A DNA stretch of 64,000 bases from Gammaproteobacteria bacterium (lineage in GTDB: Bacteria > Pseudomonadota > Gammaproteobacteria > Xanthomonadales > SZUA-36). The stretch is taken from the NCBI GenBank assembly GCA_021772915.1, contig JAJFLB010000018.1:310001-374000 (forward strand), given 5' to 3'. Positions 1 to 64,000 of this stretch are shown in pieces; position 1 is the stretch's first letter; every line of letters starts with the position of its first letter. The notes below the pieces were generated by a model. The model ran no database searches. It saw only the letters and a program-made list of their open reading frames with translations, and was not told where the DNA came from. A program made the position numbers and the translations under genes.

Positions 1-1575
1 GGTGCCCGTGTCTGAAAATAGACCTGGTGCGTAATGTTCCCAGACCGGTATTTCCTTGCGGTAATAAGCCGCCGTGAAATACTGGTCCCAGGAAACACCA
101 CGGGTCTCGGGCCAACCCGTCCCACTCATGTACTGTGAATAAACAATGGCGCCGATGTTACCACCGGGCCCTATCCCGTCATTGGTGATGCCCTTGTACT
201 GGTGGTCATGAAATAACCAGATACCGGGGCCATAGGCATGTAAGCCGTCATTGACAAGCTCCAGTGCCAGATCCGCGCGTTGGGTGGTTGCCAGCCACAA
301 TACATCCTGCGGGGTACGTGAATTCTCCGGGAGCCTGACGCCATCGCGATCCGTAACGGTGAACTTATGGCCGTGTGTGTGCAGGGCAATGCCTTTGCCA
401 CCACCGTTGACTACTCTGAGCTTAATACGCTCGTTCTCTTCGCCAACCACCAGCGATTCCCTGAAGGTGTAGGGAAACGAACGGCCATTGAGGGTGAAAT
501 AGTCCGGTTGGGAATCGGTAATATCGTATTCGCGGTGCATCGAGCGTGTGATCAGGCGGGGATCGTTGTCACGCTGAATCCGCTCACTCAACTCCTTGTC
601 CAGATCAAGATAGTGCAGATCGTATTCCCGGTCAAAATTCTCCTGCGACCTGCGTGACGGCACCCGCACCAGGCCGGCCCCCAGGTTCATGGTCTGGAGC
701 CAGTTGTCAGGCCTGTTTTCCTCGATAATGAACAGACCCTGCAGCCCCATCATGACATGCACGTGCGGCTGCACGTGGCAGTGGTAGAACATCGTTCCCG
801 CTTGCCGCGGGTTTAATTCATAGCTGCGTGCATCGCCAGGCATAACGGCGGTCTCACTGGTAAGAGGAACCCCGTCGTTGCCTTCACCCGAGGAATCGAC
901 AAAACCGTGGTCGGCACCATGGAGGTGCAGCGTATGGGGCATGTAGTGAGTATTCTCGAGTGTAATCCGTACCCGGTCACCCTGTTCGACACGAATGGCC
1001 GGCGAAGGCAGCCGTAATGAGCGGCGCGCCTGGTTGGTCGCGAAATTCTCCACCGCCATGCCCACAAATTTGGGGGCAAATACCCACATGCCGGGTTTAA
1101 TCCCGGGTGCAATCTGGTACTGGGTAACCGGCCCGGAAACGACCGCAGAACCCCCGTTGAGTTCTGCAACTTCAAGCCGGATATGGATCTCGTCGGGGTC
1201 ACCGTCACCATCCAGATCGCGACCTTTTTCAACGGCGTCAGCCGTCAGACCACTTTTGAGCAAGGTGGCTGAATCTACATTGTTGGTCCCACGCACAAAG
1301 GTAGCAACAGCAAACGGATTGTCGGCCACACAGGCCGCTGAGGCATCGATTTCGACACCCTCAATCGTCTGAGGGTCACGCCAGCCCTGTGGATCCGGGG
1401 GACAATACTCCTCCGCGTTGTCAATACCAGGCGGTAAAGATGCTGGCAGGTCACGGTAGTCAGCCGCACCGAACCATGTGGTCAGCTGTAACCTTAGTGG
1501 TAATGGATACCATTGTGGTGGAAAACAGAGAAGCGCCAGTACCAGGGCCGCCACGAACGACTTTCTTTTGGTCAC
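1..1575 (-). CDS. Multicopper oxidase, C-terminus cut by window edge
   Basis: The frame stays open from a GTG at 1575 to the left edge (525 codons seen). It has a short hydrophobic N-terminus consistent with export. Copper-ligand motifs appear in the order HLHG (about residue 216), FYHCHVQPHVHVMM (about 264), HTHGH (about 396) and LFHDH (about 453). The HCHxxxHxxxxM type-1 signature lies in the first cupredoxin domain, unlike three-domain laccases where it is C-terminal. A DLDGDGDPDE acidic loop near residue 125 resembles a calcium-binding loop. A strong GGAGGTG ribosome site precedes the GTG, which overlaps the upstream TGA by four bases, so translation is probably coupled to the upstream small protein. 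The family oxidises phenols, metal ions or other donors with O2; the substrate cannot be told. Confidence 0.85.
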   Translation of the reverse strand, partial: MTKRKSFVAALVLALLCFPPQWYPLPLRLQLTTWFGAADYRDLPASLPPGIDNAEEYCPPDPQGWRDPQTIEGVEIDASAACVADNPFAVATFVRGTNNVDSATLLKSGLTADAVEKGRDLDGDGDPDEIHIRLEVAELNGGSAVVSGPVTQYQIAPGIKPGMWVFAPKFVGMAVENFATNQARRSLRLPSPAIRVEQGDRVRITLENTHYMPHTLHLHGADHGFVDSSGEGNDGVPLTSETAVMPGDARSYELNPRQAGTMFYHCHVQPHVHVMMGLQGLFIIEENRPDNWLQTMNLGAGLVRVPSRRSQENFDREYDLHYLDLDKELSERIQRDNDPRLITRSMHREYDITDSQPDYFTLNGRSFPYTFRESLVVGEENERIKLRVVNGGGKGIALHTHGHKFTVTDRDGVRLPENSRTPQDVLWLATTQRADLALELVNDGLHAYGPGIWLFHDHQYKGITNDGIGPGGNIGAIVYSQYMSGTGWPETRGVSWDQYFTAAYYRKEIPVWEHYAPGLFSDTGT

Positions 1576-2204
1576 TGCAACACCTCCGAACGGCGTCTTG
1601 TCTTCCTCAAGCGGGTCTTTCGTCCCAGCAGGAAAAGCACCGCGACCGCTGACAAGGACAGCAAAGGCACCACGTAAGAGAATTTTGAACCCCCTACTTC
1701 AAAAGGAAAAACCGCGGTGTAAATCGTTTCACTGCTGGGGTGACCGGCCGAGACAACGCCGATGTATGCACCCTCCTCAAGAAACTCATGTTCGATTTTG
1801 AGGGAAGCGTCCGCACGTACAACCGGCGGCTGGTAGAACAGCGTATGCGCCTCGATATCTTCGATTTCCTCCACATGATTTAGCTTGACGAAGCGGCCCA
1901 GACCAGTCACATCACGGATTATGCGAAGATCCACGGGAACTTCCTTCAGGCTCTGGTGCAGGTAGTCCAGTACAATTATGGTTGCGCCGGTAGCCGGCAA
2001 CTCCCTGCAGAATTGTTCGTTACCACTTGTGGTCGGCTGGTAGGCGGTGAAGTGTGCAGAATAAAAGTCAATCTGGATAATGCAGGCATCCGCTTCAAGC
2101 ACCATTCCCCCACCCGCCAGCACAGGGACGGCTGGAAATGCAGCCATAGATATACTCAAGGCAATCCGCCTCAAAACCCTGTTGAGTCCCTGAATTCCAG
2201 ACAC
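1572..2204 (-). CDS. Membrane-anchored exported protein coupled to multicopper oxidase
   Basis: I do not recognise a named family. The GTG at 2204 is preferred because ACAGGTG lies seven bases upstream; a TTG at 2276 would give a longer form without a ribosome site. The N-terminus carries a signal-peptide-like stretch ending PAVPVLAGGG. The body is mostly beta-type sequence. One transmembrane helix follows near the C-terminus (FSYVVPLLSLSAVAVLFLLG), then an Arg/Lys-rich tail that should be cytoplasmic. This gives a periplasmic domain held in the inner membrane. Its stop overlaps the oxidase start (GTGA), so the two are probably made together, and a role as partner or anchor of the oxidase is inferred from that alone. 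Confidence 0.7.
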   Translation of the reverse strand: MSGIQGLNRVLRRIALSISMAAFPAVPVLAGGGMVLEADACIIQIDFYSAHFTAYQPTTSGNEQFCRELPATGATIIVLDYLHQSLKEVPVDLRIIRDVTGLGRFVKLNHVEEIEDIEAHTLFYQPPVVRADASLKIEHEFLEEGAYIGVVSAGHPSSETIYTAVFPFEVGGSKFSYVVPLLSLSAVAVLFLLGRKTRLRKTRRRSEVLQ

Positions 2205-2356
2205 AGAAATCACCTGTGTGCGATAAGAACCCGAATGATGCAAGAAAAGCACTGAGCTGTCTAACAATACCCACAATTCAGGGGGATGTATGAACTACAG
2301 TTCGCCGGGTTTCGGCAAGCCGTAACCCCCGTGGTCGTCGCATTCCCAAACAGCTG

Positions 2357-3343
2357 TCATACTCCGGGCTTGCGGTCCCCCGATCGCCGCAGATTTGATA
2401 GCAGAATCTCTACAGCTTCATCGAGGGTCAAATCGGCTTTTTGTACCTGCTCGCTGAGCTTGTCGAGTTCCATCCGTGCCTCCGCGTTGACTGATTCTGA
2501 CAAGTTCCGATGCAAACGCCTGCAAGCTTCGGTGATCAGCAGGCGGCGTACTCGTCCGACACGGGCTTGTCGATCTGTACTTTCTGAATGAAATGCTTGA
2601 ATTCTCTCAACCAGTTCAACTATTCCTTCCCCGTTTAACGCTGTGACCTGGATAATGGATGTAGGTGTCGCATCGCCAGCACGCAAGTTTGTCATCTGGC
2701 GAAGTTCGTCCACGCAGCGACTGGCGTGGGGAAGATCGGATTTGTTGACGACCAGGATGTCAGCAATTTCCAGCACGCCTGCCTTCATGGTCTGGATACC
2801 ATCACCGGTATCTGGCTGCACGACAACCACCTTCACCTGGGCAACATTCGCGACCTCGATCTCAGACTGACCGACACCTACCGTCTCGACCAGGATGACA
2901 TCCCTGCCGGCCGCGTCCAGCACATCGATAATCTGCGCTGTGCTGTAACTCAGACCACCGAGTTGACCCCGGTTGGCTACACTGCGAATAAAGACGCCGT
3001 CGTCACCCGAGTGCTCGTGCATGCGGACACGGTCACCCAGGATTGCACCTCCGGAAAACACGCTGGAAGGATCAACCGCCACCACGGCAACAGTTAGGTC
3101 CTGGCTGCGGAATTCCCTTATGCAGGTATTGACCAGTGTCGATTTCCCCACACCCGGAGCACCCGTTACACCCACCACCAGTGCCCTGCCCGTCAGGTGG
3201 CAGACTGCCCGCATAATTTCATGCGCCTGTGGTGCGGAACTTTCTACCGCAGTCAGCGCCTTGGCAAGGCTGCGCCGGTCCCCGGATGCCAGTCGGTCGG
3301 CCCAGTTTCCCGTTTGTGTCTGATTGGTTTGATGACTCGACAT
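2357..3343 (-). CDS. meaB: Methylmalonyl-CoA mutase-associated GTPase MeaB/ArgK
   Basis: A 328-residue G3E-family P-loop GTPase, about the usual length for MeaB. Walker A GAPGVGKST lies at about residues 61-69, the DPSS switch element shortly after it, ETVGVGQSE in the middle, and the guanine-specificity motif NKSD near 195-200. MeaB proteins protect and reload adenosylcobalamin-dependent mutases such as methylmalonyl-CoA mutase. No mutase gene is in this window, so the partner must be elsewhere. The ATG at 3343 (MSSHQTNQ) is chosen because upstream in-frame sequence looks non-coding and the length then fits the family; its ribosome site is weak. Confidence 0.92.
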   Translation of the reverse strand: MSSHQTNQTQTGNWADRLASGDRRSLAKALTAVESSAPQAHEIMRAVCHLTGRALVVGVTGAPGVGKSTLVNTCIREFRSQDLTVAVVAVDPSSVFSGGAILGDRVRMHEHSGDDGVFIRSVANRGQLGGLSYSTAQIIDVLDAAGRDVILVETVGVGQSEIEVANVAQVKVVVVQPDTGDGIQTMKAGVLEIADILVVNKSDLPHASRCVDELRQMTNLRAGDATPTSIIQVTALNGEGIVELVERIQAFHSESTDRQARVGRVRRLLITEACRRLHRNLSESVNAEARMELDKLSEQVQKADLTLDEAVEILLSNLRRSGDRKPGV

Positions 3344-3436
3344 GTCACTTATTATGCCCTGTAAACAGGACATGAGGTTTGCAAAAACCAACATTGACAT
3401 CTGGTGTACTGCGCCACCCTGGCGTTTTTTCAGCCT

Positions 3437-3463
3437 CAGCCCGAAGGGCCGGGCTGGTTTTTT
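3437..3463 (+). terminator. Terminator-like hairpin between divergent genes
   Basis: CAGCCCG (3437-3443) and CGGGCTG (3450-3456) form a perfect 7-bp stem with a 6-base loop, followed by a run of six T on the plus strand. It lies upstream of the plus-strand aminotransferase and after the divergent start of meaB, so no annotated upstream plus-strand gene needs it. It could end a short leader or small RNA, or act as an attenuator for the aminotransferase. Confidence 0.45.
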
Positions 3464-3590
3464 CACCCAACAGCGTTATCATTCGCCTAAGTAGGCCAAC
3501 TACTCTGCAATCATTCTGCCTTGCCGGGCAAAAAAACCGGCACCGGCGGCACAACTTGGTGTGTGAGAACACCCCCCGGTGAGATCCAAC

Positions 3591-4715
3591 ATGCGAATTG
3601 CCCCGTTTGAAACCGAACACTTCTACGCACAGTACGAATTCAGTACACCCCATCAACTGTGTAACTCAGATTGCGAAAGCGTGTCTGTAGCGCAGTTACT
3701 TACATTGAGCGGGCAGACTCCGACGGACTTGGGGCGTCTGGTACTGGGCTATACCGAGAGCCAGGGCAACCCGGAATTACGTGCAGCGATTGCCCGTCAG
3801 TACGACACGGTTACTGCCGATGAGATCGTCGTCCTCGGTTCGCCTGTCGAAGGAATATATCTGGCTGCATGCGCGATTCTTGAGCCGGGTGACGAGGTCG
3901 TGGTGCTGACACCCGCCTACGATGCGTTGATCAATCTGTTTGAGCACATCACCGGCAAGGGAAACGTCAAGAGATGGCAGTTCGATGCGAATGAAACTGC
4001 CTGGACCCTCGATCTGGATGACCTCCTTGAGCTGATTTCGCCACGCACGAAACTGGTGGTTGTCAATTTCCCCCATAACCCCACGGGATATCTCCCCACG
4101 GCTCAAATGCAACAGAATCTTGCTCAGATCATCGAAACCAACGGTCTGCAGTTGTTTTGCGACGAAATGTATTCCGGACTGGTGCACTCAGGGACACCGG
4201 CCATTCCGTCAGCAGCCGACGCCAGCGACACAGCGATCGTGCTGTCGGGTCTGTCCAAGACCTACGGCTTGCCCGGTCTGCGTTGTGGCTGGCTGGTCGT
4301 GCGCAATGAAGAACTCAGGGCCAACATCATGAACTGGAAATTCTATACCAGCATATGCCCACCCGCGCCTACAGAGTTCCTGTCCCTGGCAGCCATGGAT
4401 GTACTTGGAACCTTGAGAGACAGAAACATCACCCGCATAGAGCAAAACCTGGAATTGTCGACGGCCTTTTTCGAACGTTGGCCAGGATTGTTCGAATGGC
4501 GGCCACCGCTAGCCGGCTCAACGGCCCTGGTGGGATACAAGGTACCGTCTGTATCTGCCGTGGCGGCGACCCTGGCTGAAGAGGCAGGTGTCCTCATTCA
4601 CCCTGCGGTAACCTTGGGCAGCGACGACCAGCATATGCGTATGGGATTTGGCAGGGAAGCTTTTGGGGACGCATTGGACCGCTTTGAACGCTGGCTAAAC
4701 GGAAGGAGACAGTAG
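3591..4715 (+). CDS. PLP-dependent class I/II aminotransferase
   Basis: Fold-type I aminotransferase of 374 residues from the ATG at 3591, which has GGTGAG upstream; an in-frame GTG at 3579 would add four residues. Family marks in order: NFPHNPTG substrate-binding loop, CDEMYSG with the PLP-pyridine Asp, and SGLSKTYGLPGLRCGW with the Schiff-base Lys near residue 223. The C-terminal domain is complete. The protein resembles the aspartate/kynurenine aminotransferase group but the amino donor cannot be assigned. It is divergent from meaB and about 260 bases before the TPR-SPINDLY gene, with no sign of an operon. Confidence 0.85.
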   Translation: MRIAPFETEHFYAQYEFSTPHQLCNSDCESVSVAQLLTLSGQTPTDLGRLVLGYTESQGNPELRAAIARQYDTVTADEIVVLGSPVEGIYLAACAILEPGDEVVVLTPAYDALINLFEHITGKGNVKRWQFDANETAWTLDLDDLLELISPRTKLVVVNFPHNPTGYLPTAQMQQNLAQIIETNGLQLFCDEMYSGLVHSGTPAIPSAADASDTAIVLSGLSKTYGLPGLRCGWLVVRNEELRANIMNWKFYTSICPPAPTEFLSLAAMDVLGTLRDRNITRIEQNLELSTAFFERWPGLFEWRPPLAGSTALVGYKVPSVSAVAATLAEEAGVLIHPAVTLGSDDQHMRMGFGREAFGDALDRFERWLNGRRQ

Positions 4716-4976
4716 TCCTGTAGCCAGTAGCCACGGTGGTGTAATGTGCAGGCTAGTCAAAAACATGGCTCATGGTGGCCATCAGTATGGCAACAAGGGC
4801 TACAAATTACGTACATTCTCCTCATTGATCGCCTGTGTGTCGGTACCTAGACCGCACCAATGCCTGATCTACGCTATTCCTCAATGACCCCGGGTTTGTG
4901 GCACTATGGCTTTAGCGCATCCCATATTTTATGAGATACTCCAACCTCAAAATCACTCCCAGTCGGATCGTAGTAC

Positions 4977-6962
4977 TTGAACGTCACGAAAACTCTTGAG
5001 CGAGCCGTTGGGCTCCACCAACAGGGCCGCCTTGATCTGGCAGAAGATCTCTACAAAGCAGTCATCAACAAGCAGCCTAAGCACGCCGATGCGTTGCATT
5101 TCTTCGGAATAATGAGATTGCAGCAGGGCAGGCATGACGAGGCTGTGTCCCTGATCGGGAAGGCACTTAGGCACCGGCCCGATTTCCCGAACGCACTATG
5201 CAACCGGGGAACCGCGCTTCAGGCGCTCAATCGCCTCGACGAAGCGCTGATGAGCTATGACAAGGCGCTTGCCATCCGCCCCGATGATGCCGACGGGCAG
5301 TTCAATCGAGGCAACACGCTGCGGATGATCGGACGCTACGCCGACGCGCTCGAAAGCTACGATAAGGCACTCGCGATCCGGCCCGATTTTATGGTGGCAC
5401 TCACTAATCGTGGCAATACACTCGACACGCTCCACCAGTATGAAGAAGCACTGGTGAGTTACGACAAGGCGCTCGCGATCCAACCCCGGTATCCCGAGGC
5501 GCTCTACAATCGTGGCAACGCGCTCCGCAAACTGGGACGTATGGAGGATGCTCTCAAAACGTTCCAGAGTGTGGTGGCCATCGACGGAGGATTCAAGCAC
5601 GTCCTGGGCGAAATTGCATCCGCACGTGGGACCCTTTGTATTTGGCGGGGACACGATCGGCTCGTGCGACAACTGATCGACAGCATCAATATCAATCGCC
5701 CACTGAGTCTACCGTTCGTACTAATGACGCAGCTGGACGATCCAGCCGTGCAACGGGCGTGCGCGGCGGCATGCGTCCGGGACCTGAACCCGGCCCAGCA
5801 GCGGCCAATGTGGGCTGGCGAGCGCTATCGTCATACCCGAATTCGGGTCGCCTACCTTTCGGCGGACTTTCACCATCACGCCACTGCTTTCCTGACCGCC
5901 GGGCTCTTCGAGCGGCACGATCACGAACGGTTCGAGATCGTCGGTGTTTCCTGCGGCCCCGATAGCCCGAGCGCGATGCGTACGCGTCTTGTCGCCGCGT
6001 TCGATCAGTTTATTGACATTGGTGTAATGGGCGACGCCGATGCCGCAAGGCTACTGCGCGAGCTCGAGATCGACATAGTCGTCGATCTGAAGGGGTTTAC
6101 GGAGAATGCCCGTTTGAACATACTGGCCCACCGTCCTGCGCCGATACAGGTGAACTACCTTGGCTATCCGGGAACCATGGGGGCGAGTTACATTGATTAC
6201 ATCATCGCGGATGAGCGAGTGATCCCGCAGAGCGACCACGCATACTACGACGAGCAGGTTGTCTACCTGCCGGATAGCTACCAAGCTAATGACTCAACGC
6301 GATCGATTGCCGAACGCACGCCAACACGAGCCGAGTGTGGGCTGCCTGAACACGGATTCGTGTACTGCTGCTTCAACAACAACTACAAAATTACAGCGAA
6401 AATCTTCGACATCTGGATGCGACTGTTGGTCAGGGTGCCGGACAGCGTGATCTGGCTGCTCGAGGGCAACGCCCAGGCAGCGAGAAACCTGAGGCACGAG
6501 GCTCAAGGGCGCGGGGTTGAGCCAAAACGCCTGATCTTTGCGCAGCGGATCGACCTCCCTGAACACTTGGCACGCCACCGGCAGGCGGATCTGTTCCTCG
6601 ATACGCTGCCCGTCAACGCGCACACAACGGCTAGCGATGCGCTTTGGGCCGGACTGCCAGTTCTGACCTGCAAAGGGCGCGCGTTCGCGGGCCGGGTTGC
6701 CGCAAGTTTGCTGCATGCAGTCGGCCTACCGGAGCTCGTTACCGAAAACCTCGAAGACTACGAATCACAGGCGCTTGCGCTTGCCACAAGACCCGACAAA
6801 TTGGCTGGAATCCGTGCCCAACTGGAGCAAAACCGGATGACCTGCCCATTGTTCGACACGGATCGATTCAGTCGGCATATCGAGTCCGCCTACCAAACGA
6901 TGTGGGAGCGCTACCAGCAAGGCAAGTCACCGAAGAGTTTCGCCGTTGCGCCAATCACGTAG
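4977..6962 (+). CDS. TPR-SPINDLY protein, O-GlcNAc-transferase-like (GT41)
   Basis: The N-terminal 200 residues hold five or six tandem 34-residue TPRs (A-L-x-N-R-G-x-x-L pattern with SYDKALAIRP). A glycosyltransferase family 41 domain follows: RIRVAYLSADFHHHATAF near 288, LGYPGTMGASYIDYI, FNNNYKITAKIFDIW near 466 with the expected UDP-binding Lys, and LDTLPVNAHTTASDALW near the end. These enzymes move GlcNAc or a related sugar to Ser/Thr of proteins, with the TPR helix choosing substrates. An in-frame stop lies two codons before the TTG at 4977 and there is no clear ribosome site, so the start is uncertain; a short N-terminal loss is possible. Neighbours (class III aminotransferase, sulfatase-like enzyme) would fit surface glycan work, but this is inference. 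Confidence 0.85.
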   Translation: MNVTKTLERAVGLHQQGRLDLAEDLYKAVINKQPKHADALHFFGIMRLQQGRHDEAVSLIGKALRHRPDFPNALCNRGTALQALNRLDEALMSYDKALAIRPDDADGQFNRGNTLRMIGRYADALESYDKALAIRPDFMVALTNRGNTLDTLHQYEEALVSYDKALAIQPRYPEALYNRGNALRKLGRMEDALKTFQSVVAIDGGFKHVLGEIASARGTLCIWRGHDRLVRQLIDSININRPLSLPFVLMTQLDDPAVQRACAAACVRDLNPAQQRPMWAGERYRHTRIRVAYLSADFHHHATAFLTAGLFERHDHERFEIVGVSCGPDSPSAMRTRLVAAFDQFIDIGVMGDADAARLLRELEIDIVVDLKGFTENARLNILAHRPAPIQVNYLGYPGTMGASYIDYIIADERVIPQSDHAYYDEQVVYLPDSYQANDSTRSIAERTPTRAECGLPEHGFVYCCFNNNYKITAKIFDIWMRLLVRVPDSVIWLLEGNAQAARNLRHEAQGRGVEPKRLIFAQRIDLPEHLARHRQADLFLDTLPVNAHTTASDALWAGLPVLTCKGRAFAGRVAASLLHAVGLPELVTENLEDYESQALALATRPDKLAGIRAQLEQNRMTCPLFDTDRFSRHIESAYQTMWERYQQGKSPKSFAVAPIT

Positions 6963-7110
6963 TGTCCGGAACCCGCTTGTCGCTGGCGCACGGGTCTGAG
7001 TGACAGTTTTGGCGTAACGGCACGGGGATCCCTTGATCTGTGCCTGGCTCTTACTATTCGTCATGCGCTTGTGTCAAACTGTGACCGCGTTATTTTCGAG
7101 GTCACACATT

Positions 7111-8517
7111 GTGAATAATAGTTTTCCGGGACCTAAAACACGCGCGGCACTTGAACGCGGTATTCCACTATTCAAAAACGGATTGAGATTCGATGCCGAA
7201 CTAGAGCGAGCCGGGCAACGCGGTTTTCGCTCAGTGCGGCAAATTGTTGTCGATAAGGCGGAGGGTGACTTTGTCTGGGATCTGGACGGTAATCGCTACA
7301 TCGATTTTCAGAATGGTTGGGCGACGAACCCGCTCGGCAACTGTCATCCCGAGATTCTCGAGGCTGTCGAGGCAGCTAACCGACGCTTTGGCTTCCATTA
7401 CGACCATCCGTTGCGCTACGGCCTGGCCGAAATGCTCGCCGACATTATGCCAGGCAAGGCGCTACCACGAACAAACTATGAGGTGTCAGGTACTGAGGCG
7501 GCCGAAGCCGCTGTCCACCTTGCGCTCACGCACACGCAGCGGCGCTACATCATTACATTCAGTTCTTCCTTCCACGGTAATGGTCTCGGCACTAAAATCC
7601 TCAGTGGTCTCAACGGCAGCTATGGTACCTATCTCGAAGGCTGGGGCGGTGGCGTTATCAAGGCGCCCTACCCGTACAGTGAGCGAATTCCGGCCGGGAT
7701 GAACGAAGATCAGTACACGGAGTATTGCCTTTGGTACATTGATAACCACATTCCCTCCTGTGTAGCGGCGCGTGACAACATCGCAGGTATCCTCATTGAA
7801 CCGGGTCTCGCCGAAGGCGGGAACTGGATTCCATCAACGCGTTTTCTGAGTGGAATTCGCGACATCTGCGACAAAAACAACTGGTTGATGATCTCTGACG
7901 AAGTACTGACAGGGTTGGGTCGTACGGGCCGGATGTGGGGCATCGAACACTACGACGTCAACCCTGACATCCTTGTGTACGGAAAGAACCTCTCTGGAGG
8001 CATTGCACCCCTGTGCGGAATTTCCGCGCGCGACGACATCCTGGGTGACAACACTGAATTCACATCCGGCTCAACATTCGCCGGAACGCCCGCAGGGTGT
8101 GCGGCCGCGATCAGGACACTACAGATCTTCGAACGGGATCACATCGTGGCGCATGCGAAACAACTCGGTGATCTCGCCGCTGAAATCATGCGTGAATGGG
8201 AGGCGTACAGTATTGTGCGCCAGGCACGTGGCAACGGATTACTGCTCGGTGTGAGTTTCGGCAAACCCGAATCCGCAGGGGCCGATGAGAAAGACTGGTG
8301 GACGGCGCGAGCCGTTCGCGGGAAGATGCTGGAGAAGGGCGTGTGGGCAATCTCCGATCGCCAGGACACGATTCGAATGTACCCCGCTCTCAATATGGCC
8401 GAATCTGTGCTTCGCGAAGGACTGCAAATTATGGAAGACGCCATCCGGCACGTTGAACAACGTGGGCACACAGAAGGCGATACGGCAGCGTACCCAAGCG
8501 GGGTTTCGGGCTTTTAG
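7111..8517 (+). CDS. Class III aminotransferase (glutamate-1-semialdehyde aminomutase-like)
   Basis: PLP enzyme of 468 residues from the GTG at 7111, which has GAGGTC seven bases upstream; an in-frame ATG at 7063 would add a hydrophobic leader that the family lacks. Seen in order: YIDFQNGWATNPLGNCHPEI, VSGTEAAEAAVHLA, SFHGNGLGTK, ISDEVLTGLGRTG with the PLP-binding Asp, YGKNLSGGIAP with the Schiff-base Lys near 291, and TFAGTPAGCAA. It is an ordinary complete class III enzyme. A sugar or amino acid substrate is possible; it sits 148 bases after the GT41 gene and may share its transcript. Confidence 0.85.
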   Translation: MNNSFPGPKTRAALERGIPLFKNGLRFDAELERAGQRGFRSVRQIVVDKAEGDFVWDLDGNRYIDFQNGWATNPLGNCHPEILEAVEAANRRFGFHYDHPLRYGLAEMLADIMPGKALPRTNYEVSGTEAAEAAVHLALTHTQRRYIITFSSSFHGNGLGTKILSGLNGSYGTYLEGWGGGVIKAPYPYSERIPAGMNEDQYTEYCLWYIDNHIPSCVAARDNIAGILIEPGLAEGGNWIPSTRFLSGIRDICDKNNWLMISDEVLTGLGRTGRMWGIEHYDVNPDILVYGKNLSGGIAPLCGISARDDILGDNTEFTSGSTFAGTPAGCAAAIRTLQIFERDHIVAHAKQLGDLAAEIMREWEAYSIVRQARGNGLLLGVSFGKPESAGADEKDWWTARAVRGKMLEKGVWAISDRQDTIRMYPALNMAESVLREGLQIMEDAIRHVEQRGHTEGDTAAYPSGVSGF

Positions 8518-8919
8518 TTAATCTGGAGAAAAGACCGAGATGACTTCTACCGATCGGAATTGGGCTTGCTCTTAGCGCTGGCAGGAGAGTTGTCGGAGCC
8601 TTCACCTGCCTTGTTTGGACCTTCGAAACAGTTGCCCCCCTGCCAAAGGGACTGCCTGGGGGCACCAGTCCTCCAGTAAGAAGAACTAAAAAAACGCCAA
8701 ACCACCAGAGGTCGATCAACGGGTCAGTTGAGGTCTACTTCATTGTCCGCCGTAAACAGTGGTTTAAATACTCAAAAAGTGGATACTTGCTACGTAAGCT
8801 GGTAGATTTTCCACGAGAGCTTGCCGGCCTGTCTGGCGCCTGAGACAACTAGATAGCGAGTGGCGTAGCCAATTCTCAAGCACCGTACATGTCCCCAATT
8901 ACCTTTCCCGTAGGACCTT
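8518..8919. other. Intergenic region, 402 bases, no supported gene
   Basis: No convincing coding frame. A GC-rich inverted repeat TGCCCCC (8633-8639) and GGGGGCA (8658-8664) with an 18-base loop is present but has no T-run. A minus-strand open frame here (8429-8719) overlaps the aminotransferase 3' end and looks fortuitous. The promoter of the sulfatase-like gene should lie in the right half. Confidence 0.6.
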
Positions 8920-11061
8920 ATGTCGCCAAGACCCGGAATTCAAAGTAAAGACGTCTCTGCTACATTGATAGTGTCTGCTTTTGTTCTCCAATTGTTTTTC
9001 TTCGCACCACTTCAAGTCATCGTGCTGAACTTCGGGGAGTTCTCGGTAGGTTTCACAAGAGTCGCACTGATCCATCTCTCTCTTTCGATAGGCCTAATCG
9101 TGTCACTTTGCCTGCTCGTACGCATTTTCAGGATTCGGATACTCCTCCCCATCCTAACGTTCCTCAGCCTGGTTGCATTTCTGGAATCCAGATTCTTTCT
9201 GAGCTTCTCCCGGCATCTCCCTTTTGATGGGAAACCAATCGACTGGGAATCGCTTCGGTGGCTCTCCTACGTTGAACTCGGAGCAGTTCTTGTACTTGGT
9301 GCAATGTTTGTAGTATTCCACAAGCGAACACAGCTTCTCTCTTATGCGTCGCTTTTCATTATTGTGTTCCTGAGTTTTGGCCTATTCCATGCAGTGGTCT
9401 CCAATCTTGGTGCACTACTACCAAATCGGCAGACCAGCAAGACGGATTCAGCATACTTTGATGAGTTTTATCGAATATCCAGGAAGCGCAATGTTGTCCA
9501 CATTGTTCCGGACCAGACTCAAGGGGCGATGTTGCACGATATTTTGTTGTTGGATCATGAACATTATGCAAAAGTATTCGACGGATTCACACTTTTCACA
9601 CAGGCTGTCGGCCGCTATGAAGGCACTTATCCGAGCGTAGTTTTTTACATGGCAGGCGAAGCCCCTGAACCCAAATATGACCTGGTTTCGAGTCAACCAT
9701 ACACGTGGGACTACATAGAGGACACATTACGCGAGCGATCCATTATCACGGCGCTCTCGAGAAGTGCATTCAAAACTTTTGGCTTTCAATTTCATGCCGG
9801 CATTTTCTGCAAAGGTCCGTACACTGCCTGCACCGGTACCCACGATGAAGTTTTTGGCGGCGTAGCCCTGCGGAACCCTGGAAGTAGAGTAACGAGTACT
9901 ATTCTGACAGCGCTGGATCTGGCCTTCTTTCAACTGAGCCCTGTCGTCTTACGTGAGTGGATCTACGATGAAGGACGTTGGCTGACGAAGAAGTTGGTCA
10001 AGAGTGCCAACACACATTCCGGGATTCTCGATATGTTCACGGAGAAGATGCAGGTGGGCAACGACCCGGGATCATACAACTACTTTCATCATGCCGGCGC
10101 TCACGCTCCGTTGCTGTTTGACCGCAATTGTAAGTATCTCGGTCCACAAACGATCAATTGGCAAAACCAACGTGAGCAAGTGATGTGCACTTTGGCACAG
10201 ATCGAAAAGATGATTCAGTCCATCAAGATGACTGGAGTATACGATCAGACCATGATTGTGATTAATGGTGATCACGGAACTCCCTGGCTGCCAAAGTCCT
10301 ATCCAGTTCGATCAGGCGAGGTCATAGCACAATCACTGATAGGGACAGCAAGCACCCTTGTGCTGATTAAACCGCCTGACGTACGTGGGCCATTGAGCTT
10401 TTCGAGTCGGCCCGTCACTACTGGAGATATTCCGGCCACGATTGCGGATGCCTTCGGTCTTGATACAGTGTTCCCTGGTATTCCGATGTTCGGAACGGGG
10501 TTTGTTACAGATCGGGAACGGCAATACTATACATACGAATCGCCCGCGAAAGCCCATAATTTGCAAGCGCTAAAAAACATGACGCGTTACCGCATACGTG
10601 GAGATGTTTTTGACGAACGCAATTGGGTAGTACGAAATTATTCCAGCTCTGGAGATCACCCGTCACAACTGAGGATGGACGACGCCGAAATTCAAAGTTA
10701 CTCGCAAGGTTTAAGTGTACTTGAGCACCATGGTACTCCGATGCGCTGGGCAGATGGGAAACGGGTGCGGGTTTCCCTGTTACCACCTCCGCAGGGGCAA
10801 GTATCCTTGGTATTCGAGAGTTACGTTCCTCCATTTATTGAAGGGCAGTGGATGGAAATTTCAGTCAAGGGTAGGATCATTGCGAAACTGGACGAAAAGC
10901 AACTCAGAGGTCAGCGGCATATCGTACCCCTTCCGCATAACTTACCGCGTACAGAAGTACTTGAAATTGAATTCAATATAGGCAAAACGTGGAGTTCCAA
11001 AGAGGACCCGAGACATCTTTCAATATTGTTTAAATACATAGGACTGGAACCCACGGGTTGA
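8920..11061 (+). CDS. Membrane-bound sulfatase-like / phosphoethanolamine-transferase-fold enzyme
   Basis: 713 residues. About five transmembrane helices occupy residues 11-165. An alkaline-phosphatase-superfamily domain follows: NVVHIVPDQTQG (first metal-site Asp), GRYEGTYPSVVFYMAGE (candidate nucleophile Thr), HHAGAHAP (metal/substrate His) and MIVINGDHGTP near 449 (Asp-His metal pair). The last 200 residues form a beta-rich domain of unknown role. The layout matches LTA-synthase/YejM/sulfatase-like proteins that act on periplasmic or outer-face glycans and lipids; the substrate is not evident. The ATG at 8920 has TAGGAC in good position. By eye the gene is richer in A/T than its neighbours, which may mark transfer. 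Confidence 0.8.
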   Translation: MSPRPGIQSKDVSATLIVSAFVLQLFFFAPLQVIVLNFGEFSVGFTRVALIHLSLSIGLIVSLCLLVRIFRIRILLPILTFLSLVAFLESRFFLSFSRHLPFDGKPIDWESLRWLSYVELGAVLVLGAMFVVFHKRTQLLSYASLFIIVFLSFGLFHAVVSNLGALLPNRQTSKTDSAYFDEFYRISRKRNVVHIVPDQTQGAMLHDILLLDHEHYAKVFDGFTLFTQAVGRYEGTYPSVVFYMAGEAPEPKYDLVSSQPYTWDYIEDTLRERSIITALSRSAFKTFGFQFHAGIFCKGPYTACTGTHDEVFGGVALRNPGSRVTSTILTALDLAFFQLSPVVLREWIYDEGRWLTKKLVKSANTHSGILDMFTEKMQVGNDPGSYNYFHHAGAHAPLLFDRNCKYLGPQTINWQNQREQVMCTLAQIEKMIQSIKMTGVYDQTMIVINGDHGTPWLPKSYPVRSGEVIAQSLIGTASTLVLIKPPDVRGPLSFSSRPVTTGDIPATIADAFGLDTVFPGIPMFGTGFVTDRERQYYTYESPAKAHNLQALKNMTRYRIRGDVFDERNWVVRNYSSSGDHPSQLRMDDAEIQSYSQGLSVLEHHGTPMRWADGKRVRVSLLPPPQGQVSLVFESYVPPFIEGQWMEISVKGRIIAKLDEKQLRGQRHIVPLPHNLPRTEVLEIEFNIGKTWSSKEDPRHLSILFKYIGLEPTG

Positions 11062-11256
11062 GCCGGGAACTCAGCTGCAAATCAATGCTTGCCCAGCCCG
11101 AGGGTAAGACTAGCAAATGCTATACCCACTCCGCCTGATTGTCCGGCGACTTTTTTTTCGGATAACACCAGTATGGTGTCCTGGGCCATGGCAATGGCCA
11201 ACAGTGCTCCAGTAACATAGTTGGCTTCCCGGTCCTGTGGGAATCGGCGTTCTGGG

Positions 11257-12114
11257 CTAGGTCGACTCAGCTTCAGAGGAAGCCGCTTCCGCGCAAGGCT
11301 CAACATCGGGCTCGATATCCCAGTAGAGCTTGTCAAGACCCGTGGCCTGGTCTTCTTCCGACACCTTCAGACCGGTTGTGTATTTGAAAATAAATGCCAA
11401 TATAAAGGCTGTGACAACACCCGTGCCAATACACACCACGGCACCAACAAATTGCATCAGTAAACTGATTTCCCCGTGTTGGAAGGCATAAGGGCCCTCC
11501 TCGATGCCCAGCCAGCCACCACGAGGTGTCCCGGCTTCCAACAAGCCCACCATGAGCAGACCATAAGTGCCGACACCGATGAACAGCGGGATCAGCTTGT
11601 GTTCATCTATTTTCAGTTTGTGCATGAATTCATAAACCGCGTAGGCAACGAAAGGTGCGCCCAGTGCAACCAGGAACACTTGCCAGGGAAGGTAAACATC
11701 AAGGCCTGAAGCACCTGACACGTAGCCGGCCATCGGGCCCATTGTGAAATAGTCCAGTCTGCCTTTCCTGTAGGCAATGATTGCCCCTGTAATGGCACCA
11801 CCTGCCCAAGCGGCACCATAGTTATTGAATGCGATCGCCACACTCGTGTCTGCCATGGTGACACTCACCGCATAGGCACCGGGATCGAAGAAAAACAGGC
11901 AAGCCACGATCACCATTGGCATACCGGCCGGCAGCAGGTAAACGAAGCCGACGCCGAAAAAGTCATGGAAGCCCCTGTTGGTCAACGGACCCACGGAACC
12001 TCAGGTCCAATTGGCCACAAACGCGAACACAAGTGTGGTGACAAAACAGGTGATGTAGAAGGCGGATGGTCTCATGCGTTCAGCGACCGCGAAATGCAAC
12101 TCCAAACGACTCAT
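11257..12114 (-). pseudogene. Decayed ammonium transporter (Amt) with in-frame TGA
   Basis: Reading from the ATG at 12114 gives an Amt segment containing AERMRPSAFYITCF and FAFVANWT, then TGA at 12001-12003 where family members usually have Trp of a HW-W-G type motif. The same frame then continues GPLTNRGFHDFFGVGFVYLL, several transmembrane helices, KLKIDEHKLIPLFIGVGTYG and the typical Amt cytoplasmic tail GLKVSEEDQATGLD. The total is about 285 codons against roughly 400 for Amt. The N-terminal helices are missing, and a stretch between the VHLLGG-like segment and the NPGS-like segment also seems deleted. A 245-residue product from GTG 11994 could be made but would lack half of the pore. Confidence 0.75.
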
Positions 12115-12170
12115 GGTCCGATCGGTGATGACAGAGCGATTAGTCTTCTAAAGTTTTTGTTTCCAAGCCG

Positions 12171-12707
12171 TCAAGGTTGTGTAGATTTCCTTATTTCAAA
12201 GAACTCGAATGACATCGAGCTTGGCCCTTCAATAAACAGGACACGGTGGGCATCAACTTCAGAAGTAATGTAGCCCTCAGCAAAGTCCTTTGGTGCCTGA
12301 CCGATAATTTCGTAACCTTTCGCAAGTATTTGCTCTTTAATTGCAACAACATCATCAACCTCGATAGAAATGTGGGCCATGCCTGCATAAGCCCCTCGTG
12401 GATGCAATGGATACTGTGTATGGGGTTTTACGCTTGGGCCTGATAATAATTCCAGACGTTGTCCCCGCTGATCACTTAAGAAAAGCCGTTCTCCTCCGCC
12501 TGGTAATTGCACCCGGGAGATAACTTTCAGCGAAGACACCTCGGATAGAAATGTGATCATCGCATCAACATCGTCTACCCATAGACCAACATGATAGATT
12601 CCATTCTTAAAATCGCCTGACTTGTCGGGAATGATAACCGTACTTTTGTCAGCAAAACTTACCGAACTTGATACAAACAACAAAATAACCAAAAACTGTT
12701 TCAACAT
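12171..12707 (-). CDS. Exported VOC (glyoxalase/dioxygenase-fold) protein
   Basis: About 178 residues from ATG 12707. A cleavable signal peptide (FLVILLFVSSSVSFA) comes first, then one pair of VOC modules: IYHVGLWVDD opens the first half, AHISIEVDD the second, and SFEFFEI supplies the last expected metal-side Glu. Metal residues His/Glu/His/Glu are therefore plausible. Export of a VOC protein is less common than the cytoplasmic form. No substrate can be given. It follows the Amt remnant by about 56 bases on the same strand; the ribosome site is weak (AGGA eleven bases before ATG). Confidence 0.75.
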   Translation of the reverse strand: MLKQFLVILLFVSSSVSFADKSTVIIPDKSGDFKNGIYHVGLWVDDVDAMITFLSEVSSLKVISRVQLPGGGERLFLSDQRGQRLELLSGPSVKPHTQYPLHPRGAYAGMAHISIEVDDVVAIKEQILAKGYEIIGQAPKDFAEGYITSEVDAHRVLFIEGPSSMSFEFFEIRKSTQP

Positions 12708-12814
12708 GTCATTAAGATTCCTGAGCAATTTTAGTCTTTAAATTTGAAAACGGGCCATTCTCAACCACTTTATACAACAATATCGATGCGAACCCGTTCG
12801 TTTTTCTTATTTTC

Positions 12815-14425
12815 CTACCGGCTACCATTCATTTCTAATGCTGGAAATCTACGTGGTGGACGCCGATGTTGTGTCAACTGTTCGTAGGCGTAGGCATAAG
12901 CAAACAATTTCCCTTCATCGTAACGCCTCGTCAGTATTTGCAGTCCGGCCGGGAGGTTCTGGTAGGTATATCCCATTGGTACCGTCACCGCAGGCATGCC
13001 GGTTGCCGGTGCAATGATCTGGGAATTATCACCTTTGTACTCTTCTAATGCCTTATTCAGGTGGGCCGGGGGATTGGTCCAGGTAGGGAACACCACGGCA
13101 TCCAGGTCGGATAACTGCATGGTGTCCATCATGGCATCAAGAAAAGCCTTACGTGACGGGTCCTCCAGGTAGAGTGGGCAGGGCTCGTCCCAGCTCTCAG
13201 GCGGAACATCCAGCGGGCTGTCAGCAAAAAACCGTAAAGCGTTTTCGATGTAGGGTGAATACTCACCGGTCTCCAGCACCGTGTTGACATCCAGGAACGG
13301 TGCCTTGTCACCCAGTGTCTTCAGGTAGTTCATGACATCATAGCGAAACCGGGGACAGAATTTTACGTTCTCTCTTAGCACCTGGAAACCCTCCACCACA
13401 ACAGGGTCAATGATCACTGCACCGATGGAGGACAGGTCCTGCAGCGCCCTTTCAAACAGGGCCGTCACCTGCGCATCGGCTTCCTCCGTATTGACAAGGA
13501 TACGCAAGACACCGATTCGCGCCCCCTTCAGACCGTCCTTGTCCAGAAAAGCGGTGTAATCGGGTTCTTTTTTGTCCTTGCCGTTTTCAGTCAGGGGATC
13601 AGCCGGATCATAACCGGCAACCACATTAAAAATCCTGGCGGCGTCTTCAACCGTACGCGTCATGGGTCCGGCGATATCCCGGTCGAAACTCAAGGGCACC
13701 ACACCATCACGGCTGGTGAGGCCAATGGTGGATCGAATTCCAAACAGGGCCAGGTGTGATGACGGGCCACGAATGGAATTCCCGGTATCGGAACCCATTC
13801 CGGCGACACCGAAACTGGCCGCAACACCTGATGCTGTCCCGCCTGAAGAACCGGCCGGAACACGGTTGAGGGCGTAGGCATTGGCCGTGACACCGTATGA
13901 TGAACTGGTGGTCTCCCTGGGGCTGAAAGCCCACTCAGCCATGTTGGTCTTGGCGACAACAATGGCATCCGCTTGCCTGAGTTTGCGTACCATGAAGGCA
14001 TCGTCGGGGGGATAATTGTCCTTCAGTGTAATTGACCCTGCCGTGGTCGGCAGATCATGGGTGTCGTAATTGTCTTTCACCAGCAGCGGTGCACAAAACA
14101 ACGCCCCTGTGGCGCCACCCTTGTCGAGCGCCCTGTCCAGTTCGTCCGCGCGTTGCAACGCCTGCGGATTGATAACCGTAATTGCATTGAGCCCGGTGGA
14201 CTTATCGTACGACTCGATCCGATCAAGATAGGTTTGTACGACGGCACGGCAGGTTGTCCTGCCGCTCATGATGGCATCCCGGATTGCCTTGATGCTGGTC
14301 TCAACCACGTCGAAGGACCCTGGATTTACCACCACTTTTTCTAATTCGTGTTGTTGTTTCACACAGGATACGAGGGCTGACAGCAAGAGGAGGAAAATCC
14401 ACGAGGCATATTTCTTCTTCGACAT
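12815..14425 (-). CDS. Amidase-signature family lipoprotein
   Basis: 536 residues from ATG 14425, with AGGG seven bases upstream. The N-terminus is a lipoprotein signal, LLLLSALVSC, with the lipobox Cys. The amidase signature is complete: Lys in LLVKDNYDT (about residue 115), cis-Ser in AGSSGGTASG (about 189) and nucleophile Ser in GSDTGNSIRG (about 213), the Ser-Ser-Lys triad that hydrolyses amides. The second Gly of the usual GGSIR is Asn here. It is probably anchored to the outer membrane or inner-membrane face of the periplasm, where it could act on peptide or plant-type amides. The NTF2-like gene is 65 bases upstream on the same strand. Confidence 0.85.
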   Translation of the reverse strand: MSKKKYASWIFLLLLSALVSCVKQQHELEKVVVNPGSFDVVETSIKAIRDAIMSGRTTCRAVVQTYLDRIESYDKSTGLNAITVINPQALQRADELDRALDKGGATGALFCAPLLVKDNYDTHDLPTTAGSITLKDNYPPDDAFMVRKLRQADAIVVAKTNMAEWAFSPRETTSSSYGVTANAYALNRVPAGSSGGTASGVAASFGVAGMGSDTGNSIRGPSSHLALFGIRSTIGLTSRDGVVPLSFDRDIAGPMTRTVEDAARIFNVVAGYDPADPLTENGKDKKEPDYTAFLDKDGLKGARIGVLRILVNTEEADAQVTALFERALQDLSSIGAVIIDPVVVEGFQVLRENVKFCPRFRYDVMNYLKTLGDKAPFLDVNTVLETGEYSPYIENALRFFADSPLDVPPESWDEPCPLYLEDPSRKAFLDAMMDTMQLSDLDAVVFPTWTNPPAHLNKALEEYKGDNSQIIAPATGMPAVTVPMGYTYQNLPAGLQILTRRYDEGKLFAYAYAYEQLTQHRRPPRRFPALEMNGSR

Positions 14426-14490
14426 AAATGACCCTGTTGGCATTGTGTTATGCATGTGTACAACCGAATGAAATGAACGGAACACCGCGA

Positions 14491-14895
14491 TCAGTCTCTA
14501 GTCGCCAGGACATCGCTGATGAGTTTGGTATCCCAATAGAATGGTTGGATCTCCTTGATCAGCTCACCTTCAAACAGATAAACTTCTGCGACCTTGCTCG
14601 AAAACGGGATACCCGACCGCCTGCCGACACCGCTTATTGCAGCCATTAACAGCACCTGGGTATCACCTTCCGCATAATATTGCGGCTCAACTTTAAAATG
14701 ATTGAACGAATCGATGAAGATCACTTTTGCCAGCTTTCTGAAGCCATCGACGCCCCGATAAACACCCGCATAGGGCAAGGCGGCAGATTCTCTTACTGCA
14801 AATTCTTCGTGACAAAACCCCTCAAGCTTTTGCCAGTCACGGTCAACAGCCGTCTCAAGAAACCGCTTTACAAGGTCTGTCTTGCAAATGGTCAT
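14491..14895 (-). CDS. NTF2/SnoaL-like small protein
   Basis: 134 residues from ATG 14895. The alpha-then-beta-sheet pattern of the NTF2-like fold is visible: an N-terminal helix VKRFLETAVDRDWQKLEGF, AGVYRGVDGFRKLAKV, strands around FKVEPQYYAEGDTQVLL, and a C-terminal EVYLFEGELIKEIQPFYWD. Members include polyketide cyclases, limonene-epoxide hydrolase relatives and many unknowns. No signal peptide is present. It lies just upstream of the amidase lipoprotein on the same strand and is probably co-transcribed. The function is unknown. Confidence 0.7.
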   Translation of the reverse strand: MTICKTDLVKRFLETAVDRDWQKLEGFCHEEFAVRESAALPYAGVYRGVDGFRKLAKVIFIDSFNHFKVEPQYYAEGDTQVLLMAAISGVGRRSGIPFSSKVAEVYLFEGELIKEIQPFYWDTKLISDVLATRD

Positions 14896-15217
14896 CCGGG
14901 CCCACCAGACTCCCGGTGCAAGGCGGCCGCTGGTGGCCTCTGAATGCACCATTAATTACGAGGCAGTACACCAGCCCACCCATTCGAAAAACTCTAAGCC
15001 AAGAGTATAAGTCGAATAAATGGCAAACTCTAATTCCCGTGACTACGGGACGCATGGGTGATAACGACGTTTGATCAGCACTGACCGCAAAGAACCGGGT
15101 AATTACTATCAGGCCATGAATGGGAACGTTTAAATCCTCTATACTCAATCCCGACAATTGAGTACTTATCCTTGCGTGGAGTGAGCTCGTAGTCTTTTGC
15201 AGACACTGGAGTAAAGC
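14896..15217. other. Divergent intergenic region, 322 bases, no supported gene
   Basis: It separates the minus-strand NTF2-like gene from the plus-strand beta-propeller gene. I see no good coding frame, no RNA gene and no terminator. Promoters for both directions should lie here, but I cannot name a convincing -35/-10 pair. Confidence 0.5.
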
Positions 15218-16207
15218 ATGAAAGAGCTACTTTGTGCGGTTGGTGCAACAATCTTGCTGCTGTCCCTCCCGGTAAACGCACAACGACCGGACGGCTTGCG
15301 TGGCACGCTGATCGTCCTCAACAAACAGGGACATGATGCAAACTTTATTGACCTGGCCTCCGGGGAGAGGCTTGCAACCTTACCAACCGGCAGGGGTCCG
15401 CATGAGCTTGTTGTTACCGACGATGGACGCTGGGCGATCAGCACCGACTACGGTGGTGGCAACAGCCTGACGGTATTCGATGTGAAAAACCTGCGGGTAG
15501 AGCGCACCATCGACCTGCGTCGCTACCCAAGGCCTCATGGAATCCTGTTAATGCCCGGTGAACAGGAAGTAATCGTTACCTCGGAAGCCAGCAGCACGCT
15601 GATTGTGGTTAATTTCCATACGGGTGAAATTAAGCTGGCAATAAGCACTCGCCGCAATAGCGCCCACATGGTGGCGGTGTCTGCAGATGGTCGCACGGCC
15701 TTCACCAGCAATGGCGGGTCAGACACTGTTTCAGTAGTTGACGTAGGCAGCAGCGACTACGTGAAGTCGATCGACGTACCGGATAGTCCGGAGGCCATTA
15801 CTACCAACAAGTCTGGCAGTGAAATCTGGGTCGGCAGTAATACTGACGAGGTGGTCTCAGTCATTTCGTCGCAAGACGAATCGCTGGTGGCGCAGTGGTC
15901 GGGGTTTGCATGGCCCTACCGGATATTACTAACCAATGACGAACGTTATGCCGTGGTACCGGATCTCAGAAAAAACAATGTGCGCTTCTTCAACGCGCAA
16001 TCGAAAACTGAATTGGGAACGCTTGATTTGCCAGGGACGCGGCCCGAGGGTGTCACACTTTATTCTGATGATCTCACCGTGTTTCTCTCCCTGTCAGGCC
16101 AAAATAAGGTTTTGGTCATCGACATCGTTAAGAGAAAGGTTTTGGGTGAATACAAGACCGGTGATTCTCCCGATGGCATAGGGTATTCGAAACTGGAACT
16201 GCGCTAG
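15218..16207 (+). CDS. Exported YncE-type beta-propeller protein
   Basis: 329 residues with a signal peptide (GATILLLSLPVNAQ). The body is a run of about seven repeats of the form L-x-V-x-D-x-x-S/T-G...P-x-G/H-x-x-x, for example LPTGRGPHELVVTDDGRWA, YPRPHGILLMPGEQ, ISTRRNSAHMVAVSADGRT and LPGTRPEGVTLYSDD. This is the YncE / cytochrome-D1-like propeller fold found in periplasmic binding or scaffolding proteins. No haem motif is present. GGAG lies eight bases before the ATG. It is followed after 79 bases by a secreted M20 peptidase on the same strand. Its ligand is unknown. Confidence 0.8.
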   Translation: MKELLCAVGATILLLSLPVNAQRPDGLRGTLIVLNKQGHDANFIDLASGERLATLPTGRGPHELVVTDDGRWAISTDYGGGNSLTVFDVKNLRVERTIDLRRYPRPHGILLMPGEQEVIVTSEASSTLIVVNFHTGEIKLAISTRRNSAHMVAVSADGRTAFTSNGGSDTVSVVDVGSSDYVKSIDVPDSPEAITTNKSGSEIWVGSNTDEVVSVISSQDESLVAQWSGFAWPYRILLTNDERYAVVPDLRKNNVRFFNAQSKTELGTLDLPGTRPEGVTLYSDDLTVFLSLSGQNKVLVIDIVKRKVLGEYKTGDSPDGIGYSKLELR

Positions 16208-16286
16208 ACAAGTGTAGAAACCAGATAGGTTTAAAACCGTATTCGGTCAAACCGTATTGGCGACTTAAAAAGAGAGTAATTCTGAA

Positions 16287-17705
16287 ATGAGAACATTCGT
16301 AAATGTATTGATGTTGGTCTCCGCTCTTGCCGTCATGCCCACAGTGTCTTTGCTTGCAGCGGAAACACCCTTCAGTGACCTGTCCACTCACGAGCAGTTA
16401 TCCGAAGACATTCTGCGTGAGTTGGTGGGCTTTGAAAGTACGGTCGAGAGACCGGAGCAGGTCAAAATGGCATTACAGGCCATGGCCGACCGGCTGCGCG
16501 TGGCCGGTTTTCCTGACGATGATATCCAGTTGGTCGAACCGGCTGCCGAACGGTATGGACTGGTCGTGCGTTACCGCGGGGTCGGCAAAAAGCCACCGCT
16601 GGCACTGCTAGCGCACATTGACGTTGTCACCGCCACGCCGGACGCCTGGGCCTTCCCACCTTTCAGTCTTGGCAAGAAAGATGGTTACTATGTGGGTCGG
16701 GGCACCGGTGACAACAAGGCCGGTGTCACCCAGATCGTCAGCAATTTCATTCGCCTGAAACAGGAAGGCTGGACCCCCAAACGTGATCTTATTGCGGCTA
16801 TTACGGGTGACGAAGAAACCAGCCAAACCGTGGCGGCCTGGTTCGCCAACGAGGGTAGGAGCCTCGTTGATGCCGAGTACGCCATTAATTCAGATGCCGG
16901 TGGTGGTGAATACGACGAGGAAGGCCGACGCATCGCTTTCTGGATACAAACCAGTGAGAAGCTGTACCAGACCTATGAATTGACTGCCACCAATGAAGGG
17001 GGTCACTCATCCCTGCCACGACCGGACAATGCCATTCAGGACCTTGCCGTGGCCATTACGCGACTGGCAAATCACCAGTTTCCGGTGATCCTGAATGACG
17101 GCACCGCGATGCAGTTGCGACGCTCAGCCTCACTGCACCCTGAAAAATTAGCACGTGACATGCTGGCCCTGGCTGAAGATGCAAACGATCACGCCGCTGC
17201 CCAGAGACTGTCAGAGACAGAAGCCGCCTTTAACGCGATGTTGCACACGACCTGCACTCCAACCATGCTCAAGGGCGGTCACGCGGAAAATGCGTTGCCG
17301 CGAGACGCCACCGTGACCATCAATTGTCGAATTCTGCCCGGCACCCCAGCGATTGAAATAGAAAAGGAAATCTCACGTCTAACCAGTGGTCTGGATGTGG
17401 ATATCAAAATCATTTATCAAGGCCTGGCCTCCGGGCCCTCCATTCTGCCGGACGCTTTGCTGGAAAGCATCGAATCACTGGTTGAGCAGCACTGGGGTGA
17501 TATTGCCGTGATTCCCAGCATGTCCACGGGTGCTACCGATGGGTTGTTTTACCGTAATGCCGGGATACCGGTTTACGGTGTTGGAGCGACCTTTAGCAAA
17601 CCCGGTGACCAACGTGCGCATGGGCTGGATGAAAGAATCGGTATTGGCGATTTCCACGAGTCCGTGGCGTTCTGGTACGAGTTACTCAAAACCGTTGCGC
17701 ACTGA
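16287..17705 (+). CDS. Secreted M20 family metallopeptidase
   Basis: 472 residues with a signal peptide ending SLLAAE. M20 zinc ligands are in order: LLAHIDVV (His), RGTGDNKAG (bridging Asp), TGDEETSQ (catalytic Glu and ligand Glu), NSDAGGG (Asp) and AHGLDER near the C-terminus (His). The dimerisation-domain motif GGHSSLP is present. The family cleaves dipeptides, N-acyl amino acids or N-carbamoyl groups; export points to periplasmic peptide use. The length fits the family and it looks intact. It probably shares a transcript with the beta-propeller gene upstream. Confidence 0.9.
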   Translation: MRTFVNVLMLVSALAVMPTVSLLAAETPFSDLSTHEQLSEDILRELVGFESTVERPEQVKMALQAMADRLRVAGFPDDDIQLVEPAAERYGLVVRYRGVGKKPPLALLAHIDVVTATPDAWAFPPFSLGKKDGYYVGRGTGDNKAGVTQIVSNFIRLKQEGWTPKRDLIAAITGDEETSQTVAAWFANEGRSLVDAEYAINSDAGGGEYDEEGRRIAFWIQTSEKLYQTYELTATNEGGHSSLPRPDNAIQDLAVAITRLANHQFPVILNDGTAMQLRRSASLHPEKLARDMLALAEDANDHAAAQRLSETEAAFNAMLHTTCTPTMLKGGHAENALPRDATVTINCRILPGTPAIEIEKEISRLTSGLDVDIKIIYQGLASGPSILPDALLESIESLVEQHWGDIAVIPSMSTGATDGLFYRNAGIPVYGVGATFSKPGDQRAHGLDERIGIGDFHESVAFWYELLKTVAH

Positions 17706-17716
17706 CAAGGAACTGA

Positions 17717-18049
17717 CCAACCCATACGATCATGGCACGTCCCTGGTTCAAGAAACGCTGGAACAAGATCGTCCCCAAGGCAGCCGAGCGCAGTACCTAC
17801 GTTTTGGTATCCAGTCTGTGTCTGATTTTATTATTTCGTGAATGGATTGCTATGCCGGATGTGGTTTGGCAGACAGCCAACGCTACCTGGGTAACGGTGT
17901 TGTGGGCCGTGTACCTTGGAGGCTACGGCATGGTGCTGATATCCACATTCCTGATTAACCATTTCGAACTGTTTGGCCTTAGCCAGGTACTACAAGAGAG
18001 GCCCGGCAGAATTGCCGGGCCTCACGCACCGTTAATATCCAAGGGCTGA
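17717..18049 (+). pseudogene. Fragment of MddA/NnrU-type membrane methyltransferase
   Basis: The 105-codon frame from ATG 17732 matches the middle of methanethiol S-methyltransferase (MddA, isoprenylcysteine-methyltransferase superfamily): MARPWFKK, ERSTYVLVSSL, then STFLINHFELFGLSQV. In full proteins about 70 residues with two helices come before MARP, and the SAM-binding half follows FGL-Q. Here similarity begins right after a TGA at 17714-17716 (codons give P-T-H-T-I before MARP) and ends at a strong hairpin. Both ends are therefore lost by deletion. A product would have two helices and no active site. Confidence 0.7.
17998..18023. repeat. Perfect 11-bp hairpin without T-run
   Basis: GAGGCCCGGCA (17998-18008) pairs with TGCCGGGCCTC (18013-18023) over a four-base loop. 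No T-run follows on either strand, so a classical terminator is not supported. It sits where the methyltransferase fragment loses similarity to its family. Confidence 0.6.
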
Positions 18050-18258
18050 CTGGTGACTCCCGGTGCCCATCTGGTCGTCCTCTTCCAGGAGCATGTTTCC
18101 CTGTACGAGATCATCTTCCCTAACGATCGCTGCGGTAATAACACACGCTGGTACTGCACCAGATTCCGGTGCTATTGTTCCTGCGCTACTGCCTATTGAA
18201 GCCGAATATATAGCATAATGGGGAATTCGTAAGCACGTCTGTGAAAGGATAGGTTTTT

Positions 18259-21200
18259 GTGAAAAATCCAGCTGATTTCGGGCTCGCGGCAGCCCGTCTG
18301 GCAGTGCGCCAAGCCACCCACGTCAATGAGAACACCGCCATTGCGGCGTGGCTGGCAGAATTCCCCCCTGACAAAACGCTGCATGGTGAAATTGTTGCCA
18401 CCGCCGGCACCATCGTGACCACCTCCAGGGAAATGTCAGCGGAACGCGGCTCTCTGGATGCTTTTATGCAGGAGTTCGGCCTTTCAAACCAGGAGGGCGT
18501 GGCGCTGATGTGTCTGGCCGAGGCATTGTTGCGTATCCCTAACGTCGAGACACAGACGGCATTAATTGCAGAGAAAATCACCTCGGGAGATTGGCAGGAC
18601 CACCGCGGCCGCTCGGAGGACATGTTTGTTAACGCAAGTGTCTGGGCCCTGATGCTGACCGGAGGGGTCATCAAGTTGGACACGGATATCGCCCACCATC
18701 CGGTTAAATGGATCAAGAGCACCACGGCACGTCTGGGTGAACCGGTGATCCGCAAAGCCGCCATGGCCGCCATGCGCATCATGGGTCACCAGTTTGTTTT
18801 TGGTCGCACCATAAAAGAGGCGCTGCGGCAAAGAGCGAAACACCCTGCCCATAAACGGCTATTTTCATTCGACATGCTCGGCGAAGGTGCACGCACAACA
18901 GCGGATGCCAAATATCATCTGAAACTCTACAGCCAGGCCATCGATGCTGTGGGTAAGGAGGCCGGCGGTGAAGGCGATGCCATCGGTGATCGCTCGTCCC
19001 TATCCATCAAACTGTCCGCACTGCACCCACGCTATGAAGCGACAAAGTACACCCGTGTCATGGAGGAGTTACTGCCCAGGGTCAAAGCCCTTGCCCTGAA
19101 AGCCAAAAACCATGGTCTGCAGATGACCATTGACGCCGAAGAAGCCGACCGGCTGGATATCTCTCTGGACATTTTCGAGGCCCTGGCCCGCGATGCTGAT
19201 CTCGCTGACTGGCAGGGACTGGGAATGGTCGTGCAGACCTATCAGAAACGCGCTCCGGCCGTGATCGATTGGCTCATCGCATTGGCCGCTGAAACCGGAC
19301 GACGCTTCCCTACCCGGTTGGTCAAGGGCGCCTATTGGGATACGGAAATCAAACATGCCCAGGAACTGGGTTACGCAGACTACCCGGTGTGGACACGCAA
19401 GGCCATGACCGATCTGTGTTACCTGATATCGGCCCACAGGATGCTCATGGCTCCGCAGGCTTTCTTGCCGCAATTTGCAACCCACAACGCCCATACGCTG
19501 GCGGCCGTGGCCATCATGGGCAAAGGGGTGGAAATGGAGTTCCAGCGTCTACACGGTATGGGAAATCTGCTGTATAAGGCGGCCGGAATGGTGCTCGACA
19601 AGCTACCCCCGGTACGCATCTATGCACCGGTTGGCGCCCACGAAGACCTGCTACCGTACCTCGTTCGCCGCTTGTTGGAAAACGGAGCAAATTCAAGCTT
19701 TGTCAATCGCTTTATGGACGCCAAGGTACCGGTGGCAGATGTCGTTCGGGACCCGCTTGAGACGGTCACAGGCATGCGCTCCAGACGTCACAGCGGGATC
19801 CCGTTACCGGCGGATCTTTACGGTGACCGGAGAAATTCAGAGGGTCTCGACCTCTCGAACCCGCAGGCGGTCCAGCCATTGTTGGAAGCGTTGCAAGCCA
19901 GATCAGATACGACCTATGAGGCGCCGTCTATCGTCTGCGGCGAGGCGGTGGGTGGCGAGGAAATACGAGTAAGCTGCCCTGCAGACAAGCGCATTGTGCT
20001 CGGCAACACCCGGCATGCCACGGAAGCTGATATCAAGCGTGCACTGGATGCGGCGGTCACTGCGCAAAAAGGCTGGGATGCCCTGGGTGGTGAGGCGCGT
20101 GCCGAAATCCTTGAAGGTTGCGCTGACCTGCTTGAGGAGCACCGCATACCTCTACTTGATCTGTTAGCCCGAGAGGCCGGACGGACTATAGCGGATGGGC
20201 TCTCAGAAGTGCGTGAAGCGGCTGATTTCTGCCGTTACTACGCGTTGCAGGCACGCCGGAACTTCACCACACCAAGAACACTTACGTCGGCCACCGGTGA
20301 GAGCAATCAGCTCTTCCTGCATGGGCGTGGCGTGTTCTTCTGTATCTCTCCCTGGAATTTTCCACTGGCAATTTTTACCGGTCAAATCACCGCCGCGTTG
20401 GCTGCCGGCAATGCGGTGGTTGCCAAACCTGCTGACCCAACCCCCCTGGTGGCCGCCTATGTGGTTCGTCTGATGCATACGGCCGGTATTCCAACAGAGG
20501 TGTTGCACCTGCTCATTGGGCGGGGCTCAAAACTGGGTGCTGCCGTGGTCGCAGACGAGCGCGTCATTGGTGTGGCCCTGACCGGCTCCACGAGTACCGC
20601 GCAGACCATTAATCAAAGTCTGGCGGCCAAAACCGGCCCCATCAACACCCTGGTCGCCGAAACCGGGGGACAGAATGTGATGATTGTCGATTCCTCCGCC
20701 CTGCCCGAGCAGGTGACCGATGATGTGATGGTGTCCGCCTTTTCATCTGCCGGCCAACGCTGCTCGGCACTGCGGGTTCTGTATCTGCAAGACAGCATTG
20801 CCGACAAGGTCATCGAAATGCTCAAGGGCGCCCTGATTGAACGCCAAGTCGGCGATCCACTCGACCTGAGTACCGATGTGGGACCGTTAATAGATGACAA
20901 ATCACGCGAAGGGCTGCAAAAGCATATCCAGCGGATGGAGAGTGAAGCCACACTGATTGCCAAAGGATGTGTTCCCCCCGGTTTTGAGCACGGTAGTTTC
21001 CTCGCCCCGCATATCTTTGAAATCCCATCTCTCAAGTCACTCAAAGACGAGGAATTCGGACCAGTTTTGCACATCATCCGTTTTGCACCCACTGACATTG
21101 ACCAGGTGATGGCGGATATTACCGCCACCGGCTTTGGGCTTACTTTCGGGATTCATTCGCGTATTGAGGGTTACTGGCTGGATCTGTTTGCCAAAAACGC

Positions 21201-21408
21201 CGTTGGCAACACCTATGTAAACCGCAACATGATTGGTGCAGTGGTGGGTGTGCAGCCCTTTGGTGGGATGGGCTTGTCAGGCACCGGGCCAAAGGCCGGC
21301 GGGCCGCATTACCTGTACCGTTTTGCCAGCGAAAAAGTGCTCACAATCAACACCGCAGCCATCGGCGGCAACACCGAGTTGTTCGAACTGAATGAATCCG
21401 GGGAATAA
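18259..21408 (+). CDS. putA: Bifunctional proline dehydrogenase / P5C dehydrogenase PutA
   Basis: 1049 residues, the length of short PutA; the ribbon-helix-helix repressor domain is absent, so it should not self-regulate. The proline dehydrogenase barrel spans about 120-490 (SIKLSALHPRYE, RLVKGAYWDTEIKHAQ near 354, RRHSGIP). The aldehyde dehydrogenase domain spans about 500-1040 (SPWNFPLAIFTGQI, AETGGQNVMIVD with catalytic Glu near 800, SAGQRCSALRV with catalytic Cys near 835, EEFGPVLH). Proline is oxidised by FAD to P5C, and its hydrolysed form by NAD to glutamate, with substrate channelling known in the family. The GTG start follows AAGGATAGG. Confidence 0.97.
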   Translation: MKNPADFGLAAARLAVRQATHVNENTAIAAWLAEFPPDKTLHGEIVATAGTIVTTSREMSAERGSLDAFMQEFGLSNQEGVALMCLAEALLRIPNVETQTALIAEKITSGDWQDHRGRSEDMFVNASVWALMLTGGVIKLDTDIAHHPVKWIKSTTARLGEPVIRKAAMAAMRIMGHQFVFGRTIKEALRQRAKHPAHKRLFSFDMLGEGARTTADAKYHLKLYSQAIDAVGKEAGGEGDAIGDRSSLSIKLSALHPRYEATKYTRVMEELLPRVKALALKAKNHGLQMTIDAEEADRLDISLDIFEALARDADLADWQGLGMVVQTYQKRAPAVIDWLIALAAETGRRFPTRLVKGAYWDTEIKHAQELGYADYPVWTRKAMTDLCYLISAHRMLMAPQAFLPQFATHNAHTLAAVAIMGKGVEMEFQRLHGMGNLLYKAAGMVLDKLPPVRIYAPVGAHEDLLPYLVRRLLENGANSSFVNRFMDAKVPVADVVRDPLETVTGMRSRRHSGIPLPADLYGDRRNSEGLDLSNPQAVQPLLEALQARSDTTYEAPSIVCGEAVGGEEIRVSCPADKRIVLGNTRHATEADIKRALDAAVTAQKGWDALGGEARAEILEGCADLLEEHRIPLLDLLAREAGRTIADGLSEVREAADFCRYYALQARRNFTTPRTLTSATGESNQLFLHGRGVFFCISPWNFPLAIFTGQITAALAAGNAVVAKPADPTPLVAAYVVRLMHTAGIPTEVLHLLIGRGSKLGAAVVADERVIGVALTGSTSTAQTINQSLAAKTGPINTLVAETGGQNVMIVDSSALPEQVTDDVMVSAFSSAGQRCSALRVLYLQDSIADKVIEMLKGALIERQVGDPLDLSTDVGPLIDDKSREGLQKHIQRMESEATLIAKGCVPPGFEHGSFLAPHIFEIPSLKSLKDEEFGPVLHIIRFAPTDIDQVMADITATGFGLTFGIHSRIEGYWLDLFAKNAVGNTYVNRNMIGAVVGVQPFGGMGLSGTGPKAGGPHYLYRFASEKVLTINTAAIGGNTELFELNESGE

Positions 21409-21419
21409 CCCCTCGGCTT

Positions 21420-22271
21420 TTACATTATCTCGGCCGCAAACTTTTGCATACCTTCAAGCGGGTTGCTGCCCAGGGCCGTCAGCGGTGCGAGTACACGGTG
21501 CACGCCCAATTCCGCCAGGGATTTTGCCGTATCGCGGCCGCCCCTGCCGTCCCACATCATGGTGATTTCGATCTCAGAAAAATCCCGATTTTCTGCGTCA
21601 CAGACACGACGTAGTTCATTCAGCCCCGTAGCGAGGTGCGCGTGGTCTTCAGCGACGGCAAACCAGCCATCGCCATGCCTCGCGATACGCTGGTAAATTT
21701 TACCTTTGCCACCACCGATCACCACCGGCAGATGGGGTGTTTGCACCGGCAAGGGAAAACTCTTGAATCCTTGCCAACTGATGAAATCGCTGTCGTGTTC
21801 AACCACCTCGCCTGACCAGACTTTTTTCATGGCCACCAGGTAGTCGTCAAAACGGGCTCCGCGACGCTCGAAAGGAACTCCGAGCGCATCAAACTCCTCT
21901 TTTAGCCAGCCAATCCCCACTCCCAGCATGAATCGTCCGTTGGAAACAAAATCGAGACTGGCGGCCTGCTTCGCCAGGTACAGGGGGTTGCTCTGGGAAA
22001 GAATATTAACCCCGGTTCCCAGCCGCAGTGTTTTTGTCGAGGCGGCGACCGCAGCAAGAGATATCAGGGGATCAATAAATGGTGTTTCCGGTTCCGCCGG
22101 CATTTTCCCGCTTTTGTCATAGGGGTACTTCGAGTGGTAGTCGACCGGGACGATGACATGTTCAAACGTCCACACGGATTCAAACCCTGTTGCTTCGGCC
22201 GCCTGTGCAAGACTGATCAGTTGATTTACGGATGACAAGCCAATGTTGACCGGGATGAGTCCAAATTTCAT
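21420..22271 (-). CDS. LLM-family (luciferase-like) F420/FMN oxidoreductase
   Basis: 283 residues from ATG 22271, with AGGA in good position. TIM-barrel LLM marks: FGLIPVNIG, FESVWTFEHVIVP, LRLGTGVNILSQSNPLYLAK, GRFMLGVGIGWLKEEFDALG, PVVIGGGKGK and GWFAV. Annotation pipelines usually call this TIGR03619-like group F420-dependent; gammaproteobacteria normally lack F420, so FMN is also possible. The stop lies 11 bases from the end of putA (convergent). Confidence 0.85.
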   Translation of the reverse strand: MKFGLIPVNIGLSSVNQLISLAQAAEATGFESVWTFEHVIVPVDYHSKYPYDKSGKMPAEPETPFIDPLISLAAVAASTKTLRLGTGVNILSQSNPLYLAKQAASLDFVSNGRFMLGVGIGWLKEEFDALGVPFERRGARFDDYLVAMKKVWSGEVVEHDSDFISWQGFKSFPLPVQTPHLPVVIGGGKGKIYQRIARHGDGWFAVAEDHAHLATGLNELRRVCDAENRDFSEIEITMMWDGRGGRDTAKSLAELGVHRVLAPLTALGSNPLEGMQKFAAEIM

Positions 22272-22355
22272 TATTCCAGTTCCTCGTATTTGTGTGTTGG
22301 TATTGTGACGGGGTGGCCTGCCCAAGGGAAACCTGGGCCAAGAACACCCCCGGGA

Positions 22356-22790
22356 TTAGAACAGAATTGCCCATACCGCGCGGATTGCCAAAACCCACAA
22401 GCACACGGTAGAGAGTGTAAACAGGAACAACCGCACCGGTATGGTATTTACCGTACACTGCCACAGGCTGTGTGCTGCCCGCAGTGCAACGTAAGTCCAG
22501 GCAAAGATAACAATGTTGCCGGCACCTTCACCAGCCAGTGCCAAGATAACGACGACCGCATAAAACAAAGTCGGCTGTTCCATCAGGTGGGTGTAGTTGT
22601 GGGATTTCCAGTTAGCCCTTGCGGGCATTTGCGGTTCCACGTCAACATAGCGGCCGCCCGCTGCGACCTCACGCAGATTCAGACCCATTTTTGCAAAGGC
22701 AGGAAATCGAGTGAGTGAAACCCAGAGCAACACGATAAGAGACCACAAAACCAGTACTGCGGCCGGGGCTAAAATTGGAATTTGTTCCAC
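22356..22790 (-). CDS. MAPEG family membrane protein
   Basis: About 144 residues with four transmembrane helices. The MAPEG signature is seen as NYTHLMEQPTLFYAVVVILAL, with the preceding polar loop (RARANWKSHN type) and the later WTYVALRAAHSLWQ. Relatives are microsomal glutathione S-transferase and FLAP-type proteins. The GTG at 22790 is preferred since GGGAG lies six bases upstream; an ATG at 22805 lacks a site. Same strand and upstream of the LLM gene with an 84-base gap. Confidence 0.82.
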   Translation of the reverse strand: MEQIPILAPAAVLVLWSLIVLLWVSLTRFPAFAKMGLNLREVAAGGRYVDVEPQMPARANWKSHNYTHLMEQPTLFYAVVVILALAGEGAGNIVIFAWTYVALRAAHSLWQCTVNTIPVRLFLFTLSTVCLWVLAIRAVWAILF

Positions 22791-22873
22791 AACGACTCCC
22801 TGCATATCTGAAATTAAATGCCGGGATTGACTATAGGCGGTCCGGACCCCCTGATCAATTGCCCAAGACTGTT

Positions 22874-25800
22874 CTAGGAAAAACTACTTGGACGTATTTG
22901 AAGAAGCCCCAGAAGACCGATAATCAAAATGAGAAATAACAGAACCCGGAAATGAAAAACAGGAATTGTTTCAGGTGGGGGGATAACAGTGATAGTCACC
23001 TTGGTATCGGCGCTGTCCAGGTGGCCGTCATTGGCACGGTATATAAAGGAATCAGACCCGGCAAATCCAGAGTCAGGTATATAGACAAAGCCACCCCCAC
23101 TGATCAACGAAAATATGCCGTGAGACGGTGGACTGATCAGGTTCACACTTAATTCGTGCCCTTCCGGATCGGTGTCATTACTCAATATACCGGGGCTAAA
23201 GAGGGTTAACCCGTTACTAGATGTCACGGTTACGCTGTCAGGAGTGGCTAGCGGTGGAAGGTTGACGACTTTCTTGGTAACGATGATATGGACTGTGGCC
23301 GGACTGCTACTCAATGATCGATCATGCGCAACGTATTTGAAACTGTCAGTACCAGAGAAGCCGCTGGCAGGTGTATAGCTAAATCCCCCTACACCGTCGA
23401 TAGCCAGCAACCCGTGGCCTGAAGGCGCCGCCAGAATCGTGGTGAGAATATCCCCATCCGGATCACTGTCATTACCCAACACACCAAGTGGCCCGATCAC
23501 CAGGGTCTGGCCTTCCACCATACTGTAGATGTCATTGGCTGCAACCGGTGCATGATTCACGGCAGATACGGTAATGCTAACAGTCGCCGGTGAACTGCTC
23601 AGATGGCCATCGCTGACCGTGTAGGTGAAACTATCGGTCCCCGTGAATCCAGCGTTGCCCTGATAGAGAAACCCACCACCGTTAACCGGTGTCAGTGTGC
23701 CTGACGCCGGCTGGGTCAAAAGCGTTGCAGACAGCGCGTGCCCTTCCGGATCAAAGTCGTTCGTCAAAACACCAGGCACCGGGATATCCAGCAACACGCC
23801 CTCAGGTGTCGTGTAAATATCAGCATTGGCTATCGGCGGAAGATTGACGAGCTTCTTGATGACCGTGATGTGGACCGTGGCCGGATCACTCACAAGCGCA
23901 CCATCGTTAACAACATAAGTAAAAGTATCCGTGCCGAAGAAGCCTGTATTGGGGTGATATTGCAAACTGCCATTGGCCGCAAAAGACAGCACGCCATTGG
24001 CGGGCTGGGTCACCGGTCCCATGACAAGCTGGTGACCTTCCGGGTCGGTATCATTGGCCAGTAGATGCGGTGGCGGCACGCTCAGCATACCGTCTTCAAC
24101 GGTTTGATAAGTATCACCATTAGCAATCGGTTTTTGATTGACGGGCGTTACAATTAGTGTCGTAACACCGATGGTTTGGACGCTCCCGTCAGACACACCA
24201 TATTGGAAATGGTCGATGCCGGTGAAGCCAGGATTGGGTACGTAAATGAACCCGCCATCCAGCGTGATGCTCAAAGTGCCGTTGGCCGGCTGGGTAATTC
24301 GGTGAGCAGTCAACGGGTCCCCATCCGGATCGTAGTCATTGCGTAACAGCCCGCGACTTCCCGGCACAGACAAGCGGGTGTTTGCCGGTAAGCGGTATTT
24401 TTCAGCACCCACAACGGGTGCGGAATTAACGGCGCTAACCGCGATTACTACTACCACCGGGGGGCTTTCCAGGTGACCATCAAACGCAGCGTACGTGAAT
24501 AAATCGAAGCCTGTGAAGCCCGCATCAGGTTGGTAAACCAAATCAGGCCCGATCCGGATTACGGTACCGTGTGCCGGCGACGACTTGATGACCGCCGTAA
24601 GCAAATTGCCATCGGGGTCACTATCATTACCAAGCAAGGCCGGTGCGGCGACATTCAATCGGGTGTCCTGTGGGACAACGTAACTGTCTCTCTGGGCAGC
24701 TGGCGCGTGATTAACAGGTATAACATTAATGCTCACACTCGTTTCTGCACTGGCAAAGGTGTTGATACGACTTAGAAAAAAGCGATAAGTAAATGAATCG
24801 GTACCTGTAAAACCTGCTTCCGGTGTGTAAACGAAACGGCCATCGGTTTCCATTGTGAAGCTACCAGGCGCCGCGTGTGCAGGTCCGCTTGTTATTTTGA
24901 TCTGTGGACCGAGTAAGACATCCTGTATGAAAGCGTGTCTATCATCATTCCAGACTACACTCTGATGTGCGTCTTTGATCTCAAGCTTCACACCCTCTCT
25001 GGTGGTGTAGCGATCCGGAAGCGTCTTGATAAGGTCAAAACTCTTTGTCACCTTGATCGCAACGGTTGCGATATTGGCTGGCGTTGCGCCTGAGCTCATA
25101 CGATAAGTAAATGTATCAGTACCATGGAAATTCAAGTGAGGGAGGTATTTAAAGGTACCATCTGCGTTGAAGGCGAAGACAGTGCCATTGGAGGTTCCAG
25201 ATACCAGGATTGCGGTTTTCAGTTTAGCCGGATTAAACTGATCATCGTTATCCAGAAGACTGTGCGGGGCCGAGGTGAGTATCGTATTTTCAGTCATGGA
25301 GAATGTATCGTCGCGGGTATAATCTACAGCAATTTCCGAGGCCCCTATGTCAACCCTTGCACCAAGAAAGCGTGCGCCCCCCAAAATGTCTTTGTCGAGC
25401 AAGCCTGGAAAGGCCTTATCGGGATCAAGCGCAACTGAATCCAGTCCTCCATCAATCATGGGTGGACCTGGCGGGATAAAGCAGAGTTTGGGGTGACGGT
25501 CACACAGGAAAGGGGTGTTCGGTAAGCCTGACGACCCGGTACTCGCCGCAGCGACAGATCCGTCAGTAACCAAGGAGTCAGGAGAGGCAAGTAACAGGGC
25601 GCCGCCCACACCGACCAGTGGGGGGCTTCCGGCAGCGTGTGTTGGTGCCGACACCACGGTATTGAACAAACCCAATATGCCCGAACCTTGCAGCGATACA
25701 TGCGAGCCAGCCGCCGGACCGAAACTCGGTCCCAGTGGCATGGAACGCGCCGACGGCATAGTGATGGTGCTGTTGAACACATCAATATTGGCGTTAAATC

Positions 25801-26746
25801 CCTGGATACCACCTGCAAAAGCACTGCTTCCTGTATCGAGCAACAGTGTGTTGGCGATTTTTGCCGTGCCACCGCTGATGACAACCCGGACATGCCCTCC
25901 CCGGAATATTGACTCACGAATAATCACCGCATCATTTGTCGCTCCTGCATCAAACTGCATAAATTGCGCACCCGCTGTATTCCACGAGAACTCTGTACTT
26001 TCGATTCTGGCTGCACCATTAACGAACACGATTGCATCACGAAAGGAAGTTGTTGATATCCGGTTTGACTGCACATCTACATTTTTTAGTATCAGCTCTC
26101 CCTCGTGATCAATAATGGGTTTTTCGCACTGGAAGGGACCACTAAAGTTTTCAGTGATAAGTACATCTTCAAAAGTGACCCTGCCAGGATCAATAGCTCT
26201 CAGAACACCAAAGTTCTGCTTGAATGTCATCCCCTTAATGAGTACTTCGGGATTAGTGCTGCCTTGAATTGTGAGCACCACTTTACCGTTAGCTACCAGG
26301 ATGTTACCGGCGTCGCAGGATAGCCCACCATTGACCACACCACTGGGAGTTACCCATGTCACTAGGTCGCTGAGTTTCAGGGTAGCTCGGCCATGACCAA
26401 CAATATCTACCGAATCGCTGATGGTGATGGTCGCATTCAAGCCAGCACCACTGGTGTCGGCGGTAGGCCGAATGTCTGTCACGCCTGGGCTGAACTCTAC
26501 ACGATCCTTGCCGGGATTCGCGTTCGCCTGATTGATCGCATCCCGCAGCGATCCGGGGCCTTGCCAGGAACCATTGGTGACGGTGAAGGTTATTGAGAAT
26601 GCAGGACTGGAAAGCACCAGCAACACCAGACCAAGAACCATGAACTTGCAACACACGTAAGCACCGTGTGGCTCGTCAACAGTGTGGCCTGCCACGGGTG
26701 AATCTACCTCAGAGCATTGTTCCGTGCTTGCACGTACTCGTTGCAT
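22874..26746 (-). CDS. Giant surface protein with eight cadherin-like/Ig-like repeats
   Basis: 1290 residues. A signal helix (VLGLVLLVLSSPAFS) lies unusually far from the ATG at 26746, so a start at the internal ATG before VLGL is an alternative. Residues 60-480 form a parallel-beta-helix-like (CSLREA type) region beginning GSLRDAINQANAN. Eight tandem modules of roughly 90-100 residues follow, each with D-x-Y...G-x-L-x-N-D-x-D-P-E/D-G and GFxGTDSFTY, the Big_9/cadherin-like pattern that binds calcium. The C-terminus has a PPPETIP segment, one transmembrane helix and a short tail, close to the IPTL-CTERM sorting layout. It is probably an exported adhesin or matrix protein. Confidence 0.88.
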   Translation of the reverse strand: MQRVRASTEQCSEVDSPVAGHTVDEPHGAYVCCKFMVLGLVLLVLSSPAFSITFTVTNGSWQGPGSLRDAINQANANPGKDRVEFSPGVTDIRPTADTSGAGLNATITISDSVDIVGHGRATLKLSDLVTWVTPSGVVNGGLSCDAGNILVANGKVVLTIQGSTNPEVLIKGMTFKQNFGVLRAIDPGRVTFEDVLITENFSGPFQCEKPIIDHEGELILKNVDVQSNRISTTSFRDAIVFVNGAARIESTEFSWNTAGAQFMQFDAGATNDAVIIRESIFRGGHVRVVISGGTAKIANTLLLDTGSSAFAGGIQGFNANIDVFNSTITMPSARSMPLGPSFGPAAGSHVSLQGSGILGLFNTVVSAPTHAAGSPPLVGVGGALLLASPDSLVTDGSVAAASTGSSGLPNTPFLCDRHPKLCFIPPGPPMIDGGLDSVALDPDKAFPGLLDKDILGGARFLGARVDIGASEIAVDYTRDDTFSMTENTILTSAPHSLLDNDDQFNPAKLKTAILVSGTSNGTVFAFNADGTFKYLPHLNFHGTDTFTYRMSSGATPANIATVAIKVTKSFDLIKTLPDRYTTREGVKLEIKDAHQSVVWNDDRHAFIQDVLLGPQIKITSGPAHAAPGSFTMETDGRFVYTPEAGFTGTDSFTYRFFLSRINTFASAETSVSINVIPVNHAPAAQRDSYVVPQDTRLNVAAPALLGNDSDPDGNLLTAVIKSSPAHGTVIRIGPDLVYQPDAGFTGFDLFTYAAFDGHLESPPVVVVIAVSAVNSAPVVGAEKYRLPANTRLSVPGSRGLLRNDYDPDGDPLTAHRITQPANGTLSITLDGGFIYVPNPGFTGIDHFQYGVSDGSVQTIGVTTLIVTPVNQKPIANGDTYQTVEDGMLSVPPPHLLANDTDPEGHQLVMGPVTQPANGVLSFAANGSLQYHPNTGFFGTDTFTYVVNDGALVSDPATVHITVIKKLVNLPPIANADIYTTPEGVLLDIPVPGVLTNDFDPEGHALSATLLTQPASGTLTPVNGGGFLYQGNAGFTGTDSFTYTVSDGHLSSSPATVSITVSAVNHAPVAANDIYSMVEGQTLVIGPLGVLGNDSDPDGDILTTILAAPSGHGLLAIDGVGGFSYTPASGFSGTDSFKYVAHDRSLSSSPATVHIIVTKKVVNLPPLATPDSVTVTSSNGLTLFSPGILSNDTDPEGHELSVNLISPPSHGIFSLISGGGFVYIPDSGFAGSDSFIYRANDGHLDSADTKVTITVIPPPETIPVFHFRVLLFLILIIGLLGLLQIRPSSFS

Positions 26747-27047
26747 GACAATACCCGTCCAGACAGTGGGTCAGATAGTTTTTTACCTTGTTCTGTTCTC
26801 ACGGAGATATCAAAACCGTATGGCAACATCTAAAACAAACAACCGCCGTCAGTTACTCCTCATCAATAAGTCGGCGGTCATACTATTCCTATGTTGCCAG
26901 TAAGGTTATCAGCAGCAAGTGGAGGGTAAGCTGATATAGATCAATCAAGTTAGAAATCGCGTCTGTCTAAGCCCGGATGGGTTCCTGTCAATATGCCCAA
27001 GTCGGGCTGATGCCTGTCGCCGCGATCCACCCCCCCAACATCAAACC
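26747..27047. other. Intergenic region, 301 bases, no supported gene
   Basis: It lies between the giant surface protein start and the glyoxalase stop. I see no convincing coding frame, RNA gene or strong hairpin. The surface-protein promoter should lie in the left part. Confidence 0.5.
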
Positions 27048-27467
27048 TTACCATTCCCCGGTATTTTGCATGGATGCCCACGGTTCCTGAACGGGCAAGG
27101 CCTCACCCGCCTGTAGCAACTCGATGGAAATCCCCTCTGGTGAGCGTACAAATGCCATGTGGCCATCACGTGGTGGCCGGTTAATGGTGACCCCAGCGTC
27201 CATCAGTCTTTGGCAGTGTGCATAAATATCATCCACGGCGTAGGCCAGGTGACCAAAATTTCGCCCACCGGTATAGGTCTCGTGGTCCCAGTTCCAGGTA
27301 AGCTCAACCTGGGCCGATTCGTCACCGGGTGCGGCGAGGAATACCAGCGTGAAGCGCCCGGCGGGCACTTCCATGCGGTCTACCTCAACCAGACCCAGTT
27401 TGTTGCAGTAAAAATCCAGCGACTCATCAAGATCGGTGACGCGGACCATGGTATGAAGATATTTCAT
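27048..27467 (-). CDS. gloA: Lactoylglutathione lyase / VOC-family glyoxalase I
   Basis: 139 residues, typical GloA length. Metal ligands of glyoxalase I are all visible: His in KYLHTMVRV, Glu in VELTWNW, His in NFGHLAYAV and Glu in [17 protein letters not shown] and [14 protein letters not shown] are family marks. It turns the hemithioacetal of methylglyoxal and glutathione into S-lactoylglutathione in the cytoplasm. GAGG lies seven bases before ATG. The C-terminal tail after LLQ is slightly longer than usual. It follows the alpha/beta hydrolase by 23 bases on the same strand. Confidence 0.88.
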
Positions 27468-27490
27468 CTTAAAGCCTCACATGTTGCCGG

Positions 27491-28384
27491 TTACTCCTGT
27501 GGTGGGTTCAACTCCGCGGTAAGTATCTCCTCACTGGTGGGCCGGGTGAACGCTGTGGTGAAGAACCTTTCCACCAAGGCATTGAAGTTCTCCGGATCGG
27601 TAGCCGGTGCCCAGTGGGTTTGACCGGGGAGTATGGCCAGGTGCGCGCGTGGCAGATTTTCAAATATTTCCAGTGTGTGCCGAGCTCGGATGATGTCCTT
27701 GTCACCGGCCATAACCAGAACCGGTGCCGTGACCTGCTCCAGACTTGCGACGGAGATGTTGGGCTGGGTCAGCAGCAGGTCGAGAAGCTGGCGGTGATGT
27801 ATCCAGTCCTCGGAGGCATCACCTCGTTTGATCATTTCGGTAACCGTGTCACTCAGTGGCTGTAGCAATCCTGGTACCCAACTGCTTATGGCCGTCTGGT
27901 CGGGACGCAGATTGGCACCCATGATCGCCATTTTATTGACCTTCTCGGGATGGTGGATCGCCAGCAGCAGAGCCTGAATACCACCGTCGCTCCAGCCGAT
28001 GACATTGGCCTGGGTGATGTTTAACTGCTCCAGCAGGGCATTGTAGTCTTCCGTCATCTGGATATAGGTCAGCTGACCTGCGCCGATCCCTGACTTGCCA
28101 TGGCCGCGGCTGTCAACCACGATCACTTTGTGGTTTTTGGAAAAATGCGCAATCTGGAAATGCATGGCAGCAATGTCCTGCCCGTTGCCATGGATTATCA
28201 GCAATGGATCACCACAGCCGTAGGTTTCGTAATACATTGAAATACCGTTGATATCGGCGTGGTGTCCGGCCACGTCGTTACTGCCATATGGGATCGTTGC
28301 AGGCAGATTATCTGCGGCCTGTGCGTGCAACGCTACGGTTAACAACATGGACAACAAAACAAAGCAAGATCGTGTAATGTTCAT
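27491..28384 (-). CDS. Exported alpha/beta hydrolase
   Basis: 297 residues with a signal peptide (LLSMLLTVALHAQA). The fold's catalytic set is present: oxyanion-hole HGNGQD, nucleophile elbow GWSDGG (Ser), acid in VMAGDKDI and His in PGQTHWAP. The sequence GYLTY/DSRGHGKS region is a typical lid-less ester/lactone hydrolase. The substrate is unknown. AGGA lies seven bases before ATG. It is directly upstream of gloA and downstream of the quinohemoprotein gene, all on the minus strand, so these three may be one operon. Confidence 0.85.
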   Translation of the reverse strand: MNITRSCFVLLSMLLTVALHAQAADNLPATIPYGSNDVAGHHADINGISMYYETYGCGDPLLIIHGNGQDIAAMHFQIAHFSKNHKVIVVDSRGHGKSGIGAGQLTYIQMTEDYNALLEQLNITQANVIGWSDGGIQALLLAIHHPEKVNKMAIMGANLRPDQTAISSWVPGLLQPLSDTVTEMIKRGDASEDWIHHRQLLDLLLTQPNISVASLEQVTAPVLVMAGDKDIIRARHTLEIFENLPRAHLAILPGQTHWAPATDPENFNALVERFFTTAFTRPTSEEILTAELNPPQE

Positions 28385-28414
28385 TCCTGATTCCTGATGT
28401 GATCTATCCGAAAT

Positions 28415-30694
28415 TCATGGGTCATTCCCGGTCGGCGGCGTGTGCGGCGCTGTCGGTTGCCGGGACTGACCTGCCGCCTGTTCGTGAGCCTGCCAGGCCA
28501 GGTCTATCAGGTAAGCGTGAATGGTCTCGATTTCATCCGCCGACAACAGACCGCTGTAACTCCCCATCCCCTTACTGGCCAGCGTGCCCTTGAGCATGAC
28601 ATCGTTAAAGTCCCGATGACCAGCAGCACTCATCCGCTTGAGGTCCGGAATACCTGAGCTGCGTCCATCCATACTGGAATGGCACTTGGTGCAATTTCGA
28701 ACGTATAACTCGGCACCTGCTGCCCACTGCTCCGGTGTGCCGCGGCGCTCCACCGGCGGTAACGGGGCTTCTTCACTGACGTGTTCCACTTCGGGTCGTT
28801 TGGGAACTGAACCACCACCCAGTTTGAAGGCAATGATGCGTCCCTTATTCCCATACTTATGGGCTGCAGTACCCGGAAAGTATTGCTGGCCTGCCGCACC
28901 ACCCAGACCCGCCATGACAGCCACATATTGCTCACCCTCCACGGTGTAAGTCATGGGTCCGGCCATCATGCTGGTACCCGCATCAATACTGTGTAGTTGC
29001 TCACCGCTCGCGGCATCCATGACCACAAACTCACCCGTTCCACGACCCTGAAAAATCAACCCCCCCGCAGAGCTCATCAAACCACCACCGTTCCAGGTTG
29101 AGAACAGCTCCCCGGTCCACTGCCCGGAGGTGTCAACTTCCCAGACGAGTTTTTGCGTGACCGGGTCCCAGGCCCTGACAAGTCCACGTAAGGTCGTATC
29201 CGGCTGTCCTTTGGTCAACTCTGCCAACGGTGGGAGTCCCTTGGCAGCCTCTCCGTCCAGACCCCATTCGCCCGGCATCGGAAATATATAATTGGAAGTA
29301 AAATTAAGACCACCTTTCTGGTACTTGAAAGGCTCATCTGGCATCACCCAGATACTGCCGGCTTCAATGACCGGGATGTAAACCAGGCCAGTTGCCGGAT
29401 TGAATGCCATCGGCTGCCAGTTGTGTCCACCGGCCGGGCTGGGGAAAACCAGTTTGGGCTCGTAAAAATACTCACCCTGACCGGTCTCAACCGGCTTGCC
29501 TGTTTTCTTGTCCACATGGCTGGCCCAGTTAACCTTCACATAGGGCTCGGCAGAAATCAGCTCACCGGTCAACCTGTCCAATACGTAGAAAAAGCCGTTT
29601 TTTGGTGCCTGCATGATCACCTGGCGGGTTTCACCATCAATTTCCAGGTCGGCCAGGATCATTTTCATGGTGGCGGTAAAGTCCCAGTTATCCGCAGGTG
29701 TGGTCTGGTAATGCCAGGCCATCCGGCCCGTATCTGGATCAATCGCCAGAATCGATGCCAGGAACAGATTGTCACCACCCTTGGGGCTCCTGAGTTTGCG
29801 TGGATAAGGCGTTGCGTTGCCGGTACCGACATAGAGCAAGTTGAGCTCGGGGTCATAGGCCATGGCATCCCAGACCGTGCCGCCCAGACCAACCTCCCAC
29901 AGACTGTCCGGATCCCAGGTCTTGGCAGCCAGTTCCAGTTCCGGGTGCTCAAAACCCAGTTTAGGGTCGCCAGGCACGATAAAGAACCGCCAACGTTCTT
30001 CACCCGTGGCGTGGTCATAAGCGGTGATATAGCCACGGGCGTCAAATTCAGCACCCGCATTGCCGATGATGACCAGGTCCTTGGCCATATACGGCGCACC
30101 GGTGATGGTATAACCACGCTCCCGGTCGGTGATGGTATCCACCTTCCACGCTACGGTGCCGTCAGCTGCATTCAAGGCATACAAATAACCATCCAGGGAA
30201 CCGACGTAGACCAAGCCCCGCCAAACGGCAACCCCACGATTAACCACACCGCAGCAGGCTTTACGCATAAATTCACGGTCAACTTCCGGCTCAAATTTCC
30301 AGATCTCCGCACCGGTGCCGGCATCCACCACGTAGACCGCCCCTTCGGGACCACTGGAATACATCACCCCGTCGACCACAATCGGCGTGGCTTCGAAACC
30401 ATGTTCGGTGTCTATTTCGTATTGCCAGGCAAAACCCAGTTGGGATACATTGTCCCTGTTAATCTGATCAAGTGGAGAATGGTAGCTCTGCTCAAAATCC
30501 CGGCCACCGGTTAGCCAGGCACCAGCTTCGGCTTCAATACCGGCTAATCTGTCGGAGTCTATCCAGCCCACTTTTGAAGTATTAGCCTGTTGATCTGCTT
30601 CGGGCGAAGGCGCGGTTGTCTTTTCACAACCACCGAGTATTGATAGACAGGCAAAAACAATCAGGCATCTGGTCCGTAGAAATTCGCTGCTCAC
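28415..30694 (-). CDS. PQQ-dependent quinohemoprotein alcohol dehydrogenase, lipoprotein
   Basis: 759 residues from GTG 30694. The N-terminus is a lipoprotein signal with LSILGGC. The eight-bladed PQQ propeller starts with SDQINRDNVSQLGFAW-type sequence; the vicinal disulfide ACCGVVNRG is near residue 146, and W-motifs such as DAGTGAEIWKF and NAADGTVAWKV recur. A C-terminal cytochrome c domain carries CTKCH near 666 and GMGSYSGLLS supplying the likely Met side. The enzyme oxidises primary alcohols in the periplasm and hands electrons through the haem to the respiratory chain. No pqq synthesis gene is in this window. Confidence 0.92.
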   Translation of the reverse strand: MSSEFLRTRCLIVFACLSILGGCEKTTAPSPEADQQANTSKVGWIDSDRLAGIEAEAGAWLTGGRDFEQSYHSPLDQINRDNVSQLGFAWQYEIDTEHGFEATPIVVDGVMYSSGPEGAVYVVDAGTGAEIWKFEPEVDREFMRKACCGVVNRGVAVWRGLVYVGSLDGYLYALNAADGTVAWKVDTITDRERGYTITGAPYMAKDLVIIGNAGAEFDARGYITAYDHATGEERWRFFIVPGDPKLGFEHPELELAAKTWDPDSLWEVGLGGTVWDAMAYDPELNLLYVGTGNATPYPRKLRSPKGGDNLFLASILAIDPDTGRMAWHYQTTPADNWDFTATMKMILADLEIDGETRQVIMQAPKNGFFYVLDRLTGELISAEPYVKVNWASHVDKKTGKPVETGQGEYFYEPKLVFPSPAGGHNWQPMAFNPATGLVYIPVIEAGSIWVMPDEPFKYQKGGLNFTSNYIFPMPGEWGLDGEAAKGLPPLAELTKGQPDTTLRGLVRAWDPVTQKLVWEVDTSGQWTGELFSTWNGGGLMSSAGGLIFQGRGTGEFVVMDAASGEQLHSIDAGTSMMAGPMTYTVEGEQYVAVMAGLGGAAGQQYFPGTAAHKYGNKGRIIAFKLGGGSVPKRPEVEHVSEEAPLPPVERRGTPEQWAAGAELYVRNCTKCHSSMDGRSSGIPDLKRMSAAGHRDFNDVMLKGTLASKGMGSYSGLLSADEIETIHAYLIDLAWQAHEQAAGQSRQPTAPHTPPTGNDP

Positions 30695-30844
30695 TGCTTC
30701 TCTCTCAGAGTTGAGTGACTAACATTATAGGGTATGTCCCACATCGGGCGTCCGGATAGTTCATATGGATGCACGGTATTCCAGGAGCGTAATAACGAGT
30801 ACGCAGAGCGATACCTGACGTCTGCCAACCCTGGTGTGGGCGAC

Positions 30845-30938
30845 ATTGGGTAGCTGCATACGGGACACGCTCGAGACATCCTTGTTCGCTCGGTAATCCG
30901 TTCCCGACGGATTACGGTCCCGTATGCAGCTACCCAAT
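30845..30938. repeat. 94-bp nested perfect inverted repeat
   Basis: A 22-base arm at 30845-30866 is the exact reverse complement of 30917-30938. Inside lies a second perfect hairpin, GTAATCCGT (30893-30901) and ACGGATTAC (30907-30915), with a five-base loop. It sits in the 313-base gap between the quinohemoprotein gene and the TonB receptor terminator and has no coding potential. The form fits a small non-autonomous inverted-repeat element (MITE-like) or a structured RNA; which one cannot be decided from one copy. Confidence 0.7.
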
Positions 30939-31007
30939 ATCCCTCAGCTTATCGGCACCTGTGCTGGCAAAATGCCCGAACCACTACCGCTCATGTCCCC
31001 CACCCAT

Positions 31008-31040
31008 AAAAAAAGGCCCGGATCATTACTGAACCGGGCC
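31008..31040 (-). terminator. Rho-independent terminator of the TonB receptor gene
   Basis: On the minus strand GGCCCGG (31040-31034) and CCGGGCC (31021-31015) form a 7-bp GC stem, followed directly by a run of seven T (31014-31008). It begins about 30 bases after the receptor stop codon. Confidence 0.85.
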
Positions 31041-31069
31041 GATGTCTTTCGACTAGTACTACAGCGTTA

Positions 31070-33406
31070 CTAGAACCGCATCCTGGCTTCCAGACCAAAG
31101 GTGCGTGGCCGGTTAACGATCAACCGCTGACGCCCTGGGGTTTCCGCCGCGATGGAGCGGTTATCGGCAAGACTGGCGCGTTCATTAGTCACATTATCAA
31201 CAAACAAAAGCACTTCGTACTTTTCATTAACAGCACCAACACGCAGATTTAATGCGGTCCACGCTTCACGCAAGCGGGCCTCGTCACCAACACCTTGGTT
31301 ATTGGAACTGAAGCTGTCGCCGTAATGATTGAAATCACCTCTGGCCAGACCTTCCCAGCCACCATTAAGGGGCCACATGTATTGTGCGCTGGCATTAAAT
31401 GTCCAGTCAGGCACACCCTGGATTTTGTCACCCACTGACACGCCGGCAACGCCACCGTCATCGGTAATTTCAGCGTCGGTGTAACCCGTACCCAGCGACA
31501 AAGTTAAACCATCAATTGGCGCAGCTATCAGTTCCAGCTCAAATCCCTGGCTCTCAGCGGCACCGGCATTTTGTGTGAATTGGAAACCACAGGCCAGTCG
31601 GTTCAGCTGTTGAATATTGGACCAGTCAATAAAAAAGACCGCACCATTTAAGGTGACGCGATTGTTAGCAAGTGTGGATTTGAAACCCAGCTCATAACTC
31701 CAAAGACTATCGGAGTCAAAAGTCGTAGCATTTGAAGGGTCAACGCCTAAGGTAGCAAGCTCAGGACCGCACAAACCAACCGGCACATTGCCGTTTATAC
31801 CACCAATACGAAAACCCTTGGCAGCGCTGGCGTATACATTGACGTCATCGTTCACATTTGCCTGCACCAACACCTTGGCATTAAACCCGTCTTCACTTTG
31901 GGCATCTTCGAAACTACTCGGACCACCGTTGGCAAACCCGTCGGAAGAATTGACTGCATCAACACTATTATCGTACCAGCGACCACCCGCGGTAACGGAC
32001 CAGCGCTCGTTAAACTCCCAGGTCAGCTCACCGAAAAACGCAAGTTCCTCTGTGTCCGTCAAAGTCTTGGTAGTGAAGATTAAGTCATCGTTAGTAAGAC
32101 AAAAACCGTCCACACAATCCTGCCCCAGGCCAGGGGCTCCTGTAAATGCGTCTATTGCGGCAGCCAGCCCCGTCTGAACCGCTCTAGGATAATGGTGGTC
32201 AAATTCCTGATCCTGATAAAAAACACCCACAATGTAATTCAAAGAGCCATCATTGTTGCTGCTGAAGCGTGACTCATGCACAAAACTTTCGTACTTCTCG
32301 GTGGTGTTGATGACTGATTCAAGAGGATCAATGGGAATTCCAATGACTACATCAAAAAGAAAATGTAGAAATGAAGCCTCTTCTTCCCACTCACTGGTTG
32401 TGCGGTCATAAAAGGAAGTCGTGGAGACCAGGTTGCCCGCATCGCCCGCCCAGTTAAAAGTCGCACTGGCAATGGTCCACTTGTCGGTACCCGGTTCTTC
32501 CGAATCAAAAAAACGCGGCGTGGTCGTATTTTCCGGCGTGATATCCGCAAAGGGCAAGCCATCCGCTTCAACCTTTTGGTGCATTAGACGTAAATCCAGG
32601 GTCAATGCATCGCTGAGTGCTATTTTGCCCGCGATTTGTCCACCATAAAATTTCTCGTCATCCACATTTTCGTTGATTGTAAAAGCCGGGCCGGGGCTTT
32701 GGCGGGTATTACCACCGGAGTCGACCCAGGTCGGCTGATACGTGCGGTCAAAAATACCGGAAGTTTCCCCATAGTAACCATTTACACGTAACGCAAACTT
32801 ATCCTCCAAAACCGGGATATTGAAAGAACCGTCAAAATTCCAATTCTCGTCACCTTCTTTGACCGACGACAAGGACGCATGAAATGAGCCCTCGGACTCA
32901 TTGAAGGTTGGTTGTTTGGTAATCATCCTGATTGTACCGCCCATGGACTTGGCGCCATACAAGGAACCTTGGGGTCCGCGCAGGACTTCAATCCGGTCAA
33001 GATCCGATACGCGTGGCAGCATGGAGGCATTCACTGGCGTGTCATCAAAATAAAAGCCCGTGGTATTGACGCCGAAAATACCTCGCAAAGACGGCGAACT
33101 GGAATCAAAACGACCATCTGCCTCGTAAGCCATGGCCAGATTTGGAACCCTGACAGCAAAATCGAGCAGCGTGACCGCACCCATGCGCTCCAATTCCGTA
33201 TCTGCAAGTGCGGTGATGGACATACCGACCTCCTGCATTGATTCGGCTTGCTTGGTGGCCGTTACGATCACTTCCTCAAGCCCTGCGAAGGCTTCATCAT
33301 CCTGTGCGAGCGCAGTATTAATTGAGAATGCCAGGCCAAAGCCAAGGGCAAGGACTGCAATCAGGAGAGTCTTTGGCATTAACCAGTTATCATTAATTTT
33401 GTTCAC
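31070..33406 (-). CDS. TonB-dependent outer-membrane receptor
   Basis: About 778 residues from GTG 33406 (AGGTGG upstream), giving a signal peptide that ends FSINTALAQ. A TonB box EEVIVTATK follows at once, then the plug domain (VGMSITALADTELERMG, RIEVLRGPQGSLYG, GTIRMITK) and a 22-strand-type barrel ending in aromatic-rich strands and a terminal Phe (GLEARMRF). These receptors import siderophores, vitamin B12, or carbohydrates and lignin-type compounds with TonB energy. The plug resembles the FecA-less, iron-or-substrate group common in marine proteobacteria; the ligand is not shown. It stands alone with its own terminator. Confidence 0.92.
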   Translation of the reverse strand: MNKINDNWLMPKTLLIAVLALGFGLAFSINTALAQDDEAFAGLEEVIVTATKQAESMQEVGMSITALADTELERMGAVTLLDFAVRVPNLAMAYEADGRFDSSSPSLRGIFGVNTTGFYFDDTPVNASMLPRVSDLDRIEVLRGPQGSLYGAKSMGGTIRMITKQPTFNESEGSFHASLSSVKEGDENWNFDGSFNIPVLEDKFALRVNGYYGETSGIFDRTYQPTWVDSGGNTRQSPGPAFTINENVDDEKFYGGQIAGKIALSDALTLDLRLMHQKVEADGLPFADITPENTTTPRFFDSEEPGTDKWTIASATFNWAGDAGNLVSTTSFYDRTTSEWEEEASFLHFLFDVVIGIPIDPLESVINTTEKYESFVHESRFSSNNDGSLNYIVGVFYQDQEFDHHYPRAVQTGLAAAIDAFTGAPGLGQDCVDGFCLTNDDLIFTTKTLTDTEELAFFGELTWEFNERWSVTAGGRWYDNSVDAVNSSDGFANGGPSSFEDAQSEDGFNAKVLVQANVNDDVNVYASAAKGFRIGGINGNVPVGLCGPELATLGVDPSNATTFDSDSLWSYELGFKSTLANNRVTLNGAVFFIDWSNIQQLNRLACGFQFTQNAGAAESQGFELELIAAPIDGLTLSLGTGYTDAEITDDGGVAGVSVGDKIQGVPDWTFNASAQYMWPLNGGWEGLARGDFNHYGDSFSSNNQGVGDEARLREAWTALNLRVGAVNEKYEVLLFVDNVTNERASLADNRSIAAETPGRQRLIVNRPRTFGLEARMRF

Positions 33407-33594
33407 TATATTTACCCACCTATTCAGTTTTACTGTAGCTAAAAAAAGTCTACGCGGGAGCATTTAAAAACAGCACCCGCGCAGGCGGCTAGCTTATTAT
33501 TGCTTTAAGTGTAAACTAATATGACAGAGAAATGAAAGACATTTCCCGTGTCGACTGTACCACTATCGTTTGACTGGTACTGTTTTTTCTTCCC

Positions 33595-35613
33595 TTACCG
33601 GTGAACGAAGGGCGCTTTTTGACCTGCCCCTTTGCTCATGAAGACATCCAGACCGATCCACATGTCCTCGGTTTCGATACATTTGCCAAATGACCGGGAC
33701 TCGAGCTCAAGTCCGTCGGCCAGGGTCATATTCGCACCCGTGTATATTGCATCGACCAGGATGGCATCAATGGCCTTGCTGTGATAATCGATATCCAGAT
33801 TCTCAGGTTCACTAACGTTCTCCATCGGCCCGGTTTCTATCGCTGGCAGGACCACACCACCCTCTGCGATCTGCTGGACCAGCGATACACCGGCTTCCAC
33901 CAGATCGCCTTCGATTTCTGCTCGCGCCAAACCGATTTCCACAGCCTCCGAGGAAGACACGGGCCGGGCGGTGCGTAATATTTCCGCGGCCTTGCTGATG
34001 CCAACCAGTCTTGGCAAGCGTTGCGTGCCACCTGCACCGGGGATAAACCCCAGGTTTACTTCGGGCTGACACACCGCGATACGCAGGCCTGCTTTACAGA
34101 TTCGTGTGGTGCACGCCATACCCAGTTCGGCACCACCGCCAAAGGCAAAACCATTCCAGGCGCACACCACGGGCTTGTCCAGGGCCTCGATAAAATTACA
34201 CACCTGCTGGAAATTCTGCGAATTATTATAACCCGCCTCGGCTGTTTTGCAGGCTGCCAGATCATTGATATCTGCACCCGAAACGAAAGCCTTGACGCCG
34301 AAGCCGGTTAGTACCGTGCCGATGATCTCAGGATCGCTTTCCACCTGTGTAAATTTATCCCGCAGCTCTGCCAATACCGTCGTGTCGACGGCGTTGAGAA
34401 CCTTGGGTCGCTTAATGGTCAGCACGGCAACATTACCGAGCGTCTTGCGGGTCACATTGGAAAGTTCCCACCCACCCGCTTCACGTGCGGCTGCAAGTGC
34501 CTTTGGGATTGGAAATCCATCGTTGTCAGTGCACCAGTCCGCGACAAGATCGTAGGCCTTATCAATACCGATTGCGTTCATCATCGAAAAAGGTGGTTTG
34601 ATCACCAACGCGATTTCACAGGCCTTGTCCAGATCGCTGATCGAACAAATTCCCAGGTCGGCAATGTACGCAGCCAGTGCAAAAAAGGCGCCCCTGACCT
34701 GGTCACGCAACACCGCCTCCGTTTCCGCATCTACCTCGATCACATCACCCTTGGAGGCAATATCCCACCGCTCACCGGCGGCGATCAACTCTTTCAACAG
34801 GCGGGGTGATTTGAACCAGGGCTGTAACTGCGTATACATTTCATCCAGACCGTGATCGGTAATTTCGTTGCCACCGGCCAGCGTTACCGCTGTCACCGGC
34901 CCAACACCACAGCCCAGCGTATCCATTGATACCCGGTCAATTTCTTTCACCGTTCCATAGCCTTTTTGCAAGCACAGGATCGCGTTCAGAAACAGTCCCT
35001 CGAAAATGGGGTCGATTGCATAGCCGTAGGAACTGGCCACTTCCATCGGCACCTTCCCAATCGCTTCATACATACCCAGCAAATTTGCGGTCAACACCGG
35101 ATCAGTGTCCGCACCCGGTACGATTTCCACGATCGGATTTCGCTCCGCAGGAAAAAAGTAATGCGCCACCAGGCAGCGACCGGGATTTGAAGTGTTACGA
35201 AAAATGACCTCCGGGCGCATATGTGAGGAATTTGAAAGAAAGATCGCACCGGCGTCACAGATGGCATCCACCTGCTTGAAGATAGCGTCCTTGATACCCT
35301 CGTCCTCGGTGGCGGCTTCAAGCACCAGGCTGGATCCCGCGATATCATCGTAGTTTTCCGTGTAGCTAATGCTGGCGAGCATTTTATCGGCGTGTTCGGG
35401 TCTGAAGGCACGTGCTTTTACACCGCTTGCGACCTTCTTTTCAATCCGCGCCCGGGCGTTTTCCAGCGCCTGCACGGCGATGTCCACGAGTACCAGCTTG
35501 ACCCCATCACCCGCGAATACCTTGGCAAAATGGAGACAGATATCCGGGCCGATATTACCGGCCCCGATGATGGTAATTTTTGTGAGTTCTATATCTTTGA
35601 ATTGATAACTCAT
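33595..35613 (-). CDS. 3-hydroxyacyl-CoA dehydrogenase / enoyl-CoA hydratase fusion, reversed domain order
   Basis: 672 residues. Residues 10-310 are a 3-hydroxyacyl-CoA dehydrogenase: IIGAGNIGPDI NAD loop, LEAATED, SNSSHM, and VAHYFFPAERNPIVEIV with the catalytic His and Glu. Residues about 385-600 are a crotonase: LTIKRPKVLNAVD, SGADINDLA, GFAFGGGAELGMAC (Glu) and QPEVNLGFIPGAGGTQRLP (second Glu). FadB and FadJ have hydratase first, dehydrogenase second; here it is the other way round. It should carry out two beta-oxidation steps on an unknown acyl-CoA. The ATG overlaps the upstream CobT-like stop by four bases (ATGA) and also has AGGAC seven bases upstream. Confidence 0.9.
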   Translation of the reverse strand: MSYQFKDIELTKITIIGAGNIGPDICLHFAKVFAGDGVKLVLVDIAVQALENARARIEKKVASGVKARAFRPEHADKMLASISYTENYDDIAGSSLVLEAATEDEGIKDAIFKQVDAICDAGAIFLSNSSHMRPEVIFRNTSNPGRCLVAHYFFPAERNPIVEIVPGADTDPVLTANLLGMYEAIGKVPMEVASSYGYAIDPIFEGLFLNAILCLQKGYGTVKEIDRVSMDTLGCGVGPVTAVTLAGGNEITDHGLDEMYTQLQPWFKSPRLLKELIAAGERWDIASKGDVIEVDAETEAVLRDQVRGAFFALAAYIADLGICSISDLDKACEIALVIKPPFSMMNAIGIDKAYDLVADWCTDNDGFPIPKALAAAREAGGWELSNVTRKTLGNVAVLTIKRPKVLNAVDTTVLAELRDKFTQVESDPEIIGTVLTGFGVKAFVSGADINDLAACKTAEAGYNNSQNFQQVCNFIEALDKPVVCAWNGFAFGGGAELGMACTTRICKAGLRIAVCQPEVNLGFIPGAGGTQRLPRLVGISKAAEILRTARPVSSSEAVEIGLARAEIEGDLVEAGVSLVQQIAEGGVVLPAIETGPMENVSEPENLDIDYHSKAIDAILVDAIYTGANMTLADGLELESRSFGKCIETEDMWIGLDVFMSKGAGQKAPFVHR

Positions 35614-37541
35614 GCTGTTTGTCCTGCTGCTTGTGTTAATTCGTACGGATGACGTACGGTCCTTGGCACGTTACCCAGTAATTCAATCAGTTCATAGGCC
35701 ATGGCGTCACCCAGTTGTTCGGTATCTGTGATCGTCACGCTGCGTCGGTAAATATTTTGTACATCGTGGCCGATGCCGATGGCAAGCAATTCGACGTCGG
35801 ATTTTTTCTCAATCCAGTCGACAACCTGGCGTAAATGCGTTTCCAGATAGGCACGACCATTGGCGGTCAGGGTGGCATCGTCGGCCGGCACGCCGTCGGA
35901 AATAACCACCAGGATGCGTCGTTGTTCCCGCCGGCCTGCCAGACGGCGGTGTGCCCACAACAACGCCTCACCATCGATATTTTCTTTGAGCAATGCCGGC
36001 CACAGCATCACACCCAAGGACTGCCGGGCTTTGCGCCACGGCTCGTCCGCGAGCTTGTAAATGATATGGCGTAAATCACTCAATCTGCCCGGGCTACCGG
36101 GTTTACCGTTAGCTGACCACGACTCACGTGTCTGCCCACCCCTCCAACCGGCCGTCGTAAAACCAAGAATTTCCGTTGCAACGTGGCAACGTTCCAGCGC
36201 CTGGGCGAGGATGTCAGTGAACATGGCCGCCAATGCAATGGGCTGACCACGCATCGAGCCGGAATTGTCGATCAGAAATGACACCACGGTGTCACGCGTC
36301 TCGCTGTCCCGTTCCTGTTTGTAGGCCAGCGGACTGGACGGATCAATCACCAGACGGGACAGACACGTCGTATCCAGCAATCCATCGTCAAGGTCAAATG
36401 TCCAGGTCCGCTTTTGCAATGTCCTGAGACTGTTTTGCAGACGCTTGGCAAGTCTCACAGCAACCCGCCGGTGGCTTGAAATCTCCTGATCCAGCTTGGC
36501 CCGGTATTGCTGCAGTTGATCCTTTGTAAGCAATCCCCTGGCGTTTACCACTTCGTCAAAACGCGTGGTATACGCATGATAGGTAATGGTGTCGGCTGCG
36601 CTCCGGCCTTTGCCACCCGGCTCTTCGGGATTTGCCTGCGTGGTGTCGTCCAATGGTGCGATGGGTTCATTGTCCGTGTTCAAGGGGAAGGGAATGGTGG
36701 TCGCCGCATCACCTGGGTCGGGTCTGTGATCTGAGCTGTCGCCTGATACCGACTCAGCATCCTCAGGCCTTTCATCGCTCTGTGTGGCGGTCGCACCAAA
36801 TCCTCCTTGCTCTTCGCTGTTGTTACTTTGGCCATTGACACTGCTGTCCGGCTCAAAACCGGTCTCTGCCTCACTGTCACCCGGCGACATTTCCGCTTCT
36901 TTCGGTTGCGAACCCTGCTCGGGCAGGTCAACCAGTTCCAGGCTGCCGACGAGGCGCCTCGCACAGTGGGAAAATTCCACCTGGTCCGCTGTCACAGCAC
37001 AAAGCGCCTCAACATTCTCGCCTGCACGTGTATTGATCTCGTCCTGCCAGCGGGAGACGTATCGGGTGGCCGCTAGCGGACTGTCGAGCAGACGGGTACG
37101 CAGCATTAATACGACGGCGTTGGCCATGGGCGTCGCCTTGTCCGAGTCAATCACATTGACACCACGTTCGTTAAATCTTTGCTCAAATACTGCCGCGAGG
37201 TTGGCTGCAACGCCCTGCCAAACTCGTGCAGCGCACACCTCGATACGTACATTCTCAAGCGCGTCATAAAGAGCGCGAGACAAAGGCCCTGGTGGTGCAT
37301 TCAGGTAATGCACTTCGGCATCGTGAAAGCGAGCACGCATGGCAATGGCATCGTAACAGCCACGCAGGGCCCCGACCTTGCCAGACTGCACGACTTCATC
37401 GGACAAGGGCAATTGCGGACGCTGACCGTCCCTGGAAGATTTGCAGCCAGGAAAACTCAACAACATGTTGGAGTCACCTGTCAGTGCGCGAGCGGTGCCC
37501 TCGAGCAGCTGTCCAATATGCTCGTTACTGACTGGCAGCAT
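35610..37541 (-). CDS. CobT-like VWA-domain protein (cobaltochelatase CobT family)
   Basis: 643 residues from ATG 37541, which lies inside the 3' end of the CobS-like gene. The N-terminal 190 residues match the CobT helical region (GALRGCYDAIAMRARFHD, ALYDALENVRIE). A long acidic, low-complexity linker follows (about 210-320), then a C-terminal VWA domain with the MIDAS motif LIDNSGSMRG near 424 and VISDGVPADD. In aerobic B12 synthesis CobS and CobT power cobalt insertion by CobN; no CobN or other cobalamin gene is here. The stop overlaps the HAD-ECH start, so these proteins are likely made in proportion. Confidence 0.85.
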   Translation of the reverse strand: MLPVSNEHIGQLLEGTARALTGDSNMLLSFPGCKSSRDGQRPQLPLSDEVVQSGKVGALRGCYDAIAMRARFHDAEVHYLNAPPGPLSRALYDALENVRIEVCAARVWQGVAANLAAVFEQRFNERGVNVIDSDKATPMANAVVLMLRTRLLDSPLAATRYVSRWQDEINTRAGENVEALCAVTADQVEFSHCARRLVGSLELVDLPEQGSQPKEAEMSPGDSEAETGFEPDSSVNGQSNNSEEQGGFGATATQSDERPEDAESVSGDSSDHRPDPGDAATTIPFPLNTDNEPIAPLDDTTQANPEEPGGKGRSAADTITYHAYTTRFDEVVNARGLLTKDQLQQYRAKLDQEISSHRRVAVRLAKRLQNSLRTLQKRTWTFDLDDGLLDTTCLSRLVIDPSSPLAYKQERDSETRDTVVSFLIDNSGSMRGQPIALAAMFTDILAQALERCHVATEILGFTTAGWRGGQTRESWSANGKPGSPGRLSDLRHIIYKLADEPWRKARQSLGVMLWPALLKENIDGEALLWAHRRLAGRREQRRILVVISDGVPADDATLTANGRAYLETHLRQVVDWIEKKSDVELLAIGIGHDVQNIYRRSVTITDTEQLGDAMAYELIELLGNVPRTVRHPYELTQAAGQTA

Positions 37542-38514
37542 CACGGATCGTGCTGATAATGGTTTCTGGCAAATCCTCATCGAAACAACGTTGATAGAAC
37601 TCGGCGACCATGGGACGTTCCAACTCATCACAACGGTTCAAAAAGGTCACCTTGAAAGCGTAAGCGGCAGTTCCGAATATTTCGGTATTGCGGCACCAGT
37701 TGATAACCGTGCGTAGTGACATCACGGTGGAAAGATCACCGTTCATGAAACCCTGCCGGGTCAGGTTGGCGACCTGTACCATTTTACTCAGCAAAGCCCG
37801 GCCCTTTTCATTCTGATAAGCCGGTGCCTTGGCCAGCGCGATATCCAGTTCCTCATCATGCGCCAGGTAGTTGAGTGTGGTGATGATGTTCCAGCGATCC
37901 AGCTGTCCCTGGTTGATTTGCTGCGTGCCGTGGTAAAGGCCCGTAGTGTCGCCAAGGCCGATGGTATTGCTGGTGGCAAACAGACGAAATGCCGGATGCG
38001 GCTGAATGATGCGGTTTTGATCGAGTAGGGTCAGCCGGCCTTCGGCTTCCAGCACCCGCTGGATCACGAACATGACGTCCGGACGGCCTGCATCATATTC
38101 ATCAAATACCAGGGCCGTAGGGGTTTGTAATGACCAGGGCAAAATCCCCTCACGGAACACGGTCACCTGCTTCGAATCCTGCAGCACGATGGCATCGCGG
38201 CCGATCAGGTCCACCCGCGAGATGTAGCTATCGAGATTCACCCGCACACAGGCCCAGTTCAACCTTGCCGCCACTTGCTCTATATGGGTGGTTTTGCCGC
38301 TGCCGTGGTAGCCCTGCACCATCACCCGTGCGTTATGGGCAAAACCTGCTAGCAGGGCCAGTGTGGTTTCAGGATCAAAGCGATAAGCCTCATCCAGTTC
38401 CGGAACGTAATCACCGGCGGATGAAAATTTTGGCACCTGCATATCGGAATCAACGTCGAACAGGTCACGTGCGCAAACCATCTGGTCCGGCACATTGTCG
38501 TAGCCGGAGGTCAT
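37525..38514 (-). CDS. CobS-like AAA+ ATPase (cobaltochelatase CobS family)
   Basis: 329 residues from ATG 38514, chosen because AAGGA lies seven bases upstream; ATGs at 38529 and 38532 lack a site. The sequence follows CobS closely: DSDMQVPKFS, Walker A GYHGSGKTTHIEQVAARL near 68, RVNLDSYISRVDLIG, Walker B ALVFDEYDAGRPDVMF near 136, FRLFATSNTIGLGDTTGLYH. The C-terminal helical lid is present. It should form a hexamer working with the CobT-like VWA partner, with which it overlaps by 17 bases. Whether the target is a cobalt chelatase or another client is open. Confidence 0.88.
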   Translation of the reverse strand: MTSGYDNVPDQMVCARDLFDVDSDMQVPKFSSAGDYVPELDEAYRFDPETTLALLAGFAHNARVMVQGYHGSGKTTHIEQVAARLNWACVRVNLDSYISRVDLIGRDAIVLQDSKQVTVFREGILPWSLQTPTALVFDEYDAGRPDVMFVIQRVLEAEGRLTLLDQNRIIQPHPAFRLFATSNTIGLGDTTGLYHGTQQINQGQLDRWNIITTLNYLAHDEELDIALAKAPAYQNEKGRALLSKMVQVANLTRQGFMNGDLSTVMSLRTVINWCRNTEIFGTAAYAFKVTFLNRCDELERPMVAEFYQRCFDEDLPETIISTIRDAASQ

Positions 38515-38548
38515 TTCAGGTTCCTTCATCACGGGGATTCGTCAGGGG

Positions 38549-39004
38549 TCAGTAAGTCTCGAGTTGCTTAACCAGCGCAGCCCACTCATCGGCCAGTAGA
38601 TTTTCGGCCATCGGATACAACATGCCCTCCTCCTTGACGTTATGCTGTTGTGTCAACATCAGCAGCGTATCACCCAGATCCAAGGCTTTTTCTGCGTCTC
38701 CGGAATCCATCGCGGCGCCGATCTCATCAAGCAGTCCACGCATCTGTTGGTGTTCCATTTTCATCACCGCGGTGGGTCCCCCACCACCCATTCCGCTTTT
38801 GGCCTCGAAAGCCGGAAAAAGCACATCTTCCTCCATGCCCATGTGCCGGCGCATACCTTTTTCATATTTCTCCCAGGCCTCCCGGGCTGTATCAATGTCT
38901 TCGCTGTCGAGGAGTTCCTCAACGTCCACCCAGCGCGCATCACAATCCCGGTGATCCTGTATAAAAAAGTCTACCAGGCTGGCTTCGTTATCCATGCTTG
39001 TCAT
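38549..39004 (-). CDS. Hemerythrin-domain protein
   Basis: About 151 residues from ATG 39004, which has GGAG six bases upstream. A four-helix hemerythrin with non-haem diiron ligands visible in order: FIQDHRD (His), HMGMEEDVLFPAFE (His and Glu), MEHQQMRGLL (His) and QHNVKEEGMLYPM (His, His/Glu). Such single-domain proteins bind O2 or NO, or sense iron and redox state. The gene is the first of the minus-strand CobS/CobT/HAD-ECH run (34-base gap) and is divergent from a DUF2249 gene, a common partner of hemerythrins in nitrogen-oxide gene sets. Confidence 0.85.
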   Translation of the reverse strand: MTSMDNEASLVDFFIQDHRDCDARWVDVEELLDSEDIDTAREAWEKYEKGMRRHMGMEEDVLFPAFEAKSGMGGGGPTAVMKMEHQQMRGLLDEIGAAMDSGDAEKALDLGDTLLMLTQQHNVKEEGMLYPMAENLLADEWAALVKQLETY

Positions 39005-39107
39005 GTGGTTCTCCATAGGGCCTGGCATATTGTCGGCCAATGGCCTATTTTACCAATACCTGCCAAGAATTGAACCACTTGTCTGAATAGGCGCGTAATC
39101 TGAGCTA

Positions 39108-39569
39108 ATGAGCAATTCAGCCACAGAATCATTAATGATAATGGAGCTACCTCCAACGTTTGATGGCGATGAGCAAGCATTGCAAGGCTTGCTGGAATCC
39201 GTGGCTAAACTGTCATCAGATGGAGTGCTGAAATTGAATGCAGAAAACCGGCCGGATGCGTTGATCACATCGCTGAGAAACCAAAATTACGATGTGCAGG
39301 TGCGTCAATGGAATTCCAGGGCCTGGGATGTCGAAGTACGTGCATCATGGATACCGGCAATTGCCGACCTGCGGGACTTCGAGGCCCCATTGCCGATGGA
39401 AAAAGTACTCGTGGCCTGCTCACAACTGGGTGCCGGCGAGCTGTACCTGGCGCGTCTTCCCAGGGTTCCGGTTATGTTGTTCCCACACCTCGAAACCCGC
39501 GGTCTACACTGGCAGGTGTATGAAGAGCATGACCAAAGTGCACTATTGCTGGTCAGGAAGCCGGCGTGA
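39108..39569 (+). CDS. DUF2249 domain protein
   Basis: 153 residues. The C-terminal part shows the DUF2249 pattern: LRDFEAPLPMEKVLVACSQLGAG, LPRVPVMLFPHLETRGLHW and a closing beta strand. The N-terminal half (LPPTFDGDEQALQGLLESV, NRPDALITSLRNQNYDVQV) looks like a second, diverged copy or a SirA/TusA-like fold. DUF2249 is known from gene sets with hemerythrin, NnrS and heme-copper proteins. Its stop overlaps the next gene by four bases (GTGA), so translation is coupled. The biochemical role is unknown. Confidence 0.8.
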   Translation: MSNSATESLMIMELPPTFDGDEQALQGLLESVAKLSSDGVLKLNAENRPDALITSLRNQNYDVQVRQWNSRAWDVEVRASWIPAIADLRDFEAPLPMEKVLVACSQLGAGELYLARLPRVPVMLFPHLETRGLHWQVYEEHDQSALLLVRKPA

Positions 39570-40861
39570 GTCCGGCCATGGCCACCGGCGGGCTTAGCCT
39601 GGAACAGGCACCGCGTTTATTTATTCCTGCCAGTTTTTTCCTGACCGTACCGATGGGCATGCTGGCTGCGGGTTTGATCCTGATTTTGATGGGTGCCCAG
39701 CCACTTGGCAGTCCGTGGACACCATCAGCCCTGGCCCTTGCACATGCCGGCACCCTGGGCGTACTGGCGATGGGGATGATAGGTGCGCTCTACCAGATGA
39801 CCCCGGTTGTCGTGGGCACGCCGGTACCATTTACACGGCTGGCCCACGTGGTTCACATCCTGTTGTTGGCAGGTCTGGCTGGTTTCTTGTGGCGTCTGCT
39901 GGGTGGGCCGGCGCTCGCAATGTCAATTGCAATCTATTGTTTTAAGGGCGCCCTCGTGTCCTTTCTGTTGCCACTGGGCTGGGCCCTACTGCGCCCCGCT
40001 ACGCGTGATGAAACAGTTCGGGGTATACGCCTGGCAGTTGTGAGTCTCGCAGTCATTACGATCATCGGCTTGGTCATGGCAAGAACGCATAGCGGCGGTG
40101 TGTTTACCGGAGACCGGGTGTTGTGGTTGCAAATCCATCTGACGCTGGCCCTGCTCGGCTGGGTCGGCGGGCTGATCATCGCAGTATCGTGGCAGGTAAT
40201 CCCGATGTTTTATCTGGCGCCGGTGGTCAGCAAGACCACACAACGCTGGTTGTTTGGATTACTACTACTGGGCCTGGTCTTACCCTTGGTCATAGCAGGC
40301 TTCAAGTGGCAAGCCAATGGTCTGCTGTCTCCGGGTAAAGTTGCTGCCGTCAGTACGTTTCCAGCGGCACTCGCCGTCTGGTTATTACATCCGTCCCTGA
40401 TTCTACACAAGCTCTCACAGCGCAAGCGCAAGCGGAGTGACGCGTCGCTACTGTTTTGGCGGGCTGGCCTCGTCAGTGCGCTGCTATTGATTCCACTCGC
40501 CCTGGCGGCAGTGCTACTTGTAGACCCCCGCTGGCAAGTGCTGTTTGGCTGGGTGTCTATCTGGGGTTGGGGTGGCTTGATCATGCACGGCATGCTGAGC
40601 CGCATCGTGCCCTTCCTGGTCTGGTTCCACAGTTACTCGGCGCAGGTCGGTCTGCAAAGCGTTCCTTCGATGCGCAGCCTGTTATCACAACAACGTATCA
40701 AGACGGGGTTTGCCTTGCATTTTGGATCTTTGGTGGTCGGTGTTGCGGCAATTGTTTTGCAACCGGACTGGCTGGCGCAACTCACCGGTGTGCTACTGGT
40801 GACGACTGCACTCAGCCTGCTCAGCATGCTGGTGCACGTGTTAAGAAGGAATTCACAATAA
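39566..40861 (+). CDS. Polytopic heme-copper-oxidase-like membrane protein
   Basis: 431 residues and about twelve transmembrane helices. HAGTLGVLAMGMIGALYQM early in the protein resembles the haem-ligand helix of cbb3-type subunit I, and WLQIHLTLALLGWVGG, SWQVIPMFYLAPVV and GWGGLIMHGMLSRIVPFLVW add conserved His and aromatic positions. It is shorter than a catalytic subunit, so a haem-binding but not oxygen-reducing protein is more likely. NnrS-like proteins are another possibility. Start GTG 39566 overlaps the DUF2249 stop. Together with hemerythrin this suggests nitric-oxide or oxygen response, by context only. Confidence 0.75.
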   Translation: MSPAMATGGLSLEQAPRLFIPASFFLTVPMGMLAAGLILILMGAQPLGSPWTPSALALAHAGTLGVLAMGMIGALYQMTPVVVGTPVPFTRLAHVVHILLLAGLAGFLWRLLGGPALAMSIAIYCFKGALVSFLLPLGWALLRPATRDETVRGIRLAVVSLAVITIIGLVMARTHSGGVFTGDRVLWLQIHLTLALLGWVGGLIIAVSWQVIPMFYLAPVVSKTTQRWLFGLLLLGLVLPLVIAGFKWQANGLLSPGKVAAVSTFPAALAVWLLHPSLILHKLSQRKRKRSDASLLFWRAGLVSALLLIPLALAAVLLVDPRWQVLFGWVSIWGWGGLIMHGMLSRIVPFLVWFHSYSAQVGLQSVPSMRSLLSQQRIKTGFALHFGSLVVGVAAIVLQPDWLAQLTGVLLVTTALSLLSMLVHVLRRNSQ

Positions 40862-40912
40862 TCAACTGATCCTCTTGTTGGACTATTGAACTTCGAGGAT
40901 CAAACGCCGTAA

Positions 40913-41440
40913 CTATTTGCCGAGCATTTCCTTGGGGCCGGTTTCGGGTTTCCACTCTCCATACTTCGCATAGGCGCCTATTTCGTCCCGGTACTCGGGG
41001 TATTCATGCAGGCGCTCTGCAAGCCACTGGAACCACTCGTGAACAGCAGGTCGAGAGAGATTTTCCCGTGTCAATTCCGTGTGTTGACTGAGCACCCGCC
41101 AGCTGGCCTGGATGGTGCCACCCATCAATCGCTGCACCAGACGGAAAGGCACAATTCTTTGGAAAACCATTAAACCGACCGCCTCAAGAGTCGTACTGAT
41201 CAGCATCGCCGCATCCTGCAATTCCTCCGGTATGGCTCTTTCCCTGCACTTCAGACACTCATGCTCATAACTCATGATCAGTCGCAGGGCCCGGGTGAAA
41301 TCAACACTCTGGAAGGCCCGCATGATTTCCATCGAGGCCGACTCCTGGCGTTGATCACGGTAATGCCGTACTTCCATAAGACCGAAAAAGACACCGCTGA
41401 TTACCAGCAATGCGCCAAATATTTCAGCGATATTGGCCAT
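40913..41440 (-). CDS. Single-pass membrane protein, DUF4760-like
   Basis: 175 residues from ATG 41440; a TTG at 41455 is an alternative. One N-terminal transmembrane helix (FGALLVISGVFFGLMEVRHY) is followed by a helical cytoplasmic domain (ASMEIMRAFQSVDFTRALRLI, AVGLMVFQRIVPFRLVQRL, WFQWLAERLHEYP). This layout matches the uncharacterised DUF4760-type proteins. Two Cys (ECLKCRE) form a possible metal or disulfide pair. It faces the heme-copper-like gene tail to tail and has no operon partner. The function is unknown. Confidence 0.7.
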   Translation of the reverse strand: MANIAEIFGALLVISGVFFGLMEVRHYRDQRQESASMEIMRAFQSVDFTRALRLIMSYEHECLKCRERAIPEELQDAAMLISTTLEAVGLMVFQRIVPFRLVQRLMGGTIQASWRVLSQHTELTRENLSRPAVHEWFQWLAERLHEYPEYRDEIGAYAKYGEWKPETGPKEMLGK

Positions 41441-41630
41441 AGTTTGTAAACTCAAAGCTTCACTCCCGCTCTACATCAAAATTGAAAATCCTCTTCATGA
41501 TAAACCCTCGCACTCGTGGAGTGTAGCCAGTCACCCACGATTAAGCTTGATTCACAGAACGCCCCAATGGCTTTATCTGGATACCGTAGGCATTGATTAT
41601 GAACCCATTAACTAACGCCGCCAGGGGTGC

Positions 41631-41867
41631 GTGGGATATGTGGGCAGCAAGGAGTGCACCGGCAGATACTTTCAAAAAATCCAAGAATTATGCGTTGTGG
41701 GCAGTGGTCTGGAGATCATCATCTGGCTGGGGCTTTTTGGCGTGGTGGGTGGGGCATTTTTTCAGATGTGGCAAACCGCTGCTGGCGCAGCATCCCTGGC
41801 AGGTGCTTTCCAGTACATGGATTCGTGTGCGATTGTTTTCATCATCGTCGCCGTGGAAGTTGATTGA
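41631..41867 (+). CDS. Possible small membrane protein
   Basis: A 78-codon frame from GTG 41631 with hydrophobic stretches LEIIIWLGLFGVVGGAFF and YMDSCAIVFIIVAVEVD. AGGGG lies three bases upstream, too close for a good site. Two other frames are also open here, so the call rests only on the protein-like composition of this one. It lies alone in the 770-base stretch between 41440 and 42213, in which I see no other gene. Confidence 0.3.
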   Translation: MGYVGSKECTGRYFQKIQELCVVGSGLEIIIWLGLFGVVGGAFFQMWQTAAGAASLAGAFQYMDSCAIVFIIVAVEVD

Positions 41868-42212
41868 GACCGGCACCAGTAAAGGGGCTGACCTGCGTAT
41901 TTCACCAGCCGGTATCGGGCGCGGTACAGAGTGTACCTGGGGATTTGTCTGCAAGTACGTTATTCGATTCAATCGGTTCATTTGAAGGCGGTGAGGCCCG
42001 TTTACCGGCTGGTGATATATGCGGGCTTAGGTGGTGGAACTCACCTAAACCGGGTTTATAAGGCCAACCTGGACCGTAACTTTTTCCCCACAGCCCCGTC
42101 TATTGCTCTGAAACCACAACAAATCAGCCGAATTTAAGGCCTGACTACAGGCTGGCTTCATTCTTGCATTTACACTGATGAAGTTATTTGCAAATACCAG
42201 GAGAGAGAACCA

Positions 42213-43019
42213 ATGATTACGTCCATGGCAATTCCAATCCGATTTTGGTCCGCTGTACTGGCCTGCCTACTGCTATACCAGTTCGCGACTGAAGCGTCCG
42301 CCGACTGGTGCAAGTACGAGAAAGAGATCGACCTGACACTGGAATTGTCCGGTAGCGAACTGCTGGCAGTTTCTGCCGCAGCAGGCGATCTTGATATTAC
42401 CGGCATCGCCGGCTCAGACAAGGCGGTTATACGGGGCAAGATCTGCACCTCGAAAGAAGCGTGGCTGAATGAATCACAGGTTGAACTCATTGAGGGCTCA
42501 AGGGCCCAGATTAACGTCAATCTTCCGGCCATGGATTCCGGTTGGTCATTGTTTGGCAACCGCTATGCCTGGATTGACCTGAAAGTGGAAGTACCGAACA
42601 ACTTACCGCTGGAAGTGAGGGACAGTAGTGGCGATATCAGGATAAAAAAGGTCGCCGGAGTGCGGCTACAGGACAGTTCCGGTGACATCGAGATTGAGGA
42701 CACGACGGGTGATTTGATTATCAGGGACTCATCCGGTGATATTGAAGTCAGCAATGTCACAGGTGATTTTACGGTTGAAGTTGACAGTTCGGGGGATATT
42801 TACTGCACGGAAGTCAACGGCTCTGTGTTGGTAAAAAGAGACAGCTCGGGTGACATCAGAATGAGACAAATCACCGAGAACGCGGTCGTAGAAGCGGACT
42901 CTTCGGGTGACATTTCCGCCACGGACATTGGCGGTGATTTCCGCGTACTCAGAGACAGTAGCGGGAGCATTCGCTCAAGAAACGTCAGTGGTGAAGTACA
43001 ACTTCCTGAAGACAGCTAA
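42213..43019 (+). CDS. Exported DUF4097-type beta-repeat protein
   Basis: 268 residues with a signal peptide ending TEASA. After a first domain (LELSGSELLAVSAAAGDLDI) come seven short repeats every 17-19 residues, six with DSSGDI and the last with DSSGSI, as expected for a small right-handed beta-helix (DUF4097/DUF2807 type). Such proteins occur as putative adhesins or envelope-stress partners. GGAGAGAG precedes the ATG. The gene is convergent with the IPTL-CTERM gene and the coding ends overlap by four bases, so there is no room for separate terminators. Confidence 0.82.
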   Translation: MITSMAIPIRFWSAVLACLLLYQFATEASADWCKYEKEIDLTLELSGSELLAVSAAAGDLDITGIAGSDKAVIRGKICTSKEAWLNESQVELIEGSRAQINVNLPAMDSGWSLFGNRYAWIDLKVEVPNNLPLEVRDSSGDIRIKKVAGVRLQDSSGDIEIEDTTGDLIIRDSSGDIEVSNVTGDFTVEVDSSGDIYCTEVNGSVLVKRDSSGDIRMRQITENAVVEADSSGDISATDIGGDFRVLRDSSGSIRSRNVSGEVQLPEDS

Positions 43020-43813
43020 AGGGCCAATCTACGACGACCTCTGTCAAAATAAACGCGCTGTCGCCGGACCACTACGGACACTATCGCCAGACTCAACAAT
43101 AGCAGTGCCCACAGTGACAGCGTGGGCACCGGAACGACATCAGCTGGGTCGTTAAGGAAGACGCCATCAATGGCCCAGTTAATAACATTACCAAAGAGCA
43201 ACGACCCGGTGCCCAGCAAAGCAGCAGCCTTAAGCAGCTGACCACCAGAGGCATTGTTATCCTTTACTTTGACCGCAAGAATGTCTTGTGTTCCGGTCGG
43301 ATCAAGCGAAAAGAACGCCGCGTTTCCTATGCTGCTGCTTTGGATGACTAGCGGATTTCCAAAACCGCCTAGCAGTTTCAGACTACTGTCGAAAACCTGT
43401 GTTGAGCCGGCAGCAACGTCCAGTATTTTGCCACTGGCGGAGCTCACGGAAAATGCAAAAAAAGTTGTATCGCCTTCAATTCTCGATATCGTTGCCGAGC
43501 ACCCATCCTGGATGGTGACCCGGCTGGTGCCTTGCGTAAATGTGCCGTTGTTGATCCAGTTACCGGAAAGTGTAAGTCGTCCGGCGCCGGCATTGAGGTG
43601 ACCGCCGGCTATTTCCACATGCCGGCTGTTAATGATTGCGCCGGACTGCAGGTTGACTGTGCCGGTCACAATGGAATCTCCACAGCCCATATCGATGACA
43701 CCGTTGCCCAATGAAACACTCGCAGTGGAATGCACGACTATACCCATGGCATTACTCAGGACGGGTAATGCGAAAATAATTAGCACAATGAGCTTGCAAA
43801 TTCTAATGGGCAT
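43016..43813 (-). CDS. IPTL-CTERM surface protein
   Basis: 265 residues: signal peptide (VLIIFALPVLSNA), a beta-helix-like region with GGHLNAGAGRLTLSGNWINNG, and a C-terminal sorting signal VPVPTLSLWALLLLSLA followed by Arg pairs and an Arg-rich tail. This matches the IPTL-CTERM family, whose tail is thought to be processed by a dedicated exosortase-like enzyme during export. GGAG lies five bases before ATG. No sortase gene is in the window. It is next to a collagen-like protein gene and a DUF4097 protein, a patch of surface genes. Confidence 0.82.
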   Translation of the reverse strand: MPIRICKLIVLIIFALPVLSNAMGIVVHSTASVSLGNGVIDMGCGDSIVTGTVNLQSGAIINSRHVEIAGGHLNAGAGRLTLSGNWINNGTFTQGTSRVTIQDGCSATISRIEGDTTFFAFSVSSASGKILDVAAGSTQVFDSSLKLLGGFGNPLVIQSSSIGNAAFFSLDPTGTQDILAVKVKDNNASGGQLLKAAALLGTGSLLFGNVINWAIDGVFLNDPADVVPVPTLSLWALLLLSLAIVSVVVRRQRVYFDRGRRRLAL

Positions 43814-44161
43814 GGTGCTCCGTCATTTTCCTGGTGACACCCACTCAATAGGGGTAAGTATTTCTGCTGCCCCCCAATTCAGGGGACCCATATCGTGATA
43901 TGATTTTTGAATAGTATGATTAATATCAATGAATAAAACAACTATTCTCTTGTGATTTATTGATTACTTCATTGAGGAAAGTTCATTGCTCAGGCAATGT
44001 GAGTTACATTCGCAGGAGCTGCCGGCATCTATTTGAAAGTGTTGATTTGCGTGCCCCTTAAACTCAATGGAAGTAACCCGACAACCCCATAGAGAATCTA
44101 TAACGGATATTTCGTATTCAGTGTCCCCATCACCAGCTGGGGCATCCCTGCGCAACTAGCC
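43814..44161. other. Intergenic region, 348 bases, no supported gene
   Basis: It lies between the IPTL-CTERM gene start and the end of the collagen-like gene, both on the minus strand. The left part is A/T-rich (near 43900-43970), fitting a promoter for the IPTL-CTERM gene. A 63-codon minus frame ending at 43964 has no family look and is not called. Confidence 0.5.
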
Positions 44162-45529
44162 TCAGTCGTAGACCTGCACGATGATTGTACTGGTATGGAA
44201 CGTGGTGGTTTTACCGTTTTTTCGTAGTCTGTACTTGGCGGTAAAGGTAGTGTTGCCGTTGATCTGGAGCAGGAAAGAAGCGCTCTGAGCCATGTTACGA
44301 CCCGGAGACTCACCAACATCACGACTGCTACCAACAGCAAAATCATCATCTGCAGACTGCGCCAGGCCACCACTGGCCTCAAACCCCATCCAGCAGCCCA
44401 CATCCTTGTCACTGGCAGAGCAATGGGTCGTCAACGTCACCAAAACTCGCTGCGAACCAGTAGCCAATACGGTCAGGACCGCGGCTGTTCCGGTGGCCGG
44501 CGCGGCGTATGTGGTGGACGTGGCGGTGACCACACCACTGGCGGTTCCGTCGAGCGCACTGCTAAACACACTGTTGCCGGGGCCGGTCGTTCCGGTATCA
44601 CCGGTATCTCCTTTTGGCCCGGTTGAACCAGTCGGCCCGGTCGATCCAGTATCACCGGTATCCCCTTTTGGCCCGGTTGAACCTGTCGGCCCGGTCGATC
44701 CAGTATCACCGGTATCTCCTTTCGGTCCAGCTGAACCTGTCGGTCCGGTCGGTCCAGTATCACCGGTGTCTCCTTTTGGCCCGGTTGAGCCTGTCGGTCC
44801 AGTATCACCGGTGTCTCCTTTGGCTCCGGCTGACCCGGTATCACCAGTGTCTCCTTTCGGTCCGGCTGAACCTGTCGGTCCGGCCGCCCCAGTATCACCG
44901 GTATCTCCTTTTGGCCCGGTTGAGCCTGTCGGTCCAGTATCACCGGTGTCTCCTTTGGCTCCGGCCGACCCGGTATCACCGGTGTCTCCTTTAGGTCCGG
45001 CCGACCCGGTATCACCGGTGTCTCCTTTAGGTCCGGCTGACCCGGTATCACCCGTGTCTCCTTTGGCTCCGGCTGACCCGGTATCACCGGTGTCTCCTTT
45101 AGGTCCGGCTGACCCGGTATCACCAGTCTCTCCTTTCGGTCCGGCTGAACCTGTCGGTCCGGCCGCCCCAGTATCACCGGTGTCTCCTTTGGCTCCGGCT
45201 GACCCGGTATCACCGGTATCTCCTTTCGGTCCGGCTGGTCCGGTGGCACCGACTGGACCAATTGCGCCTATCGGTCCGATACCTCCGCCAACAGAACCCG
45301 AATCACAATTGGTTATTTGGCCGGTGGCCTTGTCATAACAAAGGGGATACGAACTCTGCGGAGTGCTTCCAAGATCAGGGGCTCTCACCTCACCCGAGAT
45401 AATGACCGCGCCCCCGGCGCCGGGGGTAATCTCAACATCCTGGGCCAATAGCACACCGGACCACAGCATGGCGGCGATGCATACAATCAGTAAATGTTCA
45501 GTTTGAGATTTTTGTACGTGGTGGACCAT
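44162..45529 (-). CDS. Collagen-like GXY repeat surface protein
   Basis: About 455 residues from ATG 45529; an ATG at 45541 and a GTG at 45544 are alternatives. A signal peptide ends GVLLAQ. A short head carries [16 protein letters not shown], then about 75-80 Gly-X-Y triplets dominated by [10 protein letters not shown] with SAG, PTG and STG variants. A globular tail ([40 protein letters not shown]) resembles C-terminal trimerising domains of bacterial collagen-like proteins. It should form a secreted triple-helical rod. The repeat DNA is highly regular, so repeat number probably varies between strains. Confidence 0.85.
44580..45285. repeat. Tandem DNA repeats encoding collagen-like triplets
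   Basis: Units of 18, 27 and 36 bases recur with few changes (core GGTGATACCGG / GGTCCTAAAGGAGA in coding direction). All are multiples of nine, so gain or loss of units keeps the frame. The opposite strand is open for long stretches because of the same periodicity. Confidence 0.8.
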
Positions 45530-45656
45530 GAGTAGCACCATCACCCTCGATTAGTTGACGCATTATACCTGCAATACCTGTCTTGAAAAGTAACCTGGAC
45601 CCAGCTTCCCGTAGATGCACCACGTCCTCAAGTAATGGTCAACCACACTGACCTTT

Positions 45657-46697
45657 TCAGAGTCTTGTTTGGTACCAATTGACACCGCTTTCATCGGTAT
45701 TACTATCCATTTCGTCTGCAAACCTAAGATAATTCAGATGCGCTACGGCTTCACCGGTAGCCATGATCAGGTTGCTGTTCGTTATTTTGCTCTTAAACAA
45801 GGCGGGGAAAACATCGACTGCACGTTGCGGTTTCCGACAGAAATCACGTAGTTTCCGCAAACCAGTTTCATGTTCCTCAATCAGCGTATTCAGACGGGAC
45901 TTCACACCCCTGAATGGCTTGCCATGTGCCGGCAAGACCAGCACATTATCGGGTAGCAGCCTTTCCAGACGATGCAACGATTCAAACCAGCCGGCCAGCG
46001 GGTTCGCATTCGGTTCGGTCGGAAACACACTGACGTTAGATGAGATGGTCGGCAGAATCTGGTCACCGGATATCAGCACATTCGACTCGGGGCAAAACAG
46101 GCAGGCGTGTTCCGGCGAGTGGCCCTGCCCGGTAATAATCTGCCATTCAAGACGTCCGATATTAATCTTGAGACCGTCAAAAAGCCGATGGTATGACTGG
46201 GGCAGTGGCGCGACAACCTTACCAAAGGAGCCGAATAACTCGATATAGCGGTGCATGTGCTCACCAGAAAATCCGGCAGCCTGGTAGAACTTCCTCCCCT
46301 CTTCCGGCGCCGGCAAACCAGTATCCGAAACCAGGACACGACACAGCAGGTACTCGCCCCTGGCCATGTACAACCCAACCCCAAACCGGTCACAAAGCCA
46401 ACCTGCACAACCCACATGATCCGGATGCAGGTGAGTGACGAGCACACGCGACAGCGGCTCATTTTCCAGGTACTCGGTAATTACTTTGTTCCATACTTCC
46501 CGTGTTGTGCTCGTACATACACCCGTATCAACAAGAGCCCAGCCACTGCTGTCCTCCAGTAACCATACATTGATATGTCCCAGCATGAACGGCAATGGCA
46601 AACGTAGCCATTTTAGACCAGGAAGGATATCAATGGCTTCGCCTGGCTCCGGCCGAAAGTCGAATTCGTAATCAATCGATTTTTGCGACTTGCCCAT
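45657..46697 (-). CDS. MBL-fold metallo-hydrolase
   Basis: 346 residues from ATG 46697 (a TTG at 46724 is an alternative). Metallo-beta-lactamase fold ligands: THLHPDHVGC (HxHxDH), GQGHSPEHA (His), LISGDQILP (Asp) and LPAHGKPF (His). The C-terminal helical region (TLIEEHETGLRKLRDF, ATGEAVAHLNYL) matches the group of glyoxalase-II-like or lactonase/acyl-CoA thioester hydrolases often annotated only as MBL fold. The gene diverges from marR and the palindrome between them may control both. The substrate is unknown. Confidence 0.87.
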   Translation of the reverse strand: MGKSQKSIDYEFDFRPEPGEAIDILPGLKWLRLPLPFMLGHINVWLLEDSSGWALVDTGVCTSTTREVWNKVITEYLENEPLSRVLVTHLHPDHVGCAGWLCDRFGVGLYMARGEYLLCRVLVSDTGLPAPEEGRKFYQAAGFSGEHMHRYIELFGSFGKVVAPLPQSYHRLFDGLKINIGRLEWQIITGQGHSPEHACLFCPESNVLISGDQILPTISSNVSVFPTEPNANPLAGWFESLHRLERLLPDNVLVLPAHGKPFRGVKSRLNTLIEEHETGLRKLRDFCRKPQRAVDVFPALFKSKITNSNLIMATGEAVAHLNYLRFADEMDSNTDESGVNWYQTRL

Positions 46698-46747
46698 CGA
46701 TTTATTATGAATGAGTGCATTCAAACGTGAAACCCTATTATTTTATT

Positions 46748-46769
46748 TGTAATTACATATAAAATTACA
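46748..46769. promoter_or_regulatory. Candidate MarR operator palindrome
   Basis: TGTAATT (46748-46754) and AATTACA (46763-46769) are a perfect inverted repeat with an 8-base spacer, inside an A/T-rich 124-base gap between the divergent MBL and marR genes. AATTACATAT also occurs twice as a direct repeat. MarR dimers bind palindromes of about this length, so autoregulation is likely by analogy. Confidence 0.5.
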
Positions 46770-46821
46770 TATTATCAACGGTGTGAACTGAACGTGTTTT
46801 ACCCCAATACCGAGGCGATAA

Positions 46822-47313
46822 ATGGAACATGAGCGGAAACCTGCAACGCTAACCAATGGGGACAATCTGCCCGGGGAACTGGTGCGCGGTGCACCATTGG
46901 AGGATTATCTGCCCTATCAGCTATTTCGTATCGTCAACCGGCTTACACTCAATTTACGCGACGACCTCCGTCCGGCAAAAATGACCTTGTCCCGCTGGCG
47001 AACCTTATCTGTCCTGAACGCAACTGACGGTCTCAGCATGGGAGAGTTGGCGTCGTACATGGTCATTGAACAACCCGCCCTGAGTCGTATTGTCGATCAA
47101 ATGGAACGGGACAAGCTGGTTGCCAGGCGTTTGGCCAATGCAGACAACCGGGTGGTACAGGTCTGCCTCACGGCAGATGGGCGACGCATGTTTGAGCAAA
47201 TCCGGCCACTGGAGCTACGCCACTATGAACAGGCAATTGAGGGAATAAAAGTGGCTGACCTGAAAAAACTGAGCACCCAACTTCACCAGCTATGGGAAAA
47301 CATTGACCGTTAG
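46822..47313 (+). CDS. MarR-family transcriptional regulator
   Basis: 163 residues. The winged-helix core is clear: LTLSRWRTLSVLNATDGLSMGELASYMVIEQPALSRIVDQMERDKLVARR, then the wing ADNRVVQVCLTADGRRMF (given in parts: LSMGELASYMV, QPALSRIVDQM, NRVVQVCLTADGRR). GAGG lies six bases before ATG. The indolepyruvate ferredoxin oxidoreductase gene starts eight bases after its stop, so it probably controls that gene, perhaps sensing an aromatic acid or acyl-CoA. Confidence 0.92.
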   Translation: MEHERKPATLTNGDNLPGELVRGAPLEDYLPYQLFRIVNRLTLNLRDDLRPAKMTLSRWRTLSVLNATDGLSMGELASYMVIEQPALSRIVDQMERDKLVARRLANADNRVVQVCLTADGRRMFEQIRPLELRHYEQAIEGIKVADLKKLSTQLHQLWENIDR

Positions 47314-47321
47314 CAATCCAC

Positions 47322-50300
47322 ATGAATACGCAATCTCAGATATCTTCAAGTACTGGTTCGCCACGCTACCGCCTGGAGGATGCCTTTACGCTGAATAAAG
47401 GCCGGGTATTCGTCTCCGGTACCCAGGCGCTGGCCCGGTTACCCATGTTGCAACGCCAAAGGGACATGGCCGCAAAGTTGGACACACGTGGTTTCATTTC
47501 CGGCTACCGCGGCTCACCATTGGCCGGTTATGACCTGGTACTCGAGTGGGCGAGCCAATATCTCGATGAACACGGGATCACCTTTGTGCCCGCAATCAAT
47601 GAAGAGCTTGCAGCAACCGCCATTATCGGTACGCAGCAGGTCGCGGCCCAGTCCGACGCCAACTGCGCCGGTGTGTTCTCCTTATGGTATGGCAAAGGCC
47701 CAGGTCTGGACCGTGCCGGCGATGCCCTCAAGCACGCAAACTCCATGGGTTCATCGCGACACGGTGGTGCATTGGTGGTCGTGGGTGATGATCACAGCGC
47801 AATCTCATCGGCAATGGCTCATCAAAGTGAACAACTGTTCGCCTCCTGGATGATGCCGGTCTTACATGCCGCCAACATTGGGGAGATCCTTGATTTCGGC
47901 TTATTTGGCTGGGCGATGTCACGCTTTTCGGGCTGCTATGTGGGCTTGAAAATAGAAAGTGAGATCATTGAATCCGCCGCATCGGTCTACATTGACAACC
48001 AGCAACCGGTGATCGTCCAGCCCAAATTTGATTTCCCAACGGACGGCGTTCATTACCGCTGGCCCTACCAGCAACTCGATGCCGAATCGCGCTTGCAAAA
48101 CTTCAGGTTGCCCGCAGCCATGGCGTTTGCGAAGTCAAATGCCATAGACCAAGAAATATGGGGTGGAAAACATGCCCGTTTTGGCATTATCACCAGCGGC
48201 AAAGCCTACCTTTCGGTCCGCCAGGCGCTTGCTGAACTGGGAATAACCGAAGCACGCGCTGCCGAGGCAGGTCTGTGTATTTACAAGGTCGGCATGCCCT
48301 GGCCACTGGAAACAAGTGGCGCCAGGAGTTTCGCCAGCAACCTTGAAGAAGTGCTGGTAATCGAAGAAAAACGTAGCTTTATTGAAAGCCAACTTAAAGA
48401 AACGCTTTTCGATCTGCCGACATCTGACCGGCCACGGGTACTTGGAAAGACCGACGAACAAGGCAACCCCCTGGTCCCCTCCACAGGAGTACTTTCACCC
48501 GAAACCATCGCGCGGATAATTGCACAACGATGGCCCACAACCACAACAGGAAGCCTCGCCGCGGACTATTTTGCGCGAATTGCACAGCAAGAGGATGTGA
48601 TCCGTCTTGCGGGCACCCCCCGCACACCATTTTTCTGCTCCGGCTGCCCACATAATCGGTCTACAGTTGCACCACAGGGCGGTCGTGTACTTGCCGGCAC
48701 CGGTTGCCACCTGATGGCCGTTTTCATGGACCGTGACACCAGTGGGTTTTTGCACATGGGCGCGGAAGGCGCGAACTGGGTAGGACAAGCCCCGTTTTGT
48801 AAGTCCACACATATTTTCCAGAACCTCGGGGATGGAACCTATACGCATTCGGGTTCCTTGGCGATACGCCAGGCGGTCGCAGCGGGTATTAATATCACGT
48901 ACAAGATACTTTACAACGACGCCGTGGCCATGACCGGTGGGCAACCGGTGGACGGCGGCTTGACCGTACCGCAGATTACCCAACAGCTGCACGCCGAGGG
49001 GGTTGTGCGTACCGCAGTAGTTTCTGATGAGCCGGATAAGTACACCTCGAACCTGGTTTTTGCTCCGGGCGTGACCAGGCATGATCGCAGTCACTTGCAG
49101 TCAGTTGAGCAGGAGTTGAGCGATATAGCCGGTGTCACCGCGTTGATCTATGACCAGCTTTGTGCCGCTGAGAAGCGACGCCGGGCACGGCGTCGCAAAT
49201 CGAAGGCTGTCGAAACCCGTTTGTTTATCAACGAGGCAGTATGTGAAGGCTGTGGTGATTGTGTTAAACAGTCCAATTGCCTGTCGGTCGTGCCCACCCA
49301 AACAACTCTGGGTATCAAGCGCCAGATTGATCAGTCCTCCTGCAACATTGATAAATCCTGCCTGGAGGGTTTTTGTCCCAGTTTCATCAGCATCACCGGG
49401 GCAAGACCGGCGACCATCACGCGCAGCGCTGCCAAAGGACTTGATACGGCCATTGCCGACCTGCCGGACCCGCAACTGCCGGATTTGCAAAATGCCTTTG
49501 ACATGGTGATCACCGGTATCGGTGGCCAGGGTGTTGTCACCATCGGGCGTATTGTCGGCATGGCTGCACACCTCGAAGGCCTGGGTTGCTCGGTTCTGGA
49601 TTTTCCGGGGCTGGCTCAAAAAGGTGGCGGAGTGATGTCTTACACCCGCATTACTAGAAGCCCGGAAACCATTCAGGGCTCCCGTGTGCCACTGGGCCAG
49701 GCCGATCTCCTGCTCGCCAGTGACATGGTAACGGCTTTGGGTGCAGAGACCATTGGCAGGATACGCAAAGATGTCACCCGTGCGATTGTAAACAAACACG
49801 TCGCACCGACCGGGGCCAACGTACTCAACCCGGACAGTTTGCTTGAACCAGACAGACTCAGGGATGGAATTGTTGCCGCTGTCGGCAATACGAATCCCCG
49901 GTTTGTCAACGCAACTACACTCAGTGAGAAACTCAGCGGCGATACGATCACAGCCAATATCCTGCTGTTGGGTTATGCCTGGCAGGCGGGCACGATCCCA
50001 CTCAGCTACGCGGCCATCACCCATGCAATCAAGCTCAACCGGGCTGGTGCCGACACCAATATACGATGTTTCGCTTATGGGCGGCTCGCGGCACACGACC
50101 CCGAGTTGATGCAACAGCTTTCGGGTGTTGGCATACCACAGGAATCACGCGAAGAAAAATCTCTGGATGAGACCATCGCGTTGCATGAAAAGCAGCTTGT
50201 CGCTTACCAGAATGTTGCCTACGCAAAGCGCTACCTGTCCCTGGTCACTACCGCCCGTCAATCCGAGTCGCAGCTTGCGGTTGAAGGGGAGGAGTTCGGC

Positions 50301-50822
50301 CACGCGGTCGCTCGTGGGTTTTTCCAGACCATGGCTTACAAGGACGAGTACGAAGTGGCAAGACTGCATACCAGTGAAACATTCACACACCAATTGCAGT
50401 CTATGATTTCTGGAGATTTCAAGATCACACACCATTTTGCGCCACCATTATTTACGCGCCGCAATCGTCAATCAGGCAAACTTCACAAGATCGCGTTTGG
50501 ACCCTGGATCCGACCATTTTTGAGAGTGCTTGCCAAACTCAAGATACTACGCGGCACACCATTTGATGTCTTCGGTTACACCCGGGAACGTCGCCGGGAA
50601 CGCAGGCGCATCGAAGAGTACGAGCAAACGATAAGTGATCTGTGCGCTTCACTTTCAATCAGCAATCTGCAAACCGCAACGCAGATTGCTGCACTGGCGT
50701 CAACTATTCGTGGCTACGGGCACGTTAAGGAATCCAATGCAAAACAAGCCGGCAAACAGCTAAACGGCATACTGCACAAATCGGAACCGGACCAGCTACA
50801 AACTGAGTTACCAGACCATTGA
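47322..50822 (+). CDS. Fused indolepyruvate ferredoxin oxidoreductase (IorA-IorB)
   Basis: 1166 residues, the one-chain proteobacterial form. The TPP-enzyme part includes SGYRGSPLAGYDLVLE at the start, FCSGCPHN, LAGTGCHLMAVFMDR and NLGDGTYTHSG with the TPP-binding GDG. Ferredoxin-type cysteines follow near residue 640 (CEGCGDCVKQSNC, then CNIDKSC and CPSF), then the gamma-type domain (ITGIGGQGVVTIGRI, DFPGLAQKGGGV). It decarboxylates aryl-pyruvates to aryl-acetyl-CoA with ferredoxin as acceptor. The MarR gene lies upstream. It looks complete. Confidence 0.93.
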   Translation: MNTQSQISSSTGSPRYRLEDAFTLNKGRVFVSGTQALARLPMLQRQRDMAAKLDTRGFISGYRGSPLAGYDLVLEWASQYLDEHGITFVPAINEELAATAIIGTQQVAAQSDANCAGVFSLWYGKGPGLDRAGDALKHANSMGSSRHGGALVVVGDDHSAISSAMAHQSEQLFASWMMPVLHAANIGEILDFGLFGWAMSRFSGCYVGLKIESEIIESAASVYIDNQQPVIVQPKFDFPTDGVHYRWPYQQLDAESRLQNFRLPAAMAFAKSNAIDQEIWGGKHARFGIITSGKAYLSVRQALAELGITEARAAEAGLCIYKVGMPWPLETSGARSFASNLEEVLVIEEKRSFIESQLKETLFDLPTSDRPRVLGKTDEQGNPLVPSTGVLSPETIARIIAQRWPTTTTGSLAADYFARIAQQEDVIRLAGTPRTPFFCSGCPHNRSTVAPQGGRVLAGTGCHLMAVFMDRDTSGFLHMGAEGANWVGQAPFCKSTHIFQNLGDGTYTHSGSLAIRQAVAAGINITYKILYNDAVAMTGGQPVDGGLTVPQITQQLHAEGVVRTAVVSDEPDKYTSNLVFAPGVTRHDRSHLQSVEQELSDIAGVTALIYDQLCAAEKRRRARRRKSKAVETRLFINEAVCEGCGDCVKQSNCLSVVPTQTTLGIKRQIDQSSCNIDKSCLEGFCPSFISITGARPATITRSAAKGLDTAIADLPDPQLPDLQNAFDMVITGIGGQGVVTIGRIVGMAAHLEGLGCSVLDFPGLAQKGGGVMSYTRITRSPETIQGSRVPLGQADLLLASDMVTALGAETIGRIRKDVTRAIVNKHVAPTGANVLNPDSLLEPDRLRDGIVAAVGNTNPRFVNATTLSEKLSGDTITANILLLGYAWQAGTIPLSYAAITHAIKLNRAGADTNIRCFAYGRLAAHDPELMQQLSGVGIPQESREEKSLDETIALHEKQLVAYQNVAYAKRYLSLVTTARQSESQLAVEGEEFGHAVARGFFQTMAYKDEYEVARLHTSETFTHQLQSMISGDFKITHHFAPPLFTRRNRQSGKLHKIAFGPWIRPFLRVLAKLKILRGTPFDVFGYTRERRRERRRIEEYEQTISDLCASLSISNLQTATQIAALASTIRGYGHVKESNAKQAGKQLNGILHKSEPDQLQTELPDH

Positions 50823-50937
50823 GAAAAATACCCCGTTTACCCAAAGCACCCATTTGCAACAAGGTGCCCCACATCCCGCTGGTGTATGATGCAACTTGCT
50901 ACCCGAGCAATAAACTTCCGCCCAACAAGTATCCCAT

Positions 50938-51633
50938 ATGAAAAACCGATTCTTGAGCGCCTTGCGCGAATCAATTGACTATAGAAAACAGGCAGTGCTC
51001 CCCAGCGTAAAACTTATCATCATTGCCACCGTAGCCTGCACACTGGTCTATATTCTTATCTCCATATTTTTTGTTCCTGCAGGTAAGTACGAAGGCTATA
51101 ACTTTATAAGCGAAAATGGATCCATAACGGCACTATCAGCACTTTTGCTCGCAATGTCGGGGTCCTTTTCATTGGCGTCGTTGGCCGTCAATATCAGAAA
51201 CAAGGTACGCCCCACATGGATGTGGGCCGTCATGGCCGCAGGATTTGCTTTTTTGACTTTAGATGAACTACTGATGTTTCATGAACGTCTTGGTAAGACT
51301 ATCAAAGACTACGCAGATTCGGGGATTTTCAGGAACTGGAATGACATTATTGTCATCCTTTACGGCGTTCTGGTGCTACCCGTAGTGGCGGTATTTCTGC
51401 CATCAATAATACGTTATCGCATGTATCTGGAGCTGCTGGTCACCGCATTTGTTTTTTATGCCATCCACACACTGATTGATGCGACCCAAAGCCCCAGAAC
51501 AACAGTATCCGCAACCTGGGAAGAATCTGCGAAAATTTTGAGCGTTACGTTCCTGGCCCTGGCCACATTTATCGGGTTTTTGGGTACCTTGTGGAATTCA
51601 GAACCCACCAAGCCAGACCAGAAAAACTACTGA
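50938..51633 (+). CDS. Polytopic membrane protein of unknown function
   Basis: 231 residues with about six predicted transmembrane helices (near 25-46, 62-85, 95-110, 133-157, 162-180, 199-217). A conserved-looking acidic/His motif TLDELLMFHERLG sits between helices three and four and could bind a metal or haem. I do not recognise the family. The ribosome site is weak. It stands alone and converges with the M14 gene with a 13-base gap. Confidence 0.7.
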   Translation: MKNRFLSALRESIDYRKQAVLPSVKLIIIATVACTLVYILISIFFVPAGKYEGYNFISENGSITALSALLLAMSGSFSLASLAVNIRNKVRPTWMWAVMAAGFAFLTLDELLMFHERLGKTIKDYADSGIFRNWNDIIVILYGVLVLPVVAVFLPSIIRYRMYLELLVTAFVFYAIHTLIDATQSPRTTVSATWEESAKILSVTFLALATFIGFLGTLWNSEPTKPDQKNY

Positions 51634-51646
51634 GTTTTGCAGGGAA

Positions 51647-52519
51647 CTACTTACGTCTCTCACGTAATAACCAACGAACCAAATCAGTCCACATGACCGA
51701 AATCTGACTGGGTGACGGCATTATCCCTGCGTACTTTAATTCGACTGTGACGACCGCGGTATCCAGGTCAATGCCACCGTAGTTGCCCAACGATCCCGGG
51801 TAAATGCCCAGACGGCTCAGCCACAGATTACCCAGTTTAGTCGGAGCCGTGGGTGGTCCGTCGTGGTCTACCAGGCCAAAAGGTGCGTGTAGTGAAATTA
51901 TGATATCGGGTTGAAACTCTTCAATCTCTTTCACCAGACCGCGAACCTCTGGTTCGCTTGCAGGGAATGGGCCCGGATAACGCCGTTCGCTCCTGCCAGT
52001 ACGGGTAGTCCAGTATTCGAGGGCATCATCCTCCCAGTCTGATGTTGGAAAGTTGCGGTTGAGATCGACTCCACGCTCGTTCTGTCTCTGTGATTTTTTT
52101 CGCAGCAGACCGTCTGGATTGGTCAGTGGCAAAAAGTGCCAGTGGAACAGGCCAGAGTGATGAATATTCAGGATTTCCATCCACTTGAACATCACCGAGA
52201 CAGACGCGTATTCGTCACCGTGAATGCCGCCAAGTACCAGAATACGTCCCAGCGGAATCTTCTGTCCCAGCGGAGGATACTCCTTGACCACCAGGGGACG
52301 ATCAAGCAAGGAATAATCTCCGGATGACTGTAACTCCTGATCCAGGCAGTCGCTCACCGATACACTACCGAGCTTACCGCCAATCTCCTGACACAGATCC
52401 TCGATTGATAATCTATCTGGTTCAGTGTGCCTGATCCTGGGTAATGGGTCCGCCGGCGCTTCTGGAAACAGCGTTACCAGCAACAGGAAGGCTAACCCCG
52501 CTCGTAGACGATACGCCAT
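51647..52519 (-). CDS. Exported M14 zinc carboxypeptidase, MpaA-like
   Basis: 290 residues from ATG 52519, with a signal peptide (FLLLVTLFPEAPA). M14 marks: GGIHGDEYAS near 99 (His, Glu zinc ligands), NPDGLLRK, DLNRNFPTSDW, ISLHAPFG (third ligand His) and VTVELKYAG (catalytic Glu). This fits murein tripeptide amidase MpaA-like enzymes that cut the gamma-D-Glu-mesoDap bond, though known MpaA is cytoplasmic and this one has a signal. The start overlaps the L,D-transpeptidase stop by 28 bases, so the pair is one unit acting on the cell wall. Confidence 0.83.
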   Translation of the reverse strand: MAYRLRAGLAFLLLVTLFPEAPADPLPRIRHTEPDRLSIEDLCQEIGGKLGSVSVSDCLDQELQSSGDYSLLDRPLVVKEYPPLGQKIPLGRILVLGGIHGDEYASVSVMFKWMEILNIHHSGLFHWHFLPLTNPDGLLRKKSQRQNERGVDLNRNFPTSDWEDDALEYWTTRTGRSERRYPGPFPASEPEVRGLVKEIEEFQPDIIISLHAPFGLVDHDGPPTAPTKLGNLWLSRLGIYPGSLGNYGGIDLDTAVVTVELKYAGIMPSPSQISVMWTDLVRWLLRERRK

Positions 52520-53868
52520 AGCCCGGAGTCCTCTTTTCGCCAAAGTTGTTCTTTCCAGCCATTGGCACGAAAGTCGCTGCTCTTGTAGCGCTGATAAAAT
52601 CGCGCCAGGACCATATTTTGCTCACTGGGATAAGCAATTAGGCTGAGTTCCGAGATACTGACTTCAATAAACTTCTTCCTGGCGTGGATACGCTTCTTGT
52701 AGTGTATCCAGGTGGCGAGATCCTTCTCGAGATTAGTAAAATCGTCTGCATAATGGGCAAGGTAGCTGTCGTTATCTATCCTCGCCCAGGCATTGCGCCA
52801 GATTTCGATTGTCTGCTCAAGTTCTTCTCGCTTTGACACCTGTTCCTCGCTGGATACCCACTCAAACTGATCATCCAGCACGATCGGTGTAACTTGAGAA
52901 TTTACGTAGCTATCGATGTCCTCAAACATGGTGTTTGACAACACGACACAACCATCGCTGTCTTGCAACGGACGGTGGTCCTTGCCTTTGGGTAGTCCAT
53001 GCAGCCAGATTCCCGAGCCATCGCGCTGCCTGATTCTATCCAGAGCATTTGGATAATTCAGCGTATAGGCCCCGCTGCCGTAACGTGCTTCCAGCTGTTC
53101 ATCCGTGAGGAAACTCAACAGGCGATAAACACCTACGGGCGTTTTCTTGTCCCCTTCTTTTAGCTTTCCGTAACCTGCTTTACCTATCGAGACCGACATG
53201 GTCCGGGTCAGACGGAACTGCTCATCGTCGCGTTCCAGGACATGTAAATTTCCTGCTTGCAAATCAACCCACAAGACGTGCTCCAGATTATCCGGTAGTT
53301 TGAAAAGCCCCCTTGGTACAACCGATCCTGGTTTATTTTTGCTGGCCAAAAGAACCGCCTCTCTTGAGAGACCGAGTTGCATATCGCCGGCGGTCACCAA
53401 ATCGCCTGAAGCCTTGTTATGCAGGTCAGGCTTAAGCTCGTCCAGTTCACCCCTGATGGTGATAACCTGAATCGCGAATCGGGCGCATTTTACCGGGTAC
53501 TTATCCTGACAACTCTCCACAACCCGGTGCGCCTTCATTGAATCCCGAAATTTGCCCAGAAAAATCGTACGCCCGTCAGCGGCCTGTTGCAGCCCGCCCA
53601 GTCTTGTTATGGGCAGAATTTCTTCAAGTAATGCTTCATCCTGCCGTTTTTCAACGACCACCTTGAGGGTGTGATACCTACCATTGGCATTCCCCTCGCC
53701 CAACTCCGCCTTCTCGCAGTTTTCGCTATTCAGCGTGCCGGCGGCAAAACAATACACGGGTGCGCCAACTGCTGTGTTGACAGACACCGGACTCAAAATC
53801 ATCAACCCCAGCATGACCGGAAGTAAGGAAAATTCTGTTGCCCTGGTTCGGCCCAGAATGTTATGCAT
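52492..53868 (-). CDS. L,D-transpeptidase (YkuD) with C-terminal NTF2-like domain
   Basis: 458 residues from ATG 53868, which has a strong GGAGG seven bases upstream. After the signal peptide comes a SPOR-like region (YHTLKVVVEKR, GRTIFLGKFRDSMKAHRVV), then the YkuD catalytic domain (SVSIGKAGYGKLKEGDKKTP, IWLHGLPKG near 289, DSDGCVVLSN near 302 with the nucleophile Cys), and a C-terminal SnoaL/NTF2-like domain (EIWRNAWARID, SDFRANGWKEQLWRK). It belongs to the YafK/ErfK-type group that attaches or cross-links peptidoglycan. The M14 gene overlaps its 3' end. Confidence 0.87.
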   Translation of the reverse strand: MHNILGRTRATEFSLLPVMLGLMILSPVSVNTAVGAPVYCFAAGTLNSENCEKAELGEGNANGRYHTLKVVVEKRQDEALLEEILPITRLGGLQQAADGRTIFLGKFRDSMKAHRVVESCQDKYPVKCARFAIQVITIRGELDELKPDLHNKASGDLVTAGDMQLGLSREAVLLASKNKPGSVVPRGLFKLPDNLEHVLWVDLQAGNLHVLERDDEQFRLTRTMSVSIGKAGYGKLKEGDKKTPVGVYRLLSFLTDEQLEARYGSGAYTLNYPNALDRIRQRDGSGIWLHGLPKGKDHRPLQDSDGCVVLSNTMFEDIDSYVNSQVTPIVLDDQFEWVSSEEQVSKREELEQTIEIWRNAWARIDNDSYLAHYADDFTNLEKDLATWIHYKKRIHARKKFIEVSISELSLIAYPSEQNMVLARFYQRYKSSDFRANGWKEQLWRKEDSGLWRIVYERG

Positions 53869-54225
53869 CAAGTCGCCTCCTTTTCTACCCAGATGATTTT
53901 TGAGGGTAGCAAGCTCGTACACAATTCTCTGCGAGCTTGTTTTCATTACAGCGGCGTGGCTTATGCCCCACAATCGGGACCTCCGTTTTGGCAATACATT
54001 ACGCTGTCTAAGCATTTATCGCCGTCTCTCCAGTGGGCGTTTTTCCGCTATATTGCAACACCAGCACTCGTTTGAGTGACGGACAGAAGAGCGACAAGAT
54101 ACGCGTTTTCCCATGCATTGATCAAGTGAAAACCGGAAAAGAACAAATTGAGACACTGTTCCGGCTTGCCCGCCACACGATAACCGGCCCGGGCATTTGC
54201 ACAATCCTTAAATGTTAATCTGGAT
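53869..54225. other. Divergent intergenic region, 357 bases, no supported gene
   Basis: It separates two cell-wall genes transcribed in opposite directions. CAAGCTCG and CGAGCTTG near 53909-53938 pair with a 14-base loop and TTTTC follows, a weak terminator-like hairpin. Small open frames exist on both strands but none looks like protein. Confidence 0.5.
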
Positions 54226-55038
54226 ATGGGTGAACATAAAACCGGTCGAATCCGCACCCGGAGGAGCCAACAGCGTGGTGCTAGTGTAGGGTATCCCCAT
54301 TGGTGGCATTTTCGGACACGAGCAGCGGATAAAGGCGGGTCTTTGAGCAGTAAATTGACAGCGTATCTGTCGGTAGCGACGTTTGTCGGTGGTCTGGCCT
54401 CTGACAAAATGCTGGCCCAAACCGAACCCGAGGCAGAACGCCCAAATATTATTGATTTGCCTATTCAGTGGGACAGTAATCGACACGACCTGTCTCTCGA
54501 ATACATTCGCGCACACCATGAACTGATCTGGGACAAACCTGAAACCGTCCCCAGGATGATAGTGATCCACTGGACCGCAGCCCCAACTCTCCAGAGTTCG
54601 TTTAACGGCTTCGATCCTGTCGTTTTACCCGGCAGGAATAACTTGCAGGGCGCGGGCCGCTTGAATGTGTCCGCACACTACCTCGTTGATCGGGAAGGCA
54701 CGATCTACCAGTTGATGCCCGAGACCAGGTTTGCACGCCATGTCATTGGCTTGAATTACTGCGCCATCGGAATAGAAAATGTCGGCGGGGGGGATCAGTA
54801 CCCGCTTACAAAGGCCCAGTTCACCGCCAACCTGGCGCTAAGCAAGTACCTCCTCGACAAGTACCCCGCTATCCGGTATGTCATTGGTCACCACGAGTCC
54901 CCCCGCTTTAAGGAGCATCCGTTTTATCGGGAGTCCGATCCGGACTATGTCACTCGGAAAAGTGACCCCGGGGATGATTTTATTCTCCGCCTGAGAAATC
55001 AAATCGGGAAGCGGGCGGAGAGCCCTCCTGAAATGTAG
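54226..55038 (+). CDS. N-acetylmuramoyl-L-alanine amidase (Amidase_2)
   Basis: 270 residues from ATG 54226; a TTG at 54343 with AAGGCGGG upstream would give a normal signal peptide (LTAYLSVATFVGGLAS) and may be the true start. Zinc ligands of the amidase_2/PGRP fold are seen: MIVIHWTA (His), the conserved NVSAHYLVDREGTIYQL, FARHVIG, and IGHHESPRFKEH (His). It cuts the bond between MurNAc and the stem peptide. It is divergent from the L,D-transpeptidase/M14 pair, so three cell-wall enzymes are side by side. Confidence 0.86.
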   Translation: MGEHKTGRIRTRRSQQRGASVGYPHWWHFRTRAADKGGSLSSKLTAYLSVATFVGGLASDKMLAQTEPEAERPNIIDLPIQWDSNRHDLSLEYIRAHHELIWDKPETVPRMIVIHWTAAPTLQSSFNGFDPVVLPGRNNLQGAGRLNVSAHYLVDREGTIYQLMPETRFARHVIGLNYCAIGIENVGGGDQYPLTKAQFTANLALSKYLLDKYPAIRYVIGHHESPRFKEHPFYRESDPDYVTRKSDPGDDFILRLRNQIGKRAESPPEM

Positions 55039-55088
55039 TCGCAAGCAGGTCCCATGTTTTACCTGGACCGGCTGGTGAAGTAAGCAGA

Positions 55089-56612
55089 TTAGCGGCGTCT
55101 GCGTCCCGAGCGGCCACGACGCCCGGCCGGTGCTTGTGGTGCTTTGGACGCTGGTGGTGGCGGTAGTTCCGGCAGAGTTTCCTGTTTCTCAAATCCGGCT
55201 CTGATCAGCTCCCGCATAGCCTTGTCGATTTCCGGATCGGTTTCAACTGGCGTGTAATTTGCCAGACGCTCTTCTACTTCCCGTACGGCACGTTGCTCAA
55301 GATCTACGCTTCCCTGGAGTTCCCAGGCCTCTCGGTTTTCACGGTCAATGACCGGGTCTGTCAGATAGAGCTGTTTTGGCCAGTGCTCCAGCGTGTGAGG
55401 CGAGGTGATCAGGTGATCCTCCTGCATCAGGTCATCCACGAGTTGCTGGGTAGGCAAGTCCCGCTGCACTTCGATCTCGCGGACGAAATGCAGTGACTGG
55501 CCACAAACCTCGTTATCGAAAATCAATTTTGGCAAGCTGAAGGTCAGGACGAAATCCAGCATGCCTGGCCCGGAAACTGAATTCACCCCGGCTATAGCTG
55601 CCAGCAGGGCGCTCGAAAATGTCTCTCCACCTGCCTGGGCATCCAGTTGTTTGCCATCTGACAGGGCCATGTAGGCCTGGGTTGGCAAATCCAGAGACTT
55701 GGCCAGGGCCACGTAAGCGACGTTCAGGTGTTGGGCCTCGATTGCCGCCATCGGCGACGAGGCAGCCTTCATATGGAACGTGGCCGGCGCACCACCAAAC
55801 AAGACCGGCGCTCCCGGGCGAATAATTTGCGCCATGGTGATGCCTGCCAGCACATCCATGGTGTGGAACACCAGAGCCCCCACCAATGTAACAGGTGCGA
55901 TCAGTCCCATCAGGGTGACAGGAACGATCTCCACGGCGATACCCGCCTCGACGCAATCGATCAGGTTCTGGCAGGAGTCCTCACCGTAACGGAAATTGCC
56001 GGTGGCGGTGATGGTAAAAATCGACATGGGCTTGGCAATCAGTTCCGCCCTGTCAGCACGGAACATCTGCAACATTTTCACCATGCGTGGTGTGCCGTGT
56101 TCCGAGAACGCACCCGAAACCATGGGCTTTTTCGAGGTGGTCAGGAGCATGTACAAACGCCAGGCATCCGAGACTTGTGACTCGATGTCCTGGTTGGTAG
56201 AAAATGCGGTAGAGGGATAAGCGATGTGTTCAAGGCCATCGCAGATCCGGGCGTACTCAATAAAGTCCCTGGAGTTCGACAGCCGCGTCTCACCTGTTCG
56301 GTGGTCATGAATTTTCAATCCGCTTGAACCCGGTGTGTAGTGCACTTTGTCGCCACCGATCTCGGTGTAGGGATTGCCATCTCGATCAAACAGGGTGAAT
56401 GACGAAGGCGCATCGGCAATTGCTTTTTCAACCACCTCGGTTGAAAACAAGATCCGGTTTCCGGTCTTATCCGTTTTAAGGCCGTGATCCAGAAGCCTTT
56501 GTTGCATCACGGAGCCACGGATTTCCATACCGGTTTCAGCCAACAGCTGTTTGGCCTCCGTCAGGACTTTTGCAGTCAGCTCATCGCTGAGAATGTTTAA
56601 ACCGGGTCGCAT
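55089..56612 (-). CDS. MttB-family corrinoid methyltransferase, non-pyrrolysine type
   Basis: 507 residues. Family marks of the trimethylamine/glycine-betaine methyltransferase group: [75 protein letters not shown] and [20 protein letters not shown]. There is no in-frame amber codon, so it belongs to the non-Pyl set that demethylates quaternary amines onto a corrinoid protein. No corrinoid protein gene is beside it. The C-terminus has an odd Pro/Ala then Arg-rich tail ([20 protein letters not shown]). It starts six bases after the DUF481 gene, so the two share a transcript. Confidence 0.85.
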
Positions 56613-56618
56613 AATGGG

Positions 56619-57626
56619 TCAGAAAGAATAACCCACGCCCATTAACAGAGTGGAGTCATCTTTGGAAGTGTTCGTTGCCGGTTTGGTTTCATAGTCGTAG
56701 CGTAAGGAAACTGTTGCATACAGGTCCGTGAGCAGATCAAAACGAAAACCCGTGTTGGTTTTGGTGATAGTGTTGTCGACACCATAGAGCTGGTGCGTGA
56801 GTTTGTGGTTGTGAAAAAAATTCACTCCCCCCCACAAAGTGTGCTTGTACGCCAGGGTCCATAGTGCAACTGCACCACTTTGCGTAGAGCCGCCGATCTC
56901 TTCATCCGAATAGCCCAGACCACCACTTATTGTCAGAGACCGGGAGGCATCTTTGAATATGTCGCGGCCACCGATCAAGCCAAGCGTGTAACGTTGCTTT
57001 AATTCACGTATCGGATCACGCTCAAAAGTGAAAGTGCCACCTAAATACCACGGCGCTTTACCCATCCAATGGTACGCATAGTTAAAAAGGTCCTGTTCCT
57101 TGGTGCGGATACTGTCGGTCTCCTCGCGACGGAAGCTGAGGTCTGCCAGATGGCGGTGGTCACCATGCCTGGCATGGCCACTGGCAAACAGAAGCGTATT
57201 GCGCGAATCGGTGTTACCATTGTTAACCGTAGCGTTAAAGTCGACCATAGCGCCCCAGCCAAAGTAAGGCTCCGGCTCTGCAGCCTTGGTGATTTCCAGC
57301 AAACTCAGGGCCCTGGTGAAGCCCTCACCAACCAACACCTGCTGACCATTTTCATCCATACCAATCTGGCCAGATGTCGGTTGCCCATCGGTGAGTTCTA
57401 TCTCGAAAACCTGCTCGGCATCAATGGATGCTGCGGCATTAAGACTGACGGCAATTTCATCTGCGTAGCCGGGATTGATAAATACTTTTGCACCGACAAT
57501 CTTTGATATTTTCCCGCTAATGACATCACCATTTTTCATGACCAGGCGATCCTCTGCCAGGACAGTAAAAGGCAACAGGACCAGGCAGGTAACAAGGGTG
57601 CTTAAGCGCTGATTCAAGATAATCAT
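56619..57626 (-). CDS. DUF481 outer-membrane beta-barrel protein
   Basis: 335 residues from ATG 57626. A signal peptide (LVTCLVLLPFTVLA) is followed by a small N-terminal domain (EDRLVMKNGDVISGKI, a nucleation motif typical of this family) and a barrel with alternating aromatic strands, for example WYLGGTFTFERDPIRELKQR and the terminal GVGYSF with C-terminal Phe. DUF481 proteins resemble salt-stress-induced outer-membrane proteins of the YdiY type. The gene is upstream of and co-directional with the MttB gene. Confidence 0.82.
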   Translation of the reverse strand: MIILNQRLSTLVTCLVLLPFTVLAEDRLVMKNGDVISGKISKIVGAKVFINPGYADEIAVSLNAAASIDAEQVFEIELTDGQPTSGQIGMDENGQQVLVGEGFTRALSLLEITKAAEPEPYFGWGAMVDFNATVNNGNTDSRNTLLFASGHARHGDHRHLADLSFRREETDSIRTKEQDLFNYAYHWMGKAPWYLGGTFTFERDPIRELKQRYTLGLIGGRDIFKDASRSLTISGGLGYSDEEIGGSTQSGAVALWTLAYKHTLWGGVNFFHNHKLTHQLYGVDNTITKTNTGFRFDLLTDLYATVSLRYDYETKPATNTSKDDSTLLMGVGYSF

Positions 57627-57870
57627 GGGTCCCCCCCCGAGAAAGGGCATCAATAGTAACTCACAATGAAACTAGGTAGCGCATTATGCCAAACCTTGCG
57701 TCTGACTTCCGCAGAATCCTTATCCCAAAGCGGTCTTTTCCGCTCCTGGACTGGTATAAAAAAGAAGGTTAAAAGAACACTGGATCAGGATCTAGAATTC
57801 ACAGCCGACCCGCGTGTCTCCGGGTTTTGTACTGCAATCAAAAACTCCGAATGCTAATACGCTTCCCTGG

Positions 57871-58461
57871 TTATATCGTGGGAGCCATGCGTTTTCTTAG
57901 TTCTTCCAGCAGTTTTTTGTTTTCCTCAACACTGTCACCACCTCCATAGGTAAATAATCCGGATGAAAACTTTCCACCAAAGGAAGTGGCAACGTTCAGA
58001 ATCTGCACAACGGCACTGGCGAATTGGTCCTGGTCCAACGGTGACAAAGGATGAATAAACACACCCCAGATTAACTTGTTGGCAACGGCATAGCGTGCGT
58101 CCAGGGCAGAATCGAAGTTGGCCTGTAACATACGCCGCATCAGCCCCGGATTTAATAATTTCTCCGGTCCAATGGGTGTGAACATTCTCATCCGGTCAGC
58201 CTTCTCGTCGAATACCACCATGAAGGGTCGGTCCTGGAAAGTGAATTGCCAGACACTGCCTTCATGAGTCGCGTCAGCATCAAGCGTCCGAACGAGCTCT
58301 CCTAACCGGGCACCGGTCATCTTGCTGCCGTCTTTATCAATCTCGCCTTCACCCTGTTCCAGGTTCGGGGAGGGTACGGCAGGGATAGTGAAATCATCGG
58401 CTGACACAACTGTTGCCACGAACACAATCGCCACTGTCATAATTAATTTAGTGTTCATCAT
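57871..58461 (-). CDS. Exported protein of unknown function, YbjN-like fold
   Basis: 196 residues with signal peptide ending TVVSA. The body alternates helices and strands (GSVWQFTFQDRPFMVVFDE, DRMRMFTPIGPEK, LMRRMLQANFDSALDARYAV, KLIWGVFIHPLSPLDQDQF), the layout of the YbjN/type-III-chaperone-like fold. A low-complexity Gly stretch and charged helix end it. It lies between the DUF481 operon and the divergent TPP-enzyme gene. No function can be given. Confidence 0.72.
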   Translation of the reverse strand: MMNTKLIMTVAIVFVATVVSADDFTIPAVPSPNLEQGEGEIDKDGSKMTGARLGELVRTLDADATHEGSVWQFTFQDRPFMVVFDEKADRMRMFTPIGPEKLLNPGLMRRMLQANFDSALDARYAVANKLIWGVFIHPLSPLDQDQFASAVVQILNVATSFGGKFSSGLFTYGGGDSVEENKKLLEELRKRMAPTI

Positions 58462-58593
58462 TTTCTCTGCACATACCCACTGAATGTCGCGTCATCAATA
58501 GTATGCAGACCCTGATTCAACCCTGTGGCTTTCACCTGCCGGTCTTTAACCGCATAATTACCGCTAATACCATTTGGCACGCTAAGGCTCGAA

Positions 58594-60327
58594 ATGAAAA
58601 AAACAGGCGCATGGTTGGTACGCTACGCCCTTGAACAAATAGGTGTGAAATACACTTTTGGTATTCCGGGGGTACACAACACTGAAATATATGATGAACT
58701 CCATCAATCGGAGCTGATCCACCCCGTGCTCGTCACCCACGAGGGCGGTGCAGCATTTATGGCCGACGCGATCAGCCGCACCTCAAACAGCATTGGTACC
58801 GTACTGATTGTCCCGGCAGCAGGGGTTACCCACGCCGCCAGTGGTATCGGTGAGGCATTTCTGGATGGTATTCCGATGCTGATCATCGCCGGTGGCATAC
58901 GCACCGACAGTGACAAAACCTACCAACTTCACGAGGTGGACCAGCACGCGCTGTTGGGCCCAATCACCAAGAGAACATTCAAGACTGAAACCCATGCAGA
59001 TATTATTCCTGCCATTTACGAAGCCTACTCCATTGCTACCAAAGGTGAGCCGGGACCCGTATTTGTCGAAGTGCCCGTCAACCTGCAACTGTTTCCGGGT
59101 GAGGTTCCAACGCCCCAGCCTTTCACCGCCACCGGGCAGACCCACGAGCTCGATTCGGCTGCAATTCAGCAGGCAGCAAAAAAGTTGTACGCCGCAGGGT
59201 ATCCAGGGCTTTTTCTTGGCTGGGGTGCGGTACATGCCAGCGATGAAGCGGTAAAAGTTGCAGAGTTTCTGAATGCGCCGACGGCGACGACATTACAGGG
59301 CCTGAGCGCATTTCCCGCCAACAACGCACTGCATACCGGTATGGGCTTTGGTCCTGCCGCGGTTCCGGCTGCCGAAAATGCGTTCAAAAAATGTGATTGC
59401 ATGCTGGCTGTTGGCACCCGTTTCAGTGAAATTGCTACCGGGAGTTTCGGTGTTGAACCACCCAAAGATCTGATCCATGTGGATATCAACCCCGATGTTT
59501 TTGGTGCCAATTACGCCGCTGCCATTAGCATAGAGGGTGACTCGAAAGCTGTGTTGCAAGAACTCCTTCAAGCACTTTCGGAATTGGGGTCGCCCAAGTC
59601 GGACAACGCTGGCTTAAGCGCTGCCATCAAAAGCCAAAAACAAGCCTATACGGAAGAGTGGCTTCAGCATGACAGCAAGGGCCGGGTGAATCCTGCCCGG
59701 TTTTTTAACGAGCTGCGCCGTCAACTTGATGATGACGCTATCGTGGTGGCAGACGACGGCAATCACACTTTTCTCGCCGCCGAGCTCATGCCCATTCATC
59801 GCGCACGGGGTTTTATCTCACCCACAGATTTCAATTGCATGGGGTACTGCACACCCGCAGTGACGGCAGCCAGGTTGGCCAATCCCGAAACGCAAGTCGT
59901 GGGTATCATCGGTGACGGCGCATTCCTGATGACCTGCATGGAAACACTGACCGCTTCCTCGCTCGGTGTGGGTGGAATTTATTTTGTGTTTAGCGACGGC
60001 GAATTATCACAAATTTCCCAGGCCCAGGAGATCCCTTATAACCGCAAAACCTGCTCGGTTCTGCACGCGCCAAAAATCCAAGGTGTAGCTGCTGCGACCG
60101 GCTGCGCATACATTGCCATCGAGGATGACCAGGCTTGTGAGCAGGGAATTAGTAAAGCTCTTGATTTTGCTGACAAAAACAAACCGGTAATCGTGGACGT
60201 TAACATTGACTATTCCAAACGTACGCGCTTCACCAAGGGCATCGTGAAGACCAATCTGAAGCGCTTTTCCATCGGCAACAAAGCCCGCTTTATTGGCCGT
60301 GCACTGTTCAGACGGGTGACGGGCTAG
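58594..60327 (+). CDS. Thiamine-diphosphate enzyme, acetolactate-synthase-like
   Basis: 577 residues. The three-domain TPP fold is present: PYR domain with catalytic Glu in VTHEGGAAFMAD near 50, central domain (GYPGLFLGWGAVHAS), and PP domain with GDGAFLMTCMETLTAS near 439. The second half of the metal-binding motif is SDGEL instead of the usual NN. It is not a typical IlvB; benzoylformate decarboxylase or oxalyl-CoA-type relatives are possible. A DsbA-family and an aminotransferase gene follow at 13 and about 46 bases. AAGG lies six bases before ATG. Confidence 0.87.
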   Translation: MKKTGAWLVRYALEQIGVKYTFGIPGVHNTEIYDELHQSELIHPVLVTHEGGAAFMADAISRTSNSIGTVLIVPAAGVTHAASGIGEAFLDGIPMLIIAGGIRTDSDKTYQLHEVDQHALLGPITKRTFKTETHADIIPAIYEAYSIATKGEPGPVFVEVPVNLQLFPGEVPTPQPFTATGQTHELDSAAIQQAAKKLYAAGYPGLFLGWGAVHASDEAVKVAEFLNAPTATTLQGLSAFPANNALHTGMGFGPAAVPAAENAFKKCDCMLAVGTRFSEIATGSFGVEPPKDLIHVDINPDVFGANYAAAISIEGDSKAVLQELLQALSELGSPKSDNAGLSAAIKSQKQAYTEEWLQHDSKGRVNPARFFNELRRQLDDDAIVVADDGNHTFLAAELMPIHRARGFISPTDFNCMGYCTPAVTAARLANPETQVVGIIGDGAFLMTCMETLTASSLGVGGIYFVFSDGELSQISQAQEIPYNRKTCSVLHAPKIQGVAAATGCAYIAIEDDQACEQGISKALDFADKNKPVIVDVNIDYSKRTRFTKGIVKTNLKRFSIGNKARFIGRALFRRVTG

Positions 60328-60340
60328 CCCGGTCTAGTTG

Positions 60341-60961
60341 ATGGTGCAATCAACCAAACTCATTTATGCCCATGACCCCATGTGCAGTTGGTGCTGGGGC
60401 TTTAAGCCGACCTACGAGAACTTGCTCAAGCTACTGCCGGATTCCATCGAAGTGGTTCGCTTGCTGGGCGGGCTTGCACCTGATTCAGGTGATCCAATGA
60501 CCGAGGATATGCGCAACTACTTACAGCAGGCCTGGACAAAGATTACCGGCACCATTCCTGGTACCCGCTTTAATCATGATTTCTGGACCACCTGCCAACC
60601 ACGGCGGTCCACGTGGCCAGCTTGCCGTGCGGTGATCGCTGCCCGCCGGCAGGGTCCGGAATTTGACCTGGCCATGACCACTGCCATCCAGGAGGGTTAT
60701 TACCTGAACGCCAAGAACCCATCCGATGATTCCACCCTTATCGGGTTCGCGAAAGATCTGGGTCTCGACGAACTGGCTTTCGCAGAGCGTCTGAATTCAG
60801 AATCGACCCGGCAACAACTTCAGCAGGAAATCAGCTTGACGCGTCAATTAGGTGTTCAGGGTTTTCCATCACTGGTAGTTTTAGACGGGGCCTCGGCACG
60901 TCCTGTCCAAATCAACTATACCGATGCTGAACCGATGATGGACAGTATTAAAAAAGCTTGA
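60341..60961 (+). CDS. DsbA-family (FrnE-like) oxidoreductase
   Basis: 206 residues from ATG 60341 without a signal peptide, so it is cytoplasmic. The thioredoxin motif is DPMCSWCWGF (CxxC, as in FrnE and 2-hydroxychromene-2-carboxylate isomerase relatives). The helical insertion and the cis-Pro loop LGVQGFPSLVV are intact. It could be a disulfide isomerase or a glutathione-linked enzyme. The gene starts 13 bases after the TPP enzyme stop and is followed by an aminotransferase, so it belongs to that operon. Confidence 0.83.
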   Translation: MVQSTKLIYAHDPMCSWCWGFKPTYENLLKLLPDSIEVVRLLGGLAPDSGDPMTEDMRNYLQQAWTKITGTIPGTRFNHDFWTTCQPRRSTWPACRAVIAARRQGPEFDLAMTTAIQEGYYLNAKNPSDDSTLIGFAKDLGLDELAFAERLNSESTRQQLQQEISLTRQLGVQGFPSLVVLDGASARPVQINYTDAEPMMDSIKKA

Positions 60962-61007
60962 GCACATTCATGTTGCAAGTAGCGGGTAAAAAGCAGGAGT
61001 GAAGAAA

Positions 61008-62147
61008 TTGGAAAGTAAGTTGCCTGATGCCGGTACGACCATCTTTACCGTGATGTCCCGCATGGCGCAGGAGCAGGGCGCGATCAACCTGTCTCAGGGA
61101 TTCCCGAACTTCGATGGTCCGCAGGCTCTGCGTGACCGGGTGAGTTATCACCTCAACCACGGCCACAATCAGTATGCACCCCTGGCAGGCGTGCCTGAAC
61201 TGACCGAGCAGATCGCAAAAAAAGTTTTGGATCTATACTCGCGCCCTATAGATCCGCAACGAGAACTTGTGGTCACACCGGGTGCAACCGAGGCGATTTA
61301 CTGTGCTGTGACCGCCGTCGTCCACCCGGGAGACGAGGTCATCGTGCTGGACCCGGCCTATGATACATACGCGCCCTGTGTGCAACTCAATGGTGGTATC
61401 ACCCGCCATATCCCAATGCATTATCCGGACTTCCGAATTAACTGGAATCAGGTAAAGGACGCGATCAACACCAAAACACGTCTGATCATGCTGAACATGC
61501 CGCACAATCCTTCCGGCAGCAATTGGTCAGAAAACGATATTGAATGTCTGCGAGATATTGTCCAGGGAACGGATATCAGCCTGCTGTCTGACGAGGTCTA
61601 TGAGCACATTGTTTTTGATTCGCACCCACACCACAGCCTGTTGCGTTACGCGGATCTTGCCGAACGCAGCTTTAGCATTTTCTCGTTTGGCAAAACCTAT
61701 CACACCACCGGCTGGCGGGTCGGCTATTGCATTGCCCCAAAGCACCTGATGCAAGAATTTCTCAGGGTTCACCAGTTCATCAATTTCAGCACCAATACAC
61801 CGATGCAGTTTGCACTGGCTGATTTCTTGCGTGATTGTCCGCAACACCATCTGGCGTTGGGTGGTTTCTACCAACGCAAACGGGATCTTTTTTGTGAGTT
61901 GTTACAGGCATCCCGGCTTCGCTTTACACCTTCGGCAGGAACTTTTTTCCAGTTGGCGGATTACAGCGAGATCAGCGATGAAGTTGACACCGAATTCGTC
62001 GCCCGACTCACCCGTGAACACAAAGTCGCCGCGATACCGGTCTCGGTATTCTACGCGGCACCACCCGACCAACGTGTGATCCGGTTTTGCTTCGCCAAGG
62101 ATGAACAGACACTTCGCCGGGCCGCCGAACGGCTGGCCGCAATCTAA
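61008..62147 (+). CDS. Methionine aminotransferase, YbdL-like
   Basis: 379 residues from TTG 61008, chosen since AGGAG lies eight bases upstream; GTG 60999 is an in-frame alternative with the site overlapping it. PLP fold-type I marks: INLSQGFPNFDGP, YAPLAGVPELTEQIA, TPGATEAIYCA, NMPHNPSGSNW, SDEVYEHIVFD and FGKTYHTTGWRVGY with the Schiff-base Lys near 229. The pattern fits YbdL, which transaminates methionine and aromatic amino acids. It closes the TPP/DsbA operon, so it may supply a 2-oxo acid for the TPP enzyme. Confidence 0.88.
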   Translation: MESKLPDAGTTIFTVMSRMAQEQGAINLSQGFPNFDGPQALRDRVSYHLNHGHNQYAPLAGVPELTEQIAKKVLDLYSRPIDPQRELVVTPGATEAIYCAVTAVVHPGDEVIVLDPAYDTYAPCVQLNGGITRHIPMHYPDFRINWNQVKDAINTKTRLIMLNMPHNPSGSNWSENDIECLRDIVQGTDISLLSDEVYEHIVFDSHPHHSLLRYADLAERSFSIFSFGKTYHTTGWRVGYCIAPKHLMQEFLRVHQFINFSTNTPMQFALADFLRDCPQHHLALGGFYQRKRDLFCELLQASRLRFTPSAGTFFQLADYSEISDEVDTEFVARLTREHKVAAIPVSVFYAAPPDQRVIRFCFAKDEQTLRRAAERLAAI

Positions 62148-62197
62148 TCCGGGTATTGAGCCCCATTCTTATTTCCCGCTACCCACGTCGTATCCCG

Positions 62198-63136
62198 CTA
62201 ACGTTCCTGCGCATAAAGGCGAGTTATGAATTCCGTCGCATTCGGGTAAGTTTCAATCCAACGCTCCACATCGGCTCTCATCGGTGCCGGCATACGCTCC
62301 AGGTCGAATCGCTCCGCTTCAGCTACCCCACGTCCAAACTCCGCCGGTTGCAACCACAGGGCCGAAAGTGAGGCAAAAGTGATATCCACATAATCGATGG
62401 GTTCCCCACCCAAAATAGAGGCCCGTTCAGCAACAAACAAACCATCAATTTTCGCCAGCAATGCTTCGATATGCTTAACGGCCTTGGCGTATTGTGCATC
62501 TGAAATGCTGAACGCTTTACGTAATAAGCCAGCCAGTACCGGGTAACAGACACGCACCGCGTAACGCTGCCACGCCGGAATGACGGGGTTGTAACAACCC
62601 CAGGCGTTCTGGGTCAGATCACGGTCGTCGAGAATGTGGTAGTAGACCCAAACCTGTAAATTGACACCGTAGCGGTCGAGTTCCTGCTCCAGTTCAAGCC
62701 GCTCCCGGGTCGGCTCAAGAAACGCGGCAGCCTCGCCACACTCAGTTGCATATGCACCCCACAGGTAGCGAAGAATCTCGGGAGAATTACCGATCGTTGA
62801 GCGTACCGTGCCGGTGCGGATTTTTAGCTGGGGTACGGTTCGTCCGGTAAAAAATACACCCAGAACACCCGCCGCCTGACGCTCGGTGTAAGCAACGCCA
62901 AGTCGATCCATACACCAGCGGACCTTCTCAACAAAATGGCTGGCGGTAATGGTTTCCAATTCAAGGTCAGGAACTTTTGCGGGGGCAAGAATCCCACTCA
63001 GGGTAATGGCCCAACGCCACACAAGGGCAACAGTGACCAGCGCGACAGCACCCGCTGTTGAAATTCCAAACCACGCCACCACGACGGGTAGCAGAAAAAG
63101 AAAAAAAGCGTGTATCAGTAATCGCCTGCCGGTCAT
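62198..63136 (-). CDS. Membrane-anchored glutathione-S-transferase-like protein
   Basis: 312 residues. Two hydrophobic segments at 5-50 (FFLFLLPVVVAWFGI, VALVTVALVWRWAITL) are followed by a GST N-domain (ITASHFVEKVRWCMDRLGVAYTE, TVPQLKI, IGNSPEILRYL) and a helical C-domain. A GST with an N-terminal membrane anchor is uncommon; MAPEG proteins are the usual membrane forms. The glutathione-site residue after SHF is Glu/Val rather than a clear Tyr/Ser, so the activity is uncertain. It converges with the aminotransferase gene. Confidence 0.75.
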   Translation of the reverse strand: MTGRRLLIHAFFLFLLPVVVAWFGISTAGAVALVTVALVWRWAITLSGILAPAKVPDLELETITASHFVEKVRWCMDRLGVAYTERQAAGVLGVFFTGRTVPQLKIRTGTVRSTIGNSPEILRYLWGAYATECGEAAAFLEPTRERLELEQELDRYGVNLQVWVYYHILDDRDLTQNAWGCYNPVIPAWQRYAVRVCYPVLAGLLRKAFSISDAQYAKAVKHIEALLAKIDGLFVAERASILGGEPIDYVDITFASLSALWLQPAEFGRGVAEAERFDLERMPAPMRADVERWIETYPNATEFITRLYAQER

Positions 63137-63299
63137 GCGGGCATCTTACATTACCTGGGCAAGTGGCGGACTCAAAATCCGCGTGTCGGTGGTTTTGTTC
63201 CAATGTGCAGGGGAGCATCGGTGTCATAAGCCATGGGTGGCCGAGAGCGATCACCTCTGGCCACCAGTGTTTTCAACTTCCAATCCGAGGACATGGGTA

Positions 63300-63341
63300 A
63301 GGTGCCAGAGATTTGCTCTGGCCACTTATCTTCTGGCACCT
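63300..63341. repeat. REP-like palindromic element with two competing hairpins
   Basis: AGGTGCCAGA (63300-63309) pairs with TCTGGCACCT (63332-63341) as an outer 10-bp stem. GCCAGAG (63304-63310) pairs with CTCTGGC (63316-63322) over a five-base loop. The two share bases, so they are alternatives. It lies in the 356-base gap before the FG-GAP gene. The shape and the TGGCACC core resemble REP/RAYT-associated palindromes of proteobacteria, by memory and not checked. The rest of the gap shows no gene. Confidence 0.55.
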
Positions 63342-63492
63342 GACTCTGACCTCTTACCTATTCAGCACTGATACCAAGCTGCCACTGTAAGAATTCCGGA
63401 TCATGTCGGGTCAGCTATGCTGGACGGTCGAAAACATGCTGGTGTTTTAGTTCGGGATGAACACCTACGGTATTGTAGATGGGGAGAAATCA

Positions 63493-64000
63493 ATGCGCCA
63501 CACGGGTTCAAAGCGTTGCTACGAGCAGCATACGAGCTACCTGTTATTCGCCATTTACATTTTGTGCCTGGCAGTTGGTTTTGTGCCTTTGCGGGCCACG
63601 GCGCAAAGCCCGCCGGTTCTGTTTGAGGACGTTTCTGACCGCATACCGTTTCTACACCATAGTGTTGACGCCGGCGGCGACGGCCTCGCCGGCGCGGCCT
63701 GGTTCGATTTTGACATCGATGGCGATCTCGATCTGTTCTTACCCAATGGTAAAAACAGCACCAATGCACTGTTCAGAAACAACGCGGACGGTACTTTCAG
63801 CAATATTGCAAAGGATGCCGGCGTCGAAAACGGGCTGGGAAATTCAGCTGCTGTGGCTGCGGACTTTGACAACGATGGCTGGCCGGACCTGTTCCTGACA
63901 GGAGAAGGCGGCAGCCTGCAGGGTACGGCACAGGCCCCGCTGCATTTGTTCCGCAACACACGCGACGGTAAATTCGAGGATGTCACACCCGGTTCCGGCC
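63493..64000 (+). CDS. FG-GAP/VCBS repeat protein (ASPIC/UnbV type), cut by window edge
   Basis: The N-terminal 169 codons are seen from ATG 63493, which has GGGGAG six to seven bases upstream. A signal peptide (ILCLAVGFVPLRATAQ) is followed by FEDVSDRIPFLHHSVDAGGD and calcium-loop FG-GAP repeats FDFDIDGDLDLFLPNG and ADFDNDGWPDLFLTGEGG. This is the start of an ASPIC/UnbV- or CRTAC1-like secreted beta-propeller. The C-terminus lies outside the window. Confidence 0.85.
   Translation, partial: MRHTGSKRCYEQHTSYLLFAIYILCLAVGFVPLRATAQSPPVLFEDVSDRIPFLHHSVDAGGDGLAGAAWFDFDIDGDLDLFLPNGKNSTNALFRNNADGTFSNIAKDAGVENGLGNSAAVAADFDNDGWPDLFLTGEGGSLQGTAQAPLHLFRNTRDGKFEDVTPGSG

Follow-up and report, generated by a model that had tools for sequence, protein, structure and literature searches.

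A CobS/CobT pair beside a dehydrogenase-hydratase fusion in Gammaproteobacteria: a candidate enzyme activase in genomes with no detected CobN

We propose that the CobS-like AAA+ ATPase and the CobT-like VWA protein encoded in the window (the whole 64,000-nucleotide stretch of DNA analyzed here) form a motor-adaptor pair ("CobST") that has been re-used as a remodelling activase, in the manner of CbbQO, of the adjacent 3-hydroxyacyl-CoA dehydrogenase/enoyl-CoA hydratase fusion ("HAD-ECH"). We give this reading, which was drawn from sequence comparisons, a probability of about one half. No CobN-type gene was found, the motifs of both proteins are intact, the three genes (the "triad") co-occur exclusively and lie adjacent in the sampled genomes, the block that carries them has apparently been transferred, and CobS is fused to CobT in one MAG.

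Gene order and the CobS- and CobT-like proteins

The initial annotation described four genes in the order hemerythrin, CobS, CobT and HAD-ECH, and ORF and Pfam scans recovered all of them, in that order, on the minus strand. A hemerythrin-like protein of 151 aa with an HHE domain (PF01814; 38549..39004, ATG at 39004) precedes the CobS-like ATPase (37525..38532; 335 aa from GTG 38532, or starting at ATG 38514), the CobT-like VWA adaptor (35610..37541; 643 aa) and HAD-ECH (33595..35613; 672 aa, C-terminus KAPFVHR). The mechanical ORF of CobT begins at an alternative GTG, 37631; its coordinates here are taken from ATG 37541. The CobS stop overlaps the CobT ATG by 17 bases (37525..37541) and the CobT stop overlaps the HAD-ECH start by four (ATGA, 35610..35613), both as previously described, and the spacing of 34 bases between hemerythrin and CobS is correct for ATG 38514, or 16 for GTG 38532. 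The four-base overlap is variable: CobT/HAD-ECH spacing is 42, 57, 66 and 12 bases in other loci and 4 bases, read from the sequence, in G334. A hemerythrin-side module in divergent orientation, on the plus strand, encodes a DUF2249 protein (PF10006; 39108..39569) and a polytopic membrane protein with no Pfam family (39566..40861), whose count of about 12 helices ("12-TM") rests on a low-confidence model. Catabolic-looking genes (IOR-like, PQQ dehydrogenase, TonB receptor) also lie in the neighbourhood.

Both subunits belong to the chelatase families. CobS carries the Pfam domains CobS_N and AAA_5, with Walker A GYHGSGKT and Walker B ALVFDEYD, and scores 558.8 bits against the NCBIfam model TIGR01650, passing the cut-off of 558.55 by 0.25 bits; a block relative at L033 falls under it (545.8 bits). 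Its best matches are CobS proteins, CbbQ is matched weakly (E 4e-7), and it is 56-67% identical to CobS at the other gammaproteobacterial loci used for comparison, or 27% in the distant G263. CobT carries the Pfam domains CobT and CobT_C, arranged as an N-terminal domain, a variable linker and a VWA domain with MIDAS (DNSGS, T, D), and it aligns nearly end-to-end with the solved cobaltochelatase CobT. Against the equivalog model TIGR01651 it scores 570.9 bits, under the cut-off of 759.05; the two CobN-bearing relatives scanned are under it as well (718.6 and 647.6), and only one of ten scanned passes.

An adjacent AAA+ protein with Walker A and B and a VWA protein with complete MIDAS are found in all six block members. 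In G341 they are fused, CobS being joined in frame to the CobT linker and VWA domain, with the CobT N-terminal domain missing. Since PDB entry 21vu contains a C-terminal piece of CobS together with an N-terminal piece of CobT, the fusion could stand in for CobS-CobT docking in that genome. Purifying selection is indicated on CobS (pN 0.06-0.16, pS 0.57-0.73) and on HAD-ECH (pN 0.09-0.12, pS 0.69-0.75), with pS near saturation in both; the CobT N-domain of G341 was left out of these figures because it is absent there. Fast divergence of the CobT N-domain was ruled out as a block-specific trait, as it is also seen in the pair G051 (CobN-bearing) and G190. A defence-system reading of CobS, which we did not adopt, draws on one weak match to the IetA ATPase.

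Distribution of the triad and features of the fusion enzyme

A search of 200 genomes of the order (E <= 1e-60) yielded HAD-ECH orthologs (79-83% identical) in six, counting that of the window, and matches at 29-31% in four more; a 299-genome sample of the phylum added, besides the window, a single match at 30%. The linkage of CobS, CobT and HAD-ECH, which we take to be more than accidental, is kept in all six genomes in which it could be checked, that is, those with an ortholog and upstream sequence available, CobST lying directly upstream each time. In G467 the CobST contig carries the first 116 HAD-ECH residues, and a second, partial copy in G341 (76%) sits at a contig end with its upstream side off the contig. 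When ten genomes of the genus and G298, of another genus, were taken together, the triad was complete and adjacent in six, wholly missing from five and partial in none; all six triad genomes are draft assemblies, and four of the five triad-less ones are less than 90% complete. The six are close relatives, so they represent few independent events.

The block in G298 looks horizontally acquired, apparently by movement between genera. An rpoB fragment of G298 is 86.0% identical to those of block-bearing genus members, which are 91.9% identical among themselves, and rpoB places G298 with block-less genomes. The block genes, by comparison, are about as similar across genera as within the genus (HAD-ECH 82.5 vs 82.8, CobS 81.8 vs 82.8).

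HAD-ECH resembles the FadB/FadJ alpha subunits in having both catalytic domains, and its active-site positions match solved FadB-type alpha subunits in alignment, but the order is reversed: Pfam domains 3HCDH_N, 3HCDH and ECH_1 follow one another, with the dehydrogenase at about residues 10-285 and the hydratase at about 386-590. The enzyme thus lacks the ECH-then-HAD order of FadB/FadJ, scores 236.3 bits against the FadJ model (cut-off 869) and differs further in its linkage to CobST. Other fusions found share 29-31% identity with it. Residues H151, E163, E496, E518, G17, G19 and G22 are invariant in the five aligned sequences. As a counterpoint, HAD-ECH keeps the usual catalytic residues and shows no evident need for a motor. 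The AlphaFold models obtained for HAD-ECH and for the 12-TM protein (pLDDT 46.7 and 53.8) were too poor to use.

The C-terminus of HAD-ECH ends in F-x-H-K/R in seven of eight sequences, two of which come from one MAG; the eighth, from G334, ends H-S, so that the penultimate histidine is present in 8/8. None of five distant homologs has the F-x-H-K/R end, and by chance 2 of 288 other ORFs finish in H-K/R. Of the two, one lies directly upstream of another CobST, and its ending is not conserved in the sister genome. The CobN/BchH family supplies the known type of client for CobST, and H-K/R is absent from the ends of all six of its members examined, although L116 and L117, the longest two, carry the penultimate histidine with valine after it. 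Clients of CbbQO likewise end in H-K/R with an invariant penultimate histidine, and PMC4660213 indicates that CbbQO requires this histidine of Rubisco, while the last residue can be changed. We treat the apparent sharing of this tail by HAD-ECH and CbbQO clients as a lead only.

Alternative clients and alternative roles

The fusion enzyme and the hemerythrin had both been suggested as possible clients. Linkage in 6/6 loci and apparent transfer between genera support the fusion enzyme as the candidate, whereas the case for hemerythrin was weakened. In a NorQ/NorD-like role, CobST would insert or repair the iron of either the hemerythrin or the 12-TM protein (possibly heme-copper-like), and HAD-ECH would be a passenger. 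Such a role would fit the position of hemerythrin directly before CobS in five of six loci, the conserved histidines of the 12-TM protein and a weak COX1 match in one of its orthologs (E 0.0038, below the cut-off); NorQD, according to PMC13036017, puts FeB into nitric oxide reductase. We nevertheless consider it quite unlikely. Hemerythrin, DUF2249 and 12-TM genes accompany the block in five of six genomes, G298 among them, but neither a hemerythrin nor a 12-TM ortholog was found in the triad-bearing genome of G334, which is 97% complete. Among triad-less genus members, moreover, hemerythrin is present in four of five (G320, G398, G423 and G452, one of these orthologs being incomplete where its contig ends) and the 12-TM gene in G388 and G452; each of the five sampled has one or the other. 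G120 has CobST on one contig and, on another, a distant (33-39%) hemerythrin-DUF2249-12TM cluster. The triad and the hemerythrin-side genes are thus separable both ways, which makes HAD-ECH the better candidate client, and we rejected hemerythrin as the best reading of a specific CobST partner. The hemerythrin genes at L035 and L063 lie under longer antisense ORFs. A scan of 30 of the 48 window genes showed no nitric oxide reductase beside the pair.

That the pair is still a chelatase for cobalt or another tetrapyrrole, with a large subunit that goes unrecognised or is supplied from outside (by salvage or phage), is highly improbable, despite the family resemblance of CobS and the nearly full-length alignment of CobT noted above. 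The CobN/BchH/ChlH profile PF02514, with which a control search was positive in 5 of 14 control genomes, has no match in the window's genome or in any of the six block genomes; the initial annotation had reported no CobN nearby, and its absence thus extends to the whole genome. The further statement that no other cobalamin gene is near was right for corrin biosynthesis genes, of which the Pfam scan of 30 of the 48 window genes showed none, but members of B12-linked families are encoded at a greater distance (MTTB family, 55089-56612; MeaB, 2357-3466). GATase_3, the candidate for a cobyrinate amidase, has one above-cut-off match in each of seven genomes; we rejected it as CobB/CobQ because in both loci inspected (G000, G320) it sits inside an apparent dsr cluster, whose gene names were assigned by inspection, and looks like DsrN. 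A more serious rival, though still doubtful, is that CobST and HAD-ECH are merely co-expressed for a common catabolic condition, or form a selfish operon, and that the client of CobST is encoded elsewhere. Co-operonic genes may share regulation without physical contact of their products, the neighbourhood holds the other catabolic-looking genes listed above, and in other CobN-less gammaproteobacteria CobST adjoins quite different genes, so that the family as a whole has no constant operon partner. Against this stand the all-or-none co-occurrence with HAD-ECH in 11/11 genomes and the apparent co-transfer to G298, which a direct link explains better than co-expression.

Proposed role and wider meaning

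If CobST is an activase of HAD-ECH, it would act outside any cobalt chelatase and be dedicated to the enzyme encoded directly downstream. CobS would be the motor, presumably a hexamer, and CobT the adaptor, whose VWA domain would dock on HAD-ECH via the MIDAS metal ion. With energy from ATP, CobS would exert a pull or twist by way of the CobT linker. The outcome for HAD-ECH would be remodelling, assembly or release of a bound inhibitor, comparable to the action of CbbQO on Rubisco, an effect whose direction we infer. Metal is not used by enzymes of the HAD-ECH class, which work with NAD and CoA substrates; insertion of a metal is therefore less likely than remodelling.

The proposal can be placed among known systems. 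Like CobNST, the aerobic cobaltochelatase of vitamin B12 synthesis, which puts cobalt into hydrogenobyrinate diamide, the locus has both subunit families nearly full length, with AAA+ and MIDAS motifs and adjacent genes; it differs in the absence from the genome of a match to CobN, the large subunit that binds the substrate, in a CobT far under the TIGR01651 cut-off and in having a CoA enzyme as operon partner. It shares with CbbQO, whose motor is of the MoxR type, a two-part AAA+/VWA plan and a metabolic enzyme as the (here proposed) client, but the AAA+ and VWA subfamilies are different ones, CobS not belonging to the CbbQ/NirQ/NorQ subfamily, and HAD-ECH is unrelated to Rubisco. NorQ/NorD, CoxD/CoxE and RavA/ViaA pair an AAA+ motor with a VWA partner on a dedicated enzyme, as is proposed here; no metalloenzyme client, however, is required at this locus. 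A looser analogy may be drawn with VWA8, which, according to PMC11764017, combines AAA+ and VWA in the organelles of beta-oxidation (mitochondrial/peroxisomal) and is of unknown function, but VWA8 is a single large eukaryotic polypeptide and no link to HAD-ECH was seen.

CobT gave a match above the cut-off in 23 gammaproteobacterial genomes, some of them distant, and in 18 of these no CobN-type match was found. Among 27 hand-chosen neighbour proteins of other CobST loci no common partner emerged, and some of them are probably unrelated. They include a DRL-type oxidoreductase in G093 and G214 (with a HAD phosphatase in the latter), an aldehyde dehydrogenase in G017, AurF and a Fumble-family kinase in G176, NAD synthase and a fatty-acid oxidation set in G190, and DnaJ and a phytase-like protein in G290. 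In G265, a corrinoid protein, MttB, a DAO/GCV_T enzyme and XdhC adjoin one CobST copy and PhoH a second. Neighbours surveyed in G046 and G120 gave no family match, and G143, with a PTA/PTB neighbour, has a PF02514 match and so is not CobN-less. More tentatively, and with the odds somewhat against the whole, the pair here may be a dedicated ATP-driven activase that recognises HAD-ECH via the C-terminal H-K/R tail, and the CobN-less pairs of gammaproteobacteria may be a re-usable remodelling module that serves different enzymes in different lineages.

No prior report of a CobS/CobT role outside tetrapyrrole metalation, or of such an activase, was found in open-licence PubMed Central. If the proposal is true, it would, to our knowledge, give CobS/CobT their first role beyond tetrapyrrole metalation and provide the first example of a motor/VWA activase that acts on a CoA-thioester beta-oxidation enzyme. 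The G341 fusion, if real, would be a compact construct for structural work. The proposal would also imply that many genomes, to judge by the 18 of 23 without a CobN-type match, may be wrongly served by the standard label "cobaltochelatase subunit CobS/CobT". It would further suggest, in a form open to testing, a function for small and medium chelatase subunits that have no large subunit, a matter that PMC9227772 leaves open for ChlI/ChlD.

Layout and distribution of the three-gene unit

We define the "triad" as CobS, CobT and a 3-hydroxyacyl-CoA dehydrogenase/enoyl-CoA hydratase fusion (HAD-ECH). The "block" is the triad, mostly with genes for hemerythrin, a DUF2249 protein and a 12-TM protein. 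On the minus strand, in order of transcription, lie hemerythrin (ATG 39004 to 38549), CobS (38532 or 38514 to 37525), CobT (37541 to 35610) and HAD-ECH (35613 to 33595); the overlaps claimed by the initial annotation at CobS/CobT and CobT/HAD-ECH are exact in the window. Two genes diverge from these on the plus strand: one for the DUF2249 protein (39108-39569) and one for a polytopic membrane protein without a Pfam family (12-TM, 39566-40861).

HAD-ECH orthologs (79-83% identity) occur in 6 of the 200 genomes of the order sample, the window's own counted, and in the samples searched are confined to the window's genus and one genome of a second genus in the same family. At a threshold of E 1e-60 or better, weaker matches (29-31%) were listed in four further genomes of the order sample, and the phylum sample of 299 genomes yielded the window itself and one match at 30%. 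The linkage proved to be conserved: CobS and CobT stand immediately upstream of HAD-ECH in all six ortholog-bearing genomes, including G467, where an assembly break falls inside HAD-ECH and residues 1-116 are still on the contig carrying the CobS/CobT pair (CobST). G341 has a second, partial copy (76%) on a small contig, at its end. A scan of named genomes placed the fusion at seven loci; the six MAGs concerned bear the titles Gammaproteobacteria, Lysobacterales or Oceanospirillales (Dive96_bin10.186, Dive100_bin2.37, A5-S04_187, bin10o, SZUA-36 and OFTM312), and CobST is upstream in all four loci that have upstream sequence. Five of these MAGs are G341, G298, G334, G467 and G378 again; A5-S04_187 alone, in which the fusion begins at a contig end, adds to the order sample.

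Among ten members of the genus plus G298, from another genus of the family, the triad is complete in six genomes and wholly absent in five, which are 77-97% complete, so that some absences are possibly assembly gaps. All three genes are missing from G320, the most complete of the five (97%). In a tree of 20 CobS sequences the block forms a separate clade (100/100) with a long stem.

Elsewhere in the window, an indolepyruvate ferredoxin oxidoreductase-like protein of 1166 aa (47322-50822), carrying POR and DUF6537 domains, is accompanied by a MarR-type regulator; both are also near the block in G341, G378 and G467, while in G334 a homolog of the large protein alone was seen there. Other genes encode a collagen-like protein with long G-x-x repeats (44162-45544; [10 protein letters not shown]), a 1290-aa protein with tandem bacterial Ig/cadherin-like domains (22874-26746), and a protein of 196 aa (57871-58461) whose weak match to the CesT chaperone family barely passes the cut-off.

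CobS and CobT in genomes without CobN

The initial annotation saw no CobN near the pair. The window genome as a whole (4.68 Mb, 98% complete) has no match to PF02514, the family covering CobN and Mg-chelatase large subunits, and one to PF06213 (CobT). Its single GATase_3 match above cut-off is set among genes that, by inspection, resemble a dsr sulfur-oxidation cluster (L079:6424-14212), and the protein is therefore probably DsrN, not a corrin amidase. The genome may belong to a sulfur oxidiser.

CobT-bearing genomes without CobN are common. Of 23 genomes whose PF06213 match lies above cut-off (18 of 274 genomes in one sample and 5 further of 200 in another), some of them distant (the G263 CobT is 26% identical), 18 gave no PF02514 match; once G140, G259, G367 and G341, in which CobT is weak or fused, are counted as well, the figure is 21 of 27. 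One hand-picked neighbour scan showed CobN-less CobST in other Gammaproteobacteria adjoining many different enzymes, which may reflect repeated re-use of the pair, or just loose gene order. The G265 pair (L042:1645-4437) directly follows a corrinoid-binding protein, an MttB-family methyltransferase and a DAO/GCV_T enzyme (4471-9171), with XdhC on the opposite side; the corrinoid protein is a possible client. The window has its own MTTB-family methyltransferase (55089-56612), and none of its scanned neighbours is a corrinoid protein. In G214 (L037:8490-13383) and G093 (L036:8807-13181), two genomes without a CobN match, CobST and a DRL-type oxidoreductase are clustered on one strand, joined in G214 by a HAD phosphatase. 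In G290, 100% complete and likewise without a CobN match, a CobT scoring 1049.8 bits on the curated model TIGR01651 adjoins CobS and a DnaJ-domain gene (L047:8442-11885).

Published accounts report CobST from tailed viruses of archaea and bacteria and explain it as a hijack of host CobN (PMC8651126), and describe the function of ChlI/ChlD-type small and medium chelatase subunits without a large subunit as unknown (PMC9227772). No report tying CobST to a beta-oxidation enzyme was among the papers listed by full-text searches of open-licence PubMed Central.

Working parts and a candidate client

All six block members conserve both Walker motifs (A and B), the sensor-1 region and the three MIDAS stretches. 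Block genes show far more synonymous than replacement change, their synonymous sites being close to saturation. The HAD-ECH NAD-binding glycines, His151/Glu163 (dehydrogenase) and Glu496/Glu518 (hydratase), which we take to be catalytic, are conserved in 5/5 aligned members and align with solved FadB-type subunits. The CobT N-domain and linker diverge fast within the block, and likewise outside it. In G341 one open frame (L063:7413-9650, the same locus as L072:7697-9934) runs from CobS residues 2-320 straight into the linker and VWA domain of CobT (from ~205, numbered from the ATG), so that the N-terminal domain of CobT is missing, and HAD-ECH is next downstream; this frame contains no N, though it may reflect an assembly deletion. 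PDB entry 21vu holds a C-terminal piece of CobS and an N-terminal piece of CobT, which suggests that these ends dock; with the two proteins linked covalently, a separate docking domain might no longer be needed.

Seven of eight triad HAD-ECH sequences (two of the eight from one MAG) terminate in F-x-H-K/R and the G334 sequence in F-V-H-S, the penultimate His being present in all eight. None of five distant HAD-ECH fusions has an F-x-H-K/R end, nor does any of six CobN/BchH-family proteins end in H-K/R, two having the penultimate His. Among 292 mechanically chosen ORFs of the studied loci five have H-K/R ends, three being HAD-ECH; among ORFs other than HAD-ECH the count is 2/288. Since about one ORF in 150 would end this way by chance, the tail is a lead, not proof.

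AAA+/VWA pairs are remodellers of dedicated enzymes. In CbbQO, according to PMC4660213, the VWA protein uses its MIDAS to bind a Rubisco surface carboxylate, with the AAA+ part as motor; the Rubisco C-terminal H-K/R is required, its penultimate His mattering and its last residue being changeable. From such precedents, and from the H-K/R ending shared by the triad HAD-ECH and Rubisco, we propose that CobST may be a CbbQO-like activase with HAD-ECH as client, a reading to which we give roughly even odds (0.5).

The hemerythrin side and probable movement between genera

Hemerythrin adjoins CobS in five of six block loci. Hemerythrin, DUF2249 and the unnamed 12-TM protein, which has conserved histidines, also recur as a module of their own (window 38549-40861; L103:7144-9231). 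Neither the hemerythrin ortholog nor the 12-TM gene was found in triad-bearing G334. Triad-less genomes carry the hemerythrin ortholog (G320, G398, G452 and, as a partial gene at a contig end, G423) and the 12-TM gene (G388 and G452), and G452 keeps the intact order hemerythrin, DUF2249, 12-TM, metallo-beta-lactamase without CobST. Because these genes separate from the triad both ways and are intact in G452, this module looks older, the triad having either been inserted next to it or been lost from it. The same separation weakens the alternative that CobST acts on hemerythrin or the 12-TM membrane protein in the manner of NorQD; for NorQD, PMC13036017 proposes that the motor twists and stretches the NorD linker. 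Were CobST a surviving chelatase, it would lack its large subunit. It is also possible that CobST and HAD-ECH are co-expressed without contact.

Species were compared by rpoB fragments (1136-1137 aa), which cluster G298 with block-less family genomes (87/88 with G327; 100/99 adding G313) and place it outside the genus (support 100/99). The rpoB identity of G298 to block-bearing genus members averages 86.0%, versus 91.9% among those members. For block proteins, identities across genera come close to those within the genus: 82.5 vs 82.8 (HAD-ECH), 81.8 vs 82.8 (CobS), 56.0 vs 58.5 (CobT) and 69.0 vs 69.7 (12-TM). These comparisons are most simply read as a transfer of the block between genera, together with its hemerythrin side. 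Outside the block, the flanks of the G298 locus and the window share only one weak (28%) TonB-type match.
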